Source of the DNA: Thalassobium sp. R2A62
Lineage (GTDB): Bacteria > Pseudomonadota > Alphaproteobacteria > Rhodobacterales > Rhodobacteraceae
Length of the DNA stretch: 64,000 nucleotides
Reading direction: 5' to 3'
NCBI RefSeq assembly: GCF_000161835.1
Contig: NZ_GG697169.2
Coordinates: 3,336,267 to 3,400,266, forward strand
The position numbers and the translations under genes were made by a program. This document shows positions 1 through 64,000 of the stretch, in pieces. The notes under the pieces are model-generated. The model saw only the letters and a program-made list of their open reading frames with translations, was not told where the DNA came from and ran no database searches. Position 1 is the first letter of the stretch, and the number at the start of each line of letters is the position of its first letter.

Positions 1-1127
1 GACGCAAAGCCCGCGGCTGTTTTTTCGGGGTCTTCAAGATACCCGTCAGCCAGCTGGGGACCCATCAGCAAAAGTTCACCGTTTTGATCCACGGCAGTTT
101 CCATTCCCGGAAGGGCTGCCCCGATCGGGACAAGGTTGTTGTGCCCTTGGATCAGGTCTGGATCGGATGGCAGCACAAATCGGGTTGCGGCGATTGTGGC
201 TTCGGTCGGGCCGTACCAGTTTTCCACGCGCTGTTGCGTCGCGGCCGCCCATTCGCGCGCAAGATCAACGGCCAATGCCTCTCCGCAGAACAGCGAAACG
301 CGCAGGCTTTCCAATGGGGCGGGTCTGAGGTCCTGCTGCATTCGGATTTTCTGGGCGAGAGAGGGGACCGAGAACCAGCATGTGACTTTATGGTGTGCGA
401 TGTATTGCGCGGGCCGTTCCAAGTCCTGATCAGACGGGACAATCAGGTGGGCGCCTGCACGCACCGCACCAAAAACGTCATGCACGCTAAGATCAAAGGT
501 CAGATCGAAGTTCTGCGACAGGCGATCTGTGGGGCCGTAGTCGACCACTTTGAAAACCGCATCAAGATAGGCGCCAAGGTTGGCGTGTCTGATCGGGACG
601 CCCTTTGGACGACCCGTAGAGCCGGATGTGAACAGAATGTAGGCATAGGGATTGTCGTGGATTGCGGGCGACGGCGGCGCGGCCGATGTCGCGTGGTCGG
701 CGACAATTCTGCCGGGCGCGGGCAGGTCGTCAAAGTCGGATCGCGCAGACAATATCCGGTCAACTTCAGCCGCGTCATCATCCGCATGGATCACAAACGA
801 CGCACCAGAGCGATCGAGGATATAGCGGTTACGTTCCGCAGGGAAATTCGGGTTCAACGGGACATAGGCATACCCACGCGACAGGGCTGCATGAATGGCC
901 GCATAGGTGTCTGCCTTGCGGCTGGCAAAGATCGCAGCAACGGGGGCTGTTTGCGGTGCCTCATGCGCGCAGATCGCGTTTGCAATGGCCGTGACACGGT
1001 CCCCAAGGTCGGTATACGAATAGGTGCGGCCTTGCACGGTCATCGCGTCCTTTTCACCGCTATCGCGGACGCGCGCATCAAAGTCGTGCCATGTTCGCCA
1101 AGATGTCGAGAAACCGGTTTTTGTCAT
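1..1127 (-). CDS. Amino-acid/acyl adenylation enzyme (AMP-binding), C-terminus cut by window edge
   Basis: Minus-strand frame open from ATG at 1127 to the left edge (about 375 codons seen), so the C-terminal lid domain is outside. The N-terminal AMP-binding fold carries the A3 loop YILFTSGSTGRPKGVPI (about residue 165), an A4-like stretch NFDLTFDLSVHDVFGAVRAG and the A5 motif NWYGPTEATI. These are hallmarks of NRPS-type adenylation domains and DltA-like D-alanine ligases, which activate a carboxylic acid as an acyl-AMP and load it on a carrier-protein thiol. No carrier or condensation domain is visible; one may follow beyond the edge. It diverges from the glycosyltransferase gene at 1295, next to surface-glycan genes, which suggests amino-acyl decoration of a glycan (inference). 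The substrate cannot be read by eye. Any plus-strand ORF across this stretch is a shadow. Confidence 0.85.
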   Translation of the reverse strand, partial: MTKTGFSTSWRTWHDFDARVRDSGEKDAMTVQGRTYSYTDLGDRVTAIANAICAHEAPQTAPVAAIFASRKADTYAAIHAALSRGYAYVPLNPNFPAERNRYILDRSGASFVIHADDDAAEVDRILSARSDFDDLPAPGRIVADHATSAAPPSPAIHDNPYAYILFTSGSTGRPKGVPIRHANLGAYLDAVFKVVDYGPTDRLSQNFDLTFDLSVHDVFGAVRAGAHLIVPSDQDLERPAQYIAHHKVTCWFSVPSLAQKIRMQQDLRPAPLESLRVSLFCGEALAVDLAREWAAATQQRVENWYGPTEATIAATRFVLPSDPDLIQGHNNLVPIGAALPGMETAVDQNGELLLMGPQLADGYLEDPEKTAAGFA

Positions 1128-1294
1128 GATGTGTTGCCCTAGCGGTTCTTCATTGGTCTTTTGTCAAATGCGCCAAGGCCGTACAACTGCGAAAGCGGCA
1201 GGACAGCGGGGATGGAGGTTCGCACCCTTGCGGTCACGTCTGTAAGGTGGCAATCACTCAGTACAAGTGCACTTACGATTATTGGAAAGGACAC

Positions 1295-3652
1295 ATGACA
1301 GACCTAGGTTTTTCTGACGGGGAAATTGCTCTCTCGATTGTTGTGCCATTCTACAATGAAACCGCATTTATTGAAGCGGCGGTGTCGTCCATATTGTCAC
1401 AACATATCAATAATATTGAAATCATTATCGTTAACGACAACCCCGGCCGGTTCAAACAGTCCTATTTTAACGGTCTGGGTTTTCCTGATTTTGTCCGTGT
1501 TGAACATCACGCAGAGAACCGTGGTCTTCCCTCGTCACGCAACACAGGGATTCGGGCCGCGCGTGGCGCGTACATCGGGTTTCTGGACGCAGATGACTAT
1601 TATTTGCCGGGCGGGCTGCATGCTCAGCTGAAAACTGCCCAAACATCCAGCGCGGATGTGACCCATGGTCAAGCTGCGATTACGTTTATCAACAGATATT
1701 CAGGCCACGTCCTGCACACGGACTCTGTCTTTTTAGGAGAGGACGCGCGGGGCGTTTACGAAGGCGAAGACGTCATCAAGGCCGGTTTCGCGATTGAATC
1801 AAGCTGGTCGAGCATCTATCGCGCGGCGTTTCTGGCTGAAAAGGGCGTCAAGTTTGACGAGGAACAGGTCAAATTCGAAGACCGTATTTTTGTGGTCGAG
1901 ATGCTTTTGGCTGCGGATCGGTTGGCGATTATGGGCAAGCCCGTTCGCGCGTGGCGTAAGCGGAAAAATTCGATCACGACCTCTTTGAAAACCAAGACCG
2001 AGCGGGACCTGAAGATCAATCTTCTTCGAAAGTGTCTGGCCCGCTGGGAGTCCGCACCCCGCCCTGACGCGCGCTACTGGATGATGCGTGAATTTACACG
2101 TCAGGTCTGTTTCATGATTACCAAGAACGAAAATTCGCCTTGGTTTTCCGCCTTTGGCTTTTCGGACGACGTCGAAAGCAATGCCGTCACCGAAACACTG
2201 ACCGAACTGTTTGCAAGCCTTAAGGTCACAGAGGCTGATGTCATGATCGGCTTTACGGCCCAAGACCCACGATACGACAAGGTGGCCACAAAGAACGGCA
2301 AGATTAACCCAAAAGATCTTTACGGGTTTATCAATGCGGTCGCCAACAGGAACTACGAAACCGCCCGTGAGATTGTTTTGCGATGCCTTGAGCGGCCCGA
2401 GACAGTTGAACTTTCAGCGGCCGCCGCCCCAAAAATAAACGATCCGGTAGAGATCATTTTGCATTTCGGTCTTCATAAGACAGGGACGACGCATATTCAG
2501 CAGCAGTTGGACGCAAATCGCGCCTACCTGATCTCCGAGGGTATTTTGTTTCTTGAAACCGGTCTGGGATGTAATCCGAACAGCACATCTGTCAAAAGAA
2601 CCGGGTTGCCTGGCCACCAGAGGCTGATCACCGCCATTTTCAAAGAAAACAAAACCGTTCTGGATGAGCTTAAGGCAGAGATCGCAAATTCAGGCTGTAA
2701 GACGGTCATTATTTCCAACGAAAACCTGAGCCAGCCGCAGTCCCGAAAGCGCCAGCGCGCGCGGAGCATCCGTGAGGTTTATAACGTACTGCGCCAAATC
2801 GGAAACGTCCGCTCTGTCGCGATGTATCGACGCCCGGATTCTTGGTTACAGTCCTTTTACGGCGAGCTTGTGAGCAACGGAAACGATATCGGCTATCAAA
2901 CCCCCGCCGAGTTTTTGGAAAACAACGCGACCTATCTGCACTTCGGCGACATTGTTGCGGGTATCGAAGAGGCAACGGGCCAGCCCTGCAATATTTTGGA
3001 ATTTGAACGCGCGCTGACTGAGCATGATGATCTGACCCATGCCTTTCTGGACTTGTGTGGTTTGACCTACGACAAAGATGCGTTGGTCATCAAGGACGGG
3101 ACGAAATATCCGGCCAGCTGTAACGCGCAGGTAAACGTGGCGCGCATGTTGGGTCTGACCGTCACCGACAAAACCAGCCGTCAAAACCTGTTGCGCACGT
3201 TTTTCAACCTGACAAAACCGACATCACAGCGCGGCCCAATCTTCACCCGCGCGGAACGTGAGCGCATAATTGATATTTTTTGCGACAATGCAGCCGACGT
3301 GTTTCAAGCGCGCAATCTGGATGACCCGCGTGAGCGGTGGAAAACAGCCGCCGTTGAAAAGGCGGAACCCGACGAAGTGGACATTCCGGCGGACTACATT
3401 GAAGCAATCTGTCAGGCGGGCGTTTATTCAGGCGCGATTGGCGCGGACGCTCCGGTGGCGTCGTCGATCAAGACGAAATACAAGCGTTTGGGCGACATGG
3501 CCGAGGTCAGCATCCACGATTTGAACCGGATGCGCAGCGACCTTGAAGAGCACATCAACGAACTTGACTACATGCGCAACAGCATTTCCTGGAAAGTGAG
3601 CGCACCGCTGCGCGTTGCAAGGCGGGGATGGAAACGGCTTAGCGGAAGATGA
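1295..3652 (+). CDS. GT2 glycosyltransferase fused to a sulfotransferase-like domain
   Basis: 785-aa protein if it starts at ATG 1295, which has GGAAAGGA just upstream; an in-frame GTG at 1247 would add 16 residues without a good ribosome site. Residues 10-230 form a GT2 fold: LSIVVPFYNE, the nucleotide-binding VNDNPG, RNTGIRAARG and the DXD-type LDADDYY. From about residue 385 a second module begins with ILHFGLHKTGTTHIQ, a typical 5'-PSB (PAPS-binding) loop, followed by a sulfotransferase-like region to about residue 670. The tail is a short coiled coil and a basic end. The protein probably adds a sugar and a sulfate to a cell-surface polysaccharide at the inner membrane. It overlaps the next sulfotransferase gene by ATGA, so the two are translated together. 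Acceptor and sugar are unknown. Confidence 0.85.
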   Translation: MTDLGFSDGEIALSIVVPFYNETAFIEAAVSSILSQHINNIEIIIVNDNPGRFKQSYFNGLGFPDFVRVEHHAENRGLPSSRNTGIRAARGAYIGFLDADDYYLPGGLHAQLKTAQTSSADVTHGQAAITFINRYSGHVLHTDSVFLGEDARGVYEGEDVIKAGFAIESSWSSIYRAAFLAEKGVKFDEEQVKFEDRIFVVEMLLAADRLAIMGKPVRAWRKRKNSITTSLKTKTERDLKINLLRKCLARWESAPRPDARYWMMREFTRQVCFMITKNENSPWFSAFGFSDDVESNAVTETLTELFASLKVTEADVMIGFTAQDPRYDKVATKNGKINPKDLYGFINAVANRNYETAREIVLRCLERPETVELSAAAAPKINDPVEIILHFGLHKTGTTHIQQQLDANRAYLISEGILFLETGLGCNPNSTSVKRTGLPGHQRLITAIFKENKTVLDELKAEIANSGCKTVIISNENLSQPQSRKRQRARSIREVYNVLRQIGNVRSVAMYRRPDSWLQSFYGELVSNGNDIGYQTPAEFLENNATYLHFGDIVAGIEEATGQPCNILEFERALTEHDDLTHAFLDLCGLTYDKDALVIKDGTKYPASCNAQVNVARMLGLTVTDKTSRQNLLRTFFNLTKPTSQRGPIFTRAERERIIDIFCDNAADVFQARNLDDPRERWKTAAVEKAEPDEVDIPADYIEAICQAGVYSGAIGADAPVASSIKTKYKRLGDMAEVSIHDLNRMRSDLEEHINELDYMRNSISWKVSAPLRVARRGWKRLSGR

Positions 3653-4695
3653 GTGAGCACGCCCCCATCGAGCCGTCGACCAAAACCGAGCTGACGCGCA
3701 CGGTGTTCAGGTTCGGTCTTATGGGTCATGCGCCCTATCGGTACATGAGTTTTGGCGAAAACGGAAAAATCCGCGGCTACAAACATCCAAACGAACACAG
3801 CTACACGTTCAAGGACGGCACGCTGTCCATCTTTTCCATTCTTTGGAAACGCACATCGACGTTCAAGGAAAGCGGCCACATGAAACTGCTTTTTACACCC
3901 TCGACAATCGGCGAACATGTTCTGGAACCTGTCTTTTCCCTAGGGCCGTTACAGGGGCCGGAACAGGCAAAACGCCGCCCTCGGGTTTTTGTGAACACTG
4001 TGGCAAAGGCCGGCACCTATTTGGTGGCGCAAGCGCTGATTGAAACAGGGTATACCCCGCTTCATCTGCATCTGGCTTCGCAGCATTTCCATGACAATCG
4101 CGGCGTCCCGAGCGATGAAATTCATTGGGACCCGAACGCGCGCCTTGTGTCCTGCCCCGCGTCCGCCGTTGCCGGATTGATCCGCCCGGGTGAATTTATG
4201 GTGGGCCATGTGGATGACCCCAACGAGCTGAGCAAAATGCGGTCTATGGGGATCGAAATTATATCCGTTATTCGCCACCCCTATGATCAGGCCGCATCGA
4301 TGATGCATTTCAAAGCCACGAAAATCAAACCAAAGCCAGAAGATCGGGTGTGGCAGTCCATGTCAGGGATTGATCGTTTCAAAAGTTTTCTGCTGGTACA
4401 TGATAGCGACTTCTGGCTGACGTTTTCCAAAACCATCACCGAGTATTTCCCCTTCTTTCGGTTTGAAGATCTGCTGAAAGGAAAGGTGCCCAACAATGGC
4501 CAATCCAGAAAGCTATTGAGCGATTTGAAGGATGGCATCGTAAAGGCAAACGGGAAAAAAACGTCGACCTATTCGGGGCGCGATCAATCCGAGGTAGAGG
4601 CTTTTTACAAAGACCATGTTGTGCGAAGGTATTTTGATGACTGTGGGTTAACGGAATTTGCCAATCTGCATTGGCCGGAACGGGCTGATGATTAA
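3649..4695 (+). CDS. Sulfotransferase-family protein
   Basis: 348 aa, start ATG overlapping the stop of the upstream fusion gene (ATGA). The first 90 residues are an extension I do not recognise. A PAPS-dependent sulfotransferase core then starts with FVNTVAKAGTYLVAQAL (5'-PSB loop; the lysine-alanine-glycine-threonine core is kept) near residue 112, and ISVIRHPYDQAASMMH near residue 205 matches the 3'-phosphate-binding motif with R, H, P and the downstream S. The expected reaction is sulfate transfer from PAPS to a glycan hydroxyl. Being translationally coupled to a GT2-sulfotransferase fusion suggests two sulfation steps on one polymer (inference). Followed by about 500 bp without a good gene. 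Confidence 0.8.
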   Translation: MSEHAPIEPSTKTELTRTVFRFGLMGHAPYRYMSFGENGKIRGYKHPNEHSYTFKDGTLSIFSILWKRTSTFKESGHMKLLFTPSTIGEHVLEPVFSLGPLQGPEQAKRRPRVFVNTVAKAGTYLVAQALIETGYTPLHLHLASQHFHDNRGVPSDEIHWDPNARLVSCPASAVAGLIRPGEFMVGHVDDPNELSKMRSMGIEIISVIRHPYDQAASMMHFKATKIKPKPEDRVWQSMSGIDRFKSFLLVHDSDFWLTFSKTITEYFPFFRFEDLLKGKVPNNGQSRKLLSDLKDGIVKANGKKTSTYSGRDQSEVEAFYKDHVVRRYFDDCGLTEFANLHWPERADD

Positions 4696-4741
4696 GCACT
4701 GACAGACTCGGTTGCACATCGGGTGATCGACACGGCTGGTG

Positions 4742-4963
4742 TTACCGCTTGTTGCAACCAAGTTGGAATGTCCGTCGTTCCGCAAAGTAGAAATGTCCCA
4801 CTTGGCCGGGGACGCCCCTCTCGGCCTGTATCGTGTGAGTGATCCACCCGTGTTCGATCATCGCCTCTCTGAGCGCCTTAGCCACCGTGTAGCCAACCTG
4901 CGAACGTATCCGCCAATAGGATTCATCGTGCGGCCAGCCTATCAGAAGCCTCTTCAGCAGACA
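4742..4963 (-). pseudogene. Unrecognised coding remnant in the 4.7-5.2 kb gap
   Basis: The gap 4696-5219 has no complete gene. On the minus strand a 74-codon stretch stays open between TGA (4964-4966) and TAA (4742-4744), with no good start codon; it contains SYWRIRSQVGYTVAKALREA and ends in a lysine-arginine pair. It looks like the tail of a gene whose front has been lost. I do not recognise the family. The rest of the gap, including about 250 bp before the next gene, holds nothing I can name apart from presumably its promoter. Confidence 0.3.
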
Positions 4964-5219
4964 TCACTTTAAGCTTAACCGCGCGGCTGCTCTTGCCGAG
5001 TGGCGTGGTTTCTGCGCGGCATAAATCGCAGCGTCACTGTTCTGGAAGAGACGGGTTCGCATTCGTCTGACCGCACCGCCCTCGCCGTTCTAATCCCGCG
5101 ATCAGAACAGTGCGTGTGATTGGCACGACGTACTCTCACAACATCGTGTAAGTTTGTAAAAAAGAGACAATTGATCCATTCGAAAGTATGGGTCAATGTG
5201 ACACGCGATTCGGGGTTTG

Positions 5220-7136
5220 ATGTTGAATGGTTTAAAAGAAACTGTGTTCACCAAAGTAACGAACCTGTCACAACGCCAGAAGGTCACGATACTTTTGTTT
5301 GTGGACGGGGCGGTGGTGCTGGTAGCTGTTTTTGCGGTGTCGGTGCTGTTTGGAGGCATCCTGTCTGGTGGGCCGATGCAATCGGAGGGCTGGTTCGCGG
5401 GCCTAACGGTCGTGATGTCGGCCACGTCTGTAGCTCTTTCCTACGCACTGGGTTTGGCCCACATCAAATTGAATGTGTATGAACTGCGCCGGATCTGGCG
5501 ATCTGTGGCTCATGCGGTTGGCGTAGGCTTCGTAGGCTGGATCGGGTCGCTTTTGCTGTTTAAGGGCAGCTTACTTTTCCAGACGATGGTTCTGGTTTCG
5601 ATGGTACTGTTGATTCTGTTGGTTGGTGTTCGCATTTTGATGCGCAAAGTGCTGGTCGGTGTTTATCGGCGAGGGCGCTTGTGTCAGCGCGTCTTGATCT
5701 ACGGGGCAGGGCAAACAGGTGTGCAATTGGCCACTGCCCTTGGTCATGATAATGCGATGATGCCTGTGGGGTTTATAGATGACAACCCGACGCTAAACAA
5801 CCTGACCGTTGCAGGGCTGCGCGTTTATTCCCCGGCACGAGTTGAGAACTTGGTGAAAGACCTCTTGGTGGATAGGGTCGTGTTGGCGATGCCATCCATC
5901 AGCCGCCCCAAGCAAGCGCAGATCGCACGGCGGTTGACAGAAATGGGCTGCGACGTGAGCGTGCTCCCGTCGTTTGCATCGCTTGTCGATAATGCGAATA
6001 TCTTGCAGAAGATACAGCCTGTAAACCCTGCGGATTTCCTCAACCGGTCTGGCCTCGATTCTGATTTGGCTGGGCTGACGGGGCTCTATGAGGGGCGCTG
6101 TGTGATGATCACCGGCGCAGGTGGGTCGGTCGGAGCGGAACTGGTGCGCCAGATTTTGTCATGTGGTCCAAAGCGGTTGGTTCTGTATGAAATCGGGGAA
6201 TACGCGCTCTATCAGATCGGGCGAGAGCTTGATGAAATGGGCCTCAGCGTCGAGATCGACTTAGTGCTTGGTTCGGTGCTGGATAGCGCTGCTGTGCGCT
6301 GTGCGATCTTGGACAAGGCGGTCGATGTGATCATTCATGCGGCGGCGTATAAGCACGTCACTCTGGTCGAGAAAAACATTGTCGCCGGGTTGCGTAATAA
6401 TGTGTTTGGGACCCGTGTTGTGGCCGAGGCTGCACGGGATCTTAATGTCAGGCGGTTTGTTCTTGTGTCTACGGATAAGGCTGTGAACCCAAGCTCCGTC
6501 ATGGGCGCGTCCAAACGGTTGGCGGAACTGGTGGTGCAAGACCTGAGTACGCGCAGCGGTGAGGGGACGCGGTTCTCGATTGTGCGGTTTGGCAACGTGC
6601 TGGGATCATCCGGTTCTGTGGTTCCGTTGTTTGACGAGCAGATCGCGCGGGGTGGACCTGTCTCGCTAACCCATAAAGACGCGACGCGCTATTTTATGAC
6701 GCTGAGTGAGGCGGCGCGTTTAGTGTTGTTGACCGAAATGTTTGACGAGGGGGGCAAGCTTTTCGTGCTTGATATGGGGGAGCCGGTGCGCATTCTTGAT
6801 CTGGCTGAGCAGATGATTGAGCAGGCGGGGTATTCTGTACGCAGCACCGCTAATCCAGAGGGCGATATCGAAATCGTGTCGATAGGGTTGTCCAAAGGCG
6901 AAAAGCTGCATGAGGAATTGGCGACTTCTGCCGATCGGTTAGAGACTACGACGCATCCTAAAATCCTTCGCGCTGCGGAGGACTGTTTGTCAGAGCTTGA
7001 AATGGCAAGCGCGCTGAAAGCGCTTGGCGATGCGCTGGATGCGGGATCGAATGAGGGCGCGATTGAGGTTCTGCGCCGTTGGTTGCCGCTGAGCCACCCC
7101 GTCGTGGAAGTGCTTCACAGGCAGCCAAACACCTAG
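5220..7136 (+). CDS. Membrane nucleotide-sugar epimerase/dehydratase (CapD/FlaA1/WbpM family)
   Basis: 638 aa from ATG 5220 (a TTG lies one codon earlier). Four hydrophobic helices occupy residues 20-135. A first Rossmann-like module follows (VLIYGAGQTGVQLA, near residue 160), then the catalytic SDR domain: VMITGAGGSVGAELVRQIL for NAD(P), and FVLVSTDKAVNPSSVMGASK, which carries the Ser-Met-Lys version of the SDR triad seen in UDP-GlcNAc 4,6-dehydratases of the WbpM/PglF type. The length fits the membrane-bound class. It likely produces the first modified sugar for a capsule or O-antigen (family knowledge). Its stop lies one base from the stop of the convergent export gene. Confidence 0.92.
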   Translation: MLNGLKETVFTKVTNLSQRQKVTILLFVDGAVVLVAVFAVSVLFGGILSGGPMQSEGWFAGLTVVMSATSVALSYALGLAHIKLNVYELRRIWRSVAHAVGVGFVGWIGSLLLFKGSLLFQTMVLVSMVLLILLVGVRILMRKVLVGVYRRGRLCQRVLIYGAGQTGVQLATALGHDNAMMPVGFIDDNPTLNNLTVAGLRVYSPARVENLVKDLLVDRVVLAMPSISRPKQAQIARRLTEMGCDVSVLPSFASLVDNANILQKIQPVNPADFLNRSGLDSDLAGLTGLYEGRCVMITGAGGSVGAELVRQILSCGPKRLVLYEIGEYALYQIGRELDEMGLSVEIDLVLGSVLDSAAVRCAILDKAVDVIIHAAAYKHVTLVEKNIVAGLRNNVFGTRVVAEAARDLNVRRFVLVSTDKAVNPSSVMGASKRLAELVVQDLSTRSGEGTRFSIVRFGNVLGSSGSVVPLFDEQIARGGPVSLTHKDATRYFMTLSEAARLVLLTEMFDEGGKLFVLDMGEPVRILDLAEQMIEQAGYSVRSTANPEGDIEIVSIGLSKGEKLHEELATSADRLETTTHPKILRAAEDCLSELEMASALKALGDALDAGSNEGAIEVLRRWLPLSHPVVEVLHRQPNT

Positions 7137-7137
7137 A

Positions 7138-8247
7138 TCAATTAAGCGCGTTGCTGAGGCGGAGCACTGAGCCCATCAGACTGAAGATCGATTGTGCGGC
7201 GGTCATCGGGCTTTCTGTGACATAGATCAGATCACCTGGCTGGATCAGGAATTGATCTGCAGAGAACAGCCCGTCCGCTGACGTCAGGTCAAGCGTAAAG
7301 ACGGTGCGGGGGTGGTCTGGACCGAAGCGGTCAGCCGTGACCTTAGACAAGGGGTAGCGGCGCAGGATCAAGATGCCTTGCGCGTTAGCGCGGGTGTCGG
7401 ACACGCCACCGATTAAAGAAAGAGCCTCGAGAGCCGTGACGGCATCTGTCGGGAAGTTGTGTACGGCTTCGGACCCAGCGGCACCGAGAGACAGAAACGT
7501 GCGGGCCTCATTGAGGACAATAACTTTGTCGCCACCGCGCAGAATCGTGTCGAGGTGTGGGGTGGCGAGCAAGCGAGCCGCCGACACACCATAGATCGTG
7601 CCATTGCGGTGGAGGCGCACCTGAGGATTGGACAGCGCAGCGGAGATCCCACCACCATCAGCAATGAGCTGAAGAATAGTTAAATCGCTATCATGCAACA
7701 GGAACGTACCGGGGGAGCTGACACCACCTACAAGGCTCACCGCTTGTTCGCGCCCTTCGGCCATTTGCAATTGCACCTGAACCGCGGGCAGGGCGGCAGA
7801 ATAGGCTTCTTCAATCAGGGAACGGGCGCGTTCGAGGCTCATGCCGGAGACTTTCACGTTACCGATGTAGGGGAGGAAGATAAGACCAGACGACGATACG
7901 AGGTTGTCGGGAAGGGTGATGAACCTTTGGCCTGGACCTGTCAGAAGACCATCGTTTTCCGTGCTCCAGATCGTGGCCGTAAGCGTGTCACCAGGCCGGA
8001 TCATCCGGTTGTTGGGCTGATCCGTGCGGCTGATCCAATTGTAATGTTCATCTGAAACCTTGGGCCAACGCAAAAACGTCACGAGGTTGTCACGAGTGAC
8101 AACTTCAACAGCAAATTCGGGGAGTGCGGCTTCGGGGGCACTATCGTCAACGGCAAGGACTTCGGACTGTAATCCAGCGCCGCGCGGGACTGCCGCACAG
8201 GCCGTCATCAATACAAAGGAGCAGAGTACAGTTAATGGTCGCAGCAT
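7138..8247 (-). CDS. Polysaccharide export outer-membrane lipoprotein (Wza family)
   Basis: 369 aa from ATG 8247, with GGAGA five bases upstream; a TTG four codons earlier is less likely. It begins with a lipoprotein signal, CSFVLMTACAAV, with the lipobox cysteine at residue 18. The middle has the Poly_export region (IRPGDTLTATIWS; PYIGNVKVSGMSLERARSLI), followed by two SLBB-like segments (AVSLVGGVSSPGTFLLH and LEALSLIGGVSDT). This is the order seen in Wza/KpsD/GumB-type pores that carry capsule across the outer membrane. It is convergent with the CapD-like gene. No co-polymerase or flippase lies beside it, so the rest of the machinery must be elsewhere. Confidence 0.92.
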   Translation of the reverse strand: MLRPLTVLCSFVLMTACAAVPRGAGLQSEVLAVDDSAPEAALPEFAVEVVTRDNLVTFLRWPKVSDEHYNWISRTDQPNNRMIRPGDTLTATIWSTENDGLLTGPGQRFITLPDNLVSSSGLIFLPYIGNVKVSGMSLERARSLIEEAYSAALPAVQVQLQMAEGREQAVSLVGGVSSPGTFLLHDSDLTILQLIADGGGISAALSNPQVRLHRNGTIYGVSAARLLATPHLDTILRGGDKVIVLNEARTFLSLGAAGSEAVHNFPTDAVTALEALSLIGGVSDTRANAQGILILRRYPLSKVTADRFGPDHPRTVFTLDLTSADGLFSADQFLIQPGDLIYVTESPMTAAQSIFSLMGSVLRLSNALN

Positions 8248-8466
8248 AATATTCTCCAATATATACTTATACGTTTCGGGACGGAGTCATGAAAGCCCAA
8301 AGGCGCAAGAAAGTTGAGGATAAGTTGCCTTGGGCAAGGTGCAAAGAAATCGGTGCGACTTATTCGCCAAAAACCGCTCAATCGAGGACAAAACCGTTGC
8401 AACAACGGCCACTACCACTTGAAAGTGCGCTCCACCGCAGCTCTTAGCCAAATCGAGAGATCTGCC

Positions 8467-9495
8467 ATGCATAATTTGTTTTCTGTTGAATCTTCGAACT
8501 CCTTTAAGTCGTGCTGATGCCAGCTTCCTTATGCGAGACGACCCTGGCACCGGATGAATACGACACGCTGAACAACATGGATGACGGTGATACATTCGAA
8601 GGCACGCCCAGCCCGACAGGTAAGGTGGATCGGATTGCAATCGACGCCGCTGAGGGTGAACCTTACCTGATCAAGGTATCCGGCGATCCGCGCATGTTCA
8701 TAGATGTAGACTTTGTTGTGCTGGTTTGGTTAAATGATGAAATCGACGGTGTTCAATTTTCCAAAAACGCTTCGCAGATCGAGCTGACGGCGGCTTTCAC
8801 TGATAATTGCTACATTATTGTGGCGAAAAATTATCAGCGATCGGGCGATTATGAAGTCGAGGTTCAGGCCTATGTGCCAAGCACGGCTGATCTGTTCTCT
8901 ATGCTTGATTCGGGTGCGAACATACTGGGTGTCACGGGAAGCTGCACTAAGAACGTTTTCCTTACGACGGCCGGCTATTCTTATTTCGACACGGTCGACA
9001 ACGTGACTTACGCTGCTGAGGCTTGGAGTACGTACGAGACCCAACAGTTCCTGCTGGCGCTTGAGCCAATCGAGAACTTCATCAGCCTGACCTTCAACAC
9101 AATGAATGACGCAGCTTCTGCCGATTTTATCTTTGTCATCGATGACAATCAGCTTGATGCAGGCCTTCCTTGGCTTTCAACCCGCAAGGAACATCTGGTG
9201 CAGGAAAAGGCATTTTAGACGCCGATGAATGGGATGACGCCGCGGGAGACAAACTTACGTTTGGGGCAACCGTTTCAACCTGATCATCCACGAAATGCTG
9301 CGCGGTCTTGGGATGGCGCAATCTCATGATGCCGGCGGGTTCTCTGATGTGGGTCAAAATACAACTAACCCGTTCAACGAGTATGGTGATTTCGGCCTGA
9401 ATCATGGTAACGTTACGATCATCTATTACAACGAGGGTGCGCTGTCAGAGGAATACTGGTTGAGGCAAGCAGGGTGGTTTCGTAGCTTCGGCATT
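8467..9495 (+). pseudogene. Serralysin-like (M10) metalloprotease, decayed
   Basis: Pieces in at least three frames. A start MHNLFSVESSNSFKSC is cut by a stop at 8517. Then 8511-9218 reads a pre-peptidase (PPC) -like domain and the start of the protease region (FNTMNDAASADFIFVIDD). After a shift, DADEWDDAAGD and from about 9273 NLIIHEMLRGLGMAQSHDAG, then YGDFGLNHGNVTIIYYNEG. Serralysins carry HExxHxxGxxH and a Met-turn (typically TxMSYN). Here the second and third zinc histidines are Arg and Gln, and the Met is Ile, so it would be inactive even if translated. The C-terminal RTX or Hint part is missing. The decay implies a once secreted protease that has been lost. Confidence 0.75.
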
Positions 9496-9509
9496 TGATT
9501 GAAAAACCC

Positions 9510-10090
9510 AGTTCAAGTTCTTTCACTGCATCCTGTAGATCATTCGCCTAGTGGTCTTGGTGTACGGGCGATTTCCACTTTCGCTCCGCAATGTCGAGGG
9601 ACTGATGAACGAGCACGGTATCGACATCAGCTATTAGACGGTGCGGTACTGGTGGAATAGATTTGCCCCTATCTTAGCAGCAGAGATCCGCAAAACAGCG
9701 GGTCAGCCGAATACGAGCTTACTCGAACTGGAATTTGCATCTGGACGAGGTGTTCATGAACATTAACGGTGAGCGGCACGACCTGTGGCGCGCTTTTGAT
9801 CACGAGGTTAAAGTGCTGGAGGCCTTCATCACAAGGTGCCGGAAACGCGAAGCAGCATTGAAATTCCTCAAGTAATCAATGAAGCGGAGCGGTCACGCTC
9901 ACATATTTGTGACCGACAAACCCGGATCCTACTGCGCGGGACTAAAGGATGTCGACAAGCGGGGAACTGGCCGCTGGCTGAATGATCGGGCGGAGAATTT
10001 GCACCTGCCGTTTCGACGACAAGAACTGGTTATGCAGCGATTCTGGAGCATGCGAAGTACGTAGAATTTCACCGCCGTTCATGTGAATTA
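9510..10090 (+). pseudogene. IS6-family transposase remnant
   Basis: Fragments of a DDE transposase of the IS6/IS240 type in shifted frames: IIRLVVLVYGRFPLSLRNVE, EHGIDISY-stop-TVRYWWNRF, HLDEVFMNINGERHDLWRA (around the first catalytic Asp) and FVTDKPGSYCAGLKDV, ending in QRFWSMRST. Several frameshifts and stops are present, so it is dead. The same element type recurs as a shorter scar at 25.1 kb. Confidence 0.75.
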
Positions 10091-10095
10091 ATATT

Positions 10096-10432
10096 GATGT
10101 GATCTGACACCGTCCCCTTCCCAGCAAGCTGGAATGGGAACGGCACATCTCTTGAATGAGATGTTGGTTGTTCGTTTTGATGGTGGTGCAAACCAAACCA
10201 TAGAAAGGAAACCACGATGTTGAATGCTTCTGAAAAGATCATTAACGACAAGACCGGCCTACTGAACCTGGCCAAGGAACTGGGCAACTTGTCAAAAGCT
10301 AGCCAGGTCATGGGCATGTCGCCCGACAACCTCTACCGCTACAAATCGGCGGTTGATGAGGGCGGTGTTGAGGCGATTTTCGAGCGCACGCGGCGCAATC
10401 AAACCAATAACATGAGCCAAACCCCTTCTTAG
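10096..10432 (+). mobile_element. Truncated IS481-like element with transposase N-terminus
   Basis: The stretch begins with TGTGATCTGACACCGTCCCC, which resembles an IS481-type terminal repeat. An ORF at 10217-10432 (71 aa) follows an AAAGGAAA ribosome site and encodes the helix-turn-helix of such transposases: LAKELGNLSKASQVMG, DNLYRYKSAVDEGGVEAIFE. The family is about 300-350 aa, so the catalytic domain is lost; the last residues before the stop no longer look like transposase. Confidence 0.6.
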
Positions 10433-10435
10433 TTT

Positions 10436-10472
10436 AAGCCGTCATTGGTTCCAAAGCCCTGATGACGGACAG
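10436..10472. repeat. Dispersed ~37-bp intergenic repeat, copy 1
   Basis: AAGCCGTCATTGGTTCCAAA followed by a stretch ending GATGACGGACA. A near-identical block occurs at 28213-28249 (AAGCCGCCATTGGTCCCAAA ... GACGACGGACA). Both lie just downstream of genes; function unknown. Confidence 0.5.
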
Positions 10473-10499
10473 CTTGTGTCGCGAACCGTGCAGACTATC

Positions 10500-11105
10500 T
10501 TAGCGCAGTTTTTTGAACACGGAGCCGAGCATGATGCGAATGTCGTAACACATGTTACGGTTTTTTTGGTAAATCAGGTCAAACTGCGCCTTGCGCGGTA
10601 CACAAATACGAGAATAGATCTCATCGGTTTCGTCGATGCTTTCGCTGCGCGACAACAACATTTCTTCATGGGCGTGGAACCGGATTGATGCTAGTCCAGT
10701 GACCCCTGGACGCGACTTCAAAACTTCCTGATAGATTTCTGGAAATTTTTCAACGTACTGGCGCAATGGCGGACGCGGTCCCACAAAGCTAATATGACCT
10801 AACAGCACGTTCCAAAGCTGTGGCGTTTCATCTAGGCGGGTCCGGCGTAAAATGCGACCCGTTCTAGTAATCCGAGCGGCCTTGTCGCCCCCCGAAACGC
10901 CACTGTCTTTTTTTACAGTCCGCATAGTGCGGAATTTGACTAGACCGAACGCCTCGGACATGGATCTCATCCGTTCGGAAACATAGAAAACCGGCCGACC
11001 GTCTAGGGCAAGAATAAGAGCCGCAATGACAATAAAGACCGGGGCAATTAATACGGCGAATACAACCGCCATGAAAATGTCGTAAAGTCTTTTCCTAACA
11101 GGCAT
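10500..11105 (-). CDS. Priming sugar-1-phosphate transferase (WbaP/PglC-type bacterial sugar transferase)
   Basis: 201 aa, the size of the minimal PglC-like class. One N-terminal hydrophobic segment (residues 9-32) forms the re-entrant membrane anchor. FGLVKFRTMR, RTRLDETPQLWNVLLGHISF and VGPRPPLRQYVEKFP are the characteristic motifs of this family, including the D-E pair and the PRP turn. The enzyme moves a phospho-sugar from a UDP-sugar to undecaprenyl phosphate, the first membrane step of surface-glycan assembly. Its start lies two bases after the stop of the epimerase gene, so the two form an operon that may make and load the first sugar. The C-terminal 30 residues are basic. Confidence 0.92.
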   Translation of the reverse strand: MPVRKRLYDIFMAVVFAVLIAPVFIVIAALILALDGRPVFYVSERMRSMSEAFGLVKFRTMRTVKKDSGVSGGDKAARITRTGRILRRTRLDETPQLWNVLLGHISFVGPRPPLRQYVEKFPEIYQEVLKSRPGVTGLASIRFHAHEEMLLSRSESIDETDEIYSRICVPRKAQFDLIYQKNRNMCYDIRIMLGSVFKKLR

Positions 11106-11106
11106 T

Positions 11107-12003
11107 TTAGGTGTTCTCTTTCCATTCGGAGATCAATTTGGAAGCGACCTCAACTTCAGGTGGTATGTTTAGCAAGCTCATCAAACGACTGCAATTCAAC
11201 ACAATGTCTTGCGGCACACTTGTGTCGGCATTTCGTGGACGCCATGGCAAGCTTGCAGCGTCGGCAAGGGCATCCATATAAACGGGCGACGGCGCCGCAA
11301 CGTTTAAGACGTGTGGCAAAGGACCGTCATACGTCGCAAGCCTTGCAAGGATGTCACCAAGGCTTTTGGGGCCGATGTAAGATCGACGTGGGCCATGCCC
11401 ATTCGAGTAGCAATCTATAATCATCGGTCCGTCCGCTATTGTTTTGGGCGCATTCAACAACAAGGCATCCGCCCCTGCTACATTGCCAATTCGTAAGCAA
11501 CAGACCTCTAAATCAGCAGACCCAAAAGCTTCAGCACGTATTTCCATCTGCCTTTTCGACACGCCGTACGGATTTATGGGTTTGCACGGGCTCTCTTCCT
11601 CAAAAGGTCGTCCGATGCCAGCACCATAAACTGCCGAAGATGACGAAAGGAGAACACGTTTTATACCAGCTTCCTGTGCCGCACGCAAATAGGCGTCAGC
11701 TAATTTTACGTTGTTGTTCATGTCTGTGTGCGTGACCGGTGTAACACCGGCTAGCACGATGAACGACGACAGGGTTCCGTATTCGGCAATCCAGTCCATG
11801 AGCGCCGCAGGTCCATCCGATATATCCCAAATCAAATCTTGAGATCGGCACACCTGGGATGAGGTCGCGCGATATTGCGCGGGATAGTTCTGACAGGTGC
11901 CGTCACCTTCGCGCCACGATCTCAACACCATCTTACCAATCCGGCTAGATGCTCCGATCAGCAATGGTCGATGGTAAGATGGATCACTAAAGGGGTTTTG
12001 CAC
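11107..12003 (-). CDS. NAD(P)-dependent sugar epimerase/dehydratase (extended SDR)
   Basis: 298 aa from a GTG start with AGGAGCG 10 or so bases upstream. The cofactor motif is a reduced LLIGASSRIG (residues 14-23) rather than GxxGxxG. VLLSSSSAVYGAG and NPYGVSKRQ supply the Ser, Tyr and Lys of the SDR triad. Substrate is probably a nucleotide sugar or an undecaprenyl-linked sugar. Transcribed directly into the priming transferase, as in many O-antigen clusters. The odd nucleotide-binding loop leaves some doubt about cofactor strength. Confidence 0.85.
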   Translation of the reverse strand: MQNPFSDPSYHRPLLIGASSRIGKMVLRSWREGDGTCQNYPAQYRATSSQVCRSQDLIWDISDGPAALMDWIAEYGTLSSFIVLAGVTPVTHTDMNNNVKLADAYLRAAQEAGIKRVLLSSSSAVYGAGIGRPFEEESPCKPINPYGVSKRQMEIRAEAFGSADLEVCCLRIGNVAGADALLLNAPKTIADGPMIIDCYSNGHGPRRSYIGPKSLGDILARLATYDGPLPHVLNVAAPSPVYMDALADAASLPWRPRNADTSVPQDIVLNCSRLMSLLNIPPEVEVASKLISEWKENT

Positions 12004-12093
12004 AACTATAGAGCGCTCCTGCTGTTGGATTTAAGATAATGTAACACACAATGGTCGCCTTAAATAGCAAGATGGAATTCAAATCATCCCCCT

Positions 12094-12110
12094 GGCTTTG
12101 TTGCACAAAT
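12094..12110. repeat. Solo IS terminal repeat (IS903-group-like)
   Basis: GGCTTTGTTGCACAAAT closely resembles the terminal inverted repeat of IS903-group IS5-family elements. No transposase follows; instead a truncated acyltransferase begins within about 100 bp, so this is probably the scar of the event that cut that gene. Confidence 0.5.
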
Positions 12111-12189
12111 TGGCTTGATCTGGGATTCTGAAGTATTCTGGCAAAGCTGGATAGCGTGCCAAGATATATCTAACTTTGAAGACAGGATC

Positions 12190-13145
12190 CAGAAACGACG
12201 AAGAGGCGCAGTACATTATTTGATGGCCAGCTTGGCTGTTGCAGCACTGTTACTTGCTTGGGGCTCGTGGCGCTGGATTGAGCAGCCGTTTAGAAAACGC
12301 AATAGTCCTTTGCTCGAAACACGGCGCAGCGTGTTTGTCGCAAGTGGCTGTGTTAGTGCGTGTTTTTAGCGCTTGGGTTGGCTGGACATGTTGGCAGAGG
12401 GTTTGAGTGGCGGCTGAATGAATTGCAAAGAGTGCTGGTTAGCACTGCAGATCGAAGCCCCATGCGTGAAGATTGCCATTACGTCAGGAATAGTACTTTC
12501 GATGCCCAAACATCCTGTGAGTATTTTGGAGAGAGCGCTGATGTTGCCATTTACGGCAATAGCCACGGCGTTGAGTTGGCTTACGCAGTTGCCGAAGAGT
12601 TAAGGAGGTCGAACCGATCTCTATTTCACTTTACAATAAGTGGATGCGCAGTAGGATTTCGACAGGACATTGAGAAATATTGCAGTGTATTTTACGAGGA
12701 TAGACTGCGTTTTTTGCACGATAATCAGCGTGTTAGAAATGTTATTTTAACATTTCGAGCTGAGCATTCTGGATCTGAAACTGCTCGCTCACTTGTTGAA
12801 TTGGCTAATTACCTATTAGAAAACGGAAAGAATGTAATCGTAGTTTTACAGGCACCGACGTTAGAGGGAGATATCACACCATATTTGCGGCAAGCATTTC
12901 ATTCTGGAAAAAGCAATATTCGTGCGCGTAGTGTAGCTAATTGGAGAGAATTGAATGATCATGTATACGCATCACTTCAAGACTTAAATCCTGGTGTGAA
13001 AATATTTGACCTAGCTGATCATTTTTGTGAATCTGACCTATGTTATGCCATCCGCGATAGCCAGGCCATGTACTATGACGATGATCATATTTCAGTTTCT
13101 GGAGCACGGCGCGTTGCTGCTGATATCGTTCGTTTGCTTGAATGA
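12190..13145 (+). pseudogene. OafA/YrhL-type O-acyltransferase, C-terminal remnant with SGNH domain
   Basis: The membrane acyltransferase core (about 330 residues) is missing. What remains is the last transmembrane helix, ASLAVAALLLAWGSWRWIEQ, in one frame, and, after a shift in a run of five T near 12362-12366, the periplasmic SGNH domain: VAIYGNSHGVELAYAV (block I Ser) and YYDDDHISVSGARRVA (Asp-His block). Read across the shift the two join as one protein (ACFLALGLAGHVG), so the break is recent. The SGNH module alone (12360-13145, 261 aa) is still open with ATG-like starts but lacks its membrane partner. Base composition is more AT-rich than the neighbours, suggesting transfer. The intact relative is at 25,953. 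Confidence 0.75.
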
Positions 13146-13226
13146 GGGAATATTGATACCGTCACAGGACGATGGCCTTCGGGGATCAAAGAAGGCGGCG
13201 AATTCAGCATTCCAGTAATGGAATAA

Positions 13227-14180
13227 TCAGGTCAATTTGTCGGGCGCGTAGATGTCTACACCCCCGCCAAAAAATGACAGGATACGACCATGTGCATCCG
13301 CGATTTTCATGACGGCTCTGACAAACATCTTGGGGCCCATCACGATGGATCCAATCATCAAGACGACCGCTTCGACTACATTTGAAATCACACGTTTCAA
13401 TGTCTGCCCTTTGGATTTTCCACGCAGGATGACGCTGTTGATCGCCCGCCCCTTTGTACGGCGATATTGAACCCCTAATTTCAGACGGCTGCTGGGGATA
13501 CGGTCGCGCACCAGTGCATTGGGCACCCATCCAACGCGCCCGCCACGCCTACGAACATCAATGCAGAACTTGGTATCGCTACCGCCAGTCATGCCTCTGC
13601 TAATGTCAAAACGCACATCATGCTTTCGCGCAAAATCAAGCCGGAATGCCCAATTGTTTGTCGCCGCTTCTTGGGCCTGCGCAATGATCGGGTCTTTGTT
13701 CTTTTCACGAGTTTCGTTCATCCGCCGCGTTGCAGACTCATACAGTGCTCGTTGCCAGATCCCCAGATTTGGCTCTAGTGGTTCGGGCATCAAAGGCCCC
13801 GAAACCAGATCATAGCCGCCTTCGTCCAAACCACCGATCAGATTGACGAGCCACGTCTCAGAAACTTTTTCATCGTCGTCACAAAACGTAAGGATGTCAT
13901 AGCCTTGATCCAATGCGATCTGCAAAACATGGTTGCGTGCAGGGACGATCCCACCGTTGGGTTCGCTCTCATAGATCACCTGTTCAGGCACGGACGCATC
14001 AAAGTTTTCGATCACGGAGCCAAGTGTTTTCTCAACCTCATTTTCCACGACAATAAAGGCGATCTCGTCATCCTTGGGTCGTTTTATTTGGACATAGGTT
14101 TCGAGCAAGCCAACCAACAAATCTGGCCGCCCTCGAGTAATCGTTCCTATTGCAATTCGTCGCTTGGTCTTATTTTCCAT
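13227..14180 (-). CDS. GT2 family glycosyltransferase
   Basis: 317 aa from ATG 14180, which has GAGGA five bases upstream; an ATG 16 codons earlier touches its own ribosome site and is less likely. IAIGTITRGRPDLLVGLLET opens the GT-A fold. FIVVENE and NGGIVPARNHVL follow, then the metal-binding TFCDDDEKVSETWL (DDD in place of DXD). A GGSDTKFCIDVRRRGGRVGW segment gives the catalytic-base region. The last 60 residues contain a hydrophobic stretch (AVVLMIGSIVMGPKMF) that may sit on the membrane. It probably extends the surface glycan made by this region. Stands alone on its strand. Confidence 0.88.
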   Translation of the reverse strand: MENKTKRRIAIGTITRGRPDLLVGLLETYVQIKRPKDDEIAFIVVENEVEKTLGSVIENFDASVPEQVIYESEPNGGIVPARNHVLQIALDQGYDILTFCDDDEKVSETWLVNLIGGLDEGGYDLVSGPLMPEPLEPNLGIWQRALYESATRRMNETREKNKDPIIAQAQEAATNNWAFRLDFARKHDVRFDISRGMTGGSDTKFCIDVRRRGGRVGWVPNALVRDRIPSSRLKLGVQYRRTKGRAINSVILRGKSKGQTLKRVISNVVEAVVLMIGSIVMGPKMFVRAVMKIADAHGRILSFFGGGVDIYAPDKLT

Positions 14181-14523
14181 CTGATCCTCATCAGGACGCA
14201 CGAAAAAGAAAAATGCTTTTTCTGCCATTCCTCAAGTAGAATGCTTATGGTGTTTATTGCAATTGCTTTGTGACCAACTCAATTACCTTTGGGACCCTGC
14301 GTCTTTGTTCAGCCATCCAACATGTGGCCCAAACGTGATTTCTAGTCTTTGCGGTGAGGATAACTTGATTTTGTGTTGGTTTGTCACCCGTTCGGACAAA
14401 CGGTTTTGACTAGTGGCCCTTTTGTTGTGATTGATAAAGGCATTGTGTTTGATCTCGGTGAAGCGCCGGATCCTCTTGCGAACATATTTGCGTTTCCCAA
14501 GAAGGACTGGCGACTAACCAGCC
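14181..14523. other. Gap without recognisable gene
   Basis: 343 bases between a GT2 gene and a small hypothetical gene. I see no coding frame, RNA or repeat that I can support; it presumably carries the GT2 promoter. Confidence 0.4.
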
Positions 14524-14841
14524 CTACGGGGTGGCGGACTTATCGATAACTTTGCCATCCTGATATCCACCGACATACCCTTGATCGCGTCCCTGTTGCT
14601 CACCTAGACGAAACCCTGCTTCGAAAGCTTGTTCGATTGTCAGGGGTTCTTCAGTCCCTTCGTGAGACAGTAGGCGGAAGTTCTCGGAGTACACTGTGCA
14701 GCAGTGCTTGTTGCCTTCTTTCTCATCGACCAGCACCTCAACCTGTTCATCATCGGCTTGGATGACTGTTCCTCGCAAGGGTCCAACACCGTGGAACTCT
14801 GCAATCACAACACGGTCTTCTTCTCTGAAAGTATGGTCCAA
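14524..14841 (-). CDS. Small acidic hypothetical protein
   Basis: 105 aa, ATG at 14841. Residues 1-55 alternate beta-like segments (REEDRVVIAEFHGVGPLRGT, VEVLVDEKEG, HCCTVYSENFRLLSHEG), reminiscent of a small SH3-like or KOW-like barrel. The rest is acidic with a glycine-rich helix (EAGFRLGEQQGRDQGYVGGY). I do not recognise a family. The neighbourhood holds IS and integrase scars, so it may be accessory DNA. Confidence 0.6.
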   Translation of the reverse strand: MDHTFREEDRVVIAEFHGVGPLRGTVIQADDEQVEVLVDEKEGNKHCCTVYSENFRLLSHEGTEEPLTIEQAFEAGFRLGEQQGRDQGYVGGYQDGKVIDKSATP

Positions 14842-14995
14842 AACTGTCTCCTTGGCTTTTGCGAAAACAATGCCCAGAGTGACTGTTCAGGGTTCGTCCG
14901 TTTCTGACTTTTCGAGGTCGTTTTTTGACGTTTGGTAAAGTCTTTTCAGTGGTGTTACGGGGTTCCTTACGAGGTTGTTTTTGAGTTTTGCGTCC

Positions 14996-15018
14996 TAGAT
15001 TTTAGTTTTAAAAATCTA
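14996..15018. repeat. AT-rich inverted repeat
   Basis: TAGATTTT (14996-15003) and AAAATCTA (15011-15018) form an 8-bp perfect stem around a 7-base loop in the 615-bp gap 14842-15457. Could be an operator or a terminator-like hairpin; nothing decides. Confidence 0.35.
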
Positions 15019-15063
15019 TACTTACAGATTTGTCTGGTTCCTCTCGACCGCACCATACTACTT

Positions 15064-15086
15064 CTTGATTTAACAAACCAATCAAG
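15064..15086 (+). promoter_or_regulatory. Hairpin directly before a small ORF
   Basis: CTTGATT (15064-15070) pairs with AATCAAG (15080-15086) around 9 bases; the second arm runs into AGAGG, the ribosome site of the ORF that starts at 15097. It may hinder its translation, or be an unrelated repeat. Confidence 0.3.
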
Positions 15087-15096
15087 AGGTTAGCGC

Positions 15097-15255
15097 ATGG
15101 TCGTTTTAAGCGAAGTTTTCGATGAGTTTCTGGACCTAAAAGAGGTCAATCCAAAGCCCTCAGAGCAGTCTGTAAGGCGACATTTAGAGTTAGCTGGTGA
15201 TTTACCTGTAGATCAGTACACCAGAAGCCATCCATATCTACAGGCTCACCGATGA
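15097..15255 (+). pseudogene. Integrase N-terminal fragment (52 codons)
   Basis: Short ORF with an AGAGG site and ATG. The protein (LSEVFDEFLDLKEVNPKPSE ... LELAGDLPVDQYTRSH) resembles the core-binding domain of phage-type tyrosine recombinases, which are 350-450 aa; the catalytic part is absent and I find no continuation in the following 200 bp. I read it as the stump of a deleted integrase gene. Resemblance is by eye and short. The rest of the gap up to 15457 has nothing else I can name. Confidence 0.4.
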
Positions 15256-15457
15256 TCACCGGACTGGTTTTAAAGTAGCGTTGTGGCAACTTGGATCCCG
15301 GTTAACGCCTGGTTTTGGCCGGTTACTCATGCGAGGTTCCCTGACAAACTGATAGCATCAATTTTTCCAAATCTGAACTTACAGCCTCAAACGCGTGCAG
15401 GTAATCTATGAATGGACTGGGAGCGCCAAGGCCCCCATTCCATGGCTTTCCAAACGG

Positions 15458-16549
15458 TTAATTCGACAGGCTGCATTCGACGCGTTGGCTCCCTAAGAAC
15501 AACAACACATCATCCGGAGAAACTGTCAGACCCACTTCATCGCCCTGCACGAGATGTTTGTGGCGTCTAGATTTCACCTTGAACGGCTCACCCCCTGCAG
15601 TCCATAAACTAAAGACACGATCGATCCCAAGGTTTTCAATCGCCTTGATTGTGGCTCGCGGCAGATCGCCGATCTCCTGGCTGAGGTGAATATGCTCGGG
15701 GCGCACCCCGACCTTGGCCGTATCATTTTTCATCTGCTTAGGCGGCGTGATGTTCACGCCCAAAGCTGGACAGTACAGCCCCGCGTCTTGCGCTTGCGTG
15801 GCGAAGAGATTGAGCGGGGGCGAGCCGATGAAATAGCCCACGAATTCGTTTTGCGGCCTCGCGAATAACTCCTCGGGCGGACCTGCTTGTTGCACGCGCC
15901 CGTCTTTCATCACGACCACCACATCGGCGAACGACATGGCTTCGGCCTGATCGTGGGTCACAAGGATCATCGTGATCCCTGTGGCTCGGTTGATCTCACG
16001 CAGCTTACGGCGCAGACTAAACTTCATCTGGGGATCGATCACGGTGAGAGGCTCATCGAGCAGCACCGCGCTCACATCGTCGCGTACGAGACCACGGCCC
16101 AGCGAAATCAGCTGTTTTTGATCCGCGCTCAGCTTCCTAGCGGGCGCATCGAGGATGTCATCAAGCTCCAAAAGCGCGGCGATATGTGCGACGCGGTCGG
16201 CGATTCTCGCGGGTGCCCAGTTTCGGCATTCCAGTGGGAAGGCTAGGTTTTGGCGGACAGATTTGGTCGTGTAGATAACGGGGAACTGGAAGACCTGCGC
16301 AATGTTGCGGGCCGAGGTGCCCGCCTCGGTAACGTCTTTCCCGTCGAACAAAAGCTCTCCGTCAGAGGGTTTCAACAGGCCTGAAATGATGTTAAGCATC
16401 GTAGTCTTGCCACAGCCTGATGGCCCGAGAAGCGCGTAAGTTTTACCGTCTTCCCAGACCAGATCGACGGGTTTAAGCGCATAATCATCATCGCCGCGCG
16501 GAGTGGTGAAATAGGAATGCCCCAGGCCTTTGAGTGTAATTTCAGCCAT
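15458..16549 (-). CDS. Carbohydrate-type ABC transporter ATPase with altered signature motif
   Basis: 363 aa. Walker A LLGPSGCGKTTML (about residue 40), Q-loop QVFQFPVIYTTKS, Walker B VLLDEPLTVID and H-loop ILVTHDQAEAM are all present, but the signature LSGGQ is replaced by LSADQKQ. A MalK/UgpC-type regulatory OB domain (VGVRPEHIHLS) fills the C-terminus. Last gene of a minus-strand operon, three bases after its partner ATPase. The altered signature is also what I recall of one ATPase of rhizobial glycerol-type transporters (GlpS/GlpT). It acts in the cytoplasm as half of an ATPase heterodimer for the permeases upstream. Confidence 0.92.
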   Translation of the reverse strand: MAEITLKGLGHSYFTTPRGDDDYALKPVDLVWEDGKTYALLGPSGCGKTTMLNIISGLLKPSDGELLFDGKDVTEAGTSARNIAQVFQFPVIYTTKSVRQNLAFPLECRNWAPARIADRVAHIAALLELDDILDAPARKLSADQKQLISLGRGLVRDDVSAVLLDEPLTVIDPQMKFSLRRKLREINRATGITMILVTHDQAEAMSFADVVVVMKDGRVQQAGPPEELFARPQNEFVGYFIGSPPLNLFATQAQDAGLYCPALGVNITPPKQMKNDTAKVGVRPEHIHLSQEIGDLPRATIKAIENLGIDRVFSLWTAGGEPFKVKSRRHKHLVQGDEVGLTVSPDDVLLFLGSQRVECSLSN

Positions 16550-16552
16550 CAG

Positions 16553-17605
16553 TCAGTCAGTCCTTTCAGTGATGTTGGCGCCCGTGTGCGAGAAAAGCAG
16601 CAGCGCAGTTGGATCAAGCATGATGTCGAGGGGATTGCCCGGATGGAATTCGTGGATGCCATCAACCAGCATGACCGCTTCGCCGAAGGGAAGTTGCAGG
16701 TGCACGATGGTGTCGGAGCCAGAAAACTCCGCCAGTTTGACTGTCGCAAAAATATCCCCGCCGATGGTGAGCGCGTCGGGGCGGATGGCGATTTGCACAG
16801 GGCCATCCTTGGACAAGGTGAGACCCGTTGCGCCTGCGCCGGAACCGTCCGAGAACAGCAGCGCGCCGTCGCGGATCTCGCCCGCGCAGATCGAGATTGG
16901 CGGGTCGGAAATCACGCGCGCCACATCCACGCTGGGCGGCGAATCAAAGAGTGCGGCGGGGTCGCCTTGCGCCACGATTCGCCCCTCATGCATGACGATT
17001 AATTCATCGCCAAGCTGCATGGCTTCGGCCGGTTCCGTAGTCGAATAGAGGATGATTCCTTCGGCGTTTTCATGCAGCAGGCGCGGAAATTCTTCGCGCA
17101 GCTGTTCACGCAATTTGTAGTCGAGATTGGCCAGTGGTTCGTCCATTAAAAGGATGCGCGCGTGTTTGACGATGGCTCGCGCAAGGGCCACTCGTTGTTG
17201 CTGCCCGCCCGACAATTCCGAAGGCAAACGCGTCTCAAACCCTGCGAGCCCCACGATGGCCAGCGCGTCACGAGCTTTGGCGCGGGCTAAGGCTTTGCCG
17301 AGTTTTTTGCGGCGCAGTGGGAAGGCCACATTGTCGAGCACATCGAGGTGCGGGTAGTTGATGAACTGCTGGTAGACCATGGCCATTTCTCGTGCGCGGA
17401 TGGGCGTAGACACGAGGTCGGATCCATCTAGATGGATGGCACCCTCGCTGATCGGGTCGAGCCCAATCAATGTGCGCAATAGTTCGGTTTTACCCGCGCC
17501 CGTGCGGCCCAAAATGGTGTAGATCTTGCCCGCTTCAAAATTGGCCGAGAGTGATTTCAGCGGCACTTTGGGGTCGGGGGTGGAGAGATTTTCGAGTTTC
17601 AGCAT
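16553..17605 (-). CDS. Carbohydrate-type ABC transporter ATPase lacking the H-loop histidine
   Basis: 350 aa from ATG 17605 (TAGGTAAC upstream); a longer reading would start inside the permease gene. Walker A ILGRTGAGKTELL, a canonical signature LSGGQQQRVALARAI and Walker B ILLMDEPLANLD are intact. Where the switch histidine belongs the protein reads ILYSTTEPAEAM instead of VTHDQ. It has a C-terminal regulatory domain (IAIRPDALTIGG). Together with the neighbouring ATPase it makes one complete nucleotide site and one degenerate site. Five bases separate it from the permease gene. Confidence 0.92.
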   Translation of the reverse strand: MLKLENLSTPDPKVPLKSLSANFEAGKIYTILGRTGAGKTELLRTLIGLDPISEGAIHLDGSDLVSTPIRAREMAMVYQQFINYPHLDVLDNVAFPLRRKKLGKALARAKARDALAIVGLAGFETRLPSELSGGQQQRVALARAIVKHARILLMDEPLANLDYKLREQLREEFPRLLHENAEGIILYSTTEPAEAMQLGDELIVMHEGRIVAQGDPAALFDSPPSVDVARVISDPPISICAGEIRDGALLFSDGSGAGATGLTLSKDGPVQIAIRPDALTIGGDIFATVKLAEFSGSDTIVHLQLPFGEAVMLVDGIHEFHPGNPLDIMLDPTALLLFSHTGANITERTD

Positions 17606-17609
17606 GATG

Positions 17610-18455
17610 TTACCTAAATGCGCCTGCGAGCGAGCCGCGCGACATGAAGCGTTCAACGACAACCGCGACCAGCGCCAGCGGAGTCACCGAGATCAGCGCG
17701 AAGGCCGAGAGCGACCACCACGGCGTCACCGAGGAGTTGAGCGACACGATGGCCACGGGCAATAGTTGGGTTTTGGTGAAAGTCAGGATGAAGGCGAAGA
17801 AGAAGTCGTTCCAGCCGAAGATCAGGCAGAACATCCCCGCTACGACGATTCCGGTGGCCGAGTTGGGCAGGATCACGCGAAAGAAGGCCCCGATGGGTGT
17901 GCAGCCGTCGATCATCGCCATCTCGTCCAATTCGCGCGGGATCGAGCCAAAGAAATCGATCATCACCCAAACGGCAATCGGCAAAAGCAGCGCGATATAG
18001 ACAATCACGAGGCCGGCGATTGTATCCAGCGCCCCGATTTCTTTGAGCATGAGGAAGAAGGGAATGGCCAGCACGATGGGTGGCATGATGCGTTGTGAAA
18101 TGAAGAAAAAGGTGATGTCGGAGTTCTTCACGAAGCCTGCGCGGTACTGGTAGCGGCTCAGCCCATAGGCGGCGAGCGTTCCGAGCATCAGGGAGATGAT
18201 GCTGGCCAGCACTGTTACGGTGGCCGAGTTGAGAAACGGCGTGACGATATTAATGCCGCGGCTGCCCGAGGCGAAGAGCGATGCCCAGCCTTGGGTCGAG
18301 GGTTCGAATTCCAGCCACGGAATATAGGTTGCACCACTGGTGACGGCATTGGCGTCTTTGAACGAGGTGGAGAGCGCCCACAGGAAGGGGAAGACCACGA
18401 AGATCGACCAACCCAACAGGCACAGGTATTTGACGGTGTGATAGGTACGGGTCAT
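17610..18455 (-). CDS. Sugar/polyol ABC transporter permease (MalG/UgpE family)
   Basis: 281 aa, six predicted membrane helices. The first is CLLGWSIFVVFPFLWALSTS with a typical periplasmic loop after it. The EAA motif for ATPase contact reads ELDEMAMIDGCTPIGAFFRV (about residue 175), with the conserved glycine. Second of two permeases, starting one base after the stop of the partner. Belongs to the binding-protein-dependent carbohydrate class (CUT1). Confidence 0.93.
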   Translation of the reverse strand: MTRTYHTVKYLCLLGWSIFVVFPFLWALSTSFKDANAVTSGATYIPWLEFEPSTQGWASLFASGSRGINIVTPFLNSATVTVLASIISLMLGTLAAYGLSRYQYRAGFVKNSDITFFFISQRIMPPIVLAIPFFLMLKEIGALDTIAGLVIVYIALLLPIAVWVMIDFFGSIPRELDEMAMIDGCTPIGAFFRVILPNSATGIVVAGMFCLIFGWNDFFFAFILTFTKTQLLPVAIVSLNSSVTPWWSLSAFALISVTPLALVAVVVERFMSRGSLAGAFR

Positions 18456-18456
18456 C

Positions 18457-19323
18457 TTAGGTGTCCTTTCCGACGAGAAAGCGCATCAGGAGTTTGGCGA
18501 TGATAGTCAGGGTTATGATCATCAGCACCAAATAGGTCAGCGACAGGGCCGCCGAATATCCGACCTGAAAGTCACGCAGGCCACGGATGTAGATGTAGTA
18601 GGATGGGGTTTCGGTGGCGGTTCCCGGCCCGCCGGAGGTCAGAACGTACACGGTATCCATGATCTTGGAGGCCTCGATCAGGCGAATGATGACCGCCCCG
18701 ATGGAGATCGGCGCCATGAGTGGGAAGGTCACTTGCCAGAAGGTCCGCCACGGGCCTGCGCCGTCGATGGCGGCCGCCAAATAGGGTTCCTTTGGTAGTG
18801 AGACCAGCCCCGCCAACATCAACAGGAACATGAATGGCGTCCATTGCCAGACCTCTACCATCACCACGGAGACAAAGGCGCCCGCCGCGGATGACAGCCA
18901 CGGCACAGGACCGATCCCCATCATCGACAGGATGTCGTTTGTGGGCCCAAGGCTTTCGTGCAGCATGGTGCGCCAGATCACCGACATAACAACGGGCGTC
19001 GTCATCATCGGGATGAGAAAGAGCACGCGGAAGAACCGCTGGCCTTTGACCTCTTTCCACACAGCCATGGCGAGGGCGAAACCGAGAACATATTGCAAGG
19101 TTACGGTGATGAGGCTGAGGGCCGAGAGCCGGATCAGGCTTTCCCAGAACCGCGCATCTTCAAAGACCCGCAGGTAGTTCTTGCGCCCGATGAAATCGAG
19201 CCCCGCCTGATAGACGTCCCAGCTCGAAAAGCTGACGCGGACCGTGAAAATCAGCGGGAAGAAGATAATGGCCACCAGCGTTAAGAGCGCGGGGAGCAGG
19301 AAGAAATGTTTGGGTTTGAGCAT
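18457..19323 (-). CDS. Sugar/polyol ABC transporter permease (MalF/UgpA family)
   Basis: 288 aa, six predicted helices. It starts LLPALLTLVAIIFFPLIFTV and has the EAA loop LPKEPYLAAAIDGAGPWRTF (about residue 185). Forms the channel with the other permease. About 120 bases follow the binding-protein gene before it, containing a strong hairpin, a layout known from malE-malF type operons where the binding protein is made in excess. Confidence 0.93.
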   Translation of the reverse strand: MLKPKHFFLLPALLTLVAIIFFPLIFTVRVSFSSWDVYQAGLDFIGRKNYLRVFEDARFWESLIRLSALSLITVTLQYVLGFALAMAVWKEVKGQRFFRVLFLIPMMTTPVVMSVIWRTMLHESLGPTNDILSMMGIGPVPWLSSAAGAFVSVVMVEVWQWTPFMFLLMLAGLVSLPKEPYLAAAIDGAGPWRTFWQVTFPLMAPISIGAVIIRLIEASKIMDTVYVLTSGGPGTATETPSYYIYIRGLRDFQVGYSAALSLTYLVLMIITLTIIAKLLMRFLVGKDT

Positions 19324-19381
19324 AGGTCTTTCACCGCCGTTTGGGCACTTCCGTTTCGGAGCCCTTAGGAAACTTGGGGGC

Positions 19382-19413
19382 GCGCGCCGCGATCAGAGAG
19401 AGCCGCGACGCGC
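19382..19413 (-). promoter_or_regulatory. GC-rich intercistronic hairpin after the binding-protein gene
   Basis: On the transcribed strand GCGCGTCGCG pairs with CGCGGCGCGC (one G-U) across 12 bases; no T-run follows. It sits between the binding-protein stop (19442) and the permease start (19323), where such hairpins commonly protect the upstream mRNA and lower downstream expression. Confidence 0.6.
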
Positions 19414-19441
19414 TTCGGTTTAGGGAAGTGGTGGGCGTTTC

Positions 19442-20974
19442 TTAGTTGTCTTCGAGGCGCACAACGTTGGCATAGGCATCGCGTAAGCGATCCTCGCCGA
19501 TCCGCTCAACGATGTCAGCCCATTCCTTGGCCACGTCGTCGAGCGCTTCTTGTGCCGACTTCTGGCCCGCCATGGCTTCTGCGACACCGTTAGCCATCGA
19601 GGACATGAACTGACCGACACCGGGAACGCGTAGGTCGTAGACGCGGTTGGCGCTTTCTTCCATGCCCGAGAGCGTGTTGACGTAGCTGTCGGCCACATCA
19701 GCCTCCCAGCCCAGACCCTGCCAGAAGCTGCTGTCAAAGTGGCTGTCGCGGTAGGGATTCACACCGAAGCGGCCGATTTGCAGGTCGTGGAAGGTGTTGG
19801 CCTCGTTCGAAAAGAAGCACAGGAAGTCGAAGGCCATTTCCTTATCATCCGACATCTCGGATACGGCCGAGGACCAACCCCAAGTCATGTAGGGCGCGCG
19901 GTTGGGTTCCTCGAAGCTGTCCCACGCACCTGTGTCGCGGTTCCAGACCTCTTTGGCACCGGGCAGCGGGGCTGCGGCAACCTTGTTGCGGATGCGGCTC
20001 TCTTCTTGCTGGGCCTGAATAAAGGCATCATCCCACGAGTAGCTCATCAGAGTTTGACCGCCTCCGAAGGAGAAGATCTCGTCACCCAAACCAAAGCTCG
20101 TGCCACCTGGAGGAAAGGCTTGTTGCGCATCGATAAACAGCTCAAGGCCGCGCACGAAACCAGGCGTGTTAATGAGCGGTTCCATGGTCTCCAGATCGAA
20201 GAAGAAGCCCCCGGTCACGTCAGGGTGTTTGGCGTAGGGTGCGGCGCGCGAGATAAAGGCGGAGAACATCAGATCGTCGCGTTTGGAGACCTCGGCGGAG
20301 CCGTAGTTGTCCTCGCCGTCGCCGTCCCAGTCAAAGCCAGAGAAATAGGCCGCGACCGCGTTGTAATCTTCCCATGTCTGGGGGATCTCAAGCTCTTTAC
20401 CCGTTTCGGCGAGATACTTCGCCTTCAGCTCTTCATTCTCGAATACATCGGTGCGGTACTTCAGGTAGTGGCGGTCGCCATCCATCGGATATTGTACCAT
20501 TTCCCCGTTCCACGTCGCCACGCCTTTGAAGCTGTCGGTAACATCCGACATGCCGCTGGATGCGGTATAGGCCTCAGGCACGGGGGCGAGGAAGCGGTTG
20601 AAATCGCCGATCCACAGCGAGGCATAGAACAGCACGTCATAGGCGTCCTGACCGCTTTGGAAAGGGATCATGATGCGCTGGAACAGATCGCCGAATGGCA
20701 CGTGGACAACATTAACCTCGGCGCCTGTGAGGGCGGCGAATTGCTCGGCGTGCAGGGCTGTCGGCTCGCCAATCACGGGGATGGCATGGGTGATGACATC
20801 GAGCGTGCGGCCTGAGTAATCTTTGGCATCGATCGCGGCGTAGTTACAAGTCCCAGGCAGATCTTTTTCAATGCCAAATGACGTGTAATCGGCAGCCTGT
20901 GCCATAGGGGCGTTCAGAACGCCCGTGACGGCCAGTGCAACGGCGGACAAAGAGCCCGTTAGGTAGTGTTTCAT
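19442..20974 (-). CDS. Periplasmic solute-binding protein (carbohydrate ABC, family 1)
   Basis: 510 aa from ATG 20974 preceded by GGAGGAAAAACC. Signal peptide TGSLSAVALAVTGVLN with AQA cleavage near residue 27. The mature part has the family-1 pattern: VITHAIPVIGEPTALHAEQF, YDVLFYASLWIGDF and an acidic calcium-like loop DWDGDGEDNYG. It is longer than the usual 420-450 aa. Aromatic-rich pockets (WSYW-like SYSWDD, YMTWGW) suit a sugar or polyol. It delivers its ligand to the permeases encoded downstream. The dehydrogenases encoded just upstream suggest the ligand is an alcohol, polyol or related compound that is oxidised on entry (inference). Confidence 0.9.
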   Translation of the reverse strand: MKHYLTGSLSAVALAVTGVLNAPMAQAADYTSFGIEKDLPGTCNYAAIDAKDYSGRTLDVITHAIPVIGEPTALHAEQFAALTGAEVNVVHVPFGDLFQRIMIPFQSGQDAYDVLFYASLWIGDFNRFLAPVPEAYTASSGMSDVTDSFKGVATWNGEMVQYPMDGDRHYLKYRTDVFENEELKAKYLAETGKELEIPQTWEDYNAVAAYFSGFDWDGDGEDNYGSAEVSKRDDLMFSAFISRAAPYAKHPDVTGGFFFDLETMEPLINTPGFVRGLELFIDAQQAFPPGGTSFGLGDEIFSFGGGQTLMSYSWDDAFIQAQQEESRIRNKVAAAPLPGAKEVWNRDTGAWDSFEEPNRAPYMTWGWSSAVSEMSDDKEMAFDFLCFFSNEANTFHDLQIGRFGVNPYRDSHFDSSFWQGLGWEADVADSYVNTLSGMEESANRVYDLRVPGVGQFMSSMANGVAEAMAGQKSAQEALDDVAKEWADIVERIGEDRLRDAYANVVRLEDN

Positions 20975-21059
20975 GGTTTTTCCTCCCAAAGGTTTGAATG
21001 TTCACGGTGGTGATCGCGTCCTTGACGCGCTGGTATTGCAGATGCTCCGCGCCCGCCCC

Positions 21060-22112
21060 TTAGGGGACGAGAACGGCGCGTCCTTTGATCTTCCCGTGGT
21101 GTAGGGCCCGAAGCGCATCGTTAGCGTCCTCGAGTTTGAACTCATGGGTTTCAAGGTTCACCAATCCGCGGTGCGCCAATTCCATAAGCTCGGTCAGCTC
21201 GGCCCAAGTACCGACCAGATTTCCGATGATGTTTTTCTCAGTGATGACCAAATCTACGGTCGGCACCTGCACATTTTCGCCGTAGCCAACGACGTAATAA
21301 CTACCCGCGGCGCGGGTCATGGCGATGCCTTTAGCGGTGGTGCCTTTTTCGCCCACGAAGTCCAAAACGGCCTCCGCGCCATGGCCTTTGGTGAGCGAAA
21401 AAACCGCCTCCACCTCGCCGCCATCTGCACGGATCAGGTGATCGGCACCGCATTCCTGCGCCAGTTTTAACGAGGCATCCGAAGTGTCGACTACAATGAT
21501 CTCTGCGGCGCACATGGCGCGCAGCACCTGAATGGCGATATGGCCCAATCCCCCCGCTCCGATGACCACCGCATATTGCCCGGGCATCAGGTGACGGGTG
21601 GCCTTTTTGGCAGCACGGTAGGCCGTCAGACCTGCGTCGGAGTAGGGCGCAACCTCCTTGGGTTTGAGCAGTTTTGGCAGCGCAATAAGGTTGCGCGCGG
21701 AGGTGACAAGCGCCTCTGCATAGCCGCCATTGCTATCAAGACCAGGGAAGCTGCCCTCGCCGTGCATATCTTCGCCACGCCTGCACGCAATACATGTCCC
21801 GTTGGAGATTTTGGGGTGCACGATGACCGGATCACCCTTCTTGAGCCCCTCGACCTCTGAGCCAATCTCCTCAATCCAACCGGCATTTTCGTGACCCAGT
21901 ATAAGAGGCAAAAGTGCGTCCCCATCGGGGTCCATATGCGGACGCCAAACGCCCTCGATGACATGAAGATCGGTACGGCAGACTCCAGCCCCGCCAACCC
22001 GAACGATTACGTCCGAGCCCTTGGAAATCACCGGATCAGGCACGTCTTCATACGACAGCCAATTCTCGGCCGTCAGCTCATCATCATAGGTGTGAAGCAC
22101 TTGCGCTTTCAT
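21060..22112 (-). CDS. Zinc-type alcohol dehydrogenase (MDR), structural-zinc site incomplete
   Basis: 350 aa. Catalytic zinc ligands lie in GAGVCRTDLHV and LILGHENAGWI. The NAD fold has VVIGAGGLGHIAIQVLRA with an acidic residue after the second strand (VDTSD), favouring NAD. The structural-zinc lobe normally holds four cysteines; here TCIACRRGEDMHGEG keeps only two. The CRRGEDMH context resembles propane/2-propanol-type secondary alcohol dehydrogenases, which points to secondary alcohols or ketones, but weakly. Lies between an SDR and the ABC binding protein on one strand, so it is probably part of the same catabolic operon. Confidence 0.9.
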   Translation of the reverse strand: MKAQVLHTYDDELTAENWLSYEDVPDPVISKGSDVIVRVGGAGVCRTDLHVIEGVWRPHMDPDGDALLPLILGHENAGWIEEIGSEVEGLKKGDPVIVHPKISNGTCIACRRGEDMHGEGSFPGLDSNGGYAEALVTSARNLIALPKLLKPKEVAPYSDAGLTAYRAAKKATRHLMPGQYAVVIGAGGLGHIAIQVLRAMCAAEIIVVDTSDASLKLAQECGADHLIRADGGEVEAVFSLTKGHGAEAVLDFVGEKGTTAKGIAMTRAAGSYYVVGYGENVQVPTVDLVITEKNIIGNLVGTWAELTELMELAHRGLVNLETHEFKLEDANDALRALHHGKIKGRAVLVP

Positions 22113-22142
22113 AGTATCCTCCCGAGTCCAAAAGCGCGCGCT

Positions 22143-22895
22143 TTAGAACATCACCTCTCCGCCGTTGGGCGAAATGCAGCTACCGTGGAAGAAGTTGCCC
22201 GCTTCGGAAGCGAGGAACACGACTGAAGGCGCGATCTCGCTGACTTCCGCGAAACGGCCCAGCGGGATGGCGTCTTTCAACGTGTTGAGTAATTCATCCG
22301 ACAGTGGGGTGAGTAAATCGGTGTTGGTGACACCGGGCGCGACGGCATTGACCAATACACCTGTGTCCGCAGATTCCAGCGCGAGCGCACGGGTTAATGT
22401 GGCGTTCGCCCCTTTGGCCGCACAGTAATGCGTCAGCGTCGGCGCGCCTTTGTAGGCCAGTTGCGAGGTGATGTTGATGATGCGACCCTCGCCGCGCGCT
22501 TTCATGTCACGATAGACGGTCTGCGCCATGAAAAAGGTACCTTTGACGTGCACGTTCAACATGCGGTCAAAACTCTCTTCACTGATCTCTTCGAAGTTTT
22601 CGGTGATGTTGTGGCCGGCGTTGTTGACCAGGATGTCAATGTCACCCAGCGTGCCTTTCGCTGCCGCGTAGAAGCCCTGAATGGCGGCTACGTCGGAGAC
22701 ATCGCACTCAGCTGCAACACATTTGCGCCCCATCGCTTCGATCTGTTGCTTGGTTTTCGCTGCATTCTCATCGTCGCCAAAGTGGCAAAAGGCGATGTCC
22801 GCACCCTCATGCGCCAAAGACAGTGCAATGCCTTGCCCAATCCCACGCGAACCACCAGATACAAGTGCCGTTTTACCGATCAGTTTTTGAGACAT
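22143..22895 (-). CDS. SDR-family oxidoreductase
   Basis: 250 aa from ATG 22895, with GGAGG seven bases upstream. TALVSGGSRGIGQGIALSLA is the classical cofactor motif; ILVNNAGHN, INITSQLAYKGAPTLTHYCA and the following Lys give the Asn-Ser-Tyr-Lys set. After the nucleotide motif the second strand ends in CHFGDDEN, so NAD is more likely than NADP. First gene of the minus-strand operon, facing the regulator across a 279-bp promoter region. Likely the first or second oxidation of the imported compound. Confidence 0.9.
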   Translation of the reverse strand: MSQKLIGKTALVSGGSRGIGQGIALSLAHEGADIAFCHFGDDENAAKTKQQIEAMGRKCVAAECDVSDVAAIQGFYAAAKGTLGDIDILVNNAGHNITENFEEISEESFDRMLNVHVKGTFFMAQTVYRDMKARGEGRIINITSQLAYKGAPTLTHYCAAKGANATLTRALALESADTGVLVNAVAPGVTNTDLLTPLSDELLNTLKDAIPLGRFAEVSEIAPSVVFLASEAGNFFHGSCISPNGGEVMF

Positions 22896-23130
22896 AAACT
22901 TTCCTCCCAGAGCCGCCACATGGCGGCCGCACGTTGAGTTTCATTGCTCGCATGAGCACTCGACGTTTCGTGCATCTACCTAAACAGTTCGGGACTTCGC
23001 TGTGGGCCGTGGTGGTGTTCAGAATTTGATGTCGTCGCCAAAAACGGTGTTCAATTTATGCACATATTGCCATCAATTACTTCTTTTTCTCGATTTTTTC
23101 AGTAAACATCGCCGATAACGCCGGCCATTG

Positions 23131-23148
23131 ACGTTGAAACTTTAACGT
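23131..23148. promoter_or_regulatory. Imperfect palindrome in the divergent promoter region
   Basis: ACGTTGAAACTTTAACGT, seven of nine positions symmetric, 27 bases before the regulator gene. Candidate operator for that regulator. I looked for a strict -24/-12 sigma-54 promoter here on both strands and found none. Confidence 0.35.
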
Positions 23149-23174
23149 TTGGCGAAAAACGCTGGGAGGACGTA

Positions 23175-25043
23175 GTGCAATCCATTTTCATGAAAGCGCG
23201 CACTTCGCTTGAGACCAAGGGACGTTTCGCCGCGGGTGCCGTGCCCGAAGCCATCGCCGACAGTTGGCATCGCTGCCTTCAAAGCGGCCTGGACCCGATA
23301 GGCGAGCCAATTGACGCCGTGTTGTCGTTTCAGGAGTTGCGCGAGCGTAAGGAGAAGAACGAACGCCTGATCGCCATCGTACGCCCCGAATTGGAACTGC
23401 TTTCGAACCAGATTGCGGGCACCAACTATATGACGGCTTTTGCTGATGGTACCGGCGTGGTGCTCGACGCGATTATGGACAGCGAGTTTAGCGCCTCAGA
23501 TTGCGCACGGTCTATCCGGTCGGGCTCGATCTGGAGCGAGGAGATGCGGGGCACCAACGCGCTTGGCCTCGCGCTTCACACAGGCGTCACCAGCATGGTC
23601 ACTGGCGGCGAGCACTTTTTTTCCAAACACGGGAATGTCTCCTGCGTGTCCACCCCGATCTTTGACAGTAAGGGGCAAATCGTGGGTTTGCTCGACGCGT
23701 CCTCGGAAGTGGCCGCGCGTCAGTTCCACACCCAAGCTCTCGTCGTATTGGCCGCATCAAACATCGAAAATCGCCTGTTTATCGACGAGCATCGTAACGA
23801 CAACATTATCCAATTCCACCCGCGTCGTGAGTATCTCACAACTCAAAGCGTTGGCATGATTTCTACGGATGCCGAGGGCGCGATCACCGGCGTGAACCGT
23901 CACGCCAGCGACCTGCTCAAGGGCATGGACCTTGGTGCGGCGCGCAGCTTCGCCGATCTGTTTCAGGGCGGTTTCGGCGCGGCTATGAAACCGCTCGAAG
24001 GCGGTGAGGTGATCCGCCTAATCGACTGGCTCAACGCCGCCTATTTTGCGCGGATCCGCATCACGCGAAAACATGACGGCTCCACAGGCGCAAAGCGTTC
24101 GATTGCCCTTTCCGTTCCTGCCGTCTTCAACCTGCCGACGGTTGCTGACGCGCCTGTTTATCGCGACGAACAGCTGTGCAATAGTCTACGCCTAGCGATG
24201 CGCTCAGCCCGAGTAGGTGCGCCTTTCACAATTCTTGGCCCTGCTGGATCAGGCCGCACCACTCTGGCGCGCACGGTCCATGAAGAGCTGCACAAAGACA
24301 GCCCCCTTATCGTTGTCGATTGCCGCACGGCAAATGCGCTTGGCGAGGCCGAACGGCTCATGGCCGACATTCTCGGCGATCCCAACACGCAGGACTTCAA
24401 TGTACGCTCAGGGGGAACGCTGGTGCTCGAAAACCTCGTCCTCATTCAAGGGGGCGCAGCCGAAAAATTGGCCCAAGTCACCAACCGTTTGTTACAGCTC
24501 AAAAATGGTCCCAAATGGGTCATCATCACTACAGGCAGCGAAGAACACGCCTTGGATAAGGTCGATTGGCCGCCCCATATCAAGATGGCGTTTTCACAGA
24601 TCACGCGTATGAAACTCCACCTACCACCCCTCGCGGAGCGTACGGATTTCGCACAAGTCGCGGGCTTTATCCTGTCCGAAATTTCCCATGGGCATCAGCT
24701 ATCGAACGGCGCAGTCGAAGTTTTGCGCGCCATCGATAGGCCGCAAAACCTCAACGATCTGGCGAGCCAATTGCGCGTTCTGGCCGTTCAATGCCCACTT
24801 GGCGTTATCCGTGAGGAAGCCGCCGAGCGTCATCTGGGAGAAGGGCAGCGCGACGGTCAACTTGCGTCAGGCGATCAAGCTTGTCCTCGCTGTGCAGGCC
24901 ACACGGTGCGTGAATTGAAATGTCTTGAAATCAACCGTGTTTTTCGCCAATGCAACGGCAATGTCGCCCTAGCGGCCCGCAAATTGGGCGTGTCCCGCAA
25001 CACCGTCTACACGCACATTAAATCACCCGAAATAGGCCCATAA
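23175..25043 (+). CDS. GAF/AAA+/Fis transcriptional regulator of the AcoR type, no GAFTGA loop
   Basis: 622 aa from GTG 23175 with GGGAGGA upstream. Residues 1-60 and the GAF-like region 60-210 (ELELLSNQIAGTNYMTAFAD; CVSTPIFDSKGQIVGLLDAS) match AcoR/DhaR-type activators. The ATPase region follows: FTILGPAGSGRTTLARTVHE is a Walker A with Arg in place of Lys (GSGRTT). The usual GAFTGA loop that contacts sigma-54 is absent between the Walker motifs, and the Walker B is weak. A Fis-type helix-turn-helix ends the protein (NVALAARKLGVSRNTVYTHI). It may sense the substrate and act with ordinary sigma factors. It faces the SDR-ADH-ABC operon. Confidence 0.88.
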   Translation: MQSIFMKARTSLETKGRFAAGAVPEAIADSWHRCLQSGLDPIGEPIDAVLSFQELRERKEKNERLIAIVRPELELLSNQIAGTNYMTAFADGTGVVLDAIMDSEFSASDCARSIRSGSIWSEEMRGTNALGLALHTGVTSMVTGGEHFFSKHGNVSCVSTPIFDSKGQIVGLLDASSEVAARQFHTQALVVLAASNIENRLFIDEHRNDNIIQFHPRREYLTTQSVGMISTDAEGAITGVNRHASDLLKGMDLGAARSFADLFQGGFGAAMKPLEGGEVIRLIDWLNAAYFARIRITRKHDGSTGAKRSIALSVPAVFNLPTVADAPVYRDEQLCNSLRLAMRSARVGAPFTILGPAGSGRTTLARTVHEELHKDSPLIVVDCRTANALGEAERLMADILGDPNTQDFNVRSGGTLVLENLVLIQGGAAEKLAQVTNRLLQLKNGPKWVIITTGSEEHALDKVDWPPHIKMAFSQITRMKLHLPPLAERTDFAQVAGFILSEISHGHQLSNGAVEVLRAIDRPQNLNDLASQLRVLAVQCPLGVIREEAAERHLGEGQRDGQLASGDQACPRCAGHTVRELKCLEINRVFRQCNGNVALAARKLGVSRNTVYTHIKSPEIGP

Positions 25044-25118
25044 GCGCGAAACAACTGAAAGGGTGTTGTCAGAAGAAACCGGCTTGAGACGGGCAGAGCG
25101 GCGGTTGAGCGTTCTGCC

Positions 25119-25374
25119 ATGAGAAAACGCTCCCTATTTCGCTATTTCAAGACCAGCTCAGAGATCATTCGCCTAGCGGTAATGCTGTACGTTCGATTTC
25201 CGCTGTCACTGCGCTATGTGGATGAACGCGGCATCGATATCAGCCATGAGACAGTTCGGTCTTAGTGGAATAGATTTGGCCCGCCGTTCGCCGCTGAAAT
25301 ACGCAAACGGCGCGTCCAGTAGTTACGGGCACATTCGAATTGGCAATGGCACCTGGACGAATTGTCAGCCTAAA
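25119..25374 (+). pseudogene. IS6-family transposase N-terminal remnant
   Basis: Begins MRKRSLFRYFKTSSEIIRLA and continues DERGIDISHETVRS, then a stop, RFGPPFAAEIRKRR, a stop, and HLDEL. It matches the start of the decayed copy at 9.5 kb. Two stops and loss of everything after the first catalytic Asp make it dead. Confidence 0.7.
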
Positions 25375-25952
25375 CACTGATTATAATTGGTAATCAATGT
25401 GTTAGTATCGTATAAAATCGTCTTTTGTACGGTTTCTGCAGGGATTTTGGGTATCGCTACACAGGCTTTGGAGCGGGTAGGGGGAGGCGTACTAAAGTTA
25501 GCTATGCGGAACAATGTGAAGCTTCGCACTGATTAGGCAGACTGGCGCTTCCGGGCCACAGCAGACATTGGTGCCACCTGCAGCTAACGGCTGCAAGGAG
25601 CCTCATGCGGAAACGCTCTGTCGGTGATGCTCGCCGATGCAGCAATGAAATCGAATAGAGTCGTCAGCTGCGATGCGGCAAGAAAAGCAGCCATTCATTT
25701 GAAGCGCAGCGAGTATTCGAGCACCGATGACCGAGTTGCGGACGAAACCGCCGTCTTGTCGACTTGCTCGAACTCTGAAAAATGCGCCAACGCTGTTCTT
25801 TGACTAGATTGCAGCGAATTAGGGGCCAGAGTAAACAGTCTAAAAGATCGCTGCTTGCGCGAACAAAGAATGCTTGTCATGAGGGCCGCTAAGAAATTTG
25901 GAAGCAGCACACGATTGCGTTCAACGGTGACACTACTCTACGGAGAACTTTT
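25375..25952. other. Gap with no recognisable gene
   Basis: 578 bases. A 71-codon minus-strand frame at 25695-25910 has no family resemblance I can see and is flanked by IS scar sequence. A small inverted repeat TGATTA/TAATCA lies near 25380. The end carries the promoter of the acyltransferase gene. Confidence 0.4.
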
Positions 25953-28043
25953 TTGTCTTCAGCAGAGCCTACAAAGACTGTTTACCGAGCTGAAATAGAC
26001 GGCCTGAGAGCCATTGCTGTGCTTTCGGTTGTTGCTTATCACGCTTTTCCTTCACGCTTAACGGGTGGTTTCACCGGAGTTGATGTCTTTTTCGTCATCA
26101 GCGGGTATCTGATTACCGCCCACATCTTCGCGAGCCTTGACGAAGGCAAGTTTTCCTTTCTCGAGTTCTTTGTCAGGCGCATCCGGCGGATTTTTCCGGC
26201 CCTCATTCTCGTGATGGCCAGCTCTCTTATTTTCGGCTGGTTTGCCTTGGTGTCAGAAGAGTTCCAACAGCTTGGACAACATGTAGCCAGTGGCGCGGCG
26301 TTTATCGTCAATTTCATTCTAGTGGGCGAAAGCGGATACTTCGGCACTGCCGCAGACACAAAGCCCATGCTGCATTTGTGGAGTCTCGCCGTCGAAGAGC
26401 AGTTTTACATCGTCTGGCCACTCGTTCTGTGGCTGGCGTGTAGGCAGCGTTTCAGTCTTATATGGATTACAATATTGGTCGGAGTGGCGTCCTTTTATTT
26501 CAATGTTCGCTTTGTGGCGTCGAAACCGACCGAGGTCTTTTTCTGGCCTTCCGGCCGTTTCTGGGAATTGTTGAGCGGCAGTGTGCTTGCTTGGTTGATG
26601 CTATACAAGCGGGATGAGCTGGAAAGTGCCAAGGTGCGCGTCGACGCATTCATCGGGCGGATGGTCCCTTCGGGGATCGCGTCAAAAAAGACGGCCTTTA
26701 CCGAAAATGCTATGGCCTTTGGGGGGCTTTGCCTCCTTCTTTACGGTTTAGTAGAGATCAACTCAAACGTGCCGTTCCCGTCCACTTGGGCCCTTGTTCC
26801 AGTTTGCGGTGCCATTCTTATAATAGCAGCAGGAGCAACTGCTTGGTCCAATCGGATCTTTTTGATGAATCCGGTTGCGATCTGGTTTGGGTTGATCAGC
26901 TATCCACTTTATCTTTGGCACTGGCCTATTTTGTCGTTTCTCCAGATTGTCGAAAGTGGTGAACTTCCGAATCGAGATGCACGAATTATTGCGGTAGTAT
27001 TGGCGATTCTTCTTGCCTGGCTTACGGTCAGGTTTGTTGAAAAGCCTTTACGATTTGGACGCCGGAACGTTCACCTGAAGGTAGTCGGTTTGACGGGAGC
27101 GATGATTTTCGTAGGTGCGGCGGGGCTGTTGATTAGTCGGACGGATTTCTCGGAGTCGCACACGCTGGAAGAGCTCCTAGTCAAACGCCCGGGGGCTGAA
27201 CACATTTATGGCTCATCTTCCAGATGGTATCAGGGTCAGGAAGGTTGGCTGTTTTTGGGGAATGCGTTTAACGATACAGTTGCCAAACTGAAGCTTGCCT
27301 CTTCTCCCGCTTCGGCGAACATTGAGCGAGAGGCAAATCTTTTCGCGAACTTGGCTGAAGCTGCAGAAACAGCAAACACTTCGGTTGTATTGTTAATTGG
27401 TCCCAATAAATCGACGCTCTATCCGGAATATCTCCCCGGTGAGATCGAGCCTTCTGAGCGGCGCTACGTGACTTATTTCACTGAGCGATCGGATACCATT
27501 GCAAACATGACTGTGGTTGATCCAGTCGAAGACTTGCTGCGCACCAAAGAAAGTGCGGGATTGTTGTATTACAGAACAGACACGCACTGGAACAATAGGG
27601 GAGCGTTTCTGGCTTTCTCTGTTTTGGCAGACCGCATGGGCTGGCCCGTTCCTGACGTATTCTTCGAAGCAGACATGCCGCACTCAGGTGATTTAATCAA
27701 GATCTCTGAGCTTGAGGGCTTTCCCATGACCACAGGCGATAATTGGAAGATCGAATGGGCCACTGAGCCTGACCTGGAAATCAAGCCTCTGGCGAACCAA
27801 CCGGAAACCGCCTTTGGTCGCGCTGAGATTGTGATGAACAAGGCACCACTGTCTGAGCAGACCGTATGGGTTATTGGCGATTCCTTCACAACAGCTCTGA
27901 AGCCCTACATTAACGCGAGCTTTAAGGAGGTCCATTATCTTGGGCACTGGGATTCGAAACTGCGCACGCTTCCACAAGACCTTACGAGTGCAGAGGAAAA
28001 ACCAGACCTAATCATCGTGATCCGCGTGGAGCGGTCGTTTTGA
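25953..28043 (+). CDS. O-acyltransferase (OafA/YrhL) fused to an ALGX/AlgJ-like SGNH domain
   Basis: 696 aa from a TTG start with GGAG upstream; no ATG precedes the conserved beginning YRAEIDGLRAIAVLSVVAYH. About ten helices to residue 380 carry the Acyl_transf_3 marks (FTGVDVFFVISGYLI, FVRRIRRIFPALI, LWSLAVEEQFY, WHWPI). The periplasmic part (residues 415-696) is not the usual OafA SGNH module but resembles AlgX/AlgJ: YQGQEGWLFLGNAFND, LIGPNKSTLYPEYLP, TDTHWNNRGAFLAF (Asp-His pair) and VWVIGDSFTTALKPY (Ser). The membrane part would move an acyl group, usually acetyl, across the membrane and the outer domain would place it on a glycan. A terminator follows at 28,256. Confidence 0.9.
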   Translation: MSSAEPTKTVYRAEIDGLRAIAVLSVVAYHAFPSRLTGGFTGVDVFFVISGYLITAHIFASLDEGKFSFLEFFVRRIRRIFPALILVMASSLIFGWFALVSEEFQQLGQHVASGAAFIVNFILVGESGYFGTAADTKPMLHLWSLAVEEQFYIVWPLVLWLACRQRFSLIWITILVGVASFYFNVRFVASKPTEVFFWPSGRFWELLSGSVLAWLMLYKRDELESAKVRVDAFIGRMVPSGIASKKTAFTENAMAFGGLCLLLYGLVEINSNVPFPSTWALVPVCGAILIIAAGATAWSNRIFLMNPVAIWFGLISYPLYLWHWPILSFLQIVESGELPNRDARIIAVVLAILLAWLTVRFVEKPLRFGRRNVHLKVVGLTGAMIFVGAAGLLISRTDFSESHTLEELLVKRPGAEHIYGSSSRWYQGQEGWLFLGNAFNDTVAKLKLASSPASANIEREANLFANLAEAAETANTSVVLLIGPNKSTLYPEYLPGEIEPSERRYVTYFTERSDTIANMTVVDPVEDLLRTKESAGLLYYRTDTHWNNRGAFLAFSVLADRMGWPVPDVFFEADMPHSGDLIKISELEGFPMTTGDNWKIEWATEPDLEIKPLANQPETAFGRAEIVMNKAPLSEQTVWVIGDSFTTALKPYINASFKEVHYLGHWDSKLRTLPQDLTSAEEKPDLIIVIRVERSF

Positions 28044-28212
28044 GTTGAAATGGTGAATGCCCCGCCAAAGAACGTGATTTGCAGTAGGAGCCAAGGTTAT
28101 GGGTTCGAGCCCGGAGGGTTTCAAAAACCACCGTTTGTTGAACCTCTCGAAAGCATCCATTGGCGCAACCGCAGCGAAAGCCTGGTTTTGTCCCGCTTCT
28201 GAGACATTGTTG

Positions 28213-28249
28213 AAGCCGCCATTGGTCCCAAAAAACCTGACGACGGACA
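28213..28249. repeat. Dispersed ~37-bp intergenic repeat, copy 2
   Basis: AAGCCGCCATTGGTCCCAAA ... GACGACGGACA, matching the block at 10436-10472 with few changes and one indel. It lies directly before a terminator hairpin. Confidence 0.5.
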
Positions 28250-28255
28250 CTTTTG

Positions 28256-28287
28256 GGCTGGGCCTTCGGGTCTGGCCTTTTTCTTTT
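28256..28287 (+). terminator. Intrinsic terminator after the acyltransferase gene
   Basis: GGCTGGGCC - TTCG - GGTCTGGCC forms a 9-pair stem (several G-U pairs) with a stable tetraloop, followed by TTTTTCTTTT. It is 212 bases after the acyltransferase stop. Confidence 0.7.
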
Positions 28288-28397
28288 GGACGTGTCCGCA
28301 AATCGTGTTGGTCGGACGATGAACACACAGCAGCCATTCGCGTGTTGGCCTCCTCATTCGTGATTTTCACGCCATCATCTCACGCATTGTTTCCCCA

Positions 28398-28495
28398 ATG
28401 AAAACAGTGACCTGCAAGACAACAGTTTAGGAAGCGTAACAGGCCCAATTATATACTTTTGGGTGCTTAACCTAATCAAAGGAGACGTCGCTTAG
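28398..28495 (+). promoter_or_regulatory. Duplicated leader block before Hint gene 1
   Basis: About 98 bp that recur before the second Hint gene (29970-30068). Shared words include AATGAAAACAGT, AACAGTTTAG, GCGTAACAGGCCCAATTA and CTTAACCT, ending in AAGGAG and CTTAG. Conservation across a duplicated non-coding block suggests a promoter or a shared untranslated leader. It ends 84 bases before the start codon. Confidence 0.55.
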
Positions 28496-28579
28496 GGCGG
28501 GAGTGCTGTTTTATTCTCTGACCAAGAGCAAAAAGCACAAGCAAGTGTAAGCCAAATCTAATCTGAAAGTGGAAAATCA

Positions 28580-29560
28580 ATGAGAACAGGCACGTTTTTA
28601 CTTTTGGACGGTAATTGGACGGGTGCTGCTGCCACCTTCAATGTAACTGGTGTAGTTACCCTAACCTCCGATGTCGGCACCACCGTTGAGGATGGTGACT
28701 CGTTTGATGGTAGCATCATAACCAAATATTTTGCCTTTGATTATGATTACGAATATACGATGAACGACGGCACAGTTTTTACCCCTTCCAACGCAGCAGG
28801 CAGCGCAATGATAATTGAGCTTGCTGATGGCCGCACACTGTTCTCGTTTGGAAATTCATCATTCCCTTCATCAAGCGATGAAATTGCAGCAAACGGCTCG
28901 GGAGTTGCTACAGTAGCTATCCCAACCGGGATAAATACTATCTCAAATACTGCTCCTGATTATTATTTGGGTAGCGATCCTATCTGCTTCACCCGTGGCA
29001 CCCTGATCAAGACCGATCAAGGCGAGCGCCCGATTGAAGAGCTTGCTGCTGGCGATATGGTACTGACGATGGACCACGGGTATCAGCCCATACGCTGGAT
29101 CGGGTCGTCCAAACGAGCAGCTACAGGCGATCTTGCCCCCATCCTGATCCGCAAGAGTGCTCTGGGGAATGACCGTGACCTACGCGTCAGCCCACAGCAC
29201 CGTATGCTCCTTCAAGGCTGGCAGGCAGAACTGCTCTTTGGCGAAGTTGAAGTGCTGGCGACAGCCAAGTCCCTGCTGAATGACCAGACCATCCTGCGTG
29301 ACGAAGGGGGTGAGGTAGAGTATTTCCACATGCTGTTTGATACCCACGAGATTATCTACGCTGAAGGCTGCGCTTCTGAGAGCTTCCACCCGGGCCAACA
29401 GGGCTGGACAGCCTTGGATCAAGCCACACGGGATGAAATCCTCACGCTCTTCCCACAGCTTGCTGACGGCACCCTCAACGACTACGGCCCCTCTGCCTGC
29501 ATGAGCCTCAAGCATAAAGAGGGCAAGCTCCTTGGGTCCTATATGGCTGGGAGCGTTTAG
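28580..29560 (+). CDS. Hint-domain (hedgehog/intein) protein 1
   Basis: 326 aa. Residues 1-135 are beta-rich, acidic and polar (EDGDSFDGSIITKYFAFDYD) with no signal peptide; I know no family for them. Residues 136-300 are a Hint domain: the nucleophile Cys136 in CFTRGTLIKTDQGERPIEEL, the block-B-like RVSPQHRMLLQGW with its His, and VEYFHMLFDTHEIIYAEGC. In inteins and hedgehogs this fold cleaves the chain at the Cys by an N-S acyl shift. The last 30 residues (KHKEGKLLGSYMAGSV) are shared with the paralog and may be an export or anchoring signal. Such proteins are common in Rhodobacteraceae; their role is unknown. Self-cleavage here is inferred. Confidence 0.88.
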   Translation: MRTGTFLLLDGNWTGAAATFNVTGVVTLTSDVGTTVEDGDSFDGSIITKYFAFDYDYEYTMNDGTVFTPSNAAGSAMIIELADGRTLFSFGNSSFPSSSDEIAANGSGVATVAIPTGINTISNTAPDYYLGSDPICFTRGTLIKTDQGERPIEELAAGDMVLTMDHGYQPIRWIGSSKRAATGDLAPILIRKSALGNDRDLRVSPQHRMLLQGWQAELLFGEVEVLATAKSLLNDQTILRDEGGEVEYFHMLFDTHEIIYAEGCASESFHPGQQGWTALDQATRDEILTLFPQLADGTLNDYGPSACMSLKHKEGKLLGSYMAGSV

Positions 29561-29675
29561 CGCTTGATCTAAGTCAGGTCGCGGCTTGTCTGAGTTTTGG
29601 CCCGAACGAACCGTAACTGGGACAGCAATCGAACAGCCGCTGTCAAAAATGCGAACAAAAAGGAGTGTCTTGGAC

Positions 29676-29912
29676 ATGTCAAAAATTAAATATCTCGTCA
29701 TACCGCTGGCGTTCGGAGTTTCTGGATGCCTCAGTGCCGTGAACTATGAAACCGCACCGGTCGTCGTCTCTACAGCGCAGGGTCCAGTGACTTGCCAACT
29801 TTACACGAGAGAGCAAGTTACGTGGGACCGATCTATTGGGAGACCAGAAGAGATGTCTGTTCAAGTCGCTGATGCCGTCTGCGTCAACGAAGGGCTTAAA
29901 CGCTCCAGGTGA
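29676..29912 (+). CDS. Small putative lipoprotein
   Basis: 78 aa from ATG 29676, AAGGAG ten bases upstream. MSKIKYLVIPLAFGVSGCLS is a lipoprotein signal with Cys at residue 18. The mature part has two more cysteines (VTCQLYTRE; DAVCVNEG) that could form a disulfide. Located between the two Hint genes; no family recognised. Confidence 0.65.
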   Translation: MSKIKYLVIPLAFGVSGCLSAVNYETAPVVVSTAQGPVTCQLYTREQVTWDRSIGRPEEMSVQVADAVCVNEGLKRSR

Positions 29913-29969
29913 TGGATCCGCACTTCCTCGTGACCAGTCCGGTCTAATGTTTCAAGCGACTGCTTTCTT

Positions 29970-30068
29970 AATGAAAACAGTCGCCTGAAAAGTAACAGTT
30001 TAGAGTGCGTAACAGGCCCAATTACATCCAATTGGATACTTAACCTGTTCGAAGGAGTCGCGGCTTAG
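29970..30068 (+). promoter_or_regulatory. Duplicated leader block before Hint gene 2
   Basis: Second copy of the leader at 28398-28495, with the same words in the same order and spacing; it ends 61 bases before the start codon. Confidence 0.55.
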
Positions 30069-30129
30069 AACTGGGGCCTCTCTTATTTTCCGGACGAAAA
30101 GCAGGGGCAAGCTAAATCTAGAGGCACCT

Positions 30130-31116
30130 ATGACTATTTTCACAATCAATTACATTGATGCAGATTCACCCAGCTTCACTGGAGTTCCCAATGCTTTCAC
30201 CATTGGATCTGCGGCCGATATCGTATCGCTTACTCTGGACGATGATGATGGATTTTTGGACGTACAGGGTAATGACCTTGGGGGAACGCCAGGGATCGCT
30301 CAGAATGACTCAAACCCTTCTGGAACTACCGGGTTTGAACCTGGGGAGACAGTTCAATATTTTCGAGCATATTCCGTGTCTGGATCTGACGGCTCTACTG
30401 GAACCATTTATTATATGTCTAATGCCAGCGGTAGTGGCATTCAAGGAATTGCTGCCGACTTTCCTTTTGTCGTGGGGGTCACATACACGCCGGGTGCCCA
30501 GCTTCCGGCCACGTCTGCGCCGTATGAAACCCTAGCCCCCTGCTTCACCCGTGGCACCCTGATCAAGACCGATCAAGGCGAGCGTCCGATTGAAGAGCTT
30601 GCTGCTGGCGACATGGTGCTGACGATGGACCACGGGTATCAGCCCATACGCTGGATCGGGTCGTCCAAACGAGCGGCCACAGGCGATCTTGCCCCCATTT
30701 TGATCCGCAAGGGTGCTCTCGGGAATGACCGTGATCTACGCGTCAGCCCACAGCACCGTATGCTCCTGCAAGGCTGGCAGGCAGAGATGCTCTTTGGCGA
30801 ACTTGAAGTGCTGGCAACAGCCAAGTCTCTGCTGAATGACCAGACAATCCTGCGTGACGAAGGGGGTGAGGTGGAGTATTTCCACATGCTGTTTGATACC
30901 CACGAGATTATCTACGCTGAAGGCTGCCCTTCTGAGAGCTTCCACCCGGGCCAACAGGGCTGGACAGCCTTGGATCAAGCCACACGGGATGAGATCCTCA
31001 CGCTCTTCCCACAGCTTGCTGACGGCAACTTCAACGACTACGGCCCCGCCGCCCGCATGAGCCTCAAACATAAAGAGGGCAAGCTGCTTGGCGCGTATAT
31101 GGCTGGGAGCGTTTAG
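30130..31116 (+). CDS. Hint-domain (hedgehog/intein) protein 2
   Basis: 328 aa. The first 137 residues share no obvious similarity with those of protein 1 (NYIDADSPSFTGVPNAFTIG; EPGETVQYFRAYSVSGSDGS). From Cys138 onward (CFTRGTLIKTDQGERPIEEL) the protein is almost identical to protein 1, both at amino-acid and DNA level, with about a dozen substitutions (KGALG for KSALG; EMLFGELEV for ELLFGEVEV). So two different beta-rich passengers carry one Hint-plus-tail cassette. The near identity of the 3' halves implies recent duplication with exchange of the front part, or gene conversion of the Hint part. Confidence 0.88.
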   Translation: MTIFTINYIDADSPSFTGVPNAFTIGSAADIVSLTLDDDDGFLDVQGNDLGGTPGIAQNDSNPSGTTGFEPGETVQYFRAYSVSGSDGSTGTIYYMSNASGSGIQGIAADFPFVVGVTYTPGAQLPATSAPYETLAPCFTRGTLIKTDQGERPIEELAAGDMVLTMDHGYQPIRWIGSSKRAATGDLAPILIRKGALGNDRDLRVSPQHRMLLQGWQAEMLFGELEVLATAKSLLNDQTILRDEGGEVEYFHMLFDTHEIIYAEGCPSESFHPGQQGWTALDQATRDEILTLFPQLADGNFNDYGPAARMSLKHKEGKLLGAYMAGSV

Positions 31117-31248
31117 CCTGAAGTTGATGAGCCGTCTCAGGCCGTCTGGTTGGTTCCAGTAGCTGTTGGCCTTGGATCATTTGGCTACCAAAACGGCTAC
31201 TGATTGATATTTTAATATTAGATACAATAACTTGCCTGTTAAATAATT

Positions 31249-31296
31249 GGATTGAAAATCCTCGTGTCGGTGGTTCGATTCCGCCCCTGGGCACCA
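31249..31296 (+). other. tRNA-Phe 3' fragment, putative attachment site (att)
   Basis: 48 bases from the anticodon arm to the end of a tRNA-Phe(GAA) gene: GGATTGAAAATCCTC gives the anticodon stem with loop TTGAAAA, GGTGGTTCGATTCCGCC the T-arm, and CCTGGGCACCA the acceptor 3' strand with encoded CCA. The D-arm and 5' half are missing; upstream bases (TTAAATAATT) do not pair with the acceptor. 3' tRNA fragments of this kind are left where an integrative element has recombined with a tRNA gene; the intact gene must lie outside the window. Confidence 0.8.
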
Positions 31297-31310
31297 TTTT
31301 TCCGAAACGG

Positions 31311-31344
31311 ATATACTCAATTTCCCTTAAAAACATGAGTATAT
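31311..31344. repeat. Inverted repeat beside the att site
   Basis: ATATACTCA (31311-31319) and TGAGTATAT (31336-31344), perfect over 9 bp; the arms extend imperfectly outward (CCGAAACG against CGTTTTCGG). Could be a recombinase or excisionase site, or a bidirectional terminator. Confidence 0.5.
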
Positions 31345-31371
31345 AAGCGTTTTCGGTTTGGGTAAGCTCAG

Positions 31372-31407
31372 AATTGCTACAGTATTTGCTACGGAAATTG
31401 CTACAGT
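31372..31407. repeat. Three tandem 12-bp repeats beside the att site
   Basis: AATTGCTACAGT, ATTTGCTACGGA, AATTGCTACAGT, head to tail with no spacer. Spacing and closeness to a tRNA att core fit arm-type integrase binding sites. Confidence 0.5.
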
Positions 31408-32245
31408 GAATGAGTTCTGCAGCTTTGAGCCTTTCAGTGTAGCCTCCAGAATGAAGGTAACCTTTCTCTTGGATATTTTATTCATCTGGGAAGGGCCATG
31501 GATCCAACTCCGTGGCTCGCAATGACCACAGGACATCCCATGTCGTCCAAGGCTTGCAATAGAAGGAGTGTATCGCTTGCCGAGTAAGCCCATCCAATGG
31601 CGCACTTGGCCATCTCCAATTTTGCGCTAACCCGAGGCTTTTTTGCGCGAAGCAGTTGGGGGCTTGCTCTCCTTTGTCCTAAGTTAAGTGTCCTGATTCA
31701 ACTGCTTCGGTGCCAGCTATGCCGATAGCGGTTCAGAGTGGCGTTGCAGAGTTGGGTTTCTGTGACCTACGGGGCAGAGTTCCTCGCAATGGGTCTTTCT
31801 TTCAGCAGCTTCACACAGTGCGTCTTTGTTTCGGCGCGGCTTCGGCGATGGTATCCGCTTCATCGCCGCCAGATGGTAACAACCAGATATCTTGAGACAT
31901 TTGCGGCCTCGCTCCGAATGATAGCGCCTGCGCTCGAGGGTTTCTACGGTTTGGCGTTCTTGCGAGAGGTACGACGGTTCGAGCTCCGCGCACGACAACC
32001 GCGTCGTAATATTTTCGGGTACCATATCTGCCGATCCATCGTCTATGACGTGGTTTTTGCCATCAGTGAGGACGCGACGCTGGCTGGGATGCTAATGAAT
32101 GATCACACATCGCAGCAAGCACGCAAAAAATACACCGGGGACCGCGCCAAGCAAGCCGCGCTTGCTGCTGCCGGCAAGGAAATAGATGACCTCTTTGATG
32201 CGTTTGGCGCATGATCCCTTTAGGGGGACATAGGCCCGGCACCAT
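31408..32245. other. Integration-end region with no sure gene
   Basis: About 840 bases between the att-associated repeats and the helicase island. One plus-strand frame (31738-32214) is open for 158 codons. Only its last 60 residues look protein-like (EDATLAGMLMNDHTSQQARK ... GKEIDDLFDAFGA) and the rest is low in that quality. It may be the tail of a lost recombinase or cargo gene, but I cannot identify it. Confidence 0.35.
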
Positions 32246-32395
32246 ACCCTTCTTGGGTTTTTTCATTGACACTTTAAGCGCCTCGCGTCGCCATAGGCGT
32301 TTGACCCTCTTGTCATTCACTTGCCAGCCTGCATCTCTCAGCAGGGCAGCAACTCGGCGATATGCGCGGACCACGTCAAGGGGGAGGCTCAAAGT
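32246..32395 (-). pseudogene. IS3-family OrfB fragment
   Basis: About 49 codons on the minus strand, AYRRVAALLRDAGWQVNDKR followed by VKRLWRREALKVSMKKPKKG, the HTH_21-like region of IS3-family OrfB proteins. The integrase core is gone. It abuts the 3' end of the drmB-like gene and may mark the edge of a rearrangement. Confidence 0.65.
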
Positions 32396-32404
32396 CGCAC
32401 AGAT

Positions 32405-34168
32405 TCATTTAAGCAAGTCTTTGAAATATGATAGCGATCCGGCACTCAACAAATTACGGTCAAGAAACCCGTTCCAAGCTTCGCAGCTGGTCTCTGGCAA
32501 GAAGACGCAATTGTGACAGGCTGCGTGGTTCCCGTTCGAGCCGCTCCGGGCCATTCCCTCTGAGCAGAGCGGATCGGCTGAGCAGAGCTCATGGTCTGTC
32601 AGTGCCTGTAGGACCAGTTGTTCCATCCTTGCTGGTCGTGCCTGTCGAGAAAGTCCTCCCATCGTGCCGTCCGCGTCCGGCGTAGAGGTGTAGATAAGTA
32701 GCCCGGCCATATTCGGCCCTACATACAGGCGTTCACGCAAGGCGCTCGAGGAGTACCCGCTGTCGAGTGACAGTCGCGCGATTAGTGCGTGTGCCAAGGT
32801 GTGGACCAGCATGTATCGCGCGTTGAGTTGAGACGGCGCGCCATCCACCAGTTTGCCTTCGGCCCGAGCCGTGTCCATGTGAGTTTGGATAAGCTGCAGA
32901 ATATGCGCTTCGACATCCGACCGCTCCTCCCAGGTGGAAACTGCCTCAAGGTTTAGCGATAGGAATACACCTTCGCCATGCATTGCGACGGCGGGCAACC
33001 ATGACAGGTCTGACCGAGACAGTGGTACCGGATCCGGTACGCCGCCGACCTGTGCCTTCAGCCTCGTAAACCCAGTCAATGCCCGCACTTCCCGCAAGCG
33101 CTCCACTGATGATATCCAGGAAATTACTCCAGAGAGTACATCGGGCACAGGTTGATGACGGTTGAGCAGAATCGACGCGTCTTCGTCAGAGGATGACGTG
33201 TCTGTCAACAGCATGCGGAACTCGCCGAGTCGAAGGTCTTCTTCGGCTTCCGTATCGCCTTCTGAGAATTCACGGTAAAGCCGAGCAATGTTTTCAGCTG
33301 TGTCATCACCGTCCCAATCGGGAAGGACGTCGTAATTGATGTAATCGATCAGTGCGGCGTCATCATCTTTTCGCCGACTCAATGCCTTCAAGTGGTCCTG
33401 AAGTCTGTCTGCGAAACCCACCTTCCAATCGGGAAGGGTAATCGCGCTCTGCTCGATCGAGAAATAGACGTTACTTGCCCCCCGTTGCGTGGTCCGCGGC
33501 GTGGCCTCGCATCCAGTCTCGCGACCGCCAAGCCATGGTCTGCCACCACGACATTTATGACCCGGAATTCCCTTTGGAGAGAATGCCTCGGACATGGAGC
33601 GCCTTGCTTCACAGGATTTGCATGTTAGCAGCAGCCCGCCGATGCCGGCCCCGATGGTTTTTAGCGCCAAAACTGGGCCCGAACACCCGGCTTCGTGCGT
33701 CAGCCAGGAAGTCCAAGGGAAATCATCGAGGTGGCCCTTTTCGCATATTGTAACGAACCGGACGGGTACCACCGCTGGTTTGCCACGACATCGGCCGCAA
33801 TGCAGGCTATCTCCGTTCCGCGAGGGCGACCATTGCCCGGAACGGTTGATGACATGGCACTCGGGACACGAGAGCCAGTCGGGAAAGCGTTCGATCGGAA
33901 GCACACGGTCCTTTGTCTGTCCGTCCTTTACGTAGGTCCCGACTGGGGGTGCCCTGAAGTGATTGACGCCCAGAAGCGCTTCGAGTCGCGGTTCCCGAAC
34001 CACATCCTGCTTGTAGCCGCCTTTCGTGTAGGCCTCCCAAGCTTCCAGCCCCTGCATGACCCCGGAAAGCAGCGCTCCACTTCCGGGTAGCCGGAAATCG
34101 ACGATTGCCCCTGGTCCGAAGGTCGAAATGATTTGGCTGCGGCGGATGCTGCCGACATTCTTGCTCAT
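32405..34168 (-). CDS. drmB: DrmB-like DUF1998 protein of a DISARM-related system
   Basis: 587 aa; ATG overlaps the stop of the drmA-like gene (ATGA). Near residue 101 a zinc knuckle CPECHVINRSG pairs with HCGRC. Near residue 138 CEKGHLDDFPW is the hallmark of DrmB proteins. More cysteines follow (LLTCKSCEARRS). The C-terminal DUF1998 part has LVHTLAHALIARLSLDSGYS near residue 453 and a final Cys cluster (CSADPLCSEG; HNCVFLPETSCE). In DISARM, DrmA and DrmB form a complex that loads on foreign DNA (established knowledge). Here DrmB is the distal gene of a three-gene minus-strand operon with drmA-like and UvrD-like genes, and no methylase. Confidence 0.85.
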   Translation of the reverse strand: MSKNVGSIRRSQIISTFGPGAIVDFRLPGSGALLSGVMQGLEAWEAYTKGGYKQDVVREPRLEALLGVNHFRAPPVGTYVKDGQTKDRVLPIERFPDWLSCPECHVINRSGQWSPSRNGDSLHCGRCRGKPAVVPVRFVTICEKGHLDDFPWTSWLTHEAGCSGPVLALKTIGAGIGGLLLTCKSCEARRSMSEAFSPKGIPGHKCRGGRPWLGGRETGCEATPRTTQRGASNVYFSIEQSAITLPDWKVGFADRLQDHLKALSRRKDDDAALIDYINYDVLPDWDGDDTAENIARLYREFSEGDTEAEEDLRLGEFRMLLTDTSSSDEDASILLNRHQPVPDVLSGVISWISSVERLREVRALTGFTRLKAQVGGVPDPVPLSRSDLSWLPAVAMHGEGVFLSLNLEAVSTWEERSDVEAHILQLIQTHMDTARAEGKLVDGAPSQLNARYMLVHTLAHALIARLSLDSGYSSSALRERLYVGPNMAGLLIYTSTPDADGTMGGLSRQARPARMEQLVLQALTDHELCSADPLCSEGMARSGSNGNHAACHNCVFLPETSCEAWNGFLDRNLLSAGSLSYFKDLLK

Positions 34169-37100
34169 TGGATTTCCTCAGCGCCCGATGGCTCAATTTC
34201 CTTGATGACAAATCCTGTCGATGGTTCGACAACGCGCAACGTTCCCGGAGTAGCCCTTGCGAGACCCTTGGAAAACCCGACAGCGTTCGATGTCGCATGT
34301 GCGTCGGCCGAGATCAGCAGGGCGTTGTCCGACCAGTTGTCCCAGTATTCCGGCAACGTTCCGCGACGCAGCCAGAGCTTCAGGAAATCATCAAGTTCGC
34401 GACGGGCGGCCATGGCCTCGCCGGCGTCCACGTTGGAGATCCGCTGACATATCTGATCAATCAACGCTTCGAGTTCTGCTTGATGTTTTTCAGCGGCAGA
34501 CGGTGTGTCCAGCATGCCTGGCACCAGATGCCGTGCCATTGCAACGAAGGGAGCATGGAGCGCCTTGTCGCGCGCCCTAGGGGCGAAAGGTGTCACCCCC
34601 GTCGCCTCTACATCCCGGTAGAGGGCGCCATGCCAAGTCGGAAACGTCTCGTAGCGGCTGCGGTCGCGGGACTTGCTCGCATTGTAGAGCGTCACGACCA
34701 ATCCAGGCACCTTTCCGCGCCCGACGCGGCTCGTCGCCTGAATGTATTCCGCGATGGTCTTCGGTTGACCATTTACCAACATCAGGCCCAGACGCCCGAC
34801 ATCGAGACCGACTGAGATCATGTTGGACGCGAGCACGACATCGGCAGCCTCCCCGCTGTCACGGGTTGTATCCAGCTCCAACAGCTTGTCACGGATTTCC
34901 TCAGACTTCACCCGACTCGTTAGCTCGGTTGGCGGTTGAAGGTGGCGGGGGACTTCCTCACGCCGTGCCGAAATCAGTTTGAGGCCGTGTGTGACGTCGT
35001 CCTGCATGATGATCGAAGCGCTGCCCAGTTCGCGCAGCGAGTTGAAGTAGCCGACGAGGGTCCAGTAGTGATCCTCCTCTGCGCTGGAAAATGAGGGGTC
35101 GGCAGCCGATTGGAGGAGCGACGATGCGATGGCCTGATAAATGTAGCTTCCGGTGCGGCCCGCTGTGGTAATGCCCAAATACAGCCGACCGGGACTGTCC
35201 TCTTCAATACAGGCAAAGCCTGAATTGGAATGATGCAATCCGGGCGGTGGAAATTGCATGACAGTGCGGTTGAACAGATTCAGGACCTGATCTTCCGCAC
35301 GCCGGATCGTTGCGGTGGAACCGATCACCTTCGGCTGTCGGATGTCTCGGGCGCACAATGCGTCAATGGCCGTTTCGAACAGGCCTGCCATGCTGCCCAA
35401 AGGCCCGGAGATGAGGTGCAATTCATCTTGGATGATTAGGTCTGGCGGCAGGCGCCCTGCGTCACCAAGTCCAAACAAGCGACCGGTTTCTTTCTTTGTC
35501 ACGATCTGGACGAACTTGTCTACTGTACCCAGAAGCAGTGTCGGAAGCTCGCGGTAAATATCCTCGTCGACCGTCCAGAACGGAAGGTGATCGCGCGTCT
35601 GGCCCGATCTGCATGTGTTGTCGCGACAGCATGCATGTATCCGGTCGCCACTCTCAGCCACATCCCAGTCCAAGTGTGACCCACAGTCCGGGCAATGTTC
35701 GATCTGTGCGGGGGAGCCGGTCTTTTTAGTCTCATCAATCTTGTTCGGTGTAGTATCCCTGCCAACCCAGAGGCCGATGGAAATAGGCGCGCCTTTCGCG
35801 AGTGACGGTGGAATGCTGATGCCGGGGCAATCGCAGTCGCCTGTCCGCAACAGATCGCAGGCAAGGATCATCGCTGCAGCTCGTTGGAACTGCTGTGCCG
35901 TCAACAGCCGCAGCGTGTAGCGCATCAGCACGGTCACGCCTTCCGTTTCCTGTCCGCCCTGCTGGCGACGAAGAAAAATGGTGTAGGCGGTCAACAGAAG
36001 ATAGGCTTCGGTCTTGCCGCCCCCGGTAGGGAACCAGAGCAGGTCCATCACACCGCGATCTGTGTGATCCTTGTCTCCTGTCGATGCCATGCAAAGAAGG
36101 ACGAAGGCCATTTGAAACGGCCGCCAAATCAAAGGAGAAACCCGAGCGTCCCTTTTCCGCTTCCATTCGTTCTGCTGCCACAATGCTCGATTGGCGAGAC
36201 GGAATGCGAGCATCTCGGGCCCATCTTTCTGGAGGAGTTCAATGCCGCCCCGCATCCTCATGAGAGCGTTCCGGCACTCATTCATATGGCGATGCGCCGT
36301 GTCCTGCAGACTTGGTGGCAGCGTGCCCACCTCGGTTTCACGGTCTGAAATCCAGTCGTCGTAACATGCGCAGAGCGCTTCGAGCGCAGCACAGACGTCC
36401 GCAGCTGCTGCCACAGACAACCACTCGGATCCCAAGGCACCCTCCAGTTTTGACGCGACGAGTTTTGCAAAGTGTGCCGGATCGCCAAGCGGTCCGGGTG
36501 ACTTGACCAGCTTCGACGGCAGCCACTCGGTCGAGAGCCTTATTGCTCCATCTGGCAGTCTTTCGCTTCGGATAGAGCAAGTGTGTCCAGCACCATAATC
36601 CGGCGCATCGCGATAAAGCAGCGCTGCTGTGGCGCGGTCTTCTTCACACACACGTTGCAACGGATCCGGGCGGGGAACGATGGTGGCAAAGTCTGGATCA
36701 GCCTCCACGGCAAATTCGACTTGATGCAGGTTTCCGACATCCCGTAATCCACGTTCAGGTTTGTCCGGCATCACATTCTGGTTCAGAAGAATGATTGTCA
36801 CGAGATAGAGGTCGCCATGCTTGCGCGTCCGCAGCCAGAGCGCCAAGTCTGGGATGCCGGGAACGTCGTACTTGCCGTCCTCGTCGCCGGGTAATTCTAT
36901 AGACTTTCGGGCTGCCAAGGGTTTTCGTTTCCAATCGAAACCGGGGCGACCTTTGTCGGACGCCGCACGAGGACAGGCCTCGTATTGGGATGCCGAGACG
37001 TTCAGGTTGAGCAGAACATTCTCTCCATCCTCGGGCCGCACCGCAAATGAGAGACCCGCTGAGCTGGGGCGAAACGTGTCCGGTGGCACACGGGATATGG

Positions 37101-37320
37101 CATCGTCTTCCTCATCCGATGCAAGTACCGCACCTTCCGTCTCATCGACTCCATGTGGGCTTTTCTGCGCAAAGAGGATGCCGGTCATGTAGATTTCTGA
37201 CGGGCTGTCTTGCAGAATTTCGTCCGCGGAAAGCGGACCCATAAGATCCTGTGTCAGGCGCTCGACCATTCGCTGGCGTGCAACGTCTGTCTGTTTATCT
37301 GTCACCTTCAATCCCTTCAT
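34165..37320 (-). CDS. drmA: DrmA-like SF2 helicase of a DISARM-related system
   Basis: 1051 aa from ATG 37320 behind GAGGGAGAG. Residues 1-400 are an N-terminal DISARM-type region. Walker A is WFPTGGGKTEAYLLLTAYTI near residue 430; an inserted zinc ribbon (HCPDCGSHLDWD ... CCRDNTC) lies around residue 535-560; motif II is LIIQDELHLISGPLGSMAGL near residue 630 (Asp-Glu-Leu-His); motif III GSTAT; motifs V/VI VVLASNMISVGLDVGR and YIQATSRVGRG near residue 863. These match DrmA closely. Expected role is ATP-driven DNA binding or translocation. The gene overlaps the upstream UvrD-like gene by 26 bases and drmB by 4, so the three are translated together. Confidence 0.88.
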   Translation of the reverse strand: MKGLKVTDKQTDVARQRMVERLTQDLMGPLSADEILQDSPSEIYMTGILFAQKSPHGVDETEGAVLASDEEDDAISRVPPDTFRPSSAGLSFAVRPEDGENVLLNLNVSASQYEACPRAASDKGRPGFDWKRKPLAARKSIELPGDEDGKYDVPGIPDLALWLRTRKHGDLYLVTIILLNQNVMPDKPERGLRDVGNLHQVEFAVEADPDFATIVPRPDPLQRVCEEDRATAALLYRDAPDYGAGHTCSIRSERLPDGAIRLSTEWLPSKLVKSPGPLGDPAHFAKLVASKLEGALGSEWLSVAAAADVCAALEALCACYDDWISDRETEVGTLPPSLQDTAHRHMNECRNALMRMRGGIELLQKDGPEMLAFRLANRALWQQNEWKRKRDARVSPLIWRPFQMAFVLLCMASTGDKDHTDRGVMDLLWFPTGGGKTEAYLLLTAYTIFLRRQQGGQETEGVTVLMRYTLRLLTAQQFQRAAAMILACDLLRTGDCDCPGISIPPSLAKGAPISIGLWVGRDTTPNKIDETKKTGSPAQIEHCPDCGSHLDWDVAESGDRIHACCRDNTCRSGQTRDHLPFWTVDEDIYRELPTLLLGTVDKFVQIVTKKETGRLFGLGDAGRLPPDLIIQDELHLISGPLGSMAGLFETAIDALCARDIRQPKVIGSTATIRRAEDQVLNLFNRTVMQFPPPGLHHSNSGFACIEEDSPGRLYLGITTAGRTGSYIYQAIASSLLQSAADPSFSSAEEDHYWTLVGYFNSLRELGSASIIMQDDVTHGLKLISARREEVPRHLQPPTELTSRVKSEEIRDKLLELDTTRDSGEAADVVLASNMISVGLDVGRLGLMLVNGQPKTIAEYIQATSRVGRGKVPGLVVTLYNASKSRDRSRYETFPTWHGALYRDVEATGVTPFAPRARDKALHAPFVAMARHLVPGMLDTPSAAEKHQAELEALIDQICQRISNVDAGEAMAARRELDDFLKLWLRRGTLPEYWDNWSDNALLISADAHATSNAVGFSKGLARATPGTLRVVEPSTGFVIKEIEPSGAEEIQ

Positions 37321-39601
37321 CTCTCCCTCCTCGCGCTACGCCGTGAAGCACCGGCAACAAGGTCACAGCATCGATCCTGCCGTCGTTCCGACGGTCAACA
37401 ACCGTTGAGGCCCCGACCACGCGAATGGTATCAGAAGCAATCTTTCCTCCTGTGACCTCGATGTGATCGAGGTCCTCAGCCAGCGTTGCTTGTACTTCCG
37501 CCAAAGGCTCTCCTCTTTCGGTGAAGAGACGCCAAGGTGCCCCGGCATCCGGCGAAGCTCGCCTGAAGGAGCAACTCGGTTGCTGGAATGCTGCTTCCCA
37601 GACGGACAGAGCTGGAGCGATCCCATCTAAGGGCCGTAAGCCCTCCGTGCCGGACAGCAAAAGGCCTCCGCCATTACCGCGCAACCATCGGCTACCGTTC
37701 GGTCCGGATCGAACCGTGGTAGATTGAGCCCTCCCGAGATAAAGGTTCGTCGATGCCCTTGTCGCACCGACGAACAGAATCCGCGCTTCTTCTTCCCAGT
37801 TTACGTCTTCATAGGTTGGAACTGGTGGGAGCATGAGAAGGACGTTCGATGCCTCTCGGCCCTTCGCACCATGAATCGACCCCAACAGCGGACCTGCGGT
37901 GCCCACATGGTCACGTGTGAGTTCCACTGGCTCTCGGGCAATCGTTTCGCCGATGTCTTTTAGACGCGTCGCGGACTCATTGCCGAGGGCTTGTAGATCG
38001 GTAAGGATGTCTTCTGCCTCCAAAGCGAAAGGTGCTGGGTGGAGGTCTGCGAGTCGTCGCCGCACATGTTCAATACGAATGGCCGCCCCAGGAGAAATGC
38101 CAGCACAGATTGCACCAACCACAGGATCGCAAACTGTGGTCTGTCCAGAAAGTTTAAGGCGATGGGTGCGCGCGGCTCGTGTTAGCCGAACTGAAGCCGC
38201 TTCGGTTGCGGCGCGCCCTCGGAAAAGGATGAGACTGTCATCTCGCCAAGGGAATACCGGCCCGGTTAGGCTCACATTTGGATCCGTCGCCACGTCTTCG
38301 AGCATTTCTCGGAGTTCGATATAAGTGGAATGCGGGTCACCGCCTGACTCAAGGAGCGCTCGGGCTTGCCTGAAGAACTGCTGTAATTCTGACGACCTCG
38401 TCCGGTGGTTAGCGGCTAACTGCCGGTTTTCCCAACCATGTCCATCGCGGAGTTCGGCGTGAAGAGGCCGCCCGCCCTCGCTGTCGCCTGCCCAAGACCC
38501 GTAGATCGCCTGCGCACTGTCGCCCAGAATCGTGACGCCGATGCTCGAAGGCATGGCATCGATCAGGGCGCGGCAAAACATGCGCCGTTCACCGACGATA
38601 TCCTGCGCCTCGTCGATCACCAGATGGGAGATGCGCGAAATTTGATCCAGCATAGCCTGTTCGCCGCCTGTGATCGCCTTCCGGGCGGTGCGGATGACCC
38701 GCTCGTATCCACCTGGGGGAGCGTCGCCGAGTGTTGTTACGAGGTTCCACGCTAGTGAGTCTATGGTGCCGCACACAACACCACCAGAGTAGGTGTGTTC
38801 ACCTAAGGCGGCCGAAATGCGACGTCCCACCTCCTCGGCGGCGACCCGGGTGAACGTGATGAGACGGATGCGTGCCGGCGAAAGCCCCTGCTGCACCAGG
38901 TTGATGACGCGTTCTGTAGCTGTGTGCGTCTTACCACTGCCGGGCCCTGCGGTGACAATCTGCCGCGCGGTTGCCGAACGTTCGATGACTGCTAACTGTG
39001 ACGCATCGGCGACATTACCATTGTTCTGAGACAGTGGAAAATGCTCACGTATCCAAGTTGATACAGCATCCGAGATTTTTTGCCCCGGCATGATACCAGC
39101 AAGACATAACAATCGAATTAATGGGGAAGAGGGCGCAAAATCCAAGTGCCAGACCCCGTTATCGAGCAACTGCCAGAGAGCGGTAACTTCATCATCCGAG
39201 AGGTATCCAACATAGTCGAAAACACCGACAGCGTCTTGTGGCACCACGTCTGTAGCTCGCAATAAACCATGAGGCTCGCCTTGCGACGGGTCTCCGCCCA
39301 AGAGGATGCATTGGTCCCCTTGATGCAATATCGATACCGCCCGCCGTTTAACGAGGACCTTGTCACCGTAAGAACGGCCTGACCCGAGATCACCACAAGT
39401 GATGAGCGCAGCCACGACAACTTCGGCCTGCTTCTTTGCTTCCGTTTCCGCCATTCCGAAGACAATGGCCGCGGCGCTAAGAGCTGCGATTGCCCTTGTT
39501 TCTGGCAAGGCACCCAGATCATGAAGATCCCTGCGCAACTGCGTTGCGAGTTTTTGCATCGGTGGGAGATCGTCTAAGGTGGCAGCATCGGTTTTATACA
39601 T
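37295..39601 (-). CDS. UvrD/Rep-like SF1 helicase in the DISARM-related operon
   Basis: 768 aa taking ATG 39601; an ATG at 39727 would overlap the divergent gene's start. Residues 1-200 form an N-terminal domain I do not recognise (DEVTALWQLLDNGVWHLDFA). Helicase motifs are complete: Walker A IVTAGPGSGKTHTATERVIN near residue 215, motif II HLVIDEAQDIVGERR near 329, LGDSAQAIYG (motif III), SIHGAKGREASNVLLM near 575 and ILFVGATRASTNLYLGRAQ near 608. It would unwind DNA 3' to 5'. A C-terminal beta-rich tail (FRRASPDAGAPWRLFTERGE) may bind a partner. First gene of the minus-strand operon. Classical DISARM lacks an SF1 helicase. Confidence 0.85.
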   Translation of the reverse strand: MYKTDAATLDDLPPMQKLATQLRRDLHDLGALPETRAIAALSAAAIVFGMAETEAKKQAEVVVAALITCGDLGSGRSYGDKVLVKRRAVSILHQGDQCILLGGDPSQGEPHGLLRATDVVPQDAVGVFDYVGYLSDDEVTALWQLLDNGVWHLDFAPSSPLIRLLCLAGIMPGQKISDAVSTWIREHFPLSQNNGNVADASQLAVIERSATARQIVTAGPGSGKTHTATERVINLVQQGLSPARIRLITFTRVAAEEVGRRISAALGEHTYSGGVVCGTIDSLAWNLVTTLGDAPPGGYERVIRTARKAITGGEQAMLDQISRISHLVIDEAQDIVGERRMFCRALIDAMPSSIGVTILGDSAQAIYGSWAGDSEGGRPLHAELRDGHGWENRQLAANHRTRSSELQQFFRQARALLESGGDPHSTYIELREMLEDVATDPNVSLTGPVFPWRDDSLILFRGRAATEAASVRLTRAARTHRLKLSGQTTVCDPVVGAICAGISPGAAIRIEHVRRRLADLHPAPFALEAEDILTDLQALGNESATRLKDIGETIAREPVELTRDHVGTAGPLLGSIHGAKGREASNVLLMLPPVPTYEDVNWEEEARILFVGATRASTNLYLGRAQSTTVRSGPNGSRWLRGNGGGLLLSGTEGLRPLDGIAPALSVWEAAFQQPSCSFRRASPDAGAPWRLFTERGEPLAEVQATLAEDLDHIEVTGGKIASDTIRVVGASTVVDRRNDGRIDAVTLLPVLHGVARGGRDEGIEGDR

Positions 39602-39707
39602 TTTGTCTTCTATTCGACCCGGTAAACGGCCATGTCTATTGAAATATTTCTCGAAGACCTTCAATCTTCCACAACCATTAGTGGCGTCTGAATGATGATT
39701 TGAAAAG

Positions 39708-42647
39708 ATGAATGAACTAAATACCAATGAAAATTTTCTGGCACGTATTTTTTCGGACCTGTCCCGACAACGAGACGGGGGAAGTATTTACCTAATAGAA
39801 CACGGACTTCCGCGCGACAGTATCGAGGAGCTACAATACCTTGTGCGGCAAAGGGTAGAGCGGCATCAATTCAATAAGCAGGCATGGCAAAACTATCCCT
39901 TTTCTGCATGTGTGGCCATAACGGAAGCAGCTTATGAATATCGGGGGACGGGGACTGACTTCTGGCCAATGATTGAAACGGCCATCAATATCGAAATTCC
40001 AATTCAGCAACGACCTGTGATTTCTGATTTGTTCCGAGTATGCGCCAAGCGTGTCGGAACGGTGCGACCGTTTGAAGATGCATGGTCCTCGGTGTTCCCA
40101 CATATAGCTTGGCCCATCCGCAATGCTATGGTTCCCCGAGAGGTTCATGCCCCATTGGCGCGCCTTGTCAGAGTGTTCCTGAACCAATCCAGAAGTATGA
40201 GTGTGAACCGAGCCACGCTGCCGGGCTTGCGTGAACTCGCGCGCGGCTTTGGGTCTCGACGACTTGAAGCGTGGCTCCAAGACGATGACCTTGCACTCTC
40301 AGTGATCGGCTATCTCGCTACCGGGCGGGCTGGGGACTTGAGTATAGAGACCGACTTCATGCAGCGTCTCGCCGTAGACCTGCGTTCTGAAAGTGAAGTC
40401 AAACGTCTTGAGCGTGTCATTAGGGCTCGGCGGCTTGCTCAGCATCAAGAGCTGGGAAGCCTTCCAAAGGCAACTTATGAACTTCTGCTCGATGATGCAG
40501 AGGCACGCGGTCTGGCCGTCAGGGGCCCCCGCCTTACCCAAACAGAAATCGAAGCTGTCCAGTCCGATCTCGATCTCCCGCTATCGCACTTTACTGTAAC
40601 AGTCGGAGCCCGATCTACTACACTCGAGCGGTTCCTAAACGGGGATGCCGTATTCATAGGGCGCCCAGTTCGCGAGATTCCTCAACCACAAGTAACAGGA
40701 CTTGAAGCGCCAGAGTGGTTGAAAGCCGTCGTTGTTCCCGCTCAGAGTCTGCTTTTTCGAGATGAAGGCGACGACGGGTATCAGACTCAACTTCGGCCCA
40801 CAGACAGGGTGACTGCAGGAATATCATTCTATGAACTGCTGCTTGAAGGCCTAACCCCCGATGAATGGGAGGACGGGCTTTACCATTTTGTGAGCGGAAC
40901 TCAGGAGGGCGATACCGTGCTGGCTCGGCATGGGCTCCATGTGAACGTCGAGCCTCCAATAGATTTTTTCGGTGGTCTAACTCTGCATTACGACACAACG
41001 GTCGTAACGCAGGCTTCTGGGCGACCAATTCAGGCGCGGGGTAGGACCGCAATCGGTCTCATCGCCGAGCGGCTTGACCATCCGGAAAGCACCGAGTTCC
41101 GGTTCACTGATGAGCGCTGGCACCAATTGCCAATGACAGAGGGGATCTGGACACTATCCCCAATCGAAAACCCGAAGGCTCCATCGATTGATCTCTTGTT
41201 CCGTGATATCGAACCGCCCGCGCCTGCAACCCTGTCTCTTCAACCTGAAGGGATCGGCCTTTCGGAAATGGCGCGAGGCGCAGGTGCTCTGCATCTCATG
41301 ACACCGATCACGTTGCACGATATCGACATCGATATCACGCTGGAATCCAGTGACGGTCAATCCAAAACAGTACATTTCCGTGCATCGACCTCGCCCACGA
41401 CGATTGCATTTGACAGACCCGAGTTTTCTGAATTCCGGGCTGCGGCACGTCTTTGGGCCGGGGGCGCTATGCACGCCCGCTTGCGGGCTCATGCAGCATC
41501 GCTGGACACCCGGTCTTGGAATTTGGCGGTGCCGGAGCCGGAATGGAAGTATGACCGTCGAAGCGGTAAATGGAACAGGGAAGGCCAAGAGCCGGTCGAG
41601 TCGCTTGTCTGCGATCCCGTCAAATCGTGCGCCATTTTTCAACTAAAAAGTCCATCATCCACCAGCCGGTCGTCGGGATATCGGCTTTTACAACCGAGTG
41701 GGTCGAGCGATGGCACCTTGCAAAGCTGCTTGGTGGAAGAGCCCGAAGCTGGGACGATTCTTGAGGGATTGCCCCGCACGGCTGCAGATCCGATCGCACG
41801 CCATTCCGAAACCCGAGATGACATCTGTGGCTTGATCAGCGGGTTTGAAGCTTTTCTAAGTTGGAGCCTTGCCTCAGCAGAAACTGTGGTGGGCGAAGGC
41901 ATTAGATCGAGCGCTTGTCGATGCCTTGAGGAACGGCTGGTCGCCGCGCTCTGCGGTGATCTCTGGATGAAGGCGGAAAAATCCTGCCGTGGTCTGGATG
42001 AAAGTTTTCACCGGCGGCTGGTCGCCGGAGCAATGAGGTTAGGTCTCGTTTGTGGCACCACCGCCTTCTCGCCGTTGGGTGAGCATGATAGAATCGAATT
42101 GGCCGACTTTCTGGAGGAACGCTTTCGCCGCGCTTTGCCCGCGCCAGACCTGATTGTCATTCCTGATGGCGAGATGTGGCCGGAAATGGACGACGCGGTT
42201 ATTGACGCCTGGGAGCGGCTTTCGGAGAAGGCCATATCTACCGGCTCTTCGGAGCTCGAATTCGACGCGGGCAACGCCGATGGAAGTTGGCAAAAGGCGG
42301 TGGGTCTTGCCCGTGATGCGGCTCGTCTTCCTGAATTGACCGCGCTTCTGTTGCCGTCAGCGCGTGCTGTCAGTCTCGAAAGGGTTCCATATGAATCCAG
42401 CAACTTTGACGATCTAATTGCTGCCTTGGTTTCCACCCACTTTGACGTGCAGTCCCGCAGCGGTCGCTGGATTGCCCCTGCTGATCTGCGAACCCTGTTG
42501 CATCTGTTCCTTGCTCCGGAACGTGTCATGGATGATCCGGAATGGAGGGGCAGACTGCTACGCTTCGGGGCGGATCGTTTTACTGCACGCGCGGTGCGAT
42601 ATGCTGCCCTGCGCTACCGCGCAATGACGAATGTTGGCTTTTCATGA
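39708..42647 (+). CDS. 979-aa protein of unknown family in the defence island
   Basis: No family recognised. It starts MNELNTNENFLARIFSDLSR with little ribosome site. Residues 1-290 look helical (VERHQFNKQAWQNYPFSACV; RLARVIRARR-like runs). Residues 310-640 are beta-rich (LTLHYDTTVVTQASGRPIQA; TPITLHDIDIDITLESSDGQ). Residues 690-979 are helical again (DDICGLISGFEAFLSWSLAS; EEKFRRALPAPDLIVIP-like). I see no nuclease, methylase, ATPase or membrane motif. It is divergent from the UvrD-like gene and overlaps the SNF2-like gene by ATGA, so it works with that helicase. Position and size suggest a scaffold or recognition subunit (inference). Confidence 0.85.
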   Translation: MNELNTNENFLARIFSDLSRQRDGGSIYLIEHGLPRDSIEELQYLVRQRVERHQFNKQAWQNYPFSACVAITEAAYEYRGTGTDFWPMIETAINIEIPIQQRPVISDLFRVCAKRVGTVRPFEDAWSSVFPHIAWPIRNAMVPREVHAPLARLVRVFLNQSRSMSVNRATLPGLRELARGFGSRRLEAWLQDDDLALSVIGYLATGRAGDLSIETDFMQRLAVDLRSESEVKRLERVIRARRLAQHQELGSLPKATYELLLDDAEARGLAVRGPRLTQTEIEAVQSDLDLPLSHFTVTVGARSTTLERFLNGDAVFIGRPVREIPQPQVTGLEAPEWLKAVVVPAQSLLFRDEGDDGYQTQLRPTDRVTAGISFYELLLEGLTPDEWEDGLYHFVSGTQEGDTVLARHGLHVNVEPPIDFFGGLTLHYDTTVVTQASGRPIQARGRTAIGLIAERLDHPESTEFRFTDERWHQLPMTEGIWTLSPIENPKAPSIDLLFRDIEPPAPATLSLQPEGIGLSEMARGAGALHLMTPITLHDIDIDITLESSDGQSKTVHFRASTSPTTIAFDRPEFSEFRAAARLWAGGAMHARLRAHAASLDTRSWNLAVPEPEWKYDRRSGKWNREGQEPVESLVCDPVKSCAIFQLKSPSSTSRSSGYRLLQPSGSSDGTLQSCLVEEPEAGTILEGLPRTAADPIARHSETRDDICGLISGFEAFLSWSLASAETVVGEGIRSSACRCLEERLVAALCGDLWMKAEKSCRGLDESFHRRLVAGAMRLGLVCGTTAFSPLGEHDRIELADFLEERFRRALPAPDLIVIPDGEMWPEMDDAVIDAWERLSEKAISTGSSELEFDAGNADGSWQKAVGLARDAARLPELTALLLPSARAVSLERVPYESSNFDDLIAALVSTHFDVQSRSGRWIAPADLRTLLHLFLAPERVMDDPEWRGRLLRFGADRFTARAVRYAALRYRAMTNVGFS

Positions 42648-45427
42648 ATACCTTTCATCTCACACAATCGGGTTTTTACGCCCTCGAACGCCTTGTAGCA
42701 GCCGAATCCTCGGAGATGGGTGGTGCCCTTGGTGTCGCGGCCGACCCCTATCCACACCAAATCGAAAACCTGCGCCGTATACTTGCTGATACGGAAATTC
42801 GCCACCTGCTCGCTGATGAGGTCGGCATGGGGAAAACTGTGCAGGTACTGATGATTTTGAACATCCTGCGACGGCGCGATCCATCACTAAGGGTCGCGAT
42901 CGTTGCTCCGGACCGGATCTGCTATCAGTGGCAGGTTGAATTATCTGCTCGCGGACATTGCGCAGCGCTAATCCTTTCGGATGCAGATGGAGCCCCAGAA
43001 GTCCCGGATGGTGAGGGCCACGTCCACCTAATCAAAGCAGACATGGTCCGCAGGCAACCAGCACGCCCCTCTCCTGAAGACTATGATATGTTGATCGTCG
43101 ACGAGATTCACGCCATGAATCTTGAAGACGCAGCGTTCCTTTCAAGCCTTTGCCGCGAGCGCCGAAATTCTGCTCGTTTCAGACATGTGTTGCTGCTGAC
43201 TGCAACGCCGCGACTTGGAAATCCTGCGTGGGCGCGTGCTGTCATCGGCGCAATTGAACCAGAGCGCACTGCGATCGCTGGCATTCTTGGACTTGAACCT
43301 CTCGACTTTCTTGCTGAGGACGCCGCTATGGCGCAGGAACGTGTGTTGGATGGGTCCCTGTCGGCTAAGGCCTACAAGACAGCCTTCGCGGCAGACCGCC
43401 GCATCCTACGCCAGACTCGGGCCCAATGGCCGGGCATTGCGCCGGTGCGAAAGGTTCACACTGTCCGGACCGCACCTTCCGATGCCGAGATGCCGAAGAT
43501 CATGCTGCAGAACGCGGCGTGTCGTGACGGCCAAGACAACGCTCTCGAGTCCGCACCATGGCTTCAGTGCCGTCAATTGTTCCGCGCCACATCCAGTGTT
43601 CGAGATGTACTGCGTCACCGGACGTTAGCGGCACATTCGAAACTGCGCGACGAGGTGGAAACGACCCTGTCTCGCAATCCCGGCAATGCATTGCTTGATG
43701 ACCTGTGCGACTTGCTGCTCCATTTCTGGAACAAGGATCCTGAGCGGCCCATCATCATTGTTGCGGGAGATACGCCCACTGTGGACATGCTTGAACGGCG
43801 TCTTGGAGATATGTTCCCCCATCTGGCAAATAACGGCATAGCGACCATGCGCGGTCGCTATAGCACGGATCTGGTGGATGTCGTGGGCGCAGTCCAAAGT
43901 CAGGCGACCGTGTTGATCATGGAGGAGTTCGTCGAAGCGGGTCTCAATCTCCATAACTTTGCTGCCGACATGGTCTTCTTCAATCTTCCTTGGCAGGCAG
44001 CGCGGATCGACCAGCTTATTGGCCGCCTCGACCGACTGCGCTCTGGCGGGCTCAAGTCCTACTTGGACGACCGCAGCGTGGGCACGATCGGCATTTGGCG
44101 CATGGTCGTCGTCGGCTCGGCAGATGAAAGGGTGCTTGAGGCACTCGACCTCCTTGACGTGTTCGAACATCCATTGCCTTACCTCGACGAAGACCTTTCC
44201 CAACGCATCGACCAGATCATCACTGATGCGGCGGCAGGACGGGCCGATTTCAAGGAGTCTGCAATCGCATTGAAAGGGGAGCTGTCTTTTGGGCTACAGC
44301 CATCTGTGGCCAGCGCTTCCAAAGTGGAACGGGAAAGCCAGAACGAAGGCACAATAGTAGGCAGTATTCGTGCTGCTGAGCATGCGGGGAATGCTTGGCT
44401 GCATCTCTTGCACGCAAGTGGTGCCTTAAAAGGTGGATTTCCGAAAACAAACGATGGAGAGAGGGTCGCTACGCTATCATTGCCACGCCTCTTGGAAAGT
44501 TGTCTTTACAACCTTGGCACAATGACAACGCGGGATTCTGAGGTATTTCGATGGCGTCGTGACCGACTCGGGCGACCGCCCAAGAAGGATGTTATCCTTC
44601 CGGGAGACCGGCTTGGAAAACGTGCACGTTTTTTTTCGACAGGCGATGAATTGCACGACGATCTGGTAGATCAGGCTTTCAAAACATCAAAAACCGAAAC
44701 CATTTCTCCGACGCCTGTTGGCGTTTATATTAAAGATGAGGAATCGGCGGCAGAGTTGGTTGGCAAGACGCTGCTCTTGGTTCGCGCTGCTTGGAGGCCT
44801 TCTTTGATAGAGGATCGTCGCCTCGAGGGCAGCAAAGACGACGCTCCGGCCGTCCAAATAGGACGAGCTGCCGATCGTCGCTGGGTCACCACACTGTTTC
44901 CGGACGCAGTCAGGACCAAGTGTCTTGTGATCTCTGACGATGGTGAGCCTCAATTGGGTTCTGAAAAGAACATTCGAGCGCTGTTGAGTGAAAAATGCGT
45001 GCCGACGGAGAACCAGAAAATTCAAAGGACGATTAAACCGTTCCGCGCAGTCCAAAAGTTTCTATCCGTGCTGGAAAGGGAAATGACAAAAGAGGAACGC
45101 GAGCGCCTTACCAATTTGCGCGATGAGGCGTTGACCGCCCTTGCAGATAGAAGACAGATCCTCACGTCCGAGACCGAGACTTACGTTCGATGGAAGCAGC
45201 TCAGAATCGAGCAGCTGCGAGCGCGCAACATTCAAGACAAACAACAAATCCAAATGACCGAGGGGCAGATTGCCGCGGAACAGCGTCGCATGGAGATACG
45301 TATTTCAGGAATGACCGATCGGGCGCGGCGTTTAGAAGACGTGATACTGCATCTCTCCGAGCCCATTTCGGCGGAAACCTTGGTGATGCTGGTGAGAGTG
45401 TTACCCCAAACCCATGTTGGAAACTGA
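42644..45427 (+). CDS. SNF2-like SF2 helicase in the defence island
   Basis: 927 aa from ATG 42644 (ATGA overlap with the 979-aa gene; longer readings extend back into that gene). YPHQIENLRRIL is a Q-like motif; LLADEVGMGKTVQVLMILNI Walker A near residue 60; MLIVDEIHAMN motif II (DEIH) near 152; LLLTATPRLGN motif III near 186; VLIMEEFVEAGLNLHNFAAD and ARIDQLIGRLDRLRSGG motifs V/VI near 430-465. The C-terminal 130 residues form a long coiled coil (EREMTKEERERLTNLRDEAL; WKQLRIEQLRARNIQDKQQI). It resembles the RapA/SNF2 group, which includes DISARM DrmD. It probably translocates on double-stranded DNA. Confidence 0.88.
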   Translation: MNTFHLTQSGFYALERLVAAESSEMGGALGVAADPYPHQIENLRRILADTEIRHLLADEVGMGKTVQVLMILNILRRRDPSLRVAIVAPDRICYQWQVELSARGHCAALILSDADGAPEVPDGEGHVHLIKADMVRRQPARPSPEDYDMLIVDEIHAMNLEDAAFLSSLCRERRNSARFRHVLLLTATPRLGNPAWARAVIGAIEPERTAIAGILGLEPLDFLAEDAAMAQERVLDGSLSAKAYKTAFAADRRILRQTRAQWPGIAPVRKVHTVRTAPSDAEMPKIMLQNAACRDGQDNALESAPWLQCRQLFRATSSVRDVLRHRTLAAHSKLRDEVETTLSRNPGNALLDDLCDLLLHFWNKDPERPIIIVAGDTPTVDMLERRLGDMFPHLANNGIATMRGRYSTDLVDVVGAVQSQATVLIMEEFVEAGLNLHNFAADMVFFNLPWQAARIDQLIGRLDRLRSGGLKSYLDDRSVGTIGIWRMVVVGSADERVLEALDLLDVFEHPLPYLDEDLSQRIDQIITDAAAGRADFKESAIALKGELSFGLQPSVASASKVERESQNEGTIVGSIRAAEHAGNAWLHLLHASGALKGGFPKTNDGERVATLSLPRLLESCLYNLGTMTTRDSEVFRWRRDRLGRPPKKDVILPGDRLGKRARFFSTGDELHDDLVDQAFKTSKTETISPTPVGVYIKDEESAAELVGKTLLLVRAAWRPSLIEDRRLEGSKDDAPAVQIGRAADRRWVTTLFPDAVRTKCLVISDDGEPQLGSEKNIRALLSEKCVPTENQKIQRTIKPFRAVQKFLSVLEREMTKEERERLTNLRDEALTALADRRQILTSETETYVRWKQLRIEQLRARNIQDKQQIQMTEGQIAAEQRRMEIRISGMTDRARRLEDVILHLSEPISAETLVMLVRVLPQTHVGN

Positions 45428-45514
45428 ACACCAGTCAGAAATTCCAATGCTGAATCTGATAGATATCGAACCTTAAACACGGGCGTTTTCTGCCTAATTT
45501 ATTCGGAACCATGT

Positions 45515-45541
45515 CCTGACCTCAATGAACAAGAGGTCAGG
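45515..45541 (+). promoter_or_regulatory. Perfect hairpin covering a ribosome site
   Basis: CCTGACCTC (45515-45523) pairs with GAGGTCAGG (45533-45541) around the loop AATGAACAA. The 3' arm holds the GAGG/AGG ribosome site of the ORF starting at 45550, so folding would hide it. It could also end transcription of the helicase gene, though no T-run follows. Confidence 0.55.
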
Positions 45542-45549
45542 CGAATTCG

Positions 45550-45762
45550 ATGGGCTACAAGGTTGCGAGCATTGCGTCAAAAAGTGAAAGAGCAAGCTTG
45601 GAGAATGCTTTGCTCTACATTGCAAAGGCGATCGTTCTCGAGAACGGTGACGTATATCTACCCCTGTTTGAAAAGCTGGAATGTGCGCTCAATTCCCTTT
45701 CTGAACGGGAGACGACAATTGAGCGGGCTCGCCGGATAGCACAGGAAGCACGTGCAGCGTGA
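45550..45762 (+). CDS. Small helical hypothetical protein at the island's end
   Basis: 70 aa, ATG eight bases after the hairpin's 3' arm. KVASIASKSERASLENALLY, LPLFEKLECALNSLSERETT and RARRIAQEARAA predict three amphipathic helices; slightly acidic, no cysteine pair or membrane segment. I do not recognise it. As the last plus-strand gene behind the helicase pair it may be part of the defence set, a regulator, or separate. The next 170 bases (to 45933) hold only a short palindrome GTTCCTTAAAGGAAC. Confidence 0.55.
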   Translation: MGYKVASIASKSERASLENALLYIAKAIVLENGDVYLPLFEKLECALNSLSERETTIERARRIAQEARAA

Positions 45763-45933
45763 CCTGTTCCTTAAAGGAACCTTTGTGAAAGGGCTGACGA
45801 CATCAACTCCCCGGCGGTATACAGCGCTCAGGGTATAACGAGATCACCTGATCCCGCAACGCCGGATTTGCAGGCCACTTAGTCAGGCGCTCCAACAGCC
45901 CGAAGCAAAACGACTTGGCACCTTGTTGGCGAC

Positions 45934-46065
45934 TTAGTTATTGACCACGGTGTTCTCGCTACGGTTCGTATGGATGCGCGCACCCAGCTTAGCCGCATGG
46001 TCTTGAAACCACGGTAAAAGTTGGGGTTGGTCCAGCGTGCCGGTGAGGGTGATGGTGCTGTGCAT
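45934..46065 (-). pseudogene. Truncated 43-aa ORF at the end of the glycan operon
   Basis: ATG overlaps the stop of the upstream gene (TGATG), a sign of genuine coupling. The product MHSTITLTGTLDQPQLLPWF ... LGARIHTNRSENTVVNN stops early; it may be the start of an acylphosphatase-like or other small enzyme, but resemblance is weak. Loss of the rest next to the defence island suggests that insertion of the island or a deletion cut it. Confidence 0.4.
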
Positions 46066-47492
46066 CAGGTAGGGTCGAGGGCAGCGAGCCATGCCAGAAC
46101 AAGCGCTGAGATCCGCTCTGATTCCTGTGTTGGCCTGCCGCCCAGCTCGTTTTCGCGGGGCAGAAGGGTGTCGTGGCCAGTTGCCGTGATGAAATTGATC
46201 ATCGCCTGCCGTCCTTGTCCGGTTTTGACGTTTTTGTGCCGGCCTTTGAAAATGCTGCGCGCGTCGTCATCGAGCAGACCCCAGACGACTTGCACCATGA
46301 TTTCTGTCTGCAGGTATGGATGCGCCAATTCAGCGGCGCCGAAAGCCTCTGACGCGGTGTGGATCGGTGTATTGGGCGTACCGCTATCGAAAAGGGATTT
46401 TGCAATGGTGTTGGCCTGATCCACCGCGTGTTTCCACAAGGGTGCTGTGATGTCTTCCGGCAATTTGGACAGCGCGTGCAGTTTGGAATTGATCAGACGG
46501 TTTTCTGAGAGCGCTGCGATCAGGTGGTCTTGCGAGATGGCGACCTGGCCGGTGCGCAGCATTTGCTGGAATTCTTCAGCGAGTACTGTGCGGGGGGTGA
46601 TCCGTTCATGCACCGGCAAAGGGTCGGCGTCGGTGAGGTTGCGCACGATGTGTGCGGCCTCGGCCAAGTCCGGGTCTTCACGCATAAAGAAGTCGTCGGG
46701 CAGCGCCCGTTCGAGCATGAGGGAAAAGTAGCCAGCGTGGGTCTGCGCGCGCGGGACGTGCCGGTTGCGGCGGCGGACCTCTTCGGCGAAGGCGAAACCC
46801 CCGGTCTTGGAAAAATCGAGGTAGTTGCCCCGTTGTTGGTGCAGAAGGATCGAAGAGATCGCCATGTCGTGCCGGTGGTCTTCGAATTCTTGCAGCGGGT
46901 CGCCGCGTTCGTCGGGCATGTCGGTCAGAATGTGTGGGTCTTGCGCGTATTTGAGCCAGGATTCGAGAAATTTAAAGCTTTGTTCACTTGGCATGGCGAA
47001 GATGGGGCCACCCGAGATTTGCGCGGCGAGGTGCATGTCTTCGGTGTCTGCTTCGAGGCCGATAAAGCAGTCACGTTTGGTGTAGTGGCCCTGGATCAGC
47101 CAGTCGGTGATGAAACCGAAAAGATAGCGGTTGGGCGAGAGCGCGGCCATATTGACGGCGGCTTGCGGGAAGCGCGGGAAGGGCGTGAAGGAGCCAGGGG
47201 CGTAGCGGCCGACGTCGTTGTAGACGACGATGTCGTTGGGGCCGACTTCGCGCAGTTTTTGCAGCGTGATATAGGGTTTCCACAGCCAGTAGCCCGCGCC
47301 ACGTTCTTGTTCGAGGATGCCCGCGTTTTCCGCCCAGAAGGGGGTTTCGCGCAGGTCTTCTTCAGTGAAATGGGTCGCAGTGTCGAATCCACAGCGCAGG
47401 GCGGCCGCGCAGTAATTCTCGCCGTTGACCTGGAAAGGTTCGGCGTTGTTGGAATAGACGATGAAATGCGTTTTGTCGTAACGCTTTGTCAT
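46065..47492 (-). CDS. Putative glycosyltransferase with GYWLWKPYI motif
   Basis: 475 aa. The N-terminal 290 residues look like a GT-A-type enzyme seen in capsule and O-antigen clusters: THFIVYSNNAEPFQVNGENY, GAGYWLWKPYITLQKLREVG, DIVVYNDVGRY (Asp-rich nucleotide site) and a later FEDHRHDMAISSILLHQQRG. The GxGYWxWKP motif is frequent in uncharacterised glycan genes. The C-terminal 180 residues are helical and unassigned (PLPVHERITPRTVLAEEFQQ). Overlaps the upstream gene by ATGA. Sugar and acceptor unknown. Confidence 0.7.
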   Translation of the reverse strand: MTKRYDKTHFIVYSNNAEPFQVNGENYCAAALRCGFDTATHFTEEDLRETPFWAENAGILEQERGAGYWLWKPYITLQKLREVGPNDIVVYNDVGRYAPGSFTPFPRFPQAAVNMAALSPNRYLFGFITDWLIQGHYTKRDCFIGLEADTEDMHLAAQISGGPIFAMPSEQSFKFLESWLKYAQDPHILTDMPDERGDPLQEFEDHRHDMAISSILLHQQRGNYLDFSKTGGFAFAEEVRRRNRHVPRAQTHAGYFSLMLERALPDDFFMREDPDLAEAAHIVRNLTDADPLPVHERITPRTVLAEEFQQMLRTGQVAISQDHLIAALSENRLINSKLHALSKLPEDITAPLWKHAVDQANTIAKSLFDSGTPNTPIHTASEAFGAAELAHPYLQTEIMVQVVWGLLDDDARSIFKGRHKNVKTGQGRQAMINFITATGHDTLLPRENELGGRPTQESERISALVLAWLAALDPT

Positions 47493-49774
47493 TGCTTGTT
47501 CTTTCCTGATTTTTTGCGCACGGCCTTCTTGGCGTCACGGTCTAGCTTTTTGGCAAGTTTGCCATGCAATTTGGCGAACTGCTCTTTTTTTGGATAGCGG
47601 TCGCGCACGTAGGCGAGGATTTTGAGCGCCTCTTGCGGGTCCCCCGCGTCGGTGAGCAGGTCGGTCAGGGTTTTGACGACGGGGGGGCGTTCATCGGCCC
47701 ATTGCAGGGTCCATTGCATGCGTTTGGTGGCGGCATCGGTGTCGCCGAGATCGCGTTCGAGGGTGGCCAGTGCCACTTGCCGTTTCCAGTCCATTGGGGC
47801 GAGGTGCAGGCCTTTTGCCACCATCTTTGCCGCCGCTTGCGGTTGCTTGGCGGCTTCTAACGCTTCGCCTGCGAGGAAGAAGAGGCCGGGGATTTGTAGG
47901 CCTGTGTCGAGGACGGTTGTGTGGGTCGTGGCGGCCCCTTTGCGGTCTTTGGCGTGAACCTGAATGAGACCTTTGAAGGCTTGGAAAAGGGCGGTGCGCG
48001 GCTCCAAAGCAATGGCTTGGTCGATGGCCTTGATCGCTTGGCCCCATTTCCTTTTGGTGAAGTAGAAATCGGCGCAGCGTTTGTGGAAAAGGGCGTTGTC
48101 AGGATGCCCTTTGGCGGCGGGCAATATCAGTTTTTCCGCGAGCGCCATGTCACCTTCGCGCAGGGCCATCAGGCCGATGAAGCTATCGAAATGGGGTTTG
48201 TTCTTGCCGGACCAGTCATGGCGATGCAGGATCTTTAAGAGCTTGCGGAAGTGCCCTTTGTAGCGGTGCTGCGTCTCGACGTCGGACTTAGCGAAATAGG
48301 GCCATTCCCAGATCTTGATGCGGTTGTTGGGGACGGCTTTGGTGATGTTGAGAGACCCGTTTTCCATCAGCGGGTGGAAATATTGCTTTACGAAATCAAG
48401 TAGAAAGCGGTTTGCGAAGACCCGCTCGACGATTGGGTCACTGAACCAGAAATTGTGCCGACCGAGGTCGCCTTGGGATTCCATGATGCCGACAAGCGCG
48501 TTGATCTCGCCTTCGGTCGGCTCTAGCCAGAAGGCGGTGGAAACTTGGGCGATCGCCTCTGCTTTGCGGTTTAGCATCAGGAGGGACAGGCAGTGGAAGA
48601 AGGTCAGATGTGCGAAACTGCGCGAGTGCGCGACGAAGCCCCGGTCGATGTGGTCGCGTAGGTCGCAAAGCGCTTGGTATTGCCCGTCGTGATAGAGTTC
48701 GCGGGCCGCAAGTGAGTGGATGAACGCGATGTTCAGGCCACCTTTGATGTGGTCTGAGGCGATGGCCGCGAATTCGCCGCGTCGGTCTTGGGCCACGAGA
48801 TGCGTGTGTGCGTAGACGAGGTATTGACCGATCTCGCCTTCGTTGGCGAAAAGTTCCGGTTCGTCCCGTAGGCGGTGGGTGAGCAGATCAAGCGCGTCAG
48901 AGCGGACTTGCGGGTCGAGCTGGCTTTCCACGTCGTGAAACGCCGCCCCGCCGATGGTTTTCGCCGTGGAGCTGAAGGCGCTGGACGGCGGCGCGATAAG
49001 TTGGTCGGCCATCGCCATGGTCAGAAGTTCGAGCGCGTCGCCTTGGGGTGCGTTCAGCCCGCTGCTGTCTGCGATGTCGTTGAACGTCAGCAGGTCGGGG
49101 AACATGGATTTGTAGCGGGTCAGCACCTCTTGGTTATCGCTGTAAAGGATCACGCGCGAGGTGCTGCAGATGTTGGCGCGCATGTGCGCCTCAAAAAATT
49201 CGTCGGGGACGAATTTGTTGGGCCACGCCTTGTTCATCGCCCGGCGGTCTGCTGTCAGGTCGCCCCGGCGGATGTGGTAGGCCGTGGTGCGGATGTCGCT
49301 GGTGAACAGCTGTTTGGCCTGGGCAAGGCGTTCCGCAAGGAGTGGGTTCAGCGGGAGCGCTTGGGCGATTTTGACGAAATGCGCTTGGGTTTCGTCTGCG
49401 TTCTCAAAGAGAAGCGTCAGAACGTCGAAGGCCGGGTCGACGATGATGTTGCGGTTGTTTTGCAGGTTTTTTGCGAAAATTTCCGGGGTTGGTGAGCTGA
49501 TGACAGAGGCGATGGGAGCTGCTGCCTCGCGCAGTTTGGTGAATTTGGGTTTGTCGACGAAGTATTGATCGACGAAATCCTGCGCGAAGATATCGCAAGG
49601 ATCGTCGAGGTTGTCTGCGTCCCGCCAATGCACGAGGCAGGGGAGGTTCTGGGATTGTGCAAGGCGGAAGGTGTTCAGGAGCGAGATCAGGCGCCCCCCA
49701 AGGCGGTCGGCCCGGAAGGCGACAAGGTGGCCTTGGCCCTTTTTGGTGGGGCCGCTGGGAAGGGTGTTTGGCAC
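47489..49774 (-). CDS. Fucosyltransferase-like protein with TPR-like repeats
   Basis: 761 aa taking GTG 49774, right after the stop of the upstream gene; an ATG at 49837 would add 21 residues read through that gene. LVAFRADRLGGRLISLLNTF resembles the start of GT11/GT23-type enzymes, and TTAYHIRRGDLTADRRAMNK near residue 165 carries the HxRRGD motif that binds GDP-fucose in alpha-fucosyltransferases. From about residue 300 the protein is helical with TPR-like pairs (PDNALFHKRCADFYFTKRKW; IALEPRTALFQAFKGLIQVH) and ends in a lysine-rich tail. Likely a cytoplasmic or membrane-associated transferase on a polymer. The donor is inferred from one motif. Confidence 0.75.
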   Translation of the reverse strand: MPNTLPSGPTKKGQGHLVAFRADRLGGRLISLLNTFRLAQSQNLPCLVHWRDADNLDDPCDIFAQDFVDQYFVDKPKFTKLREAAAPIASVISSPTPEIFAKNLQNNRNIIVDPAFDVLTLLFENADETQAHFVKIAQALPLNPLLAERLAQAKQLFTSDIRTTAYHIRRGDLTADRRAMNKAWPNKFVPDEFFEAHMRANICSTSRVILYSDNQEVLTRYKSMFPDLLTFNDIADSSGLNAPQGDALELLTMAMADQLIAPPSSAFSSTAKTIGGAAFHDVESQLDPQVRSDALDLLTHRLRDEPELFANEGEIGQYLVYAHTHLVAQDRRGEFAAIASDHIKGGLNIAFIHSLAARELYHDGQYQALCDLRDHIDRGFVAHSRSFAHLTFFHCLSLLMLNRKAEAIAQVSTAFWLEPTEGEINALVGIMESQGDLGRHNFWFSDPIVERVFANRFLLDFVKQYFHPLMENGSLNITKAVPNNRIKIWEWPYFAKSDVETQHRYKGHFRKLLKILHRHDWSGKNKPHFDSFIGLMALREGDMALAEKLILPAAKGHPDNALFHKRCADFYFTKRKWGQAIKAIDQAIALEPRTALFQAFKGLIQVHAKDRKGAATTHTTVLDTGLQIPGLFFLAGEALEAAKQPQAAAKMVAKGLHLAPMDWKRQVALATLERDLGDTDAATKRMQWTLQWADERPPVVKTLTDLLTDAGDPQEALKILAYVRDRYPKKEQFAKLHGKLAKKLDRDAKKAVRKKSGKNKQ

Positions 49775-49776
49775 GT

Positions 49777-50499
49777 CTAGGTGCCCGTTTGCAGGCTTTT
49801 GTGCGCTTGGATCGCTGTCATGACATCCATGCCCCACTTGGCGTTGGCGTGCACATCGTCGTCTGGCTCGGGGTAGTATTCGGGCAGCAAAAGCAGATCG
49901 TCATCTCCAAGGGTGGACCGTAAATCAAGCATGTCGACGGCGATTTCAGCGAGTTCTGCTGCGATAGCTTCGTCGTAGGCGAGCCAGAGATCGCGGGTTT
50001 CAGGCGTAAAGCGGGTTGGGCCGTAGAAAAAGATGACCTCTGGGCAGTGCAAAGCGATTTCGGCGTATTGTTGGCGAAAATCTTGAAAGAATTCTTTTGC
50101 TGCGCGCTTCGCCAGCTTGATAGACATGGCTTGTCCGGTCTGGCCATTGCTTTTCTGGGAGGTGACGATGCGTTGCACGAAGGTGCGCGCAGTGGTTCCG
50201 ATGTTTGCGAAGACAGGCACAGGATTTGCGAAAAGACTTTGGAACGCGCCGGTCAGAGTGTGTGCCTTCTTAAGCCGTTGGGCGATCTTGTTGGCCGCGT
50301 GTACCTCTGGGTCGATGCGACCAGCGGCAGGCTGGAATGTTGGCTTGCCCGCGTCATCAGGGGCAAAGCGAGATTCGGCGAACATCGCACTGGCGGCGGT
50401 GATCGGGTGCTTGAAGGTGATGCCCGCATCGGCGGCTGCTGCCTGAATGATCATGCCGTGGGAGTCGCCGACAAAGGCTGCGTTAATCTGGGTTGGCAT
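49777..50499 (-). CDS. SGNH-like hydrolase/acyltransferase protein
   Basis: 240 aa from ATG 50499 (an ATG 13 codons earlier lies inside the GSCFA gene). INAAFVGDSHGMIIQAAAAD is a block-I-like motif with Asp-Ser-His, and the C-terminus has LLLLPEYYPEPDDDVHANAK, where DDDVH fits the Asp-x-x-His block. No signal peptide or membrane segment. Its start overlaps the end of the GSCFA gene by 17 bases. Possibly acts with GSCFA on glycan esters; the reaction is unknown. Confidence 0.7.
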   Translation of the reverse strand: MPTQINAAFVGDSHGMIIQAAAADAGITFKHPITAASAMFAESRFAPDDAGKPTFQPAAGRIDPEVHAANKIAQRLKKAHTLTGAFQSLFANPVPVFANIGTTARTFVQRIVTSQKSNGQTGQAMSIKLAKRAAKEFFQDFRQQYAEIALHCPEVIFFYGPTRFTPETRDLWLAYDEAIAAELAEIAVDMLDLRSTLGDDDLLLLPEYYPEPDDDVHANAKWGMDVMTAIQAHKSLQTGT

Positions 50500-51568
50500 T
50501 GAATTTCTCCAGTTCGATTTCTTCGCAGACGAGGTCATCGGCCTCTAATGCGGCAGCGACCGCTTTGTCGGCGTCTGTTTCTTGGGGTGGGGCGTTTGTT
50601 GGGGTGACCCCCAAGCCTTCGAAGAAGTGTTGCATGACGTAGGCCACCGCTTTGGGTGTGACCCCGCGCCGGTCCGGTTCGAACATGTCCCGTCCGAGGC
50701 CGGGGTGGGTGACGATTTCGTAGGACGGGAAGTAATCGACGTCGCCGTGCTGGTCGGTGAAGGCCCCGGCTGCCGCCCGCAGGATGGATTTGGAGGCGAC
50801 CGTGGCTGTCAGGACGTGTGCCGCTGGCGCTGCTGTGGCTGCGAGAGGAACGGGCGAGACCGTGAGGAGCATGCGGATGTCTGGGTTGATTTGTTTGAGG
50901 AGGGTTTGGACCTGATGCAGGCTGTCCAGGATGGTCGGGTAGTCGAGGTTGCGGAAGGCCTGTTTTTGCGCGTCAAAGGTGCCCGCGATGGTGCCGGGAC
51001 AGCTGGAGTAGACGAGGCCGGTTTGTTGGTTGAACCAGCATTCGGTCAGGCCGAGGGTGAAGACGAAAACCGAGGCGTCTTTGATGCCGTTGCGGATCGC
51101 CTCGAAGGTAGCGTCGCGGGCGGCGAACAGGTCTTCTGCCGTTTCGAAGCCATCCGGTTCGATTTGGGGGCGGAGGGGGTCAAAGAAGGCGCCGTCTTGT
51201 TCCCAGACTTCCCGGTCTTGGATGTCTGGATTTATCGCCCATGACAGCCAATATTTCAGGACTTCGGGTGTGTAGACGTTGCCGACACGGAAGGAAAAGA
51301 CGCCGTAGTGGAATTCTTTCTTGAGGTCGTCGCTGATGCCGAAAGGTGCTGGTTCGGCGTCGTGCCATGCGAAGCCTGCGGATGTCAGTGCTTTGCCGAT
51401 GTGTTGCGCGAAGCATGACCCGGTGGTGAGGGTTTTGTCGGTGGGCGCAATGGCGAACTTTGGTGTCCAGAGGTCTGCGACCGTGCCTTGTGACTTGGCC
51501 GCCCGCACCACGGAGGTGCGCCAGTAGCTGCTGCGGGGCAGCTTTGTGTAAGGGTTTGCGTCTATCAT
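50483..51568 (-). CDS. GSCFA-domain protein
   Basis: 361 aa. KTLTTGSCFAQHIGKAL near residue 45 gives the family name motif, followed by FGISDDLKKEFHYGVFSFRV, VFVFTLGLTECWFNQQTGLV, LLTVSPVPLAAT and VDYFPSYEIVTHPG. The family is related to SGNH/GDSL hydrolases and is common near bacterial glycan genes. First gene of a five-gene minus-strand operon with SGNH-like, fucosyltransferase-like and WKP-motif genes. All junctions overlap or touch. Confidence 0.88.
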   Translation of the reverse strand: MIDANPYTKLPRSSYWRTSVVRAAKSQGTVADLWTPKFAIAPTDKTLTTGSCFAQHIGKALTSAGFAWHDAEPAPFGISDDLKKEFHYGVFSFRVGNVYTPEVLKYWLSWAINPDIQDREVWEQDGAFFDPLRPQIEPDGFETAEDLFAARDATFEAIRNGIKDASVFVFTLGLTECWFNQQTGLVYSSCPGTIAGTFDAQKQAFRNLDYPTILDSLHQVQTLLKQINPDIRMLLTVSPVPLAATAAPAAHVLTATVASKSILRAAAGAFTDQHGDVDYFPSYEIVTHPGLGRDMFEPDRRGVTPKAVAYVMQHFFEGLGVTPTNAPPQETDADKAVAAALEADDLVCEEIELEKFNANPD

Positions 51569-52051
51569 CGTGGCCTCAAACGACTTTGGTGCCGCATCTA
51601 ATTGTGTTGCGACAGAGTGTATGCCGAGAGGTTAAGATTGCGTACCATGTTGCTGAAATCTTGGCGGTGGTGTGGTTTATTCGACATAAAGTGTTGCACA
51701 AGGCGGATTACGGCCCCTTAGAAACCATACTTCCGAACGAGAGTTCTGAAAAGAAAATTCAACCCTTATGATACCTCACCGTTCCCCTCAGCCTTACGTC
51801 CCGGATAGCGCACAGTGAAGTACCCAGTGAAGCTGTCGTGGTATAGTCCTCGTACACCTGTCGAGCGGTTCGTCATGGTCTTGAGCTGTTCGCAAAAGTC
51901 CTCTTGTTTCCTGATTAGCATTTTCTTTTTTGACTTTCATTTTCATAAAAAGCCTCGGTTCATCATAGGAACCTTGATGTCAGCAGGTTGGGATGTTTTT
52001 GACGGTTTAAGGTCAGAGTGTGACCCTCCAGAGTTTACCAGAGGGTCTCCG
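51569..52051. other. Gap with one doubtful small ORF
   Basis: 483 bases. A 51-codon minus-strand ORF at 51766-51921 (MLIRKQEDFCEQLKTMTNRS ... GYFTVRYPGRKAEGNGEVS) is the only stretch that looks protein-like; I do not recognise it and it may be the tail of a lost gene. The rest should hold the promoter of the GSCFA operon. Confidence 0.3.
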
Positions 52052-52373
52052 TCAGTCTTGGGCAGCACGCCGTAGCTTTGCTCTAACGACTTCTCGCGCA
52101 AGTGCGTAAGTTGATTTTTCTTCGTTCGCGCCTTTCGGTTGAGCTATTTTGCGTAGTGCGAGAACTGCTGAAATCGGTGGTGTGGCTATGGCAAGGCAAA
52201 TGAGGAATTCAACAGGTGTGATAGTGCCAACGTCGACCAGTATGACGCAAAAAAGGATCGCCCCTGCTCCCACCGCAAGAATGTTGGCTAGGTAAGCAAA
52301 ATTTCTGTAGGCACTTTGGCTGGGAGACAGCTCTAGAGCTTCTTCCCGTACGGAATTCTTAAGGGCTTCTTCC
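52052..52373 (-). pseudogene. Small membrane protein, 5' end cut by an IS3 element
   Basis: The frame is open from the IS edge to the stop at 52052 (107 codons). It reads EEALKNSVREEALELSPSQS, then two membrane segments (AYLANILAVGAGAILFCVIL and VEFLICLAIATPPISAVLAL) and a basic tail. No start codon remains between the IS and the coding part except an internal GTG. I do not know the family. Confidence 0.55.
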
Positions 52374-52412
52374 TGAACCGCCCCGGTTTTACCGGAGACT
52401 GTTTAGTTCTTC

Positions 52413-53312
52413 TCAAGCGACTTTATCGAGTGTGTTCATGTTTGCATAGAAGGCCTCCTCTGCCTCAGTTGGTGTGATGTATCCGATGGGTTCGAGCAGT
52501 CGGCGATTGTTGAACCAGTCGACCCAATTGAGCGTTTCCCACTCGACCGCGTCAGCGGATTTCCATGGCCCCAATCTGTGGATGACTTCGGCTTTGAACA
52601 GGCCAATCATCGTCTCGGCCAGCGCGTTATCATAGCTGTCACCGACTGTTCCAACAGACGGCTCCAAGCCCGCATCAGCGAGGCGTTCGGTATATTTGAT
52701 CGACAGATACTGGCTGCCCCGATCGCTGTGATGGATCAGGCTCTCTGAAGGCCGTCTTTCGTAAAGGGCCTGTTCAAGCGCGTCCAAGACAAACTGTGTC
52801 TGCTGCGATCTGGAGGCCTTCCAACCGACGATCTTGTTGGCGAAGGTATCGATGACGAATGCCACATAGACAAACCCTTGCCAGGTCGAGACGTAGGTAA
52901 AATCTGACACCCAGAGTTGGTTGGGCATTATTGCGCGGAACTGCCTGTTCACTCGGTCCATCGGGCACGGCAAAGCCTTGTCTGCCCAAGTCGTTTTGAC
53001 CTTCTTGCCGCGACGGACACCTTCGATACCGATGTCACGCATGAGCCGCTCAACCGTACAGCGCGCCAAATCATAGCCTTCGCGGCGCATGGCATGCCAC
53101 AGTTTACGGGCACCATAGACAGACTGGTTATCGTCCCAAATCCGCTTCATCTCAGCGCGCAATTCAGCATCACGTTTGGCGCGATCCGACGCTTTGTCTG
53201 GATCATCCTCGACGGCCAGATGCGCGTAGAACGTCGAAGGGGCAATCTGCAAAACGCGACAAATCGGCTCGACCCCGCAGACATCACGATGTTCTTTGAT
53301 AAAGCTGATCAC
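52413..53312 (-). CDS. IS3-family transposase OrfB
   Basis: 299 aa from GTG 53312, overlapping the stop of OrfA. Begins [20 protein letters not shown] with the HTH_21 region ([20 protein letters not shown]). The DDE core is intact: [20 protein letters not shown] (Asp), [20 protein letters not shown] (Asp) and [20 protein letters not shown] (Glu). Ends [20 protein letters not shown]. Probably made also as an OrfAB fusion by ribosomal frameshifting, as in this family. Confidence 0.93.
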
Positions 53313-53641
53313 TTCCGAAACGGGCGGTCGAGCTCCGCCTGAGCGAAATACGCTGATGCTTTCTTCAGTATCTCATTGGCTTGCCGAAGCTGGCGGTTCT
53401 CGCGCTCCAGGGCTTTGATCCGGTCACGTTCAGCCGTCGTCACACCATCACGTCGACCGCTGTCCGCCTCAGCTCGTCGAACCCACGCCCGAAGCGTATC
53501 AGGCCCACAACCAATCTTAGGCGCGATCGATTTGATCACTGCAGACTGACTGTCAAATTCGCCCTGATGCTCAAACACCATCCGTACAGCACGTTCGCGT
53601 ACCTCTGGCGAACATCTGTTTCCACATTTGTTCTTTTCCAT
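53309..53641 (-). CDS. IS3-family transposase OrfA
   Basis: 110 aa. [20 protein letters not shown] and [20 protein letters not shown] form the helix-turn-helix that binds the IS ends. A leucine-zipper helix follows ([20 protein letters not shown]). Its stop overlaps the OrfB start. Confidence 0.93.
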
Positions 53642-53689
53642 AACCCAGTATCCTTACTTCTGGGTCTCCGGCAAACAAGGGGCGGTTCA

Positions 53690-54354
53690 GTCGGTCGCCG
53701 TCGTGTCGGACGGTTGATGCGTCAGAACGGCATATCTGTTGTGAGAACGCGCAAACACAAGGTCACAACCGACAGCGATCAAAAGTTCAACATTGCCACG
53801 AACCTGTTGGATCGCGACTTCAACGCCGACAAGCCCAATCAAAAATGGGCTGGCGATATCAGCTATGTCTGGACACGCGAGGGGTGGCTTTATTTCGCGG
53901 TGATCCTGGACCTGCATTCCCGTCGTGTCATTGGATGGGCTGTAAGCAACCGGATGAAACGTGACCTGGCGATCCGGGCGTTGAAAATGGCAATCGCGTT
54001 CCGACAACCACCCAAGGACTGCATTCATCACACGGATCGCGGGTCGCAATATTGTTCGCACGACTGCCAGAAGATCCTGCGCCAGCACGGGTTCAAGGTG
54101 TCGATGAGCGGCAAGGGTAACTGCTATGACAACGCGGCAGTCGAAACCTTCTTCAAAACGATCAAGTCAGAACTGATCTGGCGGCATTCATCGGAAACAC
54201 GGAGGAAGGCAGAGATGGCGATCTTTGAATACATTAACGGATTCTACAATCCGCGCCGCCGACACTCAACATTAGGCTGGAAAAGCCCGGTCGCTTTTGA
54301 ACGGAAGGTGGCTTAAACGAGCACTTGGAGCGGCACAAAAGCGTGACAGGTCCA
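53690..54354 (+). pseudogene. Second IS3-family element, 3' part only
   Basis: OrfB from mid-HTH_21 (RRRVGRLMRQNGISVVRTRK) through an intact DDE core: WAGDISYVWTREGWLYFAVI, IHHTDRGSQYCSHDCQKILR and NCYDNAAVETFFKTIKSELI, ending FNRRRHSTLGW-like NPRRRHSTLGWKSPVAFERK at 54316. The right terminal repeat GCGTGACAGGTCCA ends at 54354. The first 40% (OrfA and the OrfB start) is missing, replaced by the complete IS3 copy next to it. Confidence 0.8.
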
Positions 54355-54501
54355 GCAAGGCAGGACGTGTTCGATTACATCGAGATGTTTTACAACCCGA
54401 CTCGCAAGCACACCAACAACGGCATGCTGTCGCCAGTTGACTATGAAACAGAACAAAGGAAAATGAACGAGGCAGGCGTATAGGAAACTAGGGGCACCTC
54501 A
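54355..54501 (+). pseudogene. Third IS3-family element, OrfB tail and right end
   Basis: 43 codons, RQDVFDYIEMFYNPTRKHTN followed by GMLSPVDYETEQRKMNEAGV and a stop at 54483, the C-terminus of a different IS3-family OrfB. GGGGCACCTCA at 54491-54501 looks like its right terminal repeat. Sits directly after the end of the second element, so that one had inserted here. Confidence 0.7.
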
Positions 54502-54516
54502 GAAAGCCTTAAGAAA

Positions 54517-54780
54517 TTGGATCAACAAGCTACTGAGAAAATGAAGTATTTCTGGTGTGCATTCGTCATGTTTTTTACGTGCTGGTTATGCATTCAAATT
54601 CTAATGGGGGAGATGCCTGTCACCCCCTATGACACGTCCACCATTTGGAGAGATGGTTTTCAGTCTGCAGAAAACTTGGCGATTAAGGCCATCAAAAACT
54701 TTGGTGAAATTCGAACGGCGCTTGGGACTTTCGTGATTGGTGCGTTGGCGGCTGCTGCGGTTCTGATCTGGCCAAACTAA
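54517..54780 (+). CDS. Small membrane protein beside the IS nest, 5' end uncertain
   Basis: 87 aa from TTG 54517 or 79 aa from ATG 54541. FWCAFVMFFTCWLCIQILMG and TALGTFVIGALAAAAVLIWP are two membrane helices with a 40-residue loop between. The frame runs back to the IS end (SESLKKLDQQATEKM), so the true start may have been lost. Layout and the leading helix recall the truncated gene on the other side of the IS nest (EEALKNSVREEALE). Confidence 0.5.
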   Translation: MDQQATEKMKYFWCAFVMFFTCWLCIQILMGEMPVTPYDTSTIWRDGFQSAENLAIKAIKNFGEIRTALGTFVIGALAAAAVLIWPN

Positions 54781-54924
54781 TTGGGTTCTGGCGGATAGGG
54801 TTGGACCTCGGCTTTGAGGTCGGCATGACCTGCTTGGACACATCACAAAGGGCAGGGGCGATCGACTGGAATGAAACCATCCCCGGCGCTGGCGGTCTCT
54901 GCGATACTGGTAGTCAGGCCGTGA

Positions 54925-54946
54925 GTGGGTTTGCAGACCAACCCAC
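54925..54946 (-). terminator. Hairpin downstream of the TRAP operon
   Basis: GTGGGTT pairs with AACCCAC around 8 bases, 20 bases after the stop of the large permease gene. No T-run, so termination is uncertain; it may only protect the 3' end. Confidence 0.4.
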
Positions 54947-54963
54947 GACCCAAGGTGTCAGAG

Positions 54964-56292
54964 CTATTTATAGATTTCTGGCAAGAGCGTTGTCGAAATC
55001 GCAGGGATGTATGCGATTAACAGTACGACAATAAACATACACAACACGAACGGCACAGCGCGGGCTGCAATCTTGAGAATGGATTCTCCGGTGATGCCAG
55101 CCACGACAAATAGGTTTAACCCTAGCGGCGGCGTGATGAAGCCGACGCCCAGAGCTGTAATCATCATGATACAGAACTGAATTTCGTTCATGCCGATATT
55201 GTCGGCCAGTGGTTTGAGGATCGGCGCTAGGATCACGATGTTTGGTGTCGTCTCCATCACGCAACCTGCGGCGATCAGAATGCCGATCATCAGCAAAATC
55301 AGCAACCAAGGCTCGTCTGTAAGGCCGGTGACAGATGTCACAAACCCTTGTGGCACACCCATGATTGCCAACGCTTCGGCCAACGGGGCAGAGAAGGCGA
55401 TGATCGGTAGAATGACACCGTTCACCTTGGCAGAGCTCAAGAGCATCGCAGGGAAGTCTGCCAATGATAGCGTGCGCAGCAAAAAGCCCATCGCGATGGT
55501 CACGACAACGGCTGTCGCACCGGCCTCGGTCGGGGTGAGGCGACCCGAGAAGATGCCGTAGAAAATGATGCCCGGCACGATGAATGCGTACCAGCCGGAT
55601 TTCAGCGATTTACCAAGGTTGCTCGCCCATTCACCAAAGGTCATCGGCTCGCCGTCCTCGTAGGCATAGATCCGGTTGACGAATAGGTTTGTGATCAGGA
55701 TTGCCAGCAAGATCGCAATGCCAGGGATCAGCGCCGCAAGAAACAGTGTCGATGCGGATATTCCCAGCACGAGGCCAATGATGATGTACGCTATGGATGG
55801 TGGGATCAGGATGCCGGTACAGGCACCCGCCGCGACCAACGCGCAGGCATAGGGACGCGGATAGCCGCTTTCGACCAGCCGCGCGATTGTCATGCGACCC
55901 ACAGCAGCGGCACCAGCCGCGTCCGAGCCAGAGATCGCGGCGAACATGCCGCAAACCAGGACGGTCGCAGAGCCAAAGCCGCCTTTGGTAAAGCAGGTCA
56001 ACGCTTCGGCCACGTCGAGAAATTTGCGACTAAGACCTGTGCGCACCAAGACATCACCCGTCAGGATGAACAGCGGTACGGCGGTCAAGGCGAACGCATC
56101 GATGCCTGAGAACAGGCTTTCACCGACAAGGCTAAGAGGGAGGTCGCCGGACATGTAGAGCATCAGGATTGCGGAAAATCCGATCGAGGCCCAAACTGGC
56201 ACAGCCAGCGCAATCAGGCCCACAAAGACGAGCACGGGCAGATAGAAATCCCAGCCCAGCTCTACCGTTTGTTGAAGCGTATTAAAGAGCAT
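54964..56292 (-). CDS. TRAP transporter large permease (DctM family)
   Basis: 442 aa with about 12 membrane helices. Family marks: FALTAVPLFILTGDVLVRTG, GMFAAISGSDAAGAAAVGRM, GACTGILIPPSIAYIIIGLV, GRLTPTEAGATAVVVTIAMG and GFITPPLGLNLFVVAG. Uses an ion gradient to import a carboxylate or similar solute delivered by the binding protein. Distal gene of the TRAP operon, 12 bases after the small permease. Confidence 0.95.
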   Translation of the reverse strand: MLFNTLQQTVELGWDFYLPVLVFVGLIALAVPVWASIGFSAILMLYMSGDLPLSLVGESLFSGIDAFALTAVPLFILTGDVLVRTGLSRKFLDVAEALTCFTKGGFGSATVLVCGMFAAISGSDAAGAAAVGRMTIARLVESGYPRPYACALVAAGACTGILIPPSIAYIIIGLVLGISASTLFLAALIPGIAILLAILITNLFVNRIYAYEDGEPMTFGEWASNLGKSLKSGWYAFIVPGIIFYGIFSGRLTPTEAGATAVVVTIAMGFLLRTLSLADFPAMLLSSAKVNGVILPIIAFSAPLAEALAIMGVPQGFVTSVTGLTDEPWLLILLMIGILIAAGCVMETTPNIVILAPILKPLADNIGMNEIQFCIMMITALGVGFITPPLGLNLFVVAGITGESILKIAARAVPFVLCMFIVVLLIAYIPAISTTLLPEIYK

Positions 56293-56304
56293 TCTGCGTC
56301 TACC

Positions 56305-56817
56305 TTAATCAAACAGAGTGTCGCCTTCGTAGACAGGTTCACCTGTCCGAAGGGTACGAAAATCGCGGAGCAGCGATTGGGCCAACCGCCAAATAATCAA
56401 AGCAAAGCCCAGTGGTACGGCCATCAGGAACCACACCTTTGAGACGCGCAAACCGTCCGTCACAGAGCCAAATTTGGCTGAGACGTGAACTGCCTCATAG
56501 GACCAATAAAGGGCGATGACGGCGACAAAGAACATCACCAGATCACCGAAGATATAGAGACAGGCTTTGGTGCGTGGCCCGAGGTAATGCATCAACACAT
56601 CAATTCGGATGTGCGCACGTTCTTTGACAGCGGCAGCGGCACCAATCCACGCGAGATAGATGAATGAATAGCGAACGATTTCCTCGCCCCAAATGGACGA
56701 ATAAGAAAAGACCTCGCGGCGCAAAACTTCGACGGCCATCGTGGCGACGAGCATCACGTAGAACGTTAGCAGCAGCCACCGTTCGGCGTTTCGGTCAATT
56801 GATCGTAGAATTTCCAT
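56305..56817 (-). CDS. TRAP transporter small permease (DctQ family)
   Basis: 170 aa from ATG 56817. Four membrane helices: WLLLTFYVMLVATMAVEVLR, SFIYLAWIGAAAAVKERAHI (with the family's ARG/KERAHI pattern before helix three), YIFGDLVMFFVAVIALYWSY and FLMAVPLGFALIIWRLAQSL. Partner of the large permease. Confidence 0.93.
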   Translation of the reverse strand: MEILRSIDRNAERWLLLTFYVMLVATMAVEVLRREVFSYSSIWGEEIVRYSFIYLAWIGAAAAVKERAHIRIDVLMHYLGPRTKACLYIFGDLVMFFVAVIALYWSYEAVHVSAKFGSVTDGLRVSKVWFLMAVPLGFALIIWRLAQSLLRDFRTLRTGEPVYEGDTLFD

Positions 56818-56902
56818 ATCAGACCCCAAGGTCTAGCCGACACAAGGCGCGCAGCATTGAAGAAATACGGGCGCCCCGCAATGAGGCGCCCGTTGGTTTG
56901 GC

Positions 56903-58042
56903 TTAAGCGTCGTGGACGTAGTATTTGCCCTGCGTGCTCGCCGCTTCTTCCATTTGAGCAAAGTTGTCCATCGAACCTGCAAGCTCGAGTTTGAACTCAT
57001 CCCATTCTGGACGTTGGTAGCCACCGGCGGCCTTCCATTCGCCCAGCTGATCCTCGGACAGGCTGTGGAATTCTACGCCTGCTTTGGCCAATTCGGACAT
57101 CGCGTAGGCACGTGCCGATGGAACTTTGGCGAGGTTCTGGTGTGACGTCATTTCGGATGCCCACATGATGCCGTCTTGGATATCCGCTGGCATCGAGTTG
57201 AACCACTCGAGGTTACACGAGAAAACCTGCGAGTCAGGAACCGCTTGCGTGAATGTCACGTGTGACAGGATATCTTTGAAGCCGAACACGAACAGCGCGC
57301 CGACAGACGGGTCAAGCGCGTCAGCCACACCCTGTTTGATCGCGGACGGTGTCTCACCCCATGCAACTGGTGTCGGGTTTGCGCCGACCAAGCGATAGTA
57401 CTGCTGAAGCATCTTGGAGCCGGGAACGCGGAACTTAACCCCTTCCAGATCGGATGGTGTGATAACGGCGCCAGCGCCACCTTTGCGGACAGCAACAACA
57501 CGCGGGTCGATGTTGATATAGAACAAGGCCTTAAAGCCGTTCTCTTCAACCTTTGGCTCAACGTTGCCCTTCCAGAAACCGGAATTCACAAGGTTAGTGA
57601 AACGCTGGTTGGAACCACACAGGTACGGCATGTTGATCAGATCAACCGTGGACGCAAAAGGCGCAAAGTTTGAAAGTGAGTGCTGAGCTGCTTGGATCGT
57701 ACCGCCCTGAACCTTTTGGACCAATGCACCACCCGCGCCAAGCTGACCACCAGGTGCCAATTTCACGTAGACCTTGCCGTTCGTTGCGTTTTGGATGTTC
57801 TCTTTGAAGTCCAGCTGCATGATCGGATAGCTGCGCGACGCACCAAGCACGTAGGCTGTGGCGATTGTCATGATGTGGTCGGCTGCGGCCTCGCGGTCGC
57901 GTTCTTCATTGGCTGTCTGGGCCACGGCTTCTGATGACCATAGCATTCCGCCAGCACCAGCAACCATGGCTGCTGTGAATGCGCCAGAGCCTGTCAGTTT
58001 CAGGAAATTGCGGCGTGCCGCTGATTTCAGTTCATTGTTCAT
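56903..58042 (-). CDS. TRAP transporter periplasmic binding protein (DctP family)
   Basis: 379 aa from ATG 58042 behind GGGGAGGA. The leader AARRNFLKLTGSGAFTAAMV is of the Tat type. The mature part has KENIQNATNGKVYVKLAPGG, FAPFASTVDLINMPYLC, and DLEGVKFRVPGSKMLQQYYR, with the conserved Arg of the carboxylate clamp and TPVAWGETPSAIKQGVADAL. Ligand probably an organic acid. The neighbouring genes are not the usual dicarboxylate set. Confidence 0.93.
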   Translation of the reverse strand: MNNELKSAARRNFLKLTGSGAFTAAMVAGAGGMLWSSEAVAQTANEERDREAAADHIMTIATAYVLGASRSYPIMQLDFKENIQNATNGKVYVKLAPGGQLGAGGALVQKVQGGTIQAAQHSLSNFAPFASTVDLINMPYLCGSNQRFTNLVNSGFWKGNVEPKVEENGFKALFYINIDPRVVAVRKGGAGAVITPSDLEGVKFRVPGSKMLQQYYRLVGANPTPVAWGETPSAIKQGVADALDPSVGALFVFGFKDILSHVTFTQAVPDSQVFSCNLEWFNSMPADIQDGIMWASEMTSHQNLAKVPSARAYAMSELAKAGVEFHSLSEDQLGEWKAAGGYQRPEWDEFKLELAGSMDNFAQMEEAASTQGKYYVHDA

Positions 58043-58250
58043 TTGGGTTCCTCCCCGTTTTGGACTCAGCCGCCGTTTTTGTTTTTCGGTCGGCTTCTTT
58101 TTTGATGATCGCGATGACGAACAAGATCGTCGCCGCGAAAAGAACCAACATCTCTCCGACGTCTCCAAAGAAGACAGTTCCAGTGAACGCGCCACTCGCG
58201 ACGTTCGCAAAATAGACGATGAAGACGATCAAGGATGCCAAAAGGAACAT
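58032..58250 (-). CDS. Small two-helix membrane protein overlapping the TRAP binding-protein gene
   Basis: 72 aa from ATG 58250. MFLLASLIVFIVYFANVASG and GEMLVLFAATILFVIAIIKK are hydrophobic, with a charged tail ending NPNEQ. Its last 11 bases overlap the start of the binding-protein gene, so it is probably the true first gene of the TRAP operon and translationally coupled. Ribosome site weak (AAGAGCAAC). No family recognised. It may help assemble or regulate the transporter. Confidence 0.6.
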   Translation of the reverse strand: MFLLASLIVFIVYFANVASGAFTGTVFFGDVGEMLVLFAATILFVIAIIKKEADRKTKTAAESKTGRNPNEQ

Positions 58251-58282
58251 TGTTGCTCTTTGCGTTGTTGGTTCGCTCCCAA

Positions 58283-58296
58283 TGAGAGCGCTTTCA
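58283..58296. promoter_or_regulatory. LacI-family operator 1
   Basis: TGAGAGCGCTTTCA, a near-palindrome matching the LacI/GalR-type pattern TGnAAnCGnTTnCA at most positions, in the divergent promoter region between the TRAP operon and the regulator gene. Confidence 0.65.
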
Positions 58297-58305
58297 GTGA
58301 GTCGA

Positions 58306-58319
58306 TGCAAGCGCTTTCA
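58306..58319. promoter_or_regulatory. LacI-family operator 2
   Basis: TGCAAGCGCTTTCA, a good match to TGnAAnCGnTTnCA in both directions, centre 23 bp from operator 1, about two helical turns, so two dimers could bind on one face. It would control the TRAP operon and the regulator's own gene. Confidence 0.72.
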
Positions 58320-58405
58320 GTCATTGGTGGATAACCTTGAGTTTTTCAGTGTTTTTTACGAAATTACATAATAGGGTCGACAGAAACCTGCGTAAGGCAC
58401 CCTTG

Positions 58406-59431
58406 ATGACGTCAATTCAACCCGTACCAACCCTGAATGATGTTGCTAAAGCAGCAGGCGTTTCGCCTGCAACGGTGTCGCGCGCACTCAACTCGCCCGC
58501 GCTTGTTTCGCAGACAACTTTGACCCGAGTGAAGGCCGCAGTTGACGAGCTGGGCTATACGCCAAATTTCGGCGCGAGGTTTATGGCGGCAAAGCGTACG
58601 ATGACCATCGGTGCGATTATCCCCACCATGGAGAACGCGATTTTTGCGCGTGGTATTCAGGCGTTTCAGGAACAACTTCATAGCCTTGGGTATACCTTGC
58701 TGGTCTCAAGCAGTTCCTATGACCCTGATATCGAAGAAGAGCAGATCCGCACGTTGGCCAGTCGTGGTGCCGATGGGATTTTGCTTATTGGATACCGGCG
58801 CGACGAGCGTACCTATGACTTCCTGCGGCGACGCAATATCCCGTTTCTTTTGGCATGGGCCTTTGCCGCCAATAACTCTTTGCCAGCGGTCGGCTTTGAC
58901 AACCGCGCATCGATGTATCGGCTGTGCAACGAAGTTCTGGGATTAGGTCACCGAAAGTTTGGAATCATCTCAGGCATTGTCGATGGAAATGATCGCGCAG
59001 CCAATCGCCTGAAGGGAATTGTCGAAAGGCTAAAGATCGAAGGGATCGATTTGGACAACGTGCCAATCATCGAAACTTCTTACGAGATTGAAAATGGCGC
59101 CCGCGCGTTCGAACAGCTGATGGAAGGTGACGACAAGCCGACAGTTGTGATGTGTGGGAACGATGTATTGGCTGTTGGCGCGATCCAGTGCGCAACAGAG
59201 ATGGGGCTGTCTGTGCCCGAAGATGTTTCCGTAACTGGTTTTGACGGCATCGAGATTGCCAATATTGTCACTCCGAAACTGGCCACAGTTCATGTGCCAC
59301 ATGCCGAGATGGGGCGTCGCGCGGCAGACGAGCTCGTTTCTATGGTGGAACAGAGCACCAAAGGTACATCGTTTGAGCTTCATAGCCATGTCCGGCTTGA
59401 AGCGTCGCTTGGTCATCCGAGAAACAACTAA
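58406..59431 (+). CDS. LacI-family transcriptional regulator
   Basis: 341 aa from ATG 58406; an earlier ATG at 58337 would lie before the normal start of the domain. VAKAAGVSPATVSRALN is the LacI helix-turn-helix with hinge helix (LGYTPNFGARFMAAKRTMT). The sensor domain reads IGAIIPTMENAIFARGIQAF, VSVTGFDGIEIANIVTPKLA and VHVPHAEMGRRAADEL, as in GntR/GalR-type members. Two operators lie upstream. It faces the TRAP operon and converges on the DUF4387/AtuA operon, so it likely senses the transported compound or a derivative. The effector is unknown. Confidence 0.93.
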   Translation: MTSIQPVPTLNDVAKAAGVSPATVSRALNSPALVSQTTLTRVKAAVDELGYTPNFGARFMAAKRTMTIGAIIPTMENAIFARGIQAFQEQLHSLGYTLLVSSSSYDPDIEEEQIRTLASRGADGILLIGYRRDERTYDFLRRRNIPFLLAWAFAANNSLPAVGFDNRASMYRLCNEVLGLGHRKFGIISGIVDGNDRAANRLKGIVERLKIEGIDLDNVPIIETSYEIENGARAFEQLMEGDDKPTVVMCGNDVLAVGAIQCATEMGLSVPEDVSVTGFDGIEIANIVTPKLATVHVPHAEMGRRAADELVSMVEQSTKGTSFELHSHVRLEASLGHPRNN

Positions 59432-59546
59432 GAAAAGCCATTTTCTTTCAGGATGTTGTTCGGGATTCATCTCGGACGTCAGCCATGAGGCGGACCCGCA
59501 TTGACCTCTTGATCCAAGTCTATGGCAGCAGCACCGCGCGACACTC

Positions 59547-59849
59547 TCAATCCGCGCTTAGGTCCGCCAATAGATTTGCGAACGATGCGCCGTGCATATC
59601 ACGATCAAAACGAGTTCCTTGGACTTCCGGTCTGGGCAGGCTGAATTTGAGGACATTGAGGTCCACAATTTCATAACGCTTCAACATGGCCTCAGATGTG
59701 CCCAGCATTTCGGCAACCCGAGTGTTGTCGGCAATCTGACAGGTCTTTGCGAAAGCTTCGGGGCCATCGCAAAAAATATCGATAGTAAGCCAAAACGGCC
59801 CCGCATTCTTTGATCGGATTTTTATCGTATGATCTGAAAGTTTGGTCAT
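59547..59849 (-). CDS. DUF4387-family protein
   Basis: 100 aa, ATG overlapping the stop of the AtuA-like gene (ATGA). It has the DUF4387 pattern KIRSKNAGPFWLTIDIFC, VAEMLGTSEAMLKRYEIVDL and VLKFSLPRPEVQGTRFDRDM with the Asp-Met-His-Gly end. DUF4387 regularly accompanies or is fused to AtuA/DUF1446 proteins, so the pair are probably two parts of one enzyme. Reaction unknown. Last gene of the operon. Confidence 0.85.
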   Translation of the reverse strand: MTKLSDHTIKIRSKNAGPFWLTIDIFCDGPEAFAKTCQIADNTRVAEMLGTSEAMLKRYEIVDLNVLKFSLPRPEVQGTRFDRDMHGASFANLLADLSAD

Positions 59850-61210
59850 GCGGTCATAACCTCAACGTCGAGCTCGAACGCGTCCATTGGGCTTTCCAAT
59901 TCAAGGACATGGTTCAGGCAGAATTCATAAATTTCACCACGGCCCATTTCGGTAGGTGAGAACGGGAATGCGAAGGTCGGCATTTCTTCCTGCTCGGTCA
60001 GTGGGTGATGCAAAAGGTATGGGTTGAGGATCTTCGCCACTTCGCGCGACGTCGCCTCGGACTGTGCTGTGACGATCCCCATAACGCCGACTTCACTGCC
60101 GATGCGCGCGTTGTTTTCGAGAGACCCAAGCGTCGCGTCTGCACCGATCAACCGAAGTTCCAATGTAAATTCTTCGTTCACGCGCTCGTTCGCCTTGCGC
60201 ATAGATTGGTCCTTAATATCGGCCACCCATTCGTGAATGTTCTCCACGTATCGCGGCTCGCGAACCAAGGCCAAAGAGACCGTTTGGAAACCGCCGCTGC
60301 GCGCACCTTCCAGTTTGACGGTGTATATGTCGCTGGGCACCCATTCGCTGCCTGTGACTCGAACGGAACGGTCATCAAGAGCTGTGTATCGCGCCTTGAT
60401 CACATCAAGGTGGCCGCCGGGTTCATAGAGTTGATAGGGGTTGGAATTCTCGTAGAGCATGTGCGCGGATACGGTGTAGGGCGTGGCCTTTGCCGTGTCG
60501 CCCATTGGCTCAACCGTAAAACCCGTGTCGTCAAAGGTGATCATGATTGTGCCAGAGTTCGGACTGGTCGTCGCCAGTGCCCCGCATTCGCCGATCTTGG
60601 CGCCATGCCACGCGCCACCGGCATGGCATCCACGCGCAAGAGGCAGTGCTGCGATCATGGCTGTGTCTGTTGTGCGTCCGGCGATTACAATATCCGCGCC
60701 AGTGTCGAGCGCGGCTTGGATTTGTTCGGCACCGGCCAACGCGACGATGTTCGTACAGCTCTCTAATACTTCGGCAGTGACGTCAATCGCAGGTTCAAGC
60801 GGTTTGATTTTGTTGCCGGCGAGCGCTTGGACCATTTTGGCGTTCGCTTGGCCGGACTTTAGAATAGCAACTTTGGCAGATTGGCCCGTTTCTGCGATTA
60901 TTTCTTGAGTAATCTCGACCAGCCAATCCGTTGCATCGTCTGCACCGCTTGTGCCGGCCGTTCCGATGACCAAGGGCACGCCAGCCTTGGCGCGTGCGTC
61001 CATCAATTCGCGCCATTCGGATTTGATCGAACTACGGGAGTATTTTGAGGTGCCTGTACCAAGATAGTGGGGACCACTGTCCGTGGAACCGCCGTCAATC
61101 GCGATCAGGTCAGGTTTTTCCTTAACGCCACGGGCCAATGCGTCGCGGTCGTAGCCAAGGCCAAGCGCACCTGACGGAATTAGGATCTTGGTTGTAACTG
61201 AATGTGCCAC
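59846..61210 (-). CDS. AtuA-like protein (DUF1446 family)
   Basis: 454 aa taking GTG 61210 with GAGGA four bases upstream; ATG 61258 (16 codons longer) is an alternative. ILIPSGALGLGYDRDALARG, DLIAIDGGSTDSGPHYLGTG, VIGTAGTSGADDATDWLVEI and DIVIAGRTTDTAMIAALPLA are typical of AtuA/DUF1446 proteins, named from acyclic-terpene use in Pseudomonas, a family whose enzymology is still poorly defined. Gly-rich loops hint at nucleotide or CoA binding. Followed by its DUF4387 partner. With a TRAP transporter and a two-component system around, it likely degrades an organic acid. Confidence 0.88.
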   Translation of the reverse strand: MAHSVTTKILIPSGALGLGYDRDALARGVKEKPDLIAIDGGSTDSGPHYLGTGTSKYSRSSIKSEWRELMDARAKAGVPLVIGTAGTSGADDATDWLVEITQEIIAETGQSAKVAILKSGQANAKMVQALAGNKIKPLEPAIDVTAEVLESCTNIVALAGAEQIQAALDTGADIVIAGRTTDTAMIAALPLARGCHAGGAWHGAKIGECGALATTSPNSGTIMITFDDTGFTVEPMGDTAKATPYTVSAHMLYENSNPYQLYEPGGHLDVIKARYTALDDRSVRVTGSEWVPSDIYTVKLEGARSGGFQTVSLALVREPRYVENIHEWVADIKDQSMRKANERVNEEFTLELRLIGADATLGSLENNARIGSEVGVMGIVTAQSEATSREVAKILNPYLLHHPLTEQEEMPTFAFPFSPTEMGRGEIYEFCLNHVLELESPMDAFELDVEVMTA

Positions 61211-61274
61211 GGTGTCCTCGTTTTCCTTGTTCGGGCTGATACGGCAATGACCTGACATGGTGCTGACGTCCGGC

Positions 61275-62291
61275 TTATTCCTGCAGGATAGAGCTTTCCC
61301 ATTCTGCAATGAAGTTTCTGCTTTTGAATTGGTCGAGATAGACCAGAAGACCTGGACCCAATGCGATCCGGTGTAGGGATTCCTCGCTCGCTGTGTCCAA
61401 CACTTCTGACCGCAAGAGCGGCGAGTTTCCATCAGGGAAAGTCTGCGCCAAGACGAAATCCAAGAACTCGGCCGCCAATTCGGGGTTTTCGGATGTCGTT
61501 GGGATCAGCATCGTTCTGAGCATCACGATCGAGAAATCAGACGGCAGGATAATTGTGAACGCGTCAGAATCTTCTCTTTGCTCGGCATAGCTGGCCAAGA
61601 CGTTGTAGACAATCGCGAGGTCTCCGCTGACGACATCATCAATCATGCTCGATGTGCAGCAATAGAGTTGCGGATCAAGCGTGCCCATCACTTCGGTAAG
61701 ACGCCAATAGGTGTCGGATGCGCGGGCGTCTTGGGTGGCGAACAGATACCCAGAACCAGATGACCGGATGTCGTAGGTGCCCACGCGGCCCTCAAAGATC
61801 TCCGGATTTTGACGGAGCGTATTGATCAGTTCCTGACGGTTTTCTGGGACGGGTAAGTCCGCAAAAGCAGCGTTTGAAATCACAAAGGCGGCGGGTTCTT
61901 GCGTAAAGGCAAAAACCATTTCGTTCCAGACGGCCCAATTTGGCAAACCCTGCGTTAGGTCCGACGCATGTGGCAGCGCCATCCCGTCATTGGCCAGCTT
62001 GGTTTGAAGATCCATCGCGCTGGAAATCGCTAGGTCAAAGGGCTGCTGTTCATTCAAGACCGCGCGCATCACTTCGGATGAGCTGGCGACGGTATAATCA
62101 ACACGGACCACGTCGTTGTCCGCCAAATAGGACTGGATCATCGGCTCAAAGAAACTGATGTCGGCTGTTGATATGATCCGCAGGACTTGATCCGACCCAT
62201 CGGGTCCAAAAACCGCACGATCTTCGATTTCAAAGGCATTCGCCAGTGTTGAGAAACATATCAGTCCGAGGGAAAGGACAAGGTTACGCAT
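61275..62291 (-). CDS. Periplasmic binding protein of the FbpA/family-1 type beside a two-component system
   Basis: 338 aa. Signal NLVLSLGLICFSTLANAFEI. Mature part: LRIISTADISFFEPMIQSYL, VASSSEVMRAVLNEQQPFDL and DIRSSGSGYLFATQDARAS, as in iron- or small-anion-binding proteins. The cysteines of DPQLYCCTSSMIDDV stand out. No permease or ATPase genes follow. It overlaps the histidine kinase gene by 31 bases, so it probably serves as a ligand-sensing partner of that kinase rather than in transport (inference). Confidence 0.82.
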   Translation of the reverse strand: MRNLVLSLGLICFSTLANAFEIEDRAVFGPDGSDQVLRIISTADISFFEPMIQSYLADNDVVRVDYTVASSSEVMRAVLNEQQPFDLAISSAMDLQTKLANDGMALPHASDLTQGLPNWAVWNEMVFAFTQEPAAFVISNAAFADLPVPENRQELINTLRQNPEIFEGRVGTYDIRSSGSGYLFATQDARASDTYWRLTEVMGTLDPQLYCCTSSMIDDVVSGDLAIVYNVLASYAEQREDSDAFTIILPSDFSIVMLRTMLIPTTSENPELAAEFLDFVLAQTFPDGNSPLLRSEVLDTASEESLHRIALGPGLLVYLDQFKSRNFIAEWESSILQE

Positions 62292-63637
62292 GCGCCGCCT
62301 CCTGAATTATTGCTTAGTGTTATTGTGCCGCCATGGGCGCGGACCACTTCGTCAGCGATAGTCAATCCCAGCCCCGAGCCAACCACGGTATCTGCGTTTT
62401 CGCCGCGCTCAAAACGTTCGAGCAATGTGCCACGATCCGTTTCGCTGAAACCCGGACCAGAGTCCGAGACAATGATCTCAAAGCCGCCATCTGCAATTTC
62501 CAGGGAAACGTCGACAACCTTGCCGCTGCTTGAGTATTTGATCGCGTTGTCCAGCACGTTGTGAAACGCGCTTTGAAATAAAATCCGGTCACCAGTGATT
62601 TCTATTGGATCCAAATGGAGAATGCGAACGGGGATCTCTTTTAGATCTGAAATGGGTTGTGACCTTTCCACGGTCTCGCTGATCAACTCGTGCAATTTTA
62701 TGACCTCAGAGGACAGGTTGTCGGTCCGGAACGTCACCATTGCATGATCAAGCAACTGACCAGCCGTTCGAGAGCTTTCATCGATCGCACGGATCATTTC
62801 ACGGACGGCACGGCGGTTTTCCTCTTTTTCGACCCTGCGCAGCGTGATTTCAGCCTGAGTTCGGACAATGGCCAGCGGGGTACGGACACGGTGGGCGGCT
62901 TCGGCGATGAAATCCTCGGATCGGGCCAGTGATTTCTTGAGCCGAGCCATCAAGTTATTCAGCGACACAACAAGTGGTGCCATCTCGCTGGGGACCGGGG
63001 CTGCAACTGGTCGCAGGTCGGAGGGCCCTCGGCGCGAGACAGATTCTGTTAGGCTTTGGAGGGGGCGAATGGTGCTGCGTGCGATCAGCAATGCCATGAC
63101 TGCAGACAATGCAAAAAACCCAAGACCCACGCTAAGTGAAATTCTGGAAATACGCGCGAGGGCGAGGTTCACGCCCGTCAACGTTTGGGCGACTGACACC
63201 TCTAGAAACGCCTGCTTGTTGTCTATGGAAAAGCTGCGCCTCGTCGCTGCGATCCTGATGTCTTGCCCCAAGTACGCGGCCGATTGAAAGGTCATGTCTG
63301 CGTCGGCGAAATCGATCGAGCGGGGCAGGTTGTCGTAGCCTGATAAAAATTCATCATCCAAGCGGATCGAATAAAATGCGCGTTCGTCTGTGACCCTATC
63401 CAGCATCGACAGCGCCGAATATGGAAGGTCGACAGAGATCTCGCCACGTGACACCCGTGCGCTGTCCAAAATAGAAATGGCCGAGGCTGCAAGGATGTTG
63501 TCTTGGGTCTCTTGTGCGATCTGCTGAAAGACTGACTGCATCACGAAATATAGCAAAATGCCAGTAAGGGCAGAGCTGAACAACAGCATGACCAATAGCC
63601 GCTGTCGAATGCTGCGTTTTGTGTTGGGCGCTGTCAT
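62261..63637 (-). CDS. Sensor histidine kinase, TctE type
   Basis: 458 aa. Helix one LLVMLLFSSALTGILLYFVM, then a periplasmic sensor domain to about residue 160 (DNILAASAISILDSARVSRG), resembling the 2CSK_N domain of TctE. Helix two ISLSVGLGFFALSAVMALLI and a HAMP-like linker. HisKA SEDFIAEAAHRVRTPLAIVR with the phosphorylated His; ATPase boxes FHNVLDNAIKYSSSGK, VSDSGPGF and VVGSGLGLTIADEVVRAHGG. TctE-type kinases sense tricarboxylates. The gene overlaps the response-regulator gene by 4 bases and the binding-protein gene by 31. Confidence 0.93.
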   Translation of the reverse strand: MTAPNTKRSIRQRLLVMLLFSSALTGILLYFVMQSVFQQIAQETQDNILAASAISILDSARVSRGEISVDLPYSALSMLDRVTDERAFYSIRLDDEFLSGYDNLPRSIDFADADMTFQSAAYLGQDIRIAATRRSFSIDNKQAFLEVSVAQTLTGVNLALARISRISLSVGLGFFALSAVMALLIARSTIRPLQSLTESVSRRGPSDLRPVAAPVPSEMAPLVVSLNNLMARLKKSLARSEDFIAEAAHRVRTPLAIVRTQAEITLRRVEKEENRRAVREMIRAIDESSRTAGQLLDHAMVTFRTDNLSSEVIKLHELISETVERSQPISDLKEIPVRILHLDPIEITGDRILFQSAFHNVLDNAIKYSSSGKVVDVSLEIADGGFEIIVSDSGPGFSETDRGTLLERFERGENADTVVGSGLGLTIADEVVRAHGGTITLSNNSGGGACVTLSFPSD

Positions 63638-64000
63638 GCCAGTTCTAGTTTGTAGCCCAAACCGCGGACCGTCGTGATCGAGACATCGGACGTATCAAGG
63701 TGGCGACGCAAACGCCCGACATAGACCTCGATTGCATTCTCCGAGGCTTCTTCGTCGTACGAAAACAAGCGGTCGACAAGCTTGGGTTTTGAGAAAACTT
63801 GGTTGGGGGCGTTCACGAAGATTTCGAACAACCGGAGTTCTCTCGTTCTGAGTTTTGTCTCATCGCCGCCGATCTTTAGCGTCCCCGCAAGAGAATCAAA
63901 TTCCAACTCGCCAAACGAAATGATATTGCGCGCAGCACCACCTTGGCGGCGCAAAACGGCACGACAGCGGGCTTCTAGTTCGGAAAAGTCGATGGGTTTT
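63634..64000 (-). CDS. Response regulator of the OmpR/TctD type, N-terminus outside the window
   Basis: Frame runs to the right edge. It opens KPIDFSELEARCRAVLRRQG, the last helix of a receiver domain (KP at the phospho-switch), then an OmpR-type winged helix: LEFDSLAGTLKIGGDETKLR, RELRLFEIFVNAPNQVFSKP, NAIEVYVGRLRRHLD and TVRGLGYKLELA. It controls genes with the kinase encoded downstream. The phospho-accepting Asp is not seen because it lies beyond the edge. Confidence 0.92.
   Translation of the reverse strand, partial: KPIDFSELEARCRAVLRRQGGAARNIISFGELEFDSLAGTLKIGGDETKLRTRELRLFEIFVNAPNQVFSKPKLVDRLFSYDEEASENAIEVYVGRLRRHLDTSDVSITTVRGLGYKLELA

What the first reader, a model, noticed from the sequence alone, without database searches (positions are those of the whole stretch)
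32405..45427. DISARM-related five-gene helicase island without methylase or DrmC
Seen: drmB-like, drmA-like and UvrD-like genes on the minus strand, and a 979-aa unknown gene plus an SNF2-like helicase gene on the plus strand, sharing a 106-bp divergent promoter, with overlaps of 4 to 26 bases inside each arm. Known: DISARM has DrmA, DrmB and DrmC (a PLD nuclease) with a DNA methylase, and class 1 adds the SNF2-like DrmD. Here no methylase or PLD protein is encoded in the arms or within several kb of them, yet a UvrD-like helicase and a large orphan protein are present. This points to a self/non-self rule that does not depend on modification. From memory, a DISARM-related array without methylase has been reported under the name ARMADA; I cannot verify whether this locus belongs to it.
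Basis: partly seen in the sequence, partly recalled or inferred. Interest (0 to 1): 0.92.

Follow-up and report, generated by a model that had tools for sequence, protein, structure and literature searches.

The report
Five-gene DISARM-like helicase system
Five neighbouring genes in a bacterium form a conserved, probably anti-virus helicase machine related to DISARM and Druantia; it carries no DNA methylase of its own, but the genomes checked that have it also carry a cytosine methylase that could mark the cell's own DNA.

Summary
In detail: DrmB, DrmA and UvrD on the minus strand, a 979-aa orphan and an SNF2 helicase on the plus strand, 106 bp apart. All five recur together in 12 other loci: eight five-gene copies (one with an extended DrmB) and four with an added NERD helicase gene. 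DrmA forms a lineage beside UvrD-DrmAB-NERD loci, apart from class 1 DISARM. It is not ARMADA, which has a PglX methylase and a fused nuclease. The orphan matches no PADLOC, Pfam or NCBIfam model, but is homologous (hhalign E 3e-30) to the ~955-aa protein of Druantia I-like operons, and orphan+SNF2 pairs also sit beside Druantia-type DruE: probably a swappable recognition cassette. Self-recognition without modification is not supported: all 8 five-gene genomes that could be searched hold a Dcm-family C5 methylase, on the same contig 2.0-5.3 kb away in six, with three kinds of restriction partner; in the window's genome it is 1.2 Mb away. Background is 36 of 288 genomes. Best reading: a DISARM-like restriction machine without a recognised nuclease that may borrow a CCWGG-type self mark. 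New variant of a known kind; function untested.

The parts
32405..34168 (-). drmB-like gene, 587 aa, DUF1998/MZB zinc-binding partner of DrmA
   Evidence: PADLOC DrmB 9.4e-77, NCBIfam DrmB_fam over cut-off, Pfam MZB, PDB 7s9v chain B 9.4e-76
34165..37320 (-). drmA-like (YprA-family) SF2 helicase, 1051 aa
   Evidence: PADLOC DrmA 8.3e-203; NCBIfam DrmAS 834.9 bits, below its cut-off 950; PDB 7s9v chain A 4.2e-131; Walker A GGGKT 433, DELH 632
37295..39601 (-). UvrD/GajB-like SF1 helicase, 768 aa from ATG, with uncharacterised N- and C-terminal parts
   Evidence: Pfam UvrD-helicase 2.3e-20, UvrD_C_2 1.4e-6; PADLOC GajB 5.1e-20; poor model of the 789-aa form, pLDDT 48
39602..39707 (.). divergent intergenic stretch, 106 bp, presumed promoter region
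   Evidence: gene coordinates; no promoter scan was made
39708..42647 (+). orphan gene, 979 aa; homologue of the ~955-aa protein of Druantia I-like operons; low-confidence model: helical N part, beta-rich middle with an Ig/FnIII-like piece at about 510-600, helical C part
   Evidence: no family in PADLOC, Pfam, NCBIfam; hhalign to five Druantia I-like proteins E 3.2e-30, probability 99.8, 735 columns; model pLDDT 45.6
42644..45427 (+). SNF2/RapA-like (DpdE/DrmD-like) helicase, 927 aa
   Evidence: Pfam SNF2-rel_dom 1.1e-8; NCBIfam DpdE 135.7 bits (cut-off 500), DrmD 77.1 (cut-off 610); ATG at 42644

Best explanation
This is a five-gene anti-phage restriction machine of the YprA-helicase kin, a DISARM-like lineage of its own. 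Steps: (1) DrmA and DrmB form an ssDNA-loading helicase as in DISARM (inferred from homology to the solved DrmAB). (2) The orphan, homologous to a Druantia I-like component, is an interchangeable recognition or scaffold subunit and works with its SNF2 motor, which scans or remodels DNA (inferred from the shared cassette; the sensor role is an analogy with DruH). (3) UvrD unwinds or clears the engaged invader DNA. Sister systems carry an extra NERD helicase gene that this branch lacks (read from the tree as a loss), so it either blocks phage replication by stripping and occupying DNA or hands ends to host or neighbouring nucleases. (4) Host DNA is spared because a Dcm-family C5 methylase, supplied by a neighbouring or distant restriction-modification module and not by the system itself, marks it. 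Shown: gene set, conservation, homology, absence of the NERD gene from the locus, methylase presence and frequent linkage. Inferred: defence activity, roles, use of the mark.
For: Five genes together in 12 further loci, down to about 26% identity in the orphan. DrmA and DrmB match the two chains of 7s9v. DrmA tree of 22 rows: the ten orphan-linked DrmAs lie on one side of a branch (86/80), joined to two UvrD-DrmAB-NERD loci (12 rows, 100/100); four class 1 rows apart (100/100); five-gene loci nest inside NERD-bearing ones (98/96). Orphan homologous to the Druantia I-like protein; orphan+SNF2 beside DruE, NERD and a DruA-like gene in L019/L024 and L027 (L028 is a near copy of L019). Dcm-family methylase in 8 of 8 searchable five-gene genomes, 2.0-5.3 kb away on the same contig in six; its target-recognition region is 51-56% identical to E. 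coli Dcm in seven and 36-37% in two of the nine linked or own-genome enzymes compared, against 14-18% in seven other C5 enzymes; three partner kinds: MvaI/BcnI, GHKL-HNH-SNF2-EcoRII-N, LlaJI with McrB-like ATPase. Background 36 of 288; Fisher 3 of 4 against 36 of 288, p 0.008. DISARM DrmAB ATPase is lower with 5mC DNA, and DrmC is dispensable (PMC9142583, passages); DISARM modifies CCWGG (review PMC11676413, passage).
Against: No experiment on any member. In the window's genome the methylase is 1.2 Mb away, its target-recognition region is only 36% identical to Dcm, and it stands beside its own LlaJI-type nuclease gene. R-M modules cluster with defence genes anyway; L002-L006 share one neighbour module and L003/L004 are near copies, so the independent linkages are about four. 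G014 (NERD type; its contig is only 16 kb) has no Dcm-family match, and the Azospirillum copy sits beside a different C5 enzyme with a DUF2357 (McrC-like) gene and Vsr. A UvrD-linked DrmA from Tsukamurella (L048) falls beside class 1, not with the others. Models of the orphan and UvrD are poor (pLDDT 45.6 and 48.0), so a hidden nuclease is not excluded. The DruH analogy is weak by sequence (hhalign probability 2%).
Confidence: 0.45

Rival explanations
1. Same machine, but no modification is needed: it recognises DNA structure (ssDNA ends, replication intermediates) or a phage protein through the orphan, as Druantia III is thought to do through DruH. The nearby Dcm-type R-M modules are ordinary defence-island neighbours.
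For: [quoted passage not shown] the orphan's poor model has a helix-beta-helix layout with an Ig/FnIII-like piece; a combined profile against DruH-family proteins scores 31.7, above all 60 column shuffles (max 23.3). In the window's genome no C5 methylase is linked.
Against: Dcm-family enzymes in 8 of 8 five-gene genomes against 36 of 288 background; the methylase type is kept while the partner nuclease changes. DrmAB homology speaks for 5mC sensitivity (PMC9142583). The DruH match has probability 2%, and the Foldseek E-values on a poor model are 5e-3 or worse.
Confidence: 0.35
2. A true, slightly decayed DISARM that lost its methylase and DrmC; UvrD and the orphan are accessory hitch-hikers.
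For: DrmA and DrmB homology; methylase and PLD absent from the arms.
Against: DrmA falls in a clade of its own, outside the four class 1 rows; SNF2 scores 77 bits against DrmD's cut-off of 610; all five genes intact with low dN/dS and together in 12 other loci.
Confidence: 0.08
3. A DNA-repair or replication-fork helicase set (like MrfAB) without antiviral role.
For: The YprA family includes repair helicases (PMC12458937, sections 3 and 5); three helicases of different kinds in one locus.
Against: Rare, patchy occurrence: the orphan matched in 8 of 292 genomes of the order, four of them with this locus; copies on plasmids and a contig from a viral collection, and R-M neighbours; DrmA matches DISARM models.
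Confidence: 0.07
4. A back-up that finishes DNA attacked by the linked R-M, or a defence against DNA that is itself 5mC-modified, working with those modules rather than reading the mark as self.
For: A relative is in line with a C5 methylase, an ATPase + DUF2357 pair and Vsr (L046); the Azospirillum copy has a similar set next to it. Eight of the nine Dcm-family methylases compared have a Vsr gene beside them.
Against: A host with its own Dcm-type methylase would be attacked if 5mC were the trigger.
Confidence: 0.05

Closest known systems
DISARM class 1 and class 2
   Same: DrmA helicase and DrmB (DUF1998) as two adjacent, overlapping genes; an SNF2 helicase as in class 1; a Dcm-type methylase often nearby, of the CCWGG kind reported for DISARM
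   Different: No methylase and no DrmC in the unit; UvrD and a large orphan instead; DrmA in a separate clade and under the NCBIfam DISARM cut-offs; SNF2 far below the DrmD cut-off
UvrD-DrmA-DrmB-NERD cassette beside an ATPase + DUF2357 (McrBC-like) pair (Rhizobium rhizogenes pC5.7d, L046); possibly the 'DISARM-like' association mentioned for McrBC in PMC11090510
   Same: UvrD, DrmA, DrmB in the same order; joins this clade in the DrmA tree (100/100)
   Different: Has a NERD gene, C5 methylase and Vsr in line; no orphan or SNF2 match in the 26.8 kb held
ARMADA types I and II
   Same: YprA-type helicase, SNF2/RapA-like helicase and (type II) a GajB-like UvrD helicase
   Different: ARMADA has a PglX methylase and a single-chain YprA with a fused Vsr-type nuclease; here DrmA and DrmB are split and both of those are absent
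Druantia type I-like operons (DruA, ~955 aa, DruD, DruE)
   Same: The orphan is homologous to the ~955-aa protein over 735 columns
   Different: DruA, DruD and DruE absent; DrmAB, UvrD and SNF2 present
Druantia type III (DruH-DruE)
   Same: A large protein with helical ends and a beta/Ig-like middle paired with a YprA-family helicase (analogy)
   Different: No significant sequence match between the orphan and DruH-family proteins (hhalign probability 2%)
Dpd (7-deazapurine) genes
   Same: SNF2 protein scores best against DpdE in PADLOC and NCBIfam
   Different: 135.7 bits against a cut-off of 500; no deazapurine genes among the five

Membership tests
DISARM | DrmA helicase | tested here: inconclusive
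   PADLOC DrmA 8.3e-203, but NCBIfam DrmAS 834.9 bits under cut-off 950 and DrmAL 619.4 under 999; separate clade
DISARM | DrmB (DUF1998) | tested here: met
   NCBIfam DrmB_fam 469.6 bits over 240; 7s9v chain B 9.4e-76
DISARM | Methylase (DrmMI or DrmMII) in the operon | tested here: not met
   none among the five proteins or the 15 further window ORFs scanned; C5 methylase only in trans in the own genome
DISARM | DrmC PLD nuclease | tested here: not met
   no PLD domain by Pfam and no HxK(x)4D motif in the five proteins; DrmC is dispensable and often missing (PMC9142583)
DISARM | DrmD (class 1) or DrmE (class 2) | tested here: not met
   SNF2 77.1 bits against the DrmD cut-off 610; orphan matched no PADLOC or NCBIfam family
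ARMADA | PglX-like methyltransferase | tested here: not met
   definition in PMC12458937; no methylase in the five proteins
ARMADA | YprA helicase with fused OB-CON-DUF1998 and C-terminal Vsr-type nuclease | tested here: not met
   definition; here DrmA and DrmB are separate genes and Pfam shows no Vsr domain
ARMADA | BrxHII/RapA-like helicase | tested here: inconclusive
   SNF2 protein matches BrxH 9.2e-23 and RapA 4e-26, the latter below its equivalog cut-off
ARMADA | Type II: GajB-like helicase with N-terminal RelE-like domain | tested here: inconclusive
   GajB-like UvrD present; no RelE domain by Pfam, N part not resolved
Druantia | Single-chain DruE | tested here: not met
   DrmA and DrmB split; none of the 12 PADLOC families listed for DrmA is DruE
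Druantia | Large partner protein of the type I-like operons (~955 aa) | tested here: met
   hhalign probability 99.8, E 3.2e-30; the one such protein scanned (L020) matched no PADLOC family, so its equivalence to DruB/DruC is only positional and recalled
Dpd | 7-deazapurine insertion genes | not tested
   not searched in the genome
any antiviral system | Reduces phage or plasmid entry | not testable with these tools
   needs an experiment

The most novel reading that the evidence does not exclude
A modular immune family in which one 'sensor' cassette (orphan + SNF2) is mounted on either of two helicase engines (split DISARM-type DrmAB or single-chain Druantia-type DruE), and whose branch seen here has outsourced both jobs of restriction-modification: the self mark comes from whatever Dcm-type methylase is at hand (three kinds of R-M partner, or in trans), and the cutting, if any, from host or neighbour nucleases.
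Probability: 0.35. Interest if true: 0.8.

Novelty: new variant of a known kind. Interest (0 to 1): 0.62.

Why it matters
It links DISARM-like and Druantia-like systems through a shared partner protein and not only through the YprA helicase, and gives an uncharacterised 979-aa family a place. If the methylase is borrowed, self-marking is separable from the defence machine and shared between systems, which predicts when such islands can move into a new host. The claim is directly testable with dcm-plus and dcm-minus laboratory hosts.

Tried and rejected
ARMADA membership: rejected on the preprint's own definition. Hidden nuclease: a simple motif search in the five proteins and low-confidence models of the orphan and UvrD showed none; Foldseek of the orphan gave only weak, mostly Ig/FnIII-like matches (best E 5.3e-3). 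Orphan profile against sequences of solved structures: no match at E up to 10. Orphan as DruH homologue: suggestive only; parsing of the scores failed and was repeated; the aligned part differs between the two hhalign modes (residues 30-238 realigned, 503-575 not realigned). More viral copies: a scan with L018's orphan found none; a viral scan with YjiT for DruH relatives found none. Mapping the DISARM methylation-sensing residue V1296 onto this DrmA: not achieved, the printed alignments end before it; a C-terminal motif around R1029-V1031-E1032 is shared with class 1 DrmA, but its identity with V1296 is not shown. Empty-site test: the right-hand neighbour protein has no relative in 30 other genomes, so no empty site was read; no shared 12-base direct repeat between 31001-32404 and 45428-47000. 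Weak orphan matches in G152 and G141 had no such system around them and were dropped. NERD in the own genome: PF08378 has no match, but that model also failed to match the NERD gene of L018, so this test is weak.

Full report
What is there. Family searches place DrmB and DrmA firmly, UvrD and SNF2 by domain, and leave the 979-aa gene without a match in PADLOC, Pfam or NCBIfam. DrmA and DrmB match the two chains of the solved DISARM complex 7s9v. DrmA stays under both NCBIfam DISARM cut-offs, and SNF2 far under those of DrmD and DpdE.

Conservation. A scan of GTDB contigs with the orphan gave six loci, all six with all five genes in the same layout (70-88% identity). In 292 genomes of the order 8 matched the orphan: the own genome, G237 and G132 (five genes), G014 (five genes plus a NERD/UvrD-type gene), G273 and G192 (Druantia-like) and two weak partial matches without such a system. 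In 385 genomes of the class 4 matched (own genome; two Druantia I-like; one with DruA and a copy cut by the contig end), in 398 of the phylum 3 (own, G014, and the Druantia I-like G982). Of 72,556 plasmid records 6 matched: two records of Rhizobium strain TA1 and one of Azospirillum with five genes plus NERD (SNF2 of Azospirillum spans the record start), one decayed Rhizobium copy, and two Druantia-like. One contig of the viral collection, L044, has five genes plus NERD. That makes 12 other loci with all five genes: L001-L006, L016, L017 with L023, L018, L025, L026 with L060, and L044. In L017/L023 DrmB is extended and carries a GHKL-type ATPase domain. Nei-Gojobori dN/dS against L001, L003 and L016 is 0.06-0.18 in 14 of 15 comparisons, one saturated. 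The system is real, conserved and rare.

Place in the family. In a tree of 22 DrmA proteins the ten orphan-linked ones sit on one side of a branch (86/80), joined to the UvrD-DrmAB-NERD loci L046 and L047 (12 rows, 100/100); four class 1 proteins are apart (100/100) (three have an annotated DrmD; L064 is so labelled by me). L048, which also has a UvrD neighbour, falls beside class 1 (92/92). Long branches (Priestia, L. plantarum) make the class 2 side unsure, and the root is a midpoint. The five-gene loci nest within NERD-bearing ones (98/96); I read this as loss of the NERD gene in this branch. The own genome has no PF08378 match, but that model also misses L018's NERD gene, which PADLOC finds, so a copy elsewhere is not excluded. 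L046 shows UvrD-DrmA-DrmB in the same order with a C5 methylase, an ATPase + DUF2357 (McrC-like) pair and Vsr, possibly the 'DISARM-like' McrBC association mentioned in PMC11090510 (passages).

The orphan. A profile of 11 orphans finds the ~955-aa protein that stands between DruA and DruD-DruE in L020, L039, L040, L045 and L053 (full-sequence E from 3.6e-40 to 1.7e-34), and profile-profile comparison gives probability 99.8, E 3.2e-30 over 735 columns (repeated 1.9e-30; controls against UvrD, DrmB and SNF2 sets 0.1-0.4%). L020's neighbours match PADLOC DruA, DruD and DruE, the others match L020's by BLAST. In L019/L024 and L027 (and L028, a near copy of L019) a full-length orphan with its SNF2 partner lies beside a NERD gene, a DruE-like helicase of 2052-2094 aa and a DruA-like or DUF4338 gene. 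So one cassette is used with two different helicase engines. The AF2 model is poor (pLDDT 45.6) but suggests helices, then a beta-rich middle with an Ig/FnIII-like piece, then helices. DruH, the likely sensor of Druantia III, has Ig-like domains and helical N- and C-terminal regions (PMC13192584, passages). By sequence the two are not shown to be related: score 31.7 exceeds 60 column shuffles (max 23.3) but the probability is 2%. 'Sensor' is therefore an inference.

The methylase question. A PF00145 search of ten genomes found a C5 methylase of the Dcm family on the system's contig in G293, G294, G295, G296 (5.3 kb past DrmB; coordinates, distance for G293), G237 (2.05 kb past SNF2) and G132 (2.0 kb past DrmB). 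In G296 a second C5 match, weak and in two pieces, lies a few kb beyond. In G292 (L001) the Dcm-family enzyme is on another contig; in the own genome it is at 2,132,097-2,133,362, 1.2 Mb away. G014 and G273 have other C5 matches only. L002 was not held, but its fetched edge has an SNF2 gene as in the L003 module. On the Rhizobium plasmid dcm, vsr and an MvaI/BcnI nuclease follow SNF2 directly. Partner genes differ: MvaI/BcnI nuclease (L016, L025; homologue in L055), GHKL-HNH-SNF2-EcoRII-N (L030-L033; EcoRII-N by Pfam in L003/L030), LlaJI with a McrB-like ATPase (L023; homologues in the own genome, L059). Of the nine methylases compared, seven have a target-recognition region 51-56% identical to E. 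coli Dcm and two (L023, L059) 36-37%; seven other C5 enzymes have 14-18%. Background: 39 of 292 order genomes match the L016 methylase at E 1e-40 or better, among them G000, G132 and G237; G014 does not. Fisher 3 of 4 against 36 of 288, p 0.008. The genomes are related and the linked cases are about four independent events, so this is a guide only; N6/N4 methylases in the flanks were not surveyed. DISARM offers a mechanism: DrmAB ATPase drops with 5mC DNA and DrmC is dispensable (PMC9142583, passages), and DISARM modifies CCWGG (review PMC11676413, passage; the original paper was not read).

How it most likely works, and how sure. DrmAB loads on invader ssDNA, the orphan with SNF2 recognises or licenses the target, UvrD unwinds; replication is blocked or ends are passed to other nucleases; 5mC from a borrowed Dcm-type enzyme spares the host. 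That the unit is an antiviral system of the YprA kin I hold at about 0.85; that the Dcm-type mark matters at about 0.5; the whole chain at 0.45.

Not ARMADA. The preprint defines ARMADA by a YprA homologue with DUF1998 module and fused Vsr-type nuclease, a BrxHII-like helicase and a PglX-like methylase, all four genes of the tested type II system being needed (PMC12458937: abstract, passages and sections 3, 5, 7, 8, 9). Here the methylase and the fused nuclease are absent.

Print. Nine full-text searches of the held library, with the terms shown there, listed no paper whose title or abstract start describes a UvrD-DrmAB-orphan-SNF2 unit or a DISARM with a borrowed Dcm. Of the listed papers I read PMC12458937 in the parts named above, and PMC9142583, PMC11090510, PMC13192584, PMC13316683 and PMC11676413 in passages; the rest only as listings, PMC10952713 on conserved domains of defence systems included. 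Supplements were not read, so the preprint's tables may already list such loci.

Noticed in passing
L019 9545-19415 with L024 2431-10721; L027 11188-27681; L028 14896-30519 (near copy of L019): Orphan+SNF2 pair facing a DruD-like or unknown gene, a NERD helicase and a Druantia-type DruE, with a DruA-like/DUF4338 gene downstream: a hybrid of this system and Druantia.
   Followed up: partly
L020 7901-18658; L039, L040, L045, L053: Druantia I-like operons in which one ~955-aa protein stands between DruA and DruD; L020's copy has no PADLOC match; homologous to the orphan.
   Followed up: partly
L046 4344-18558: Rhizobium rhizogenes plasmid: C5 methylase, ATPase + DUF2357 pair and Vsr, then UvrD-DrmA-DrmB-NERD in one direction.
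   Followed up: partly
L023 522-3380: DrmB homologue of 952 aa with a C-terminal GHKL-type ATPase domain (Pfam HATPase_c).
   Followed up: no
L048 9444-26444: Tsukamurella plasmid: C5 methylase, a protein with a RelA/SpoT domain, UvrD, DrmA, DrmB, an SNF2-like helicase and a large gene annotated as a restriction 'subunit M' in a row.
   Followed up: no
L030 7328-13723: Module of C5 methylase, Vsr, GHKL ATPase, HNH nuclease, SNF2 helicase and an EcoRII-N domain protein, convergent with DrmB; most of it recurs in L031-L033.
   Followed up: partly
window 32063-32392 (-): Short ORF with an HTH_21 domain as in IS3-type transposases, directly behind DrmB; looks like an insertion-sequence remnant at the island's edge.
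   Followed up: no
window 52413-53312 (-) and 53381-54316 (+): Two IS3-like transposase genes (rve, HTH_21) back to back.
   Followed up: no
window 28580-29560 and 30130-31116 (+): Two neighbouring genes each with a Hint_2 domain.
   Followed up: no
L029 10322-18706: Rhizobium leguminosarum RCAM0626 carries a decayed-looking copy: the orphan is annotated in pieces and the DrmA match lies where no gene is annotated.
   Followed up: no
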